Origin: a virus
Strand: one strand, 5' to 3'
DNA length: 27,469 bases
Virus record (IMG/VR): IMGVR_UViG_3300036716_001684
Location: 1-27,469 of that record
In this document: one piece after another, positions 1 to 27,469 of the stretch
Layout: each line of letters opens with the position of its first letter
Position numbering within the stretch: the stretch's first letter is position 1
Made by a program: the position numbers and the translations under genes
Notes under the pieces: generated by a model
Databases searched by the model: none
Seen by the model: the letters and a program-made list of their open reading frames with translations, nothing else
Told to the model about the DNA's origin: nothing

Positions 1-833
1 ATGTCAACTTTCATACCGCCGCCGACCAACTGGGTCATATTCAGCGGAGAACCTTTGATCGGCACCCCTCTAGCAATTGCATTCATCGCATCGCGGTCTT
101 GAGAGATTTTGCTAGCGATACGATCCCATTTTGAGAATGACTCGACAAAAACACCAATTGCGGATCGGTCGCCGGGCAGATTTTCTATAACGTCTCCGCG
201 AGTTCTACTCCCATCGGCTTGACGACGTGAGTGACCTGGGAGTTTTGTAATCGTGCTGCCTCCCAAACTGGAGGAGGGAACGGGCTTATTATCCTCCCAC
301 AGAGTGTATTCCTGCCAGGTCATGGCCTTGTAGGTGACGTATTCCCTAATATGGAGTGCATCCCTGGTAAACCACCCGCGAGTCCAACCTTTGCCTACAT
401 GTTTGGTCCAATAAAAAAGTTGCGTATCCTCTTCATGACCGTTAGCGGGGGTCTCAATATAGTCCCAATAACCGATGGGGACTTCTGCTGTTCCGCCTTC
501 CTGCCAGAAGGTTTCAGCAACTTTGGTCCACAACATCTCTGTTCTGTACCATGTGCCACCACCAGACTGAGATTCAACTACTACCAAACCAATCAAATCT
601 GTACACCTGTATACGTCTCCTATCCAACCACCTGCTGCAGCGTCTGACACTGTTGCATATGCTTCACCTGGCCCGAAGAATTTATGCTGAGCCAACGTGC
701 CTCTCACCATGCTCATCCCGCCAAAACTGCTGACGTTGTCCTGAAGGCTATCTCCGTGCAGAGCAAGGCTGCCCAAGGGTGCGATCTCGCCCCGGGTGAG
801 CCATTTTTTTCCAGACCATCGATTTGCTGGCAT
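1..833 (-). CDS. Partial gene after tape measure; possible baseplate or tail-tip protein
   Basis: An open frame starts at ATG 833-831 and runs off the left edge without a stop, giving at least 277 residues. The start lies one base after the tape measure stop and has a GAGAGGG ribosome site six bases upstream, so the start is well supported. The visible part is rich in Trp, Gly and Thr (short stretches such as GGWIGDVYRCTD, GGGTWYRTE and KGWTRGWFTR), as in beta-rich extracellular or virion proteins. I see no enzyme motif. In contractile-tailed phages the gene after the tape measure usually encodes a baseplate hub or a LysM/peptidoglycan-binding tail protein. The position is therefore the only argument for a baseplate role, and the family is not recognised. 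Confidence 0.75.
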   Translation of the reverse strand, partial: MPANRWSGKKWLTRGEIAPLGSLALHGDSLQDNVSSFGGMSMVRGTLAQHKFFGPGEAYATVSDAAAGGWIGDVYRCTDLIGLVVVESQSGGGTWYRTEMLWTKVAETFWQEGGTAEVPIGYWDYIETPANGHEEDTQLFYWTKHVGKGWTRGWFTRDALHIREYVTYKAMTWQEYTLWEDNKPVPSSSLGGSTITKLPGHSRRQADGSRTRGDVIENLPGDRSAIGVFVESFSKWDRIASKISQDRDAMNAIARGVPIKGSPLNMTQLVGGGMKVD

Positions 834-834
834 A

Positions 835-3800
835 TCAAGCCCTCTCAATCATGTCAACCGAACGGCGGTCAATTCGATCCATTACCTCATCAGCGATTTC
901 TGACGGAGTGGCATTATCTCCGCCAGTAACATTGATCACATAGCTGTTGGAAGTGCCACCGGCTCCCTCGCCCCCTCCGGGAACGCCATGAAGGTGGCGA
1001 GTCTTGGAGATCCCATGCATTTCTGCGTATCCGCCAGCATTTCGGATGTCGGTCTGAAGAGCACCAAGACTGCTTCCATAGAAATCTTGTGCCCCTCCAA
1101 ATCTGTGATCTGAATTGCGTGAACGACCCAGCATGTCTTTCATGTTGAGCATTCCGCGACGAGGAGTCGCCGTGTCGCCCTGCCCCAGTCCGGCAATAAG
1201 CTCCTTCACGGCATCAGCAAAAGTTTTTACAGCGCCTTCAAACACATCTGTGTGCTCAGCCATATCGTCCTTTGTCATCTTCATGAGACCATCGAACATT
1301 GTGATGTCGAGACCAGCAGCAGCGAGAAGCTTTTTGATGTCATCGATGTTTTTCATCGTTCCATCTTCGTTGTAGAAGGTTCCCTCATTCAGAATTCCTG
1401 ATGCTTCAAGCTGATCCATGGTTACGTCCGCCATCGAACTACGGACACCTTCCTGGGTAAAGCCCTTCAGCCCACCCTGTGTCAGCCGAGCGAAGACGGA
1501 GGAACCGGCGTCAACCTTCTGCATCGTTACATCGGCTCCGAGCTGTTGCACGAACGCGGCCCATCCCGGAATGGCCATGAGTTCGGCTTCCCTCCCAGCG
1601 AAGGGCCCGTCAGGTCCATAGGCCGTACCACCCTCTTTAAGAGCGTTGTACATACCGCGTTCGCCAGCCGTCTGGGTTGGGGCCATAACACCCATACCCC
1701 TGTCAATGTTGGCCAACTCTGTCAAAATGGAAGCCTGGTCTTCCCGCCCATCGCCGCTGGGGTTCCTAAGTATGTCAACGATATTTTGAGCGGATTCGTC
1801 CATCGAATATGGGGCTCGGAGAAATTCCTTCTCGTCACGCAGCTGGTTGTGACGTACAGACATGCGATCAGCGGATGCGTATCCCATTTCCCGCATATTC
1901 TGCACAAGCCCGCTAGCGAGTTGTATGGCCAGGGTCCCCCATCCAACTGTCGCACTAAAGAGGTCTGTTTCAGTTGTCGAAGCCAGATGTTGCATTTCGT
2001 CTTCGGTCATATCAAAGGCGTCTGTCAATTTGCCGGTATTCTTAGTCATTTTTACGATGACATCGTTGAGTTCGTTATAGTTCTCCGAAGCCTTGCGTCC
2101 GATCGCTACAAGCAATGTCCTGTGTTGACTGACGGGAATATTCTCATTTTCCGCATATTCAGAAAAGGCATCAGCGTACTGCGGGTCTCCCCGCAGCTGG
2201 TGGAGCCCCCGAGCCTGATCAGCTGCGTTTCCGGAAAACGCTAGTTCGTTGATCGAGGTCATTTGGGAGCGATACCCCTCAAGCGTCGATCCCAGGGCTG
2301 ACACCCTGGTTGCCCTTGCGCCCGAGCGACGCGACCTCTGTCGAAGACCCTCGACGGTCGCGACCAACATCGTGTCAGCAACCGCTTCTCCGGCCTCTTT
2401 GGCTTTCTTTCTTTGTGCCGCTTCCTTTCTTGCACCTGCTGTCATCCAGCCGTAAGCACCACCGACAATGGCACCGCCCAAAGCACCCCACGGGCCTGCG
2501 AATTGCATTCCCAAGGCGGCTCCACCGCCAGCACCACCCAATGTGGCCATCATGGCGTTTTGGCTCGTTCCGGCCAAACCGAGTCCGGCGATACCAGCAC
2601 CGATCATGGGATTCATGAATGAGGCCATTCCACCCAACGCCATAGCGCCTTGAGATTCTTCACCGACATAGTTGCCGAGCATGCCGATTCCCATGCCCAT
2701 TCCCATTTTCATGCCCATGCTGTTGTTGATTCTGTTACGCGGGCCTGCCCATTTGTCCCTGTAGTTCCTCAGCTGGTTGCCGCCGAATCGACTTATCATG
2801 CCCGGTGACCCTGCTGGACGCATCATGTAGTTCCTAATACCTCTCGGATAACCTTTTGAATTCAATTGACTGGGATCCCCACCAGAAGCGACCCACTGAA
2901 GTTCCCGTGTCGACGCCTGCTGAGCTTTGGTCATCGACCGCATGCCTTTGGTATCCATTGCCGCTCGACCCTGTTCATTGAGGGGAGTGAGTTGCCCGCC
3001 TGCAGTGACACCAGTTACCCCGCCTGCACCGCCAATATTGACAGTGCCAGCGTTTACGTTCATTGTCTGGGTCTGCCTTTGGAGCAGGAATCCGCCAGCC
3101 CAATTCTTGAGCCTTCTCAAAATGACCATCGCGCTAGCCAGCAGGCCGTAAGCGCCGACGCCATCTCCCATGCCCCCCAGCATCCCGCCAGCGGAGCGCA
3201 TCACGGTCGTCAGTAGATCAACGATCGTCCTGACACCTGACAAAACTTTATTGATGTAGGGCAGGGCTTTGAAGAATAGTTCTTTCAGCTCATTCTGAAA
3301 CCTACCAAATGCTGCGAACAGCTCTCCGAGACGGGTGCCGAACTTAGAGACCTCGGCCTCATTTTCCTGCAGCATGTCATTGAAGGTGCCGAAGGATTCG
3401 CGAATGTACCTGCCGATTTCACCGAAGATGTTGCCGAACATCTCCTCCAGGACCCTGGCTCCGTCGATAAGAGGACGCAGGCGATCCAAGACGTTATTCC
3501 AACCGTCGACAAACCCCTTCCAACGGTCACCCATTCGCTTGAACATGCCTTCAACTTCCGGGCCGCGACGAATGAAGCTGACGAACATCTCCGTGGTCTT
3601 CTCGGCAAAGCCTGTGAGCGCGCTGAGGAACGGCCCCCTGCCGAATTCGACGAGTGGTCGCCATACCTGGGTCATCCCACCACGGAATGTGTGGACCATG
3701 TCGGAGAGCGCTTCTTTGAGCGGCTTCAAGAATTCTTGACCGAGGTCGGCAAAGTCTTGCTTGATGGTGGTCGCAGCAAGTTTGAATTGGCTAATCAGTG

Positions 3801-4704
3801 TTTGGCTAACAGAACCCCACTGGCCACTAACCCCTCCCGCTTCAGCCAATGCTCCACTCGTAATGGCAGCAATCAAGTCCTCACGAGTTCTGACAGTCTT
3901 GGCAACTTCCTTCAGGGCGTCCTCCATAGGCTTGCCCATCTTCTGGGCAACCTTACGAATTTCGCTCATGCCCTTCTTGGGGTCCTGAAGGGCGGCAATG
4001 AGTTCGCCAGCGTTTGTCATTCCAGTTTTGAGGTCACCTGTGGAAGCAAAGTCCATCAAACCGCGCAACATGTTTTGAGAGCCACGGTTCCATTGAGAAG
4101 TTCTGGAAACGGTAGAAAAGGCCGCGTCGAGGTTCGCTGCTCCAGCGGCAAGCATGCCCTGGTCGCGGTGCAGACCCCGCATCACCACCCGAACCTTGTT
4201 CAGACCGGTGACAAACTTGTCGTAACCGCCCATGGCGTTGCCCCTATAGGAAAACATTGCAGCCTGCTGCTCACGCATCGCTGCAGCCACGCCCGCAAGG
4301 GCAATCGTGGCCCCCGCAGCAGCACCGGACAGCACATTCAGTGCGCCCGTATACGTTTTCATGAGACCATGACCGATCTTGAACAGGCCATGAATAGCCA
4401 CCATGGAAACAGCCATCAAGGCGAATTCCGCACCGGCAGCCTTCAAGGCAAGTTTGAGGCCACCCAGAGTAGCGGTACCGAACTTCTTGATCAGAGCATC
4501 GATATCATCGAAGTGCTTTTTCCAACGGCCATCAGTTTTAGTGAGATGGTCATTGAGAGCTTTGGAGTACTTGCTGCCGATATTGCCAGAAGAAGCCCCA
4601 AGGGCTTTTACGGCAGCGTTGACCCGGTAGAGTCTCCGCTCAAGTCGGCCTAGCTGCTGATCACCGGTTACATCTACGTCAACCTTGAGTTCGGTATTGG
4701 CCAT
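835..4704 (-). CDS. Tail tape measure protein
   Basis: The 1289-residue product is the longest gene of the tail block and directly follows the tail assembly chaperone, the canonical tape measure position. It sets tail length and is probably ejected with DNA. At about 0.15 nm per residue, the family rule predicts a tail near 190 nm. The N-terminus is charged and helical. A hydrophobic Gly/Ala segment lies near residues 100-150, and a long Gly/Met/Ala-rich segment with membrane-like stretches spans about 655-755. The C-terminus has the beta-strand YVINVTGG followed by a short helix (EIADEVMDRI), a common tape measure ending. Just before it sits an RHLHG motif of unknown meaning. A GMRS tetrapeptide at residues 587-590 resembles the repeated motif of the protease protein at 20441-25396. 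The start ATG has an AAGGGTGG ribosome site. Confidence 0.93.
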   Translation of the reverse strand: MANTELKVDVDVTGDQQLGRLERRLYRVNAAVKALGASSGNIGSKYSKALNDHLTKTDGRWKKHFDDIDALIKKFGTATLGGLKLALKAAGAEFALMAVSMVAIHGLFKIGHGLMKTYTGALNVLSGAAAGATIALAGVAAAMREQQAAMFSYRGNAMGGYDKFVTGLNKVRVVMRGLHRDQGMLAAGAANLDAAFSTVSRTSQWNRGSQNMLRGLMDFASTGDLKTGMTNAGELIAALQDPKKGMSEIRKVAQKMGKPMEDALKEVAKTVRTREDLIAAITSGALAEAGGVSGQWGSVSQTLISQFKLAATTIKQDFADLGQEFLKPLKEALSDMVHTFRGGMTQVWRPLVEFGRGPFLSALTGFAEKTTEMFVSFIRRGPEVEGMFKRMGDRWKGFVDGWNNVLDRLRPLIDGARVLEEMFGNIFGEIGRYIRESFGTFNDMLQENEAEVSKFGTRLGELFAAFGRFQNELKELFFKALPYINKVLSGVRTIVDLLTTVMRSAGGMLGGMGDGVGAYGLLASAMVILRRLKNWAGGFLLQRQTQTMNVNAGTVNIGGAGGVTGVTAGGQLTPLNEQGRAAMDTKGMRSMTKAQQASTRELQWVASGGDPSQLNSKGYPRGIRNYMMRPAGSPGMISRFGGNQLRNYRDKWAGPRNRINNSMGMKMGMGMGIGMLGNYVGEESQGAMALGGMASFMNPMIGAGIAGLGLAGTSQNAMMATLGGAGGGAALGMQFAGPWGALGGAIVGGAYGWMTAGARKEAAQRKKAKEAGEAVADTMLVATVEGLRQRSRRSGARATRVSALGSTLEGYRSQMTSINELAFSGNAADQARGLHQLRGDPQYADAFSEYAENENIPVSQHRTLLVAIGRKASENYNELNDVIVKMTKNTGKLTDAFDMTEDEMQHLASTTETDLFSATVGWGTLAIQLASGLVQNMREMGYASADRMSVRHNQLRDEKEFLRAPYSMDESAQNIVDILRNPSGDGREDQASILTELANIDRGMGVMAPTQTAGERGMYNALKEGGTAYGPDGPFAGREAELMAIPGWAAFVQQLGADVTMQKVDAGSSVFARLTQGGLKGFTQEGVRSSMADVTMDQLEASGILNEGTFYNEDGTMKNIDDIKKLLAAAGLDITMFDGLMKMTKDDMAEHTDVFEGAVKTFADAVKELIAGLGQGDTATPRRGMLNMKDMLGRSRNSDHRFGGAQDFYGSSLGALQTDIRNAGGYAEMHGISKTRHLHGVPGGGEGAGGTSNSYVINVTGGDNATPSEIADEVMDRIDRRSVDMIERA

Positions 4705-4741
4705 ACGGTGCCACCCTTACCTAAGATTGGCCTATGTAACG

Positions 4742-4942
4742 CTAAGAGCCAGAATTCAGCTGCCTTTCGCGCTCCATTTCTTCACGATCCTGCTCTATAA
4801 CTTTAGCACAGGCCATGAGAATCAACCATTCATCATCACTACAATCTAGTAGTAGTAAGGGACTAGTATGGAAGACTTCGGAAAGGCGTGCGGCGTTGAC
4901 TAGCGTGTTCTGAGTGATTAACTCATCGAACGCTAGTTCGTA
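4742..4942 (-). CDS. Tail assembly chaperone frameshift extension (long form)
   Basis: Directly after the chaperone, the -1 frame is open from just past a TGA (17 bases before the slip site) to TAG 4744-4742. It has no ATG, GTG or TTG start at its beginning. It encodes a coherent 66-residue segment beginning YELAFDELIT, with an LLLLDCSDDEWLILMACAKV core and an acidic/basic helical tail (EQDREEMERERQ). Its first in-frame ATG comes only two-thirds of the way in, so independent translation would be odd. Read through from residue 182 of the short form, it gives a product of about 248 residues. This is the G/GT (short/long) arrangement conserved in tailed phages, where a minority of ribosomes shift to make the long form. 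Confidence 0.78.
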   Translation of the reverse strand, partial: YELAFDELITQNTLVNAARLSEVFHTSPLLLLDCSDDEWLILMACAKVIEQDREEMERERQLNSGS

Positions 4943-5487
4943 GGGTCCACCGTCTCAATGGTGTCACCATAGCCAGCGGCTTCTAGAATTGCCAATGCTG
5001 CCCCCTCCACATGCGGATCCGTTCCAAAAAATGCCTTAACAGCATCGGGCACGGGCCGGGTTGTCCCAGTCATACTGAGAATTTCGGGAGCGGCAAAGTT
5101 GAGAGAGTTGCCTCCTTCGTCGAAGACCTCTTCTCCATCGATCTGGACACCAACACAAGTCTGGCCAACCACTTGGCAGGCAAACTTGATGGCATCGAGA
5201 CCGTGTTTGGTCTCCTCGCCAGCGTTTTTACGCCAAGCCTTCATCTGGGCCTGGGAAATATTCGGGCTGATCCTGAGGTACACGTCTTTCCTGTCCGGTA
5301 CTTCAAGCAGGACAACGTCGCGTTCGACCTTCTGAGAGATCAAAGCTTTCAGCCGATCGAGGTTTGTCTCCTCAACAGGTAGGGATCCCGAGACAGCCTT
5401 AGCTTTGGTCGGGGTTTTAGTCTCGGGCTCAGAGCCCTCATCACCGTCGTACAATGGGTCGCTCATAAGGCGTACACTATCACGCAC
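4933..5487 (-). CDS. Tail assembly chaperone, short (unshifted) form
   Basis: This 184-residue product sits between tail tube and tape measure, where tailed phages encode a pair of chaperones that bind the tape measure during tail assembly. The N-terminus is acidic and Lys/Thr-rich and looks disordered. Residues ~40-175 form an alpha/beta domain (LISQKVERDVVLLEVPDR, then a helical FACQVVGQTCVGVQIDGEEV region). I chose GTG at 5487 because GAGGG lies four bases upstream. An ATG at 5466 has no convincing ribosome site, although it would start a more typical acidic MSDPLYDGDEG sequence. The reading frame ends at TAG 4935-4933, and an overlapping -1 frame continues it (see the next entry). Family assignment rests on position, size and the frameshift arrangement. 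Confidence 0.8.
   Translation of the reverse strand: MRDSVRLMSDPLYDGDEGSEPETKTPTKAKAVSGSLPVEETNLDRLKALISQKVERDVVLLEVPDRKDVYLRISPNISQAQMKAWRKNAGEETKHGLDAIKFACQVVGQTCVGVQIDGEEVFDEGGNSLNFAAPEILSMTGTTRPVPDAVKAFFGTDPHVEGAALAILEAAGYGDTIETVDPTN
4942..4945 (-). promoter_or_regulatory. Candidate -1 ribosomal slip site C-CCU
   Basis: In the only stretch where both chaperone frames are open, the unshifted frame reads GTG GAC CCT ACG AAC TAG. A tRNA-Pro on CCT can slip one base back onto CCC and keep full pairing, which places the ribosome in the TAC GAA CTA frame of the extension. It is not the classical XXXYYYZ heptamer, so this would be single-tRNA slippage helped by the stop codon two codons downstream. 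The overlap window is seen directly; the exact slip codon is inference. Confidence 0.5.
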
Positions 5488-5527
5488 TAATCCCTCAGTG
5501 GGGAATCAATGCTAGAAGATGAGAAGT

Positions 5528-6001
5528 TTAAGCGATATCTCCGCCGCCGGTAACGCCCTGGATGGCGAAAGTTAGGGCAAATGTGGCCGGAGCGCCAGAA
5601 GAAGCGTCGCCTTCAGCCTCCGTCATGCCAACAAGCAAAGCGTCGTTGTACACGCGATCCAAGTTCTTGACGACGATGTCGCAATCGTAAGTTCGGACAT
5701 TGATGTTGTAATACGCCTGTCCGACCTTGTCACGAAGCTGTTTGATCTTGAGTGCGATACCGGCACCCTGATCGCTTGGTGTGGTGTCGTCGTCGTAGTG
5801 AGCGGTGAGGGTCATGTCGCCGATCTCGTAGGGGGCGCATAGCACCTTCGGGAACTTGTCCCCACCTTCGTAAATCTTCTCGACGGCAGCCGTGATTTCC
5901 CCACCAGACATCTGAGCGAACTTGAACTGTTCCCACTTGGGGTGGTTCGTGTCCACTGGTGCAATGTCTGCAAGTACCTGTCGTTGTGAAACCTTGGCCA
6001 T
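5528..6001 (-). CDS. Tail tube protein
   Basis: The 157-residue product follows the sheath gene by 13 bases and precedes the tail chaperone, exactly where contractile-tail phages encode the inner tube subunit that stacks in hexameric rings inside the sheath. Its length fits the 140-180 residues usual for the family. The sequence has the expected alternation of beta strands: a WEQFKFAQMSGGEI start, a central YEIGDMTLTAHYDDD strand pair, and a C-terminal TFALTFAIQGVTGGGD strand. The last resembles the terminal ...xFxGxVTxxG strand of Gp19-like tubes. The ATG at 6001 has a strong GGGAGGG ribosome site seven bases upstream, consistent with a highly expressed structural gene. No oddity seen. Confidence 0.85.
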   Translation of the reverse strand: MAKVSQRQVLADIAPVDTNHPKWEQFKFAQMSGGEITAAVEKIYEGGDKFPKVLCAPYEIGDMTLTAHYDDDTTPSDQGAGIALKIKQLRDKVGQAYYNINVRTYDCDIVVKNLDRVYNDALLVGMTEAEGDASSGAPATFALTFAIQGVTGGGDIA

Positions 6002-6014
6002 TTGTTAGCCCTCC

Positions 6015-7505
6015 CTATACCACTGAGTTCGTCAGGTTGGATTTGACGATGTCGACTTCGATTTTGTCGCCGACACTTGACACCCTGATTCCGACCTTTG
6101 CCTTGACAAGACCGTCAGCAAGCTGGGTGACAGGGTTGATCGAGCTATTGCAAACTACGGTATAACCCTTGTCAATTTGCTTGCCATTGGCGTCAAAGGC
6201 TTCGTAGAGAGCGCCCTTGAGGCGGAGCGGCTCCAGAATCGCAACCAGCTTGGCCTCAACGCTTGTGAAGATAGTGTTCCGACCGTCAATCGTTGCGAAG
6301 ATGAGATCTTCGAGAGCGACATTGGCCTGAGTCACAACTCCATTGACCGTGTCCTGGCCCGTGATGTAACGGAAGTTGCTCGTATCGCCGGACATCGAGC
6401 GGGCTCCATAAATGCGAAGCGCGCCGTTGATCACCCGGAGAGCGTTAACCAAGGCAACGTCCAACGTGTCTCCTGAAACCTGGTCAATTTCTGTTTCGGT
6501 GGATACGACCCAGCGAGCGTTCGAAATGAGACCAGCAGGAGCCTGTTGTGGACCAATCTGATTGTGGGCCCGTGCCCGAGCGGCTGCAACATAGCCATCA
6601 GGCGGAATCAAACGAGTTACACCGGCAGTTGAAGTCGGTACGTTGATCCACGGGTAGTAGCAGGCTGCGTGCTCGGTGTTCGTTTCGGAAGCAGTAATAG
6701 TTTCGCCAAATGTTTCCATCTGCGCCACGGTCTGTGAAGCAGCTGGATGAACCAAAGCGATTCGGTTGTAGGTATTGGCGTGAGCGATGAGACCCTGATA
6801 GGTGGCTGTGGCCGCAGACTCAGGGTTGGAGACGCAACCAGTGCCATAAGCATGGTTGAAGAGCGTCAGACCCGCCGTGTAATGGCTGGTTGTGATGTTC
6901 GAGCGGTCATCGGTAGAAGCTGTGGTTCCACCGGTGGGCTGATCCGAGTAGGTCAGTGCCGTAGAGGCCAGAACAGCAGGAAGGTTGGAGCCGAGGGCTG
7001 CAGCAACCACATACTTGGAAGCGACGCTGCTGCCGTTGACCTTGCCAATAACTTGGTCAACATTCTCACAGTTGCCGCTGGCAAAGACCTGAACGCCGTA
7101 GTAGAACAGCTTAATTTCAGCGCTGTTTGCGATACTTCCTGCCGTGATTGTGAAGGTCATGTTTGCAGACCAGTCGCCCTGCCCCACGGCAGTGAGCGTC
7201 ATGGAGTCGGCACTACCGCTGTCAAGCAGCTTGTGGGCGCCAGAGGTTGCAGCAGGACCCACGACACGGGCGACATAACACTGGGTGCCACCCTCTTCGA
7301 AGAAAGTCTCCACGGTTGGTTGAAGGTAAGAATATGACTGATAGCCGCCATACTGCGCTTCAAATTCGGCAATACTCTTGACAAGAGTCGCCTTGTTGTC
7401 CGGACCCCTGAGAGCCATTCCAAGGAAGAACGCTTGCGACGAGTCGCGAACCGTATCGCTTGATGGACCTGTTCGTACTGCTGTTGTAATTACTACGCCA
7501 GGCAT
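6015..7505 (-). CDS. Contractile tail sheath protein
   Basis: The 496-residue product is of typical length for a phage sheath subunit, which forms the contractile outer layer around the tube. The N-terminus (MPGVVITTAVRTGPSS) has the strand sheath proteins use to interlock with neighbours. The early FFEEGGTQCYVARVVG motif matches the conserved 'F-x-N/E-GG-x-xxYVxRV' block. The C-terminal domain runs through RFRYITGQDTVNG-like and LEDLIFATIDGRNTIF segments and ends in KVGIRVSSVGDKIEVDI strands, as in the Phage_tail_sheath family. A GGGAAGG ribosome site lies four bases before ATG 7505. With the tube gene immediately downstream, this fixes the morphotype as contractile. A 140-base gap upstream suggests that sheath, tube, chaperone and tape measure may have their own promoter. 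Confidence 0.92.
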   Translation of the reverse strand: MPGVVITTAVRTGPSSDTVRDSSQAFFLGMALRGPDNKATLVKSIAEFEAQYGGYQSYSYLQPTVETFFEEGGTQCYVARVVGPAATSGAHKLLDSGSADSMTLTAVGQGDWSANMTFTITAGSIANSAEIKLFYYGVQVFASGNCENVDQVIGKVNGSSVASKYVVAAALGSNLPAVLASTALTYSDQPTGGTTASTDDRSNITTSHYTAGLTLFNHAYGTGCVSNPESAATATYQGLIAHANTYNRIALVHPAASQTVAQMETFGETITASETNTEHAACYYPWINVPTSTAGVTRLIPPDGYVAAARARAHNQIGPQQAPAGLISNARWVVSTETEIDQVSGDTLDVALVNALRVINGALRIYGARSMSGDTSNFRYITGQDTVNGVVTQANVALEDLIFATIDGRNTIFTSVEAKLVAILEPLRLKGALYEAFDANGKQIDKGYTVVCNSSINPVTQLADGLVKAKVGIRVSSVGDKIEVDIVKSNLTNSVV

Positions 7506-7645
7506 AAGACCTTCCCGTTCCTACTCGAAGCTTCCGGAACCCGGAGCCGTCTTGTTCATTGTACAAAACGCTTGCGCGTATCCGTGCAACTGATGGTTAT
7601 AGATTATCAGACTATACGTTGCACAGGGAGAGGCTTTATAGTGAT
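7506..7645 (-). promoter_or_regulatory. 140-base gap upstream of sheath; possible tail promoter region
   Basis: This is the longest gap inside the leftward convoy and holds no convincing ORF. On the minus strand it has an AT-rich stretch (GTATAGTCTGATAATCTATA) and, nearer the sheath start, TTGCAC followed 20 bases later by TACAAT, too widely spaced for a normal sigma-70 promoter. I therefore support only the gap and its AT-rich character. A promoter here is an inference from the high expression expected of the sheath gene. Confidence 0.3.
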
Positions 7646-8014
7646 TCACTCGGCTGGACGTTCCCATTCTGTGCCATCTTGAACCAAACCGTCGCCATCG
7701 CCATCTCTGGCATCTGGGTTGTAGCCACTCTTAGCAACCGCTGTCTTTTTCTTTGGGGCAGCTGCTTTCTTTGGAGCAGCTTCAGCTTTAGTCCCATTAC
7801 CGGTACTAATTAAGTCGAGATAGCCACCCTCAACCAGGCGCTCAACAATCGGATTCATTTTTGCGAGAACGCCATAATGGCCAATTGGCAAAGAATGACC
7901 CTCTTCATCCACTTCTCGAATCGCGTGACCCATGTTGTAAACAACAACACATTTGTCTGCCAGGGCAATGGCGTCTTCGCGTTTAATCGAGTTGAATATT
8001 TGGTAAGCGTCCAT
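7646..8014 (-). CDS. Small beta-domain protein with EF-hand-like C-terminal tag
   Basis: The 122-residue protein has two parts. Residues ~20-75 form a compact domain (DKCVVVYN ... GHYGVLAK ... LVEGGYLDLI) that aligns by eye with the neighbouring 86-residue protein. Then comes a Lys/Ala-rich flexible linker (AAPKKAAAPKKKTAVAK) and a C-terminal tag, DARDGDGDGLVQDGTEWERP. The tag resembles a dockerin/EF-hand loop (D-x-D-x-D-G-x-V) and recurs almost exactly in the protease-headed protein (residues ~437-448). Similar tags occur in proteins of actinobacterial phages; that is recollection, not a search. The tag may bind calcium or serve as a virion assembly peptide. It lies between the probable tail terminator and the sheath, so a minor virion or connector role is likely. 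Function unknown. Confidence 0.8.
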   Translation of the reverse strand: MDAYQIFNSIKREDAIALADKCVVVYNMGHAIREVDEEGHSLPIGHYGVLAKMNPIVERLVEGGYLDLISTGNGTKAEAAPKKAAAPKKKTAVAKSGYNPDARDGDGDGLVQDGTEWERPAE

Positions 8015-8028
8015 GTTTAGATTGTACC

Positions 8029-8289
8029 TTATTCCGTGTTGGTGATTCTGCCAATGTCATCGAACCGATCGACGATCACTAGAAATCCAGATTTGAGTGC
8101 GCCAGAGATGAGTTCCGTGTCTTGACACAAGGCTACACCCAGAGGATCGACCCTGTGTCCACAACAACTACAAGTCTCAATCACATGCCGTGCACGATTG
8201 TGAACAATTAAACAGTTATCCCGTTCGTAATCTTTAGACAGCGCATCTGCAGCGCCTCGTGGAACCGTTTGACATAAACAACAACTCAT
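8029..8289 (-). CDS. Small cysteine-rich protein, paralogue of its downstream neighbour
   Basis: The 86-residue protein contains eight cysteines (C3, C4, C6, C26, C40, C42, C43, C55) and three histidines close to them (H30, H35, H45), which suggests metal binding. The core DNCLIVHN ... GHRVDPLGVAL ... LKSGFLVIV pattern matches the neighbouring 122-residue protein segment by segment, so the two look like tandem duplicates. In the other copy most of the cysteines are absent. The start overlaps the stop of the upstream gene by four bases (ATGA), indicating translational coupling. No known enzyme motif is present. Position in the connector/tail block suggests a minor structural or assembly role. 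Confidence 0.75.
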   Translation of the reverse strand: MSCCLCQTVPRGAADALSKDYERDNCLIVHNRARHVIETCSCCGHRVDPLGVALCQDTELISGALKSGFLVIVDRFDDIGRITNTE

Positions 8290-8951
8290 TCCGAATAGCC
8301 CCCTGTCGTGGTATAGCCAGTGGTATCCGGCACCTCTAGAGAGGTATCCCCGATTCCAACATTCTTGACACCGAGAGAAATGCCTTCCTCGTCAACCGTC
8401 CCCAGCGGGCTTCGACCAACTACTTCATTGATGGCCAAGTCATACGCAATGTATGCACCGGCCATGACACGATCACCCTTGAGCAGAGTCAGGTCAGAAA
8501 ATTCTTCACGCATTGACGATTCATCAATCTCCGCTTTCCAGGTGCTACGAGGATCAGTTGCTTTCAAACAGGGATGATCAAGTAGAGCAGACCGCACAAC
8601 AGTTGTTAGCTGGTCCCTCATTATTGTGGTTTCTTCTGACCCTTCGGTTCTGGACCAGATATAAGTTCTCATGCTGTAGTTGACCCGATATTCGGGGTGC
8701 ATGGCACCTCTGGATTCCACCATCCCAAGACGTTCCATCCTTGTCGTGGAAATGGAAACGGTGATGATTGTTGGCCAATGATCGAGAGCAATTGGTTCGT
8801 GAACTAAGTATCTTTCCGGATCGGGCAGTGTCCCTGTATTGAGATTCCACCCATTGCGATACTCCACTAGGCGGGTAGGAATATCTACTTTGAGATATTC
8901 GTTGACGTAGCTCTTCGCGAACTGCGCGCCGTGCATCAGGTCGTAAGCCAT
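8286..8951 (-). CDS. Probable tail terminator / head-tail joining protein
   Basis: The 221-residue protein sits between the tail completion protein and the sheath region, the slot normally held by the tail terminator that caps the tail and joins it to the head. The N-terminal helix (YDLMHGAQFAKSYVNEYL) is followed by a strand-rich core (WPTIITVSISTTRMERL, YRVNYSMRTYIWSR). A helix with a short loop follows (MRDQLTTVVRSALLDHPCL), the order seen in several terminator-like proteins. The C-terminal ~50 residues are Gly/Thr-rich and probably flexible. The start ATG shares a base with the upstream TAA stop. I do not recognise a named family, so the role comes from gene order and predicted topology. 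Confidence 0.6.
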   Translation of the reverse strand: MAYDLMHGAQFAKSYVNEYLKVDIPTRLVEYRNGWNLNTGTLPDPERYLVHEPIALDHWPTIITVSISTTRMERLGMVESRGAMHPEYRVNYSMRTYIWSRTEGSEETTIMRDQLTTVVRSALLDHPCLKATDPRSTWKAEIDESSMREEFSDLTLLKGDRVMAGAYIAYDLAINEVVGRSPLGTVDEEGISLGVKNVGIGDTSLEVPDTTGYTTTGGYSE

Positions 8952-9475
8952 TAGCTTTCAACCTCCCAACGCTCTGTCGGATCTTCGTTATCTCCGTGTG
9001 CGATGTAATCGGCGATCCAGTTACCCCATCGTGTCTGAGCTTCGGCTGGTTCGTAAATAATCTGACGTTTAGGCATCTTGGAAGTTCCCATTTGGTGGAA
9101 TTTTGCGTGTTCCACATCAGTTCCGAAGGTTGCACGAAGCCTGCTGATGTCGTTTGGGCTACCCCTCAATTCAGACAGGCTCTTGAAAAGTTGACCGTTC
9201 TGGACCAAAGGAGGAGCGCCTGGATAGTGGGCAGCCTTCCAGGCTCCGTACTCTGCATCCAGGGGCGCCCAACCACCTACGGGTAAACCATTAGCGGTAA
9301 AGTTTTCTGGCCAATGCTTTCGCAGGTCGTCACGAATCCGCTGAAATATGGGACGCACATCCCGCGAACGACGCTGCATATTGTCGATGTGGTCAGTTAG
9401 AGGCGATGGATCGAATTCAGTATCGATCGTGATTTCTGTTCTACGACCTCTCCTGTACGCCTTTCTTAGAGCCAT
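8951..9475 (-). CDS. Tail completion / virion morphogenesis protein (Mu gpG or HK97 gp10-like)
   Basis: The 174-residue protein starts with a strongly basic stretch (ALRKAYRRGRRTEI) and a helical segment with MQRRSRDVRPIFQRIRDDLRK. It continues with the hallmark block GLPVGGWAPLDAEYGAWK, then LVQNGQLFKSL, and ends with ATFGTDVEHAKFHQMGTSKMPKR. The 'G-x-LxxS...x-FGTxxxYAxxHQxGTxxMPxR' pattern is characteristic of the phage virion morphogenesis (gpG/Phage_tail_S) group, which acts at tail completion and head-tail joining. The final GT-x-KMPKR with following aromatic residues also fits. It lies two bases after the connector gene and one base before the probable terminator gene, consistent with a head-tail joining cassette. 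Confidence 0.8.
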   Translation of the reverse strand: MALRKAYRRGRRTEITIDTEFDPSPLTDHIDNMQRRSRDVRPIFQRIRDDLRKHWPENFTANGLPVGGWAPLDAEYGAWKAAHYPGAPPLVQNGQLFKSLSELRGSPNDISRLRATFGTDVEHAKFHQMGTSKMPKRQIIYEPAEAQTRWGNWIADYIAHGDNEDPTERWEVES

Positions 9476-9477
9476 GG

Positions 9478-10113
9478 CTATGCCACCCGCACTCGGCGAT
9501 ACCGTTTGATCGCCAACAACTCCCTCTCTGAAAATCCCGTCTCCATGGGGGCAACATTGCGTGGCTCAAGATCCTTGATGCCTACAACGTCGTCATGCAT
9601 GTTTTGCATTTCCCGAGTAGCGGCTCGAAGAATCGTCAGTTTGAGAGTTGGAATAGTTGCACCTGCCATACCGGCGTTATAGGTAACAGTGAGCTTGTCG
9701 TTGGCCCCTCCCCGATACACATCCACACCGTATCGACGTGCGACATATTCAGTTCCGGCAGTCAAAGTTATAGCGGTGCTTCCAGGAGTTACGGGAGTTA
9801 GAACGATGCTCGCAATCGAGTTGACAGGACTTTCCCGTAAATACAAAGTTGCTGGCGGATCCGTGTACGACAAAATGCCACTTACATTCGAGTCGAGTTT
9901 GTTGTCGTAGAAAAAAGAAGTTTCAGGAACACCCAAATGATTCGAATCGAGAATGTAATCCTCGGTGAAGTTCGCAGCCTCAACCTTGCGTCCCAAATAG
10001 GTTTCAAGTTCTGATTGAAGCCCAGCCAGCACCATGTCTGCGGCGTCTTCCTGACGCAGCGACAAGCTGATATCCATATAGGTTTTTAGATCGGCGCGCG
10101 TTACGAGAGCCAT
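9478..10113 (-). CDS. Head-tail connector (adaptor) protein
   Basis: The 211-residue protein begins ALVTRADLKTYMDISL with a helical ADMVLAGLQSELETYLGRKV segment, as in the gp6/gp15-like adaptor family that forms the ring below the portal. A beta-rich middle follows (YLRESPVNSIASIVL, AGTEYVARRYGVDVYRGG, KLTVTYNAGM). It ends with a helix-rich tail (LTILRAATREMQNM ... FSERELLAIKRYRR). The 'LxxSPVxSI...VxVxY.AG...P..l..a.l..a.r' order is typical of Phage_connect_1-like proteins. ATG 10113 has an AAAGGGG ribosome site seven bases upstream. It leads the head-tail joining cassette after the Arg-rich small gene, whose stop is 12 bases upstream. Confidence 0.8.
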   Translation of the reverse strand: MALVTRADLKTYMDISLSLRQEDAADMVLAGLQSELETYLGRKVEAANFTEDYILDSNHLGVPETSFFYDNKLDSNVSGILSYTDPPATLYLRESPVNSIASIVLTPVTPGSTAITLTAGTEYVARRYGVDVYRGGANDKLTVTYNAGMAGATIPTLKLTILRAATREMQNMHDDVVGIKDLEPRNVAPMETGFSERELLAIKRYRRVRVA

Positions 10114-10125
10114 ACGATGACCCCT

Positions 10126-10296
10126 TTACCTTTGCCGCCGCCGGTTCTCGCGCAAGATATCGACGACACGTTCGCCAGCTCCACGACCACGACCCCGGCG
10201 ACGTTCACGCGCCTGAAGGACACTGCGGATACTACGTCGAAGACGGCCCGCACGCCGAAGGTCAAATTCATCTGCACTTCTACGGGGTGACGGCAT
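10126..10296 (-). CDS. Arginine-rich 56-residue protein
   Basis: A short ORF starts at ATG 10296-10294 behind a strong AGGAAGG ribosome site (seven-base spacing) and ends at TAA 10128-10126, twelve bases before the connector gene. Twenty of its 56 residues are arginine: MPSPRRSADEFDLRRAGR, then a RERRRGRGRG run, ending ENRRRQR. An overlapping longer GTG frame (10101-10304) has no such ribosome site, encodes a less ordered sequence and is rejected. The composition suggests nucleic-acid or capsid/portal binding through charge. It could be a small internal virion protein or a DNA-condensing factor. No family is recognised. Its tight spacing places it with the connector operon rather than the upstream ParB-like gene. 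Confidence 0.65.
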   Translation of the reverse strand: MPSPRRSADEFDLRRAGRLRRSIRSVLQARERRRGRGRGAGERVVDILRENRRRQR

Positions 10297-10303
10297 GGAA
10301 ACA

Positions 10304-10323
10304 CCTTCCTGGATTCATCCAGG
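10304..10323 (-). promoter_or_regulatory. Perfect hairpin overlapping the ribosome site of the Arg-rich gene
   Basis: On the minus strand CCTGGAT and ATCCAGG are perfect complements separated by two bases (10323-10317 and 10314-10308). The downstream arm ends in AGG, the first three bases of the AGGAAGG ribosome site (10310-10304). Folding would hide part of that site, so the hairpin could lower translation of the Arg-rich gene. No T-run follows, so it is not a typical terminator. A TACACT hexamer (10332-10327) just upstream could be a -10 element, but no matching -35 is seen. Confidence 0.4.
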
Positions 10324-10358
10324 TCCAGTGTAGCACTACGCCTTACACGGAAGAGTTG

Positions 10359-10901
10359 TTACCTATCAGGATTAGGTGGCTTTTCAGCAGTAGCAGGTTT
10401 ACTTTCCACCGTTCCGGGAGGAGCCTCCACCGGAACCCAAGCCATCGAATAACGATGATTCGGAACCTTGCGATGTTTGATGATCGAACCGTCCAACATC
10501 AACTCCAATTCATCGCCTTTCATGCAGAATCGACCAACAAAATCCTCAACAGAAAATGCTCCCGACCTTTTCAACTGCTTGACAATGCGTGACAGTCGAT
10601 GGGCCACCATTGAACCACGACCACGATTCAGCTGAACATGCAGTGCCATCGCCTCAGTAGTTCCACAATCAATCAAATGTACGGGTACCCCATCTGCGAA
10701 ACGCTCAGACAAGTGTTTATTTCCTCGAATCGCTTGCAGTCGCTGAGCCCCATCAATCACATTGAGGCCATCCTCCTGAACCACTAACGGCGACAAGATG
10801 CCGTAGTCCATCATCGATGAGGTCAGCACCAGGAGATCGGGCCTTAAGATATAGGTGGCGTTCCAGTCCGGAACATTCAGTTCATCCAGCAGCTTCTGCA
10901 T
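10359..10901 (-). CDS. ParB-like nuclease-domain protein (second, small)
   Basis: The 180-residue protein carries a ParB/sulfiredoxin-type fold in its first ~100 residues. A YILRPDLLVLTSSM segment leads to MMDYGILSPLVV, then VIDGAQRLQAIRG (residues 48-60) in place of the usual 'GxxRhxAA' loop, and VQLNRGRGSMVAHRLSRIV. The remainder is helical with a Pro-rich disordered C-terminus. In such families the domain binds nucleotide and sometimes cuts DNA. In IbrB-like proteins it accompanies a PP-loop partner. The gene overlaps that partner by 20 bases and has its own AAGGAG ribosome site. It differs clearly from the other ParB-like protein (12021-12788), so these are not recent duplicates. Exact activity unknown. 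Confidence 0.72.
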   Translation of the reverse strand: MQKLLDELNVPDWNATYILRPDLLVLTSSMMDYGILSPLVVQEDGLNVIDGAQRLQAIRGNKHLSERFADGVPVHLIDCGTTEAMALHVQLNRGRGSMVAHRLSRIVKQLKRSGAFSVEDFVGRFCMKGDELELMLDGSIIKHRKVPNHRYSMAWVPVEAPPGTVESKPATAEKPPNPDR

Positions 10902-12024
10902 CTTCTTGCTCCTTAGCTTTTACGCGCAACGTGTGGGCCCTTGTCTTTGGTCCAACTGGAGAAGCTGATGTTGTAGTCAGCTCGTTCAATAACAGATTGC
11001 GAACCAACCAGTTAGTCGGATAAGAGTACGGATCGAGAGCCTGCTTCTTTCGGAATTCGGCAGAGTACCCTTTCGCCCGCTGTGTTTTGGTTGGGCCGAT
11101 CATGAAGTCGTCGATCACATCCGCTACGCCGTCCCACCCGCGACTGGCGTATTCCTCTATAAGTGTTTCGATATCGAAATCCGGCCACCAGCGACGCTGC
11201 GCGTCAATTTGTGGGAAACATTCGTAAAGGCGATCATAGAAGTCTGGTTCCGTCGCTACGACATCACCGATGCGTCGAATGGCGACAGAATGCAACGGAA
11301 TTCCCACACGAGTATTCGATCCAGTTACGGCAGCGCGGTCATAATATTCGCAATAAGGCGCATCGTGTTCTTCTGTAATGAACTTCAGAACGTCATCCAT
11401 TTGCCAGTCATAAATAACTTTTGCGAACTTCAAGGGAATACTTTTCTTGAGCCCAAATGGAAACACGATGTAATTCTCATGGAGTTTTTGAACCAAAGAG
11501 CGATATCGCATCATCGACTCTGCAGCCCTTACCCCAGTGATAAAAGCCACACTTCCGTTCTTGCCCTGCATGGTGTAGTAGTCAACGGGTTCAGGTAGTG
11601 GTTTCGTTGCATCCAACCCAAATGACTCGGCTGTAATGGCGCCCTCCGGCATCTCTCGAACCCAACGGCCCTCTGCCTTGCGTTGGGCTCCCCAAAGAAC
11701 AACGGACTGCCTCCTGCCCAGCACCCATACTTCTCCCCCGTATGGAAGGCAATACCACTCCATGTCAACCCAATCGAAGTCTTTGACCATGTTGACGTAG
11801 TCCAGGACAATGGGGCTGACCATTTCTTCATCTCTGAAGATGACCTTGACTGGGCCTAATCCTCGTTCTTCATGGATTTCTTTTGCGAGATACAGAACGG
11901 CAGTGCTGTCCTTACCGCCGGAAAATTGAACGCAGACGGTATCGAATGTGTCGTAGACGTGTCGGATGCGCTGACGTGCGGCGTCCACACAAGAAATATC
12001 CAGAAACATTCTCTGTCTGGTCAT
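10882..12024 (-). CDS. PP-loop ATPase, PAPS-reductase-like (IbrA/DndC-like)
   Basis: The 380-residue protein has the PP-loop SGGKDST at residues 35-41 after a VCVQF strand, which marks an adenylating enzyme of the phosphoadenosine phosphosulfate reductase superfamily. A further conserved-looking block is GSVAFITGVRAAESMMRYRS, equivalent to the 'GxRxxESxxR' motif, followed by PLKFAKVIYDWQMDDVLKFI, a DVW/I-like helix found in the family. Aspartates and aromatics of HDAPYCEYYDR follow. The C-terminus is a lysine-rich tail. Relatives include assimilatory reductases, IbrA proteins paired with ParB-like IbrB, and DndC of DNA phosphorothioation. Here it lies between two ParB-like genes with ATGA and 20-base overlaps, so the IbrA/IbrB-type pairing is the best match. 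The substrate is unknown; nucleic-acid thiolation is possible but not shown. Confidence 0.85.
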   Translation of the reverse strand: MTRQRMFLDISCVDAARQRIRHVYDTFDTVCVQFSGGKDSTAVLYLAKEIHEERGLGPVKVIFRDEEMVSPIVLDYVNMVKDFDWVDMEWYCLPYGGEVWVLGRRQSVVLWGAQRKAEGRWVREMPEGAITAESFGLDATKPLPEPVDYYTMQGKNGSVAFITGVRAAESMMRYRSLVQKLHENYIVFPFGLKKSIPLKFAKVIYDWQMDDVLKFITEEHDAPYCEYYDRAAVTGSNTRVGIPLHSVAIRRIGDVVATEPDFYDRLYECFPQIDAQRRWWPDFDIETLIEEYASRGWDGVADVIDDFMIGPTKTQRAKGYSAEFRKKQALDPYSYPTNWLVRNLLLNELTTTSASPVGPKTRAHTLRVKAKEQEDAEAAG

Positions 12025-12788
12025 ACTTCGGAATGGGCGTCTACGAAAGCCATTAGTTTTTCGGCAGTCGTTTCACCCTCATAAGAAGGTTGAGAACGAA
12101 GCCACCTAACGAATTGGTACCAGCGCTTTTGTTGGTCGGGATCATCGAACACGAGTGTGTACTGAACCACCGCCTGTGGTGCGGCGCCCTGCGGAGTTAC
12201 CGTGCTTCCTTGGATGGCAATATCATTGTGATCCACAGTGTCATCGGCAACGATTCTGCGTTCCCCGTCCTCGTCTTCTTGAACAAGAGCTTCCAGAATG
12301 TTCCCTACGAGTTCGGGACGAATGAAGGTTGATGTGCCACCTTCTATGTCTGCGGCATTTTCGGCATGTTCCTCATAGAGGGCAATTTCGAAATCATCCC
12401 AACCCAACCCATCCATCAGGTCACCATAGTCAGTCACGACTTCGGTGATCATTTGAACAGCTTTGGTTGGATCGGTATGACCTAGTTCCATTGTCCGGTT
12501 GTCGGCCAAAGCGAACGCCACAGCCCGCTTGTCATCCGCATCAAGCGGCACCGCCGCTATGTGTGTCCATCCCAACTTTTTGGCAGCTTGAACCTGGTGA
12601 TTTCCTGCGATGATGGTGGCTTTGCCGTCTTCGTTCTCGCGTATCACGATTGGTTTGACTTGACCGAATTCGTCATACGACGCAGCGATGGCTTCGACAT
12701 TACCGACCCGTGGATTGTTTTCCAGTGGTTGAAGGCTGTCGAGGGGAACCAGCATGTCGGTAAGGGATTCATGGGCTTTGTGGTTCAT
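12021..12788 (-). CDS. ParB-like protein with phage-type C-terminal domain
   Basis: The 255-residue protein opens with a clear ParB N-terminal domain. It has the strand LVPLDSLQPLENNPR (residues 13-27), then EAIAASYDEFGQVKPIVI and TIIAGNHQVQAAKKLG (58-73, equivalent to the GxxRhxAxxxxG box), followed by VAFALADNRTMELG. Residues ~165-255 form a separate domain with AVVQYTLVFDDPDQQKRWY and FVRWLRSQP, a pattern I have seen in ParB-like proteins of other phages. No helix-turn-helix or CTPase partition context is present (no ParA nearby), so plasmid segregation is unlikely. Its ATG overlaps the stop of the coiled-coil gene (ATGA), and its stop overlaps the PP-loop start in the same way, so the three are translated as a unit. 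Confidence 0.82.
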   Translation of the reverse strand: MNHKAHESLTDMLVPLDSLQPLENNPRVGNVEAIAASYDEFGQVKPIVIRENEDGKATIIAGNHQVQAAKKLGWTHIAAVPLDADDKRAVAFALADNRTMELGHTDPTKAVQMITEVVTDYGDLMDGLGWDDFEIALYEEHAENAADIEGGTSTFIRPELVGNILEALVQEDEDGERRIVADDTVDHNDIAIQGSTVTPQGAAPQAVVQYTLVFDDPDQQKRWYQFVRWLRSQPSYEGETTAEKLMAFVDAHSEV

Positions 12789-13123
12789 ACCTGCACCCGC
12801 ACATTCGCGTTGAGAGTTCGCATCGCGTCGATTGACGTTCGCAGGGAGAGCAACTTCTCCCGCTTCGATTTTAGTAGGGCTTCCGATATTTTGTACTCAA
12901 ACTGTTCGTCAGCCATTTTGTAGTCGGCCCAGGATTCCCGCTCTTTGATCGACCCTTTGGCGGACAGGTACTCCTTGGCCCATGCCGATTTGTATCTTGC
13001 TTCCTTCTTGGCATTGTCCTCAGCGAGACTTTCGAAAGCTTCCGTTTCGCTTTCCAATTCGTCAAGGAAATATAACAGTCGTTGTTCGATTTCTACCTGA
13101 CTAATAGGGCCTCTAAAGTTCAT
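12785..13123 (-). CDS. Small coiled-coil protein of unknown function
   Basis: The 112-residue protein is almost entirely predicted helix with high Glu/Lys content (LDELESETEAFESLAED, AKKEARYKSAWAKEYL) and ends with LRTSIDAMRTLNANVRVQV. Proteins with the same kind of ending lie among recombination genes in other phages; this is recollection, not a search. It starts at ATG 13123 with a GAGG ribosome site seven bases upstream, overlaps the RuvC gene by 11 bases, and its stop overlaps the ParB-like start (ATGA). The tight coupling suggests a role in DNA metabolism, perhaps as an accessory or recombination mediator. No catalytic motif seen. Confidence 0.75.
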   Translation of the reverse strand: MNFRGPISQVEIEQRLLYFLDELESETEAFESLAEDNAKKEARYKSAWAKEYLSAKGSIKERESWADYKMADEQFEYKISEALLKSKREKLLSLRTSIDAMRTLNANVRVQV

Positions 13124-13640
13124 TATTTTTCCTCACGACATGGGACCAATCGATGGATTCCAGAGCCTCTAAATTCTTCTTAGGCCACTCTTCGTCAGAA
13201 AGACCAAAGTGGGTGCGTCCCATCTGTTCCAAGATCCACGCATCACACATATCGTCAGCACCCTTACCCTCCCAGACTAATCCAGTCCGGGCAGAGATTG
13301 CGGAGATGACTTCAGCCTTTGACGCGTTTCCTCTTCCGGTTGCGAACTTGGCACGACAGGTCGGAGGGATGTCTACGAAGGTGTAATTGTCCTCATGCAG
13401 AGCAAGACGAATGACGCCACCCAGCTCTCCGATGGAGTGAGCCTGACTCGCCCGCGAAGCAAACGAGTAACCCTCAATCAAGACCACATCCGGACGATGT
13501 TCCCGGCAGGCGAGCATGACCTCATCCCTAATGGCAGCGAGCCTCTCCACACCCTTCTTCTTTACGGCAATTGCGTCCATATCTCCGTCACAGGAGTACC
13601 CCGTAGACGTAAGCGACAGGTCGAGACCCATAAACTTCAT
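13113..13640 (-). CDS. RuvC-like Holliday junction resolvase
   Basis: The 175-residue protein shows the RuvC/RNase H fold. The first strand FMGLDLSLTSTGY carries D7, the second acidic residue is E56 in VVLIEGYSFASR, and the C-terminal ADDMCDAWIL helix supplies D129, D130 and D133. The length is close to the usual 160-180. The enzyme would resolve four-way junctions or trim branched DNA before packaging. I chose ATG 13640 because it overlaps the TGA of the HNH gene (ATGA) and has a GGAAGAAG site upstream. An ATG at 13655 would add five residues but lacks a ribosome site. It acts with the Rad52-like protein and Cas4-like nuclease of the same block. Confidence 0.85.
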   Translation of the reverse strand: MKFMGLDLSLTSTGYSCDGDMDAIAVKKKGVERLAAIRDEVMLACREHRPDVVLIEGYSFASRASQAHSIGELGGVIRLALHEDNYTFVDIPPTCRAKFATGRGNASKAEVISAISARTGLVWEGKGADDMCDAWILEQMGRTHFGLSDEEWPKKNLEALESIDWSHVVRKNNEL

Positions 13641-13999
13641 GGCTTCTTCCACCATCCCGGAACAGCCAATCCCAATTCGATGGCGAGCTTCGGCTCACGT
13701 CCGATGCGGTCGTGGCACTCCCGACAGACGGCCATACAGTTTTCTTCGTCAAGAATAGATCCCCCCTGGGATCGACGCTTCAACTCATGGATATCGACAC
13801 TCGCCTGACGCCGATACAAGGTTGCCTCGTCATGCTTGGCAAAGACAGGACACGCCTGACAGTAGGGATACTCATCAAGCAGTCGGGAAACCAACTTCCG
13901 ACGCTCAACATATTCGTCGGACTTTTTCTTACTACGAGGTCGAAGAGGGCCTGAACGCTTGAGTGGACCACCACGCTTCATCGGCTTCTTGCGTTTCAT
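13637..13999 (-). CDS. HNH endonuclease
   Basis: The 120-residue protein has a very basic N-terminus (KRKKPMKRGGPLKRSG) followed by a zinc-supported HNH domain: C47-x2-C50, then DIHE with D69 and H71, N87 in ENC, and C92-x2-C95-H96. The pattern fits the HNH_1 family, a nickase or double-strand nuclease. In many phages a small HNH enzyme assists terminase in packaging, but here it sits between the RuvC gene and a helical protein in the recombination block rather than beside terminase. I chose ATG 13999 because it overlaps the upstream TGA (ATGA). A GTG at 14032 would add 11 residues with no better support. It is not inserted into another gene, so there is no sign of a homing endonuclease. Confidence 0.85.
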   Translation of the reverse strand: MKRKKPMKRGGPLKRSGPLRPRSKKKSDEYVERRKLVSRLLDEYPYCQACPVFAKHDEATLYRRQASVDIHELKRRSQGGSILDEENCMAVCRECHDRIGREPKLAIELGLAVPGWWKKP

Positions 14000-14505
14000 A
14001 GCGTGTCGCTGGTAACTCGATCGAACTCCCACTTATTGTCGAGTGCCGCCCATAGAGCACGATCAATAGCAGTGTCCTCCATGTCGTACTCATGGAGCAA
14101 GGAGCGGTGTTTGAGAATTGCGCGACGATAAAAGTTGGCAGTCTCAAATGGATTTGTCTCGATGGGTCGTCCAGTTTCGACCATGGTTTTGACCTGATCT
14201 AAACGCTTAACGACATGGAATAGGAAACGCTCGATTTTTGTTTGCCGATTTCCATAAGCCGAGGCAGCTTCCCGAGCCAGCTTCTTGCCCTCTCTCCCGA
14301 GAGCTGCGTATCGATTTGCATCAGCCTCAGCATCTGCAACGATGTTCTCAATTTGGGATTCGAGGTTACGAACAAGTGCTTCCAGCGCTCGTTTCCACCT
14401 GTCCCAATTTTGGGTTTCAAGAAGCAACTCACGTTGGGCGGGTGACAGTTTGTTTTTGACTTCTTCTGCCACCATTTGGGCAAAAGCATCATCATTCAGA
14501 ATCAT
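13996..14505 (-). CDS. Helical protein of unknown function in the recombination block
   Basis: The 169-residue protein begins MILNDDAFAQMVAEEV and looks mostly alpha-helical, with a likely coiled coil across ~35-110 (RWKRALEALVRNLESQIENI). The C-terminal part has ETANFYRRAILKHRSLLHEY and ends with LWAALDNKWEFDRV. I chose ATG 14505 because GGAGG lies five bases upstream; the GTG at 14526 would extend it by seven residues without a ribosome site. The gene begins two bases after the Cas4-like nuclease stop and ends in an ATGA overlap with the HNH gene. No domain is recognised. It could be a small accessory protein of the nuclease or the annealing protein. Confidence 0.72.
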   Translation of the reverse strand: MILNDDAFAQMVAEEVKNKLSPAQRELLLETQNWDRWKRALEALVRNLESQIENIVADAEADANRYAALGREGKKLAREAASAYGNRQTKIERFLFHVVKRLDQVKTMVETGRPIETNPFETANFYRRAILKHRSLLHEYDMEDTAIDRALWAALDNKWEFDRVTSDTL

Positions 14506-14507
14506 GC

Positions 14508-15275
14508 TTACCTCCAAGCAGGGCACTCTGGCTTATAGGCACACCAGTTACATAGGGCCGTCTTGTTGGTGGCGAATTCTTGAGTCTCACAGGAAACGTC
14601 TATTGCCTTCTTGGTATCTGTGATGTATGCAACAGTTTCCTCGAAATCATTTTCTGTGAAATCCTGGTCGAACTTGACTCCGTCCTTGAGGTACAGCAAC
14701 TCTAATTTCTTAGTTTCGCCGACTTCAAGCTCGTTTATGAGCGCACCATAGATCTTCAGTTGCAGAAACTTGTCGTCACCATAGTAGGGATTAGGGGTCT
14801 TCCCCGTCTTGTAATCGCTGATGGTTATGCCCCCATCAACCACTGTGTAGCGGTCAATGAATCCCTTGAGAGTTACGCCATTCAGTTGACCATTGAGTTC
14901 GTATTCCAGCCCCACCGGTTCAATCTCGACAGGGCTTTCGACCTTCCAGAGATTCTCAACACACCAGACTGCCCGCCACTTGAATTGGCGGATGCGCTTC
15001 TCGCCGCGAACATAAGGGTCGATTCGTTCTTCCCAATTCCCCTCATTCCAAACTTCGGAAAAAAGAGGATTAATGAGTTCCTTGACCCTTTCTTCGGGAT
15101 CGAACATATAGAACTGTTCGCAGAAGTCGTGAACCAAGTTGCCCAACAGCGTGGCTTCGCTGGGCTCATCGGGAAGCTTGTCAATCTTGCTGAACCGAAA
15201 CTTCATGGGGCACTGATTGAACGTCCCCATAGAAGAAGGAGATAGGTGTGGTGGAGGTACTAGGAGATCACTCAC
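14508..15275 (-). CDS. Cas4/RecB-like PD-(D/E)XK exonuclease with Fe-S cysteines
   Basis: The 255-residue protein contains the full signature of the Cas4/AddB-like nuclease group. An LSPSSMGTFNQCPMKFRF start carries C22, and GNLVHDF carries the metal-site H49. GFIDRY (D141) and SDYKTGK (D154, K156) form the PD-(D/E)XK core. A terminal C242-x2-C245-x5-C251 with CNWCAYKPECPAW completes four cysteines for an Fe-S cluster. The enzyme should resect DNA ends to provide single strands for the Rad52-like annealing protein encoded two genes upstream. The start is GTG 15275, with GGAAGG six bases upstream, overlapping the winged-helix gene by eight bases. No cas1 or cas2 gene or repeat array is present, so a CRISPR role is not suggested. 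Confidence 0.88.
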   Translation of the reverse strand: MSDLLVPPPHLSPSSMGTFNQCPMKFRFSKIDKLPDEPSEATLLGNLVHDFCEQFYMFDPEERVKELINPLFSEVWNEGNWEERIDPYVRGEKRIRQFKWRAVWCVENLWKVESPVEIEPVGLEYELNGQLNGVTLKGFIDRYTVVDGGITISDYKTGKTPNPYYGDDKFLQLKIYGALINELEVGETKKLELLYLKDGVKFDQDFTENDFEETVAYITDTKKAIDVSCETQEFATNKTALCNWCAYKPECPAWR

Positions 15276-15612
15276 TGACGGCCTTCCATAAATGCTGAGG
15301 TGCTTTGTGGCGTGATGGTCGTTCAGACAAGGTCGTTTCTGGTCTGCGACAAGTCGGACACACTACGGGTTCTATCAGACCCGCCTTTTCTGCGGCCTTC
15401 ATCAAAGGCCCCAAAAGGCGGTTGTCCCGAAGGGTCACTCCTTCGGAATCCAGTCGATCTAGAACTGCGTCTGTCGTCCAATGAACATCAGAAGGGTACG
15501 TTGTAGCAACCCAGTGGATCGCCCATTTCGCTTTGGATTTCAGTTCGGGGTCTGCGCTGGATTCGACCTTACGCATTCCCATGTCACGAAGGACGGCTCC
15601 ATCCTCAGACAT
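15268..15612 (-). CDS. Winged-helix-like DNA-binding protein
   Basis: The 114-residue protein has a core AKWAIHWVATTYPSDVHWTTDAVLDRL followed by TLRDNRLLGPLMKAAEKAGLIEP. This matches a winged-helix pattern frequent in actinobacterial phages and Actinobacteria ('...fTtDdvW..l....v..pr.lGa.mr.a...GlI'). A CPTC pair (in VVCPTCRRPE) and a basic/proline C-terminus follow. The family is thought to bind DNA near replication or recombination genes. I chose ATG 15612, which overlaps the Rad52-like stop by eight bases. An in-frame TTG at 15672 would add 20 residues of low-quality sequence. Confidence 0.68.
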   Translation of the reverse strand: MSEDGAVLRDMGMRKVESSADPELKSKAKWAIHWVATTYPSDVHWTTDAVLDRLDSEGVTLRDNRLLGPLMKAAEKAGLIEPVVCPTCRRPETTLSERPSRHKAPQHLWKAVSE

Positions 15613-16243
15613 CGTCTTCTTCGTCTTCGACAACTGTGGCGTTGAAGGACAATCGGACTGCCTCTTCGGCAAGGGCTGTTACGTCAGCGACAAACGTGTC
15701 GGTCATGGTGCCAATGTTTGGCTTGGGGCGTCCGCCGGAGTGCTTGACCCAAAACTCGTTGAGGCCGTCCTTCTGCTCTTCGGTAAGGCTCCCGGCCAGT
15801 GAGAGGAAGTTGTCCCATGCGCTTTTCACCTTTGGATCTGGTGCGTCCTCAAGTTGGAGAGCTATCTCGTCACGGGCAAGGTAGAGACCAACGCCGAGTG
15901 TCTGTGCAGCCTTCTTGAGGGCTTCGGAAGTCGCGCTCTTGTAGGAGTCACCCAGGTCCATGTTGCCTGTGTGTCTGGCACCACCGAAAGCTTCCCGGAC
16001 GACGACGCTGCCTTCGATGATGGCGGAAAGCTGCACATGGACGATGATCCAATCATCAGTCTTGGTATCACGACCCTGACTCTTGATCGTGTAGTTCCAG
16101 TTCTCGACGCCCAGCACATTGCTGAGACGTGCGATGACCTCGTGGACTGGGATATAGGTAAGCTCCATCCCTCCCTTTTTGAGGATCGATTCGACCTCTT
16201 TGGGGAATGGTGCACTGAGCTTTTTTAGTATTTCTTCGCTCAT
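15605..16243 (-). CDS. Rad52/Rad22-like single-strand annealing protein
   Basis: The 212-residue protein shows the hallmark blocks of the phage Rad52 group. LTYIPVHEVIARLSNVLGVENW (residues 28-49) comes first, then a beta-sheet region with WIIVHVQLSAII, and GDSYKSATSEALKKAAQTLG ending in GVGLYL (98-122), the basic loop and helix that carry single-stranded DNA in the ring. The C-terminal ~90 residues are a flexible region with an acidic end (VVEDEEDDV), which could interact with partners such as a single-strand binding protein. The protein would anneal complementary strands during recombination-dependent replication or repair. Its start overlaps the upstream gene (ATGA), and it works naturally with the Cas4-like nuclease and RuvC of the same operon. 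Confidence 0.86.
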   Translation of the reverse strand: MSEEILKKLSAPFPKEVESILKKGGMELTYIPVHEVIARLSNVLGVENWNYTIKSQGRDTKTDDWIIVHVQLSAIIEGSVVVREAFGGARHTGNMDLGDSYKSATSEALKKAAQTLGVGLYLARDEIALQLEDAPDPKVKSAWDNFLSLAGSLTEEQKDGLNEFWVKHSGGRPKPNIGTMTDTFVADVTALAEEAVRLSFNATVVEDEEDDV

Positions 16244-16728
16244 TGGGCTTCGCCCTTTCTGACGATCACGCTCGTCTTTGGTTCAGATGGCTCGCAGTAG
16301 AGGTCGGCGGTAACACCAATCTCGTTCAACTTCCCGACCCTCCAATAAGAAGGTGCGAGATAGTCAAGCATTTGCATGGCCATTTCTTTGGGGGTGGAGA
16401 TCACTTCACCGGTATCCATGTCAACTGATGACTGAACAATTCGGTCCATGACGACACCGGCAAGATCCTTGTGTTGCCAGCCCTTGCGGCTAGAGGCAAT
16501 CTTTCGTTCGACCTGGGCCCCATCACGAAGCTCAATGATCGGATCTTCGATCATCAGGTTGCCAAGCAGGCCAACCAAACGGTCGTAAACGATGCCCATG
16601 TCGTTCTTGGCGAGATTGAACTCCAAGACGAGATCGGCGACTTCGGTTGCTTCACCCTCGATCAGATCGACTCGTTCGTCAAGCTGAGAAAGGAGAAGGC
16701 GGAGGGTCTTAATGTCCTCCAGGTTCAT
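16240..16728 (-). CDS. Unknown protein upstream of the annealing protein
   Basis: The 162-residue product starts MNLEDIKTLRLLLSQLDERV with a helical N-terminal half and a charged central part (IASSRKGWQHKDLAGVVMDRI). It continues with LDYLAPSYWRVGKLNEIGVTAD and a short C-terminal extension. ATG 16728 has an AGGAG site upstream, and the stop overlaps the Rad52-like start by four bases. Comparable proteins commonly precede recombination genes in actinobacterial phages, so a role in DNA metabolism is likely, but I do not recognise a domain. It is separated from the terminase stop by 34 bases, so terminase and this gene probably share a transcript. Confidence 0.7.
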   Translation of the reverse strand: MNLEDIKTLRLLLSQLDERVDLIEGEATEVADLVLEFNLAKNDMGIVYDRLVGLLGNLMIEDPIIELRDGAQVERKIASSRKGWQHKDLAGVVMDRIVQSSVDMDTGEVISTPKEMAMQMLDYLAPSYWRVGKLNEIGVTADLYCEPSEPKTSVIVRKGEAQ

Positions 16729-16762
16729 AGTAGATCTCCTGGATCTGGATTATGTTGACTGC

Positions 16763-18070
16763 CTAGACAACGATAGCGACTCGCTTACGCTGAGGCAACC
16801 CTAGCCCGGTTAAATTTGTGAAGGCTCCGGTGGCGGAGTCAACTTGATCATCGTGGGTACAGGCTTCCGGGAAAGCCGACAGTTCGTCTAACCAGTCTGT
16901 GAGCCATGGACCCCGTACAGCTCGCACGTTTCCGTTAGCCAATGCGGCTGCGAATGGTCGGGCACGGGTGACCTTGTCGCCAGTCGCCCTCATGCCCATA
17001 AAGTCGTGGCCCGGTAAAACGTAGCGGGCGTATTGATCGATAAGAGCTTTGCCCGAGGAGCCCGGTTCCTGCTCCATCCGGATCGCCACTGTCGGTCCGT
17101 CCTCATACGCCGTCTGGGAAATGAGATGTTCCACCTTGTCACTCTTCACCCTTACACGTTTTACGTCAAGAACGTAGGCAATGCCCTGGTCAAACATCAT
17201 AAGAGTTCCGACTGTCCAGTCGGGATCAGGATTATTGGGAGCGGGTTCGGTCGCTGCCAAATCCCAAAATCGAACAGCGCGAGCCGTCGGGGACAACTGG
17301 GGAATTTCCTGTGAGTCGATAATGACAACGGACTCGCGGTCGAACAATGATCCCAGCGTTGTGGCCCACCAATCGCCTTCTTCGAGGCGTCTACGTTCTA
17401 CTGGATCCAGAGCTTGGAGGGACTGTCGATAAGACTCGGAGTCGATGCCAGGGTTATCCGTCAGGAAGGAGGGGACAAAGATTCGGCCTGTTGTCTTCCC
17501 CTCGACAATGAAGCGTTGCCTCACCCAGTTTGGTGCAGGGTTCGATGCGCACCTCATCCGCAGGGGGACCTTGGACAATGGACCCGAGGCCGGACGACGC
17601 AAACGTGAGAAGAGATACCGGTAGTCGGCTTCTCGAATTTCGGTAACCTCGTCCATGCCGATGAATTGGAATTCCGCTCCCTTGTACCGCAGATAGTCCT
17701 GACTGTTATTTAGGTAGCCAAATGAAATTCTGGCTCCAGATGGAAAGGTCGCCGTGTAGGTGTTGGAGTTCCACTTCACATCTTCCTGTGGCCCTGTCCA
17801 CAGCTGGAAACGATCCATGATCGCTCCCGGCAGGGCAAGGTCGGCGTAAGTTCGACGGAAGAGGATGGCGGAGTATTGCGGCACCTCAATATATTGAAGT
17901 GCAGCCATCAGGAGGGCGGAACTCTTACCTCCACCAGCAGCTCCCCCAAATAATGCCTCCAGGGCATAGGTGCGCAGAAAAACCCTTTGGGTAATGGAGG
18001 GCTCCTCGGGACAATAGGGGGCGTCCTTCGGCGTCAGATAATCTAGTACCTTATTCCAGTCCGTCGACAC
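16763..18070 (-). CDS. terL: Terminase large subunit
   Basis: The 435-residue protein is a complete packaging motor. The Walker A motif GGAAGGGKSS spans residues 42-51, Walker B FIGMDEV places D140-E141 near 136-142, and the coupling-type motif is RCASNP at 183-188. The nuclease half follows, with FWDLAAT (D270), LDVKRV (D302), the E333/E335 pair in RMEQEPG, and the terminal acidic cluster DDQVDS (D407, D408, D411). It would drive DNA into the prohead and cut the concatemer. No small subunit gene is recognised beside it. The start is GTG 18070 with a GGGGTG ribosome site; there is no competing in-frame ATG close by. It heads the leftward convoy, divergent from the portal, which is unusual because terminase and portal normally run together. 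Confidence 0.95.
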   Translation of the reverse strand: MSTDWNKVLDYLTPKDAPYCPEEPSITQRVFLRTYALEALFGGAAGGGKSSALLMAALQYIEVPQYSAILFRRTYADLALPGAIMDRFQLWTGPQEDVKWNSNTYTATFPSGARISFGYLNNSQDYLRYKGAEFQFIGMDEVTEIREADYRYLFSRLRRPASGPLSKVPLRMRCASNPAPNWVRQRFIVEGKTTGRIFVPSFLTDNPGIDSESYRQSLQALDPVERRRLEEGDWWATTLGSLFDRESVVIIDSQEIPQLSPTARAVRFWDLAATEPAPNNPDPDWTVGTLMMFDQGIAYVLDVKRVRVKSDKVEHLISQTAYEDGPTVAIRMEQEPGSSGKALIDQYARYVLPGHDFMGMRATGDKVTRARPFAAALANGNVRAVRGPWLTDWLDELSAFPEACTHDDQVDSATGAFTNLTGLGLPQRKRVAIVV

Positions 18071-18145
18071 TCGGTCACCCCGCTATCGTCTATTCTAGAA
18101 TAGGCTACAAACAACAACCCGTCGGGCACTATTCTGAGAGGTCAT
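18071..18145. promoter_or_regulatory. Divergent control region with palindromic operator candidate
   Basis: These 75 bases separate the leftward terminase start from the rightward membrane protein start, so the promoters of both convoys must lie here or nearby. They contain a perfect 14-bp palindrome, CTATTCTAGAATAG, at 18090-18103, and its half-site CTATTCT recurs in the same orientation at 18129-18135 (39 bases downstream). A repressor or activator dimer is a reasonable reader of such sites. TAGAAT within the palindrome is -10-like on both strands, but no matching -35 box is found at normal spacing, so no promoter is called. Confidence 0.45.
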
Positions 18146-18322
18146 ATGGATATTTGGACCAGATTGAGAGACGTGTCTCGACGAGAGATCCTAGCTAACG
18201 GGCTAATGGTATCATTTATCATACTTACAAGCATCGGTGCAGCGATGGTCTACCTTCCGCTGGGCCTTATAGTTGGAGGTCTAGCTTGTGGCGTATTCGG
18301 GTTTCTACTGGGTCTTGAGTAA
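18146..18322 (+). CDS. Small two-helix membrane protein
   Basis: The 58-residue protein has a GAGAGG ribosome site four bases before its ATG and ends two bases before the portal ATG. After an amphipathic start (MDIWTRLRDVSRREI), two hydrophobic helices occupy residues ~19-36 (NGLMVSFIILTSIGAAMV) and ~38-57 (PLGLIVGGLACGVFGFLLGL), joined by a tight turn. A small membrane protein ahead of the portal is a recurring arrangement in some phages, and its role there is generally unknown. It could resemble a holin, but no lysis gene is next to it. The tight coupling to the portal suggests co-expression with head genes. Confidence 0.72.
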   Translation: MDIWTRLRDVSRREILANGLMVSFIILTSIGAAMVYLPLGLIVGGLACGVFGFLLGLE

Positions 18323-18324
18323 CG

Positions 18325-20334
18325 ATGGCTTGGAACTCTACTAATAACAAATCCCTGGATCCTGGGCAACAGAAGACCGCTATTGGACCCGGCGCGCCCA
18401 TTGCCACGAACCCGTCTATAGCGGGCAAGCCGTACTTCGATCCGTGGGATATCGAGCGTGCATACAGGGAGGGCATGCAGAAGGTCACTTGGGTGGCTCG
18501 CTGTGTGGATGCCATCAGCGGAAACCAAGCTCGACTCCCTGTCATCCTCAGGGAGGGAAACGCTCCGGATGGCAAAATTGTTACGAGTAGTTCTGTTCAG
18601 GCACAAAGCACTCTCTTAGACGTACTCAATACCAAATCGAATATCGGTGAAAACTCATTCATATTCAGATACAGGCTCTCCTCACAGCTCCTTATGAGCA
18701 GTCGGGGTGCCTTCATTGAGAAAGTCCGTTCTCGTGATGGCCGAATCATCGGCCTGAACCTTCTCCCACCACAACACACAGCACCGATTCCGGATCCCAA
18801 GAAATTCGTATCCGGCTTTGAAGTAAGCATGCCGACCGGCAAAAAGGTAATCCTCAAGCCGCATGATGTCGTATGGGTACGACGCCCACATCCGATCGAT
18901 CCCTACCTCTCTATGACGCCAATGGAGTCCGCCGGTGTCGCTATCGAAATCGAAAACCTGGCAAAACTGTACAACCGCAACTTCCTACTCAACGACGGAC
19001 GGCCAGGTGGCCTGCTAGTTCTTAGAGGCGAAATTGACGACGACGACAAGAATGAACTAAGAAGCCGGTTCCGTGGAAACTTGGGACGAGTTGGATCCAC
19101 CACAGTGGTTGCTGCTGATGATGGAGTCGACTTTGTCGATACGTCATCCAACCCTCGTGATGCCGCGTACATTCAAATGCGGACAATCACCAAGGAAGAA
19201 ATCTTTGCTGCCTTCGGAGTTCCTGAGACTGTTATTGGCAACGCCTCTGGCCGAACATTCAGTAACGCATCTGAGGAAATCCGCGTATTCTGGATGGAAA
19301 CAATGTTGCCCCATCTGGAGCCGATTGCTCGTGCTCTTGATGAATTAGATCCTATTCATTACGTCGATTTTGATACCACAACTGTTCCCAACCTCATTAT
19401 TTACAAGCAGGAACGTGACCGCTACTTGATGGACGAACTCCAACAGGGTCTCATCAGTGTCAATGAATATCGTGAACTGACTGGCAAAGATACAGTAAAA
19501 TCTGATCTTGCAGATTCACTCTTAATGAATCCCAATCTGACACCCATCGCAAATACGGAGAAGGAAATGGAGCAGCCCAGTGCGATGGTGGGCGGGCAGC
19601 CGGGCATGATGCAACCACAGCCCGGTATGCCAATGCCCGGGGGTGAAGTGCCCCCGGGCGCGCCCCCCGGCGAGCAACCCCTCGATCCAAACACGATGCA
19701 GGGAGCAATGGCTGCCGAGCAGGGTGCACCTCAAGGGAATGGTCAACAGCCCGCTGGAGCAGATATGGGGCAGATGACCGGTGAGCCATACGACTATGAA
19801 ACTAAAGAAAACTCGCCAGAGGAATTGGGCGATGATTACGAACGGTGGACCGGCATTCTGGACCGCAGTCTTGAGCGACTTTTTGAACGTCAACAGCGTG
19901 TCATTTTGGAAAAAGCAGCAGGCAAGAAAGCTCGAACTTTATTGACTCAAGGTTCTCTGGAAATAGGGAATGTCATGACCATCGGAACTTGGGATCGACA
20001 AATGGACGAGGATATTCGTCCTGTGTTGAATTCGATCATCAAAGATTCACAAGAATCTCAGACTACGAAATCAGCCGACTATGCCCCCCCCACCGGAGAA
20101 GACATACAAGTCCAGCTGAATGCCCAGATGGATCGAATCAAGTCGATCAATTTGGACACTCAGTATGAAATCAATCAAAAGGTGATTGCTTCGATGGCTC
20201 TCCAGGATGAAGACCGTCGTCATTCCGTTCTCAAGCAAGAACTGATCAGCTTCTTTGCCAGTTTACTTGCCAAGACACCAGGGCTCGTATCGGAAAATGA
20301 AGCTCGGCGAGCTTGGAAGTTCCCAATCAGTTAG
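18325..20334 (+). CDS. Portal protein (HK97 type) with C-terminal extension
   Basis: The 669-residue protein forms the dodecameric ring through which DNA enters the head. Residues ~40-400 match HK97 portals: WVARCVDAISGNQARLPVIL, then PLSMTPM-like and SAGVAIEIENLAKLYNRNFL, GRPGGLLVL, EIFAAFGVPETVIGNASGRTF-type segments, and QQGLISVNEYRELTG near 373-387. A Pro/Gly/Met/Gln-rich linker follows (~415-490, with repeats such as GMMQPQPGMPMPGG). Then comes a helical charged domain (~500-669, with RSLERLFERQQRVIL) that is not part of a minimal portal. The terminal domain might act in protein-protein contacts inside the head or be an MuF-like fragment. The gene starts two bases after the membrane protein. 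Confidence 0.93.
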   Translation: MAWNSTNNKSLDPGQQKTAIGPGAPIATNPSIAGKPYFDPWDIERAYREGMQKVTWVARCVDAISGNQARLPVILREGNAPDGKIVTSSSVQAQSTLLDVLNTKSNIGENSFIFRYRLSSQLLMSSRGAFIEKVRSRDGRIIGLNLLPPQHTAPIPDPKKFVSGFEVSMPTGKKVILKPHDVVWVRRPHPIDPYLSMTPMESAGVAIEIENLAKLYNRNFLLNDGRPGGLLVLRGEIDDDDKNELRSRFRGNLGRVGSTTVVAADDGVDFVDTSSNPRDAAYIQMRTITKEEIFAAFGVPETVIGNASGRTFSNASEEIRVFWMETMLPHLEPIARALDELDPIHYVDFDTTTVPNLIIYKQERDRYLMDELQQGLISVNEYRELTGKDTVKSDLADSLLMNPNLTPIANTEKEMEQPSAMVGGQPGMMQPQPGMPMPGGEVPPGAPPGEQPLDPNTMQGAMAAEQGAPQGNGQQPAGADMGQMTGEPYDYETKENSPEELGDDYERWTGILDRSLERLFERQQRVILEKAAGKKARTLLTQGSLEIGNVMTIGTWDRQMDEDIRPVLNSIIKDSQESQTTKSADYAPPTGEDIQVQLNAQMDRIKSINLDTQYEINQKVIASMALQDEDRRHSVLKQELISFFASLLAKTPGLVSENEARRAWKFPIS

Positions 20335-20369
20335 TTTCCGTAAAATCTCTTCCTGTAGTTTACGGAAAC
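20334..20369 (+). repeat. Perfect 11-bp inverted repeat after the portal gene
   Basis: GTTTCCGTAAA (20334-20344) is followed after 14 bases by its exact complement TTTACGGAAAC (20359-20369). The first arm starts on the last base of the portal stop codon. No T-run follows, so it is not a standard intrinsic terminator. It lies in the 106-base gap between portal and the protease-headed gene. It could be an RNA stem that adjusts transcript stability or readthrough, or a protein-binding site. No promoter with clear -35/-10 boxes is seen in the remaining gap (20370-20440), but a strong GGAGG site precedes the next ATG. Confidence 0.6.
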
Positions 20370-20440
20370 CTAGGATGTTGTACCTGTTACTTACACGTTA
20401 GACGCTTCCCGTCGTTTATCATTAGTGACGGAGGTGCCCT

Positions 20441-23400
20441 ATGTCCAATGATCTTCTTGCAAATGTCCAGTTTAAGGCCCGTTCTGGTGCCCAAGTTACC
20501 GTTGATAAAGCGGAGGGTATCGTCGAGTGTTTCGTCGCTGGCATAGGCAACAAAGACAGCGTCGGAGACATCGTTCTACCTGGAGCTTTCACCGAAAGCC
20601 TAAAGCGCCGTAAGCCACGAGTTGTTTGGGGACACAGCTGGAACGATCCCATTGGGAAGGTTCTAGAGATCTACGAGGTCCCCAACTCGGACCCCCGACT
20701 CCCGCAGAAAATGAAAAGTGCCGGAATCGGCGGCTTGTTCGCAAAAGTTCAGTTCAATCTGGGTGCAGAAAAGGGACGAGAGGCATTTGCCAACGTCGCC
20801 TTCTTCGGAGAAGAGCAGGAATGGTCGATTGGCTACAAGACCCTTCAAGCCAATTTTGACCCGGTGCAACAGGCCAACATGCTCAAAGAGGTTGAACTCT
20901 ATGAGGTAAGCCCTGTTCTGCATGGCGCCAACCAGTTGACAGGCACAATTTCCGTCAAAGACGGAGAGGCAGCTGCGTGTGGCACAAATGGTTGCGACTG
21001 CAGCGTCAAATCGACAGCCATCGAACCAGAAGCCCCAGAAGGCATTGTTTTCGAAAAGGGTTCCATGATGGGCCGAATGCCCATGGTGATGATTCCTCTT
21101 CCCATACCTAGCCCAGGAGGCAATTCCGTCGATGCGTCCAACAGGGACATCTGGTCTCGCGGAGAAGCAGGCCCGATCGATTTAGAAGATCGCCGCAAAC
21201 TAGCCACAGAAATCCACGGGCGGACCAAGGTGCCGATCAAGATTGTTGAAGCCACTGAGAACATGGTCGTGTTCCTAAGGAAGATGGTGGACGGCACTGA
21301 GCGGATGTACCGAATGCCTTACCACAAGACGGATTCCGGGCAGTACATGTTTGGGAAACCGGCACGAGTCAAACCTCAGACGGTTTATGCACCAGATAAC
21401 ACACCCAACCCGATGGGTCATATTCACCACAAACCGAATTCGGGTCCACTTCTAGCGAAGGATCCGAACGGCGAAGAATTCAAGGATGGGGCTCCAATGC
21501 TTATTCCTTGTGCCGTTGAAAATATCCTCGAAACTAAAGATGCGCTGAGTCCAATTCTTGAGTACTACGAAGCAACTGTCACTCCTAGTTCGGGTGGGTT
21601 GATCATTACTGACTACAAACCGGAGTTTCGTGAAGCAGCCAATACGGCCCTTAAGGCCCTAGGAGGAAAACTGGGGCGAGGTGGTGGCCTGGGAAAAGGC
21701 CGTAGGGCCGGGAGGGCCCTCGCCGCAAGGTTCGATCCGAGGGCGTGGGATGGTGATAATGACGGGCTAGTCCAAGAGGGCACCCCATTCGAACGTCCTT
21801 CCATCCCTGGGATCAATACCAACCTCCCCGGTCAGCCTCATACGAGGCAAAAGCCGAAAGAGTCCCCAGACGATCATCGCAGCAGCCCTCAGCGAGGTAT
21901 GCGTTCTACCGCAGATGAACGTGTCAGGCCCGGAGCAAATGCCCGTCGTGCCGATCAAGATTCCGCTGTTGATATGGACGAGATCCTGGACCGCGAAGAC
22001 GAACGCACGCCTGATGGTCTACTTGACCCAACGTATCGCCGTCGTTTAGGTGCAACCCCTATGACACCGAGCGGTATGCGCTCCCGTCGCGATTCCGAGA
22101 GCGACTCTGTCCACCACTTCACCAAGCCGTTGGCCCAGTCACAGAGGGACACTCTTCTCGATGCCGACTACGACGGTCTGCTAGAGCACTTTGCAGATCG
22201 AGTGGAGTTGCGAGCCGAAATATGGGACAGCGACGCAGTTGCAGGCACCATCCTTGAAGATGAAGATGAAGGAAACATCACTGCCAGTGATGTCCTTGAA
22301 CACATCATCGGAACTCGCATCGAAACCGCCGAAACCGCCATAGAAGAGGGCGAAGCCGGTGCCCGAAATCATCTGCGCCAACTGAAACGGCTGAGGGAAG
22401 TGGTGGGTGACGGCATGCGCCCACAGCGCGCCGGGGGCGTGCGTTCTCAACGAGACGCGGACCAGAGGGAGTCTGGAAAGGAGTTTGAGGGCGTATCCAC
22501 CGAAGATCTCCAACGGGAACAAGAATTCATCCGAAGTCTCAGGGTGGGTGGCATCAACTTGGCTGGTTATACGTCAGGTCAGTATTATGCGCCACAAGTC
22601 CCTGAGGATGTAGAGACGATGGAGGAGATCTATGGGTCACCATGGGGATTAAGCAACATGACTGCTCGTCTCAAATTGATTGAAGAAGAACTAGAACTTC
22701 GAGGCTGGGACGACATCTTCCAGGATGAGGGCATCCGGCGCGAAGAAATCCGTGACATGTCGCTCAGGGATTTGCGAAGTTCCGATATCCACCCAGATGT
22801 CTATGAATTTGTCGAAAATACGTTCTCCGGCTGGCCAGAGGATGACCCGATTTGGGATATGACGATGGGGGAAATCGCCAAACTTGACCAACCGAGCGGC
22901 AACCTTCATTTCGCAGACCACGACATAGAGAGGATGATTGTCTCCGAAATGAAGTACCGGGCCGGTACTCCGGGCTCATCATCGCAGGGTGGTCGCGGCT
23001 TCGATCCTGGTAACCCTGATGCAGGACGCAGAGGAGGCGTGCGTTCTAGTCGGGGTGATGGTATTCCTGACGATTTGGGCGATGACGACGACTATTCGGA
23101 TTGGCTGGCCAGAAACCATGAGATGACCGACGAAACGCTTGACGAGATGGCCAGGTACTACGACGATCCCCCCAACTCGGGGATGAGAAGTATGGCTTCC
23201 GGAGACCGTCGCAAGCGAATCGGAGAGCTAAACGAAAAGCTCCAAGTACTCGATGAGGAGATCAGCAGAGCAGGTCGATTTGAAGATCCCGACTACAAGC
23301 GCATGGTCGATACCGAAAACCGTCTCACTACCGAAATCTCAGCCCTACGCAGATCAGAAACTCTTTTCGACCTGGAGTCAGGTTCTCGGAGCAGAATCGC

Positions 23401-25396
23401 AGCAAAGAAAACTCTCGAATTGAATCTCACTGAAGATGAGATTGGATCCCTACGAAACCACATCCAAGAAATGGTCAAGGGCAACACGGATAAGAAAGTG
23501 AATGGCGCCCTTGCCTCCTACGACACCCTTCTATCCAGTGCCAAGAACGGAAAGATCAAAGTTCCTGTCGAGGTATACGACAACATCATTGACAATTGGG
23601 ATAAGGCAACCGGAGGCAAGAAAATCCACCCAAAGACGGGTCGTGACATTCTCGAATTCGCCGCTATGAGCGACGACAGCAAATTCACTTCAACATCGGT
23701 GGGGCGCGGCGATAATCACTATTCCGGGTTTGGGAAGCAGCGCGTCAACAACGGTGCACCGCCAGAAATTACTCCTCGTATGCAGAAAGAAATGCTGGGG
23801 GGCATGCGTCTTCGACGTGATACTGGACAAGGCGCTGGCGACACCCAAGCACGGTTGCAGGACATGTCTCAAATTGACATGAATGATGTTCTTGATGACG
23901 AACGGAGTAAATCGACTCCTGGAGTTCGCGGCCATCTTTCGTTTGTAGGCGGACACGGCCTCATGGCCAACGCCATGCGGGAGGATGGGCACGGTTCTCC
24001 TAGACAATGGCAGATGGTTAGAGGGCATCATGGGATGCGTTCTAGCGTTGGCGATCAGGGACCTGTCAAGCCGTCTTCCCTGCCTGGAGCAAAGAAAAAG
24101 GGCGGTCGACAAGTCGGCGACAAGATGCCAGAGAAAAGGTTACAGGGCAAGAAGTTCGATGAGGTAAAGCCTTCTAACTGGAAAGAAATGACCGACGAGG
24201 AACAGTGGGATTTTATTTCATCTTTGCGTTCTTGGAGTAAAGATAGGCCCGACGGAATACGACAGGTCGATTTGGACAGAGTTAGTAAAGAGCTAGCCAA
24301 GAAAATCGAATTAAGAGAACGTCGTGAAAAGCGTCGCGAAGGAAAGTTTGAAACTATTGCGGAACGTCGGGCACGACGCTTAGAGCAGGGCGTCAGTCTG
24401 CCAGAACCAAAAGAAACTCCATCAAAAGAACCACAGCCGCAAACACCGCAGGGCGCAGCACGGGAGCGACGCGAGACGTTGGAGGCCATGGACAACATCT
24501 TCGCCAGGGCCCACTCGCGCGCTCAAAAGGCGAGTGATGACGATGAACTGGGTAGCGAGCATCTTGATTTCTGGGGAAAGACAATGGACATTCTCAGTGA
24601 TTCTGATGATTTGACTTATTCACAGATCGAAGCTCTTGACGCACTGTTCGAGGAGTACCTCGGTGTGGAGTTTGAGAACATGTCCGCACCTGAAAGTGCT
24701 AGTCGACGGACTGCTCTTGCCCAAAAAGGAAACATAGAAACTCTTTTGGAGAAGTATCGCGGAAATAGGGATATCCAGCAAGGTGACTCATCGATCTCCG
24801 AACGTCTTGGTGGGGCCGATGAGATTGTCGATCAGACAGAAGTTGGCGATGCCGTCGGCGTAGTGGGTATGCGTTCAATGGTGAGCCGAAACAGCGCACT
24901 GTTTTCTCCCGCCTCGCCTGTTACGCAATACGTCCAAGCTCGTCGGCCCACCGGTATGCGCGCAACCCGTGAAGGGCGGACTCAGGTCAATGGTGAAGCC
25001 ACCTTCTTCAAGAAGGTCGGAGATTCGCTACCCAGAGAAATTAGCGAAGCCCGCAAGGACGACAACAGAACAACTGTAAAAGCCTTAGAGCTTTTGCAAC
25101 AAATCTTGAAACGCCAGGAATCCGGAAAAGTCGGGGACAAGCGGAGCAACGCTGGAACGCTTACCGTGACCCAAGCAGAGGTAGATCAGATTTTGGAAGG
25201 CTTGATGGATGTTGTCGACCGGCAGGTTGCCACTGATGGCTCAAGAACCAAAATGTTTGTTGAGTTGTTAGAACTGCTTTCTGAAGCGGCGATGTCCACG
25301 TTCATAATGGAAACAACTGAAGAAATCCATGCCCGAACGCAACGACGCAGAAACTCGCGTGGCGATCAGGTTTCGATTCCCTTGAACCCATCATGA
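20441..25396 (+). CDS. Prohead protease fused to a very long repeat-linked region (possible polyprotein)
   Basis: The 1651-residue protein begins with an HK97 (U35)-type prohead protease in residues ~1-165: DSVGDIVLPGAF, VVWGHSW with the catalytic H65, EWSIGYK with S129, and the closing YEVSPVLHGANQ. A typical protease is ~200 residues, so about 1480 residues are extra. Residues ~190-410 form an unrecognised domain, and 411-450 have a Gly/Arg-rich linker with an EF-hand-like DGDNDGLVQEGT. From 486 onward, ten short G-(M/V)-R motifs (mostly GMRS) separate charged, partly helical segments of 8 to 278 residues. The segments opening at 486 and 1121 share VDMDEILDRE/IDMNDVLDDE. The frame is continuous. 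The extra region may be a scaffold or several head proteins cleaved by the protease. GGAGG lies six bases before ATG. Confidence 0.88.
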   Translation: MSNDLLANVQFKARSGAQVTVDKAEGIVECFVAGIGNKDSVGDIVLPGAFTESLKRRKPRVVWGHSWNDPIGKVLEIYEVPNSDPRLPQKMKSAGIGGLFAKVQFNLGAEKGREAFANVAFFGEEQEWSIGYKTLQANFDPVQQANMLKEVELYEVSPVLHGANQLTGTISVKDGEAAACGTNGCDCSVKSTAIEPEAPEGIVFEKGSMMGRMPMVMIPLPIPSPGGNSVDASNRDIWSRGEAGPIDLEDRRKLATEIHGRTKVPIKIVEATENMVVFLRKMVDGTERMYRMPYHKTDSGQYMFGKPARVKPQTVYAPDNTPNPMGHIHHKPNSGPLLAKDPNGEEFKDGAPMLIPCAVENILETKDALSPILEYYEATVTPSSGGLIITDYKPEFREAANTALKALGGKLGRGGGLGKGRRAGRALAARFDPRAWDGDNDGLVQEGTPFERPSIPGINTNLPGQPHTRQKPKESPDDHRSSPQRGMRSTADERVRPGANARRADQDSAVDMDEILDREDERTPDGLLDPTYRRRLGATPMTPSGMRSRRDSESDSVHHFTKPLAQSQRDTLLDADYDGLLEHFADRVELRAEIWDSDAVAGTILEDEDEGNITASDVLEHIIGTRIETAETAIEEGEAGARNHLRQLKRLREVVGDGMRPQRAGGVRSQRDADQRESGKEFEGVSTEDLQREQEFIRSLRVGGINLAGYTSGQYYAPQVPEDVETMEEIYGSPWGLSNMTARLKLIEEELELRGWDDIFQDEGIRREEIRDMSLRDLRSSDIHPDVYEFVENTFSGWPEDDPIWDMTMGEIAKLDQPSGNLHFADHDIERMIVSEMKYRAGTPGSSSQGGRGFDPGNPDAGRRGGVRSSRGDGIPDDLGDDDDYSDWLARNHEMTDETLDEMARYYDDPPNSGMRSMASGDRRKRIGELNEKLQVLDEEISRAGRFEDPDYKRMVDTENRLTTEISALRRSETLFDLESGSRSRIAAKKTLELNLTEDEIGSLRNHIQEMVKGNTDKKVNGALASYDTLLSSAKNGKIKVPVEVYDNIIDNWDKATGGKKIHPKTGRDILEFAAMSDDSKFTSTSVGRGDNHYSGFGKQRVNNGAPPEITPRMQKEMLGGMRLRRDTGQGAGDTQARLQDMSQIDMNDVLDDERSKSTPGVRGHLSFVGGHGLMANAMREDGHGSPRQWQMVRGHHGMRSSVGDQGPVKPSSLPGAKKKGGRQVGDKMPEKRLQGKKFDEVKPSNWKEMTDEEQWDFISSLRSWSKDRPDGIRQVDLDRVSKELAKKIELRERREKRREGKFETIAERRARRLEQGVSLPEPKETPSKEPQPQTPQGAARERRETLEAMDNIFARAHSRAQKASDDDELGSEHLDFWGKTMDILSDSDDLTYSQIEALDALFEEYLGVEFENMSAPESASRRTALAQKGNIETLLEKYRGNRDIQQGDSSISERLGGADEIVDQTEVGDAVGVVGMRSMVSRNSALFSPASPVTQYVQARRPTGMRATREGRTQVNGEATFFKKVGDSLPREISEARKDDNRTTVKALELLQQILKRQESGKVGDKRSNAGTLTVTQAEVDQILEGLMDVVDRQVATDGSRTKMFVELLELLSEAAMSTFIMETTEEIHARTQRRRNSRGDQVSIPLNPS
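21896..24964 (+). repeat. Ten G-(M/V)-R motifs inside the protease-headed protein
   Basis: Encoded motifs begin at residues 486 GMRS, 545 GMRS, 658 GMRP, 666 GVRS, 866 GVRS, 914 GMRS, 1121 GMRL, 1198 GMRS, 1476 GMRS and 1505 GMRA. The corresponding bases are mostly GG(T/C/G)(A/G)TGCGTTCT. Six of the ten are GMRS, and flanking residues are typically small, polar or basic, as at interdomain linkers or processing sites. Spacings are 59, 113, 8, 200, 48, 207, 77, 278 and 29 residues, so this is not a regular tandem repeat. The recurrence is seen directly; the linker or cleavage role is inference. Confidence 0.8.
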
Positions 25397-25420
25397 ACAA
25401 GGGGCAAGCGGTAAGATACA

Positions 25421-27385
25421 ATGTCTAACAGCGGTCTCCGAGGCAAACAGTCGAAGTACCAATGCATGTTGAGCGGTGAAAAAGCCGCGAAGCCATGTGT
25501 TGGCTGCGTCAACCCTGAGGGGTGTATGTCTAGGGCCATGCAATACAAGGAGCCTCAATCCATGGACCTAGCCGAAGACAATGTAGTAAAGATCGATAGC
25601 TCTGGTTCAGTTGCTGCGTGTGCCAAGGACTACAGTACAGGTGATTGCGAGTATACTGCAGGTAGCAAGGTATGCGGCAAGTGCGGTGCCTTGGCGGTCG
25701 AGCTGAAAGAGAGTCCAATGGAACAGACCATCGTTACGGATGAAACCCTGGACGACGAGGACGCCGTGCTAATTAAAGCACTCGAAGAAAAGGCCACCGT
25801 CATGGACGAGGTTTCCGAAGCCGAAGCTGAAAAGCGACGCATCGAAAAGGACACCCGTGACATCGACGACACCCAGCTCGAAGATGACGAATCTGGCGAC
25901 TTTGATCACGGAGATCACAGCACATCTGAAGCAAAATCCGCCGATGACCGTTACGAATACTGGGATGAGGAAACCAAATCTTGGAACCGCCCAGGGACCG
26001 CCGTAGATAATGAAATTCCTGGTGATCAGCCTCCCGGTGGAAATGCCGTTGGTGAGCGCGATCTTTCCGGAGGAAGCTCCGGCAATGCCATTGCAACCAA
26101 GCCCGGCCCAAAGCGTCGTCGCCGACGCCAAATCCGAGCAGACGAAGAAGAGGCTTACGAGAAGGGCGAACCTACTATGGCCGAAAAAGACGAGGACAAC
26201 GACTGGGTCGGTCTAGAAGATCCCAAAGCTGGCGTCATGATGCACCAGAGTCGCTTACCGGTTCACGACGAGGAAGAGGAAGAGGAAGAGGACGAAGAGG
26301 CTCCAGCTGCCGCTGCCCCTCAAGGACCTCCTCCCGCTCCCGCTCCCGCTGGCCCCCCTCCCGCTCCTGCTGCTAATGCTCCAGTAGAGGAAGCGCCTCC
26401 GGCGCCTCCGGCCCCTCCGGCTCCTGTTGCAGAAGAAGAGGAAGAGGACGAAGACGAGGCAATGCGTCGACGGAACCGTCAGGTTATGGTTCAAAAAGAC
26501 GCTGGTGCTTATCTTTGTGCCATCGACCGCAAGGTTTACCCCGGTGTTGCTTCCGTCTGTGATGACTGCCCAGGTGGATGCGTTTCCGAAAAAGGAATGC
26601 CTAGCCTTCTCGACGTTGAAACTGCTCTTGAGATGCAATTCAAGGGTGAAGAATACGCGACAGTTATTGACTCCGTATATTCTGATCGAGCTGATTTGTT
26701 TATCGCCGACCTAGACATCGATGGCAAAAAGGTCATCGAAGTGTTCGTCGAAGGACAGACTGGTGAGGTCCTTGGCTACAACCGCCTCGACGATTCTGTT
26801 TTTGAGCAGAAGGACGCCTTCGAAGAAATCGATCTTGTCGACTTCAGTGAAGCAGCCGACATCGCAGTCAAAACGATTGATGGCGTGGTCAATGCCGTCG
26901 AGCCGGACGTGTTTGAGGGTTACGACTGCTACGCCGTCGAGATCAACGGTGTCGACAGCAAATCCTATGACGTGTTCGTAGCGCTTGACGGTGAGGTTCT
27001 GGGTTACGACGCCTACGAACCTGACGAGTCTGAGGCCATTGAGGCTGAGGCTGCAGAAATCGCCTTGAAGCGCGCCTTCTCCGACGACCAGCGAGACGAG
27101 CTGGCCAAAGAAGGCAAGGCCATGAAAGATGGTTCTTATCCGATCGATTCTGAACAGGATCTCCGTAATGCGGTCCAGGCTTATGGCAGGGCATCAGATA
27201 AACCTGCAACAAAAGCCCACATCATGAAGCGCGCTCGCGCTATGGGACTGGATGAGCTAATTCCCTCGAACTGGGTTTCCGGTAGTGGCGCAAAGGCCAT
27301 CCTGAGCGCAGACGATGCCGGCTTTATGGCGTCGTTAATCGAGTTCGAATTGCTCGCGGAGGACACAAGCAACGGTTCCCTCTGA
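25421..27385 (+). CDS. Multi-domain acidic head-region protein with three Cys4 clusters and PepSY-like repeats
   Basis: The 654-residue protein has several recognisable parts. Cys cluster 1 is C15, C26, C29, C35; cluster 2 is C67, C76, C85, C88; cluster 3 is C366, C380, C383, C387. Each contains C-x2-C and could bind zinc or iron-sulfur. Residues ~100-180 are acidic helix, 231-236 is a KRRRRR patch, and 283-347 is an acidic then Pro/Ala-rich linker. Two related strand-helix blocks (~408-458 with GQTGEVLGYN and ~475-532 with LDGEVLGYD) resemble PepSY domains. The end (~567-618, KDGSYPIDSEQDLRNAVQAY then ATKAHIMKRARAMG) matches a short helical domain common in actinobacterial phage proteins, known to me as a DUF. 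Its place after the protease suggests a head role. It does not look like a capsid protein. Confidence 0.8.
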   Translation: MSNSGLRGKQSKYQCMLSGEKAAKPCVGCVNPEGCMSRAMQYKEPQSMDLAEDNVVKIDSSGSVAACAKDYSTGDCEYTAGSKVCGKCGALAVELKESPMEQTIVTDETLDDEDAVLIKALEEKATVMDEVSEAEAEKRRIEKDTRDIDDTQLEDDESGDFDHGDHSTSEAKSADDRYEYWDEETKSWNRPGTAVDNEIPGDQPPGGNAVGERDLSGGSSGNAIATKPGPKRRRRRQIRADEEEAYEKGEPTMAEKDEDNDWVGLEDPKAGVMMHQSRLPVHDEEEEEEEDEEAPAAAAPQGPPPAPAPAGPPPAPAANAPVEEAPPAPPAPPAPVAEEEEEDEDEAMRRRNRQVMVQKDAGAYLCAIDRKVYPGVASVCDDCPGGCVSEKGMPSLLDVETALEMQFKGEEYATVIDSVYSDRADLFIADLDIDGKKVIEVFVEGQTGEVLGYNRLDDSVFEQKDAFEEIDLVDFSEAADIAVKTIDGVVNAVEPDVFEGYDCYAVEINGVDSKSYDVFVALDGEVLGYDAYEPDESEAIEAEAAEIALKRAFSDDQRDELAKEGKAMKDGSYPIDSEQDLRNAVQAYGRASDKPATKAHIMKRARAMGLDELIPSNWVSGSGAKAILSADDAGFMASLIEFELLAEDTSNGSL

Positions 27386-27409
27386 GGGCCCCTTTAAAGG
27401 CGGGTCCAT

Positions 27410-27469
27410 ATGACAGGGTTTGCTCCGAAGAAACGAACTTATCTTGCATCAAGGTTCAAACGGAACCTA
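27410..27469 (+). CDS. Start of a further rightward gene (partial)
   Basis: After a 24-base gap following the previous stop, an ATG at 27410 with a GGCGGG-type ribosome site opens a frame of 20 codons to the window end, beginning MTGFAPKKRTYLASRFKRNL. It is basic and short, so no product can be assigned. By gene order it may belong to the head module, where the still missing major capsid gene is expected. The gap itself holds a CCTTTAAAGG palindrome and no terminator. Confidence 0.5.
   Translation, partial: MTGFAPKKRTYLASRFKRNL

Follow-up and report, generated by a model that had tools for sequence, protein, structure and literature searches.

Why should a phage head maturation protease carry a C-terminal tail of 1480 residues, and why should one short peptide motif recur along this tail? 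These questions are raised by P0001, a giant protein encoded in a stretch of viral DNA of 27,469 nucleotides (IMG/VR record IMGVR_UViG_3300036716_001684, positions 1 to 27,469; hereafter the window). A sequence-only reading had proposed the chain as a candidate head polyprotein that the protease could cut at the motifs, or else as one giant disordered scaffold with the motifs as binding or anchoring linkers. The answer depends on what the tail consists of, where the motifs lie in it, which other proteins share them and how they change from one lineage to another.

A Protease with a Modular Tail

From the N- to the C-terminus, P0001 is composed of the protease, a middle domain, a tag shared with other proteins and a series of modules split by a short motif in flexible linkers (Table 1). 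Profile searches assign the N-terminal domain to S78 (PF04586, E = 6.9e-11) and to the head maturation proteases (phrog_80, E = 1.1e-24), and the catalytic H65 and S129 are invariant in an alignment of 16 relatives, so that the protease domain is intact, as had been claimed. In the predicted model, pLDDT is about 75–80 at residues 250–310 and 67–74 at residues 351–400 of the middle region, and about 80–88 over most of the length of the C-terminal domain. A Pfam search recognized no typical polyvalent domain in P0001 itself, and fold searches with low-confidence models gave nothing at E < 0.001.

Table 1. Positions in the window of P0001, its parts and the associated features.
Feature	Position	Strand	Remarks
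Second tag copy, C-terminus of 122-aa protein	7646..7732	-	
Portal protein	18325..20334	+	Directly upstream of P0001; PF04860 E = 2.3e-45, phrog_2662
Giant protease-fusion protein P0001, 1651 aa	20441..25396	+	Intact ORF, ATG start; full-length relatives L003, L004
S78 prohead protease domain, residues 27–170	20519..20950	+	Pfam/PHROG matches, H65 and S129
Middle alpha/beta region, residues 245–410	21173..21670	+	Kept in relatives (alignment)
Shared tag, residues 412–464: G/R-rich stretch and FDPRAWDGDNDGLVQEGTPFERPSIPGINTNLPG	21674..21832	+	
Motif GMRS, residue 486	21896..21907	+	
Motif GMRS, residue 545	22073..22084	+	Left edge of 321-aa cassette
Cassette of 321 aa, residues 545–865	22073..23035	+	Missing from L003 (99% identical)
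Weak motif GMRP, residue 658	22412..22423	+	
Motif GVRS, residue 666	22436..22447	+	
Motif GVRS, residue 866	23036..23047	+	Right edge of 321-aa cassette
Motif GMRS, residue 914	23180..23191	+	
Motif-like GMRL, residue 1121	23801..23812	+	
Motif GMRS, residue 1198	24032..24043	+	
Motif GMRS, residue 1476	24866..24877	+	
Motif-like GMRA, residue 1505	24953..24964	+	
C-terminal helical domain, residues 1511–1646	24971..25378	+	57–61% identity in relatives
Acidic scaffold-like protein P0002, 654 aa	25421..27385	+	No motif

In IMG/VR, a scan brought up 418 stretches that encode relatives, and 80 loci among them were fetched; the family sequences are metagenomic contigs throughout, many of them fragmentary. 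Residues 1–420 are conserved among the relatives, as are the protease and the tag behind it ("DGDxDG-VQEGT"); the tail is modular, and complete frames span 1019 to 5494 amino acids. In every relative examined, the S78 domain lies at the N-terminus. Polyvalent-protein domains are found in the tails of distant relatives: ArdC-N and MPTase-PolyVal in G006, G009 and G016, KTSC in G006 and G016, and RNase_T and UvrD_C in G009. The 5494-aa frame (L106 of G016, ORF 5207–21691) contains the S78 protease, ArdC-N, MPTase-PolyVal, five KTSC stretches and 21 copies of GF[AS]S. Protease relatives are also present in two contigs (L125 and L126) of the Gammaproteobacteria MAG PBNR01, which may represent phage contigs that were binned with it, not prophages; a host assignment from GTDB genomes was not trusted, as it would come from these two contigs of one MAG only.

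The protease gene lies between the portal gene upstream and the major capsid protein (MCP) gene downstream, the latter position being read from G018, in which the MCP gene comes past the cargo genes, as the window stops before it. At 18070–18325, two sets of genes start in opposite directions, those for terminase and tail lying on the minus strand and those for portal and head cargo on the plus strand, and the same divergent layout is seen in G018, G020 and G003. Elsewhere on the minus strand of the window, RuvC-like, PD-(D/E)XK and Rad52-like recombination genes (13113–16243) lie between the terminase and tail genes, and a PAPS-reductase-like protein adjoins a ParB-N protein (10359–12788), downstream of which is a small ParB-like-looking protein that has no Pfam match.

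Motifs in Flexible Linkers

Ten motifs with irregular spacing had been reported from residue 486 onward. The motifs are real: seven are strict copies of G[MV]RS, all past residue 485, and the other three are imperfect (GMRP, GMRL and GMRA). When the residues of the P0001 tail are shuffled, the mean is 0.07 strict copies, and seven were never attained in 20,000 shuffles. GMRS is also the top-enriched short pattern in the head-operon proteins of the window (5 against 0.04 expected). The spacing is indeed irregular (median 146, interquartile range 82–277), and in every lineage-matched relative having a motif the first copy is at residue 468 or beyond.

Two checks proposed with the sequence-only reading gave results in its support. 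One concerned structure: the motifs fall in predicted disordered linkers separating helical modules. In an AlphaFold2 model of residues 480–1651, used for order and disorder only as its mean pLDDT is 57, segments with pLDDT < 50 contain nine of the ten motifs, and the tenth is at the edge of one; 102 of 20,000 random placements were as good as this pattern. Between the motif-bearing linkers, helical modules and the C-terminal domain are predicted. In agreement with a linker setting, the hydrophobic fraction around 188 motifs is 0.193, compared with 0.243 at random places (sd 0.005). The other concerned conservation: among homologues, identity at aligned sites is 70% for the motifs versus 47% for their flanks.

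Some motifs also bound modules that are gained or lost as units. L003 is without the cassette of residues 545–865, with boundaries exactly from motif to motif, and an assembly error by repeat collapse is unlikely because the two edges of the cassette differ in DNA. Near residue 1505, five relatives (L006, L016, L010, L011 and L013) have two motifs with about 75 residues between them, which the window does not have. It is false that every large indel ends at motifs: these are the two clean cases, and most others end elsewhere.

The Same Motif and Tag in Unrelated Head Giants

The motif is not a peculiarity of the protease chain. From portal to MCP, G018 encodes a protease chain of 1743 aa, an acidic protein, a 2243-aa HExxH protein, three further proteins (1117, 649 and 1576 aa) and a protein of 914 aa that contains a zeta-toxin domain. 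G[MLVI]RS occurs 24 times in this head-operon region against 0.94 expected, compared with once against 1.49 expected in the rest of the 114-kb contig, and the head-operon giants of G020 have 28 copies against 1.01 expected. Within one genome, the same form of the motif is common to S78, zincin-like, zeta-toxin and unnamed giants, which are non-homologous proteins. Other portal-to-capsid giants of related phages share the plan of P0001, an N-terminal domain followed by the tag and by motif-split modules. The motif is absent from the portal and from the acidic scaffold-like protein, and none of its forms is found in the MCP, the substrate expected for the S78 protease, of any lineage examined, the scaffold/capsid boundary of the MCP included. 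The tape measure protein was rejected as a motif carrier: the putative one of the window (835–4704, minus strand) has GMRS at residue 587 and GVRS at residue 1086, but strict copies are lacking in its counterparts from G018 and G019.

The full tag, FDPxAWDGDxDG(I/L)VQEGTPFERPxIPGINTNLPG, occurs in several head-operon giants and in small tail-region proteins. It precedes the first motif in 23 of the 24 proteins having both, the one exception being a contig-end fragment with a weak tag match. The spacing DxDxDGxxQE of the P0001 tag resembles that of the Excalibur-type calcium-binding pattern, DxDxDGxxCE. A 122-aa protein of the window (7646–8014, minus strand), adjoining a putative tail sheath gene, ends in the DGDGDGLVQDGTEWERP tag with nothing beyond, and phrog_7924 has the same C-terminal tag. 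Outside the portal-capsid operon, L115 (G006) encodes a 2069-aa protein (9469–15678, minus strand) with three HExxH sites, RNase_T and WYL, in which five copies of the lineage motif are found.

Concerted Change of the Motif by Lineage

In the head-operon giants, the top-enriched short pattern is GMRS(xR) in the window, G018, G019 and G020, GLRS in G003 and G023, LRSSG in G024 and G025, R[LF]SSG in G009, and GFASRG in G006 and G016; the form in L081 is GLSSG. Observed and expected numbers are 21 against 0.13 for GFAS (G016), 19 against 0.28 for LRSS (G025) and 17 against 0.36 for R.SSG (G009), and those of G023 (5 against 0.18) and G003 (8 against 0.30) are weak alone given the number of patterns tried and count only within the series. 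In an alignment by eye all forms fit [MLF]-[RSA]-Ser, serine being the sole residue shared by all of them. The forms track the protease tree. A homologous ArdC module has GFAS-type motifs on both sides in G006 and G016 and RLSSG before it in G009. Short-tailed proteins of the LRSSG clade have few or no motifs.

What kind of unit is under selection? The copies are spelled by 16 distinct DNA words out of 19 in G018, 16 out of 16 in G025 and 10 out of 10 in G009. Since codons vary between copies, selection acts at the protein level and a DNA-level repeat is ruled out; the methionine of the motif is not kept in other lineages, which rules out its use as an internal start codon. Because the motif changes in concert across non-homologous giants by lineage, we infer a common trans-acting recognizer. 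In a comparison of protease columns with motif type, the active-site region (about residues 121–134 and 150–171) is nearly invariant; residue 149 is K/R or Y/F by clade, a difference confounded with phylogeny. The MCP is 66–95% identical across lineages with differing motifs.

The polyprotein proposal therefore has to be divided. Its motifs are real, linker-located, better conserved than their surroundings and bound two cassettes, but the protease chain is not alone in having them; a single self-cleaving polyprotein is disfavored by the occurrence of the same motif in several unrelated head-operon giants, in which it switches together by lineage. As far as sequence comparison can tell, P0001 is one member of a putative multi-protein, polyvalent-type set of head cargo proteins.

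What the Motif May Be For

We put at about even the chance that P0001 arose from a head maturation protease by extension of its C-terminus into a cargo chain of the polyvalent type. The motif shared with other head giants suggests that this chain is either processed or anchored within the head, as cargo to be injected into the host. The likeliest reading of the motif, to which we would also give equal chances of being right or wrong, is that of a candidate cleavage site in proheads. Giants of the P0001 type would enter the prohead, in which the tag or the N-terminal part would dock them; the core [MLF]-[RSA]-Ser would then be a site at which the S78 protease, or possibly the zincin-like protein of the operon, processes them during maturation; and the freed modules would be packed around the DNA and later ejected into the host. 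A broader proposal, that non-homologous head giants including the protease share a docking tag and a concertedly drifting linker motif as a lineage-specific punctuation code, and that cutting at these marks in the prohead yields dozens of injected effectors, is tentative, and we rate it at a little under an even chance.

Several lines of evidence argue for this scheme: the strong enrichment of the motif in head-operon giants and its near absence elsewhere, the sharing of one form, tracking the protease tree, by non-homologous proteins of one genome, the linkers of low hydrophobicity with low pLDDT and varied codons at the motifs, and the same ArdC module beside each lineage's own motif together with the order of tag before motif. 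It also has precedents. The head protease of HK97 cuts K103/S104 (PMC10275583), that of phi12 has K/R at P1 (PMC8569155), and gp245 of SPN3US cleaves a single propeptide at several AXE sites, with Ser favored at P1' (PMC10052503). Against the scheme stand the large indels that do not end at motifs and the short-tailed proteins poor in motifs, and against cleavage in particular the conserved MCP without any motif form, an active-site region that hardly changes while the motif does, and a Phi-X-Ser alignment that puts R, S or A at P1, which is unusual for one protease family.

The first two of these objections to cleavage, the motif-free MCP and the invariant active-site region, make docking a serious rival, because both would be explained by a motif serving as a docking or anchoring peptide on the inner capsid, scaffold or another head protein, by which uncut giants would be loaded and laid out in the prohead. 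Docking also accounts for the concerted change among non-homologous proteins, for the linker location and the many copies per chain, and for the absence of the motif from the portal and the acidic scaffold-like protein. We nevertheless consider this main rival clearly less likely than cleavage: its most obvious partner, the MCP, has no visible co-variation with the motif at the identities given above, the irregular spacing speaks against it, and the motif bounds modules, two exact cassettes included, more naturally than a binding site would.

Distinctly less probable is that another enzyme, such as a kinase or a zincin-like or host protease, acts at the motif on injected chains, the serine being modified or occupying P1'. 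The serine common to all lineage forms is consistent with this, as are the HExxH proteins of the operon and the MPTase-PolyVal domains of distant relatives, and Iyer et al. (2017; PMC5512222) propose self-processing of polyvalent proteins by MPTases, either in the head or in the host. No specific enzyme was linked to the motif in this analysis, however, and no kinase family was recognized in the operon. A mere common linker or recombination junction that aids module shuffling without any recognizer would account for the two cassettes whose gain or loss follows the motif boundaries exactly, but it is improbable, as freely varying codons do not fit a DNA-level repeat, the change of motif by lineage affects non-homologous proteins in concert, and most large indels end away from the motifs. 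Hardly credible is one giant disordered scaffold degraded after assembly: in the cultured relative GMA6, the protease does continue into an acidic, scaffold-like extension of the same chain, but the C-terminal part of that extension matches the separate gene P0002, the model of the tail shows helical modules as well as a conserved domain at its C-terminus, and enzyme domains are present in relatives.

Should the motif be a processing site, as the preferred reading has it, the boundaries of head-cargo modules could be read from sequence in hundreds of uncultured phages, which would provide a ready list of candidate early effectors as well as natural protease-substrate pairs of differing specificity. 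A docking motif would instead amount to an address by which cargo is loaded into phage heads. In both cases the recognizer becomes searchable through the concerted change of a short motif in unrelated proteins, and the tag and the motif annotate large hypothetical proteins left blank by profile searches.

Comparison with Known Systems

The nearest cultured S78 proteases are those of Gordonia phage GMA6 (orf19), Brevibacterium phage Cantare (gp13) and Streptomyces phage Gilgamesh (gp52), which are 36–41% identical to P0001 over about 170 residues of the protease domain and are likewise encoded just before the MCP. Unlike P0001, they have only 417–641 aa, no DGD tag and no comparably enriched motif. 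P0002 and the GMA6 protease match at their C-termini (45% over 111 aa, E = 4e-24), and in the window the scaffold-like part of GMA6-type proteases thus seems to have a gene of its own. The P0001 tail had no match in 50,697 cultured phage records, and no cultured phage carrying the tail, the tag, the zincin-like or the zeta protein was found. Between its portal and protease genes, Gilgamesh encodes the unannotated gp48 of 4624 aa (L085, 3761–17635), which has no enriched motif of the P0001 kind. Literature searches for the motif strings, the tag and a giant head maturation protease, which covered few subscription journals, returned nothing relevant.

Among described systems, P0001 resembles polyvalent proteins, which the available sections of Iyer et al. 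(2017; PMC5512222) present as very long modular chains encoded with virion genes. It has their trait of a long multi-domain chain among virion genes (1651 aa, up to 5494 aa in the frames of relatives, adjoining the portal), and ArdC-N, MPTase-PolyVal and other enzyme domains of its relatives add to the likeness. Those sections also note assemblin-like peptidases in some polyvalent proteins, always C-terminal, in contrast to the N-terminal S78 protease of P0001, and they do not mention a shared linker motif. MuF and portal-effector fusions, as treated in the same sections (PMC5512222), are alike in joining a structural head gene to cargo domains beside the portal, but the carrier in P0001 is the protease. 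In the head proteolysis of SPN3US and phiKZ-like phages, one protease (gp245) cuts several head proteins, some of them at a repeated short motif, and ejection is presumed for many internal head proteins; there, the motif is AXE, the propeptides are N-terminal and the protease is not fused to cargo (PMC10052503).
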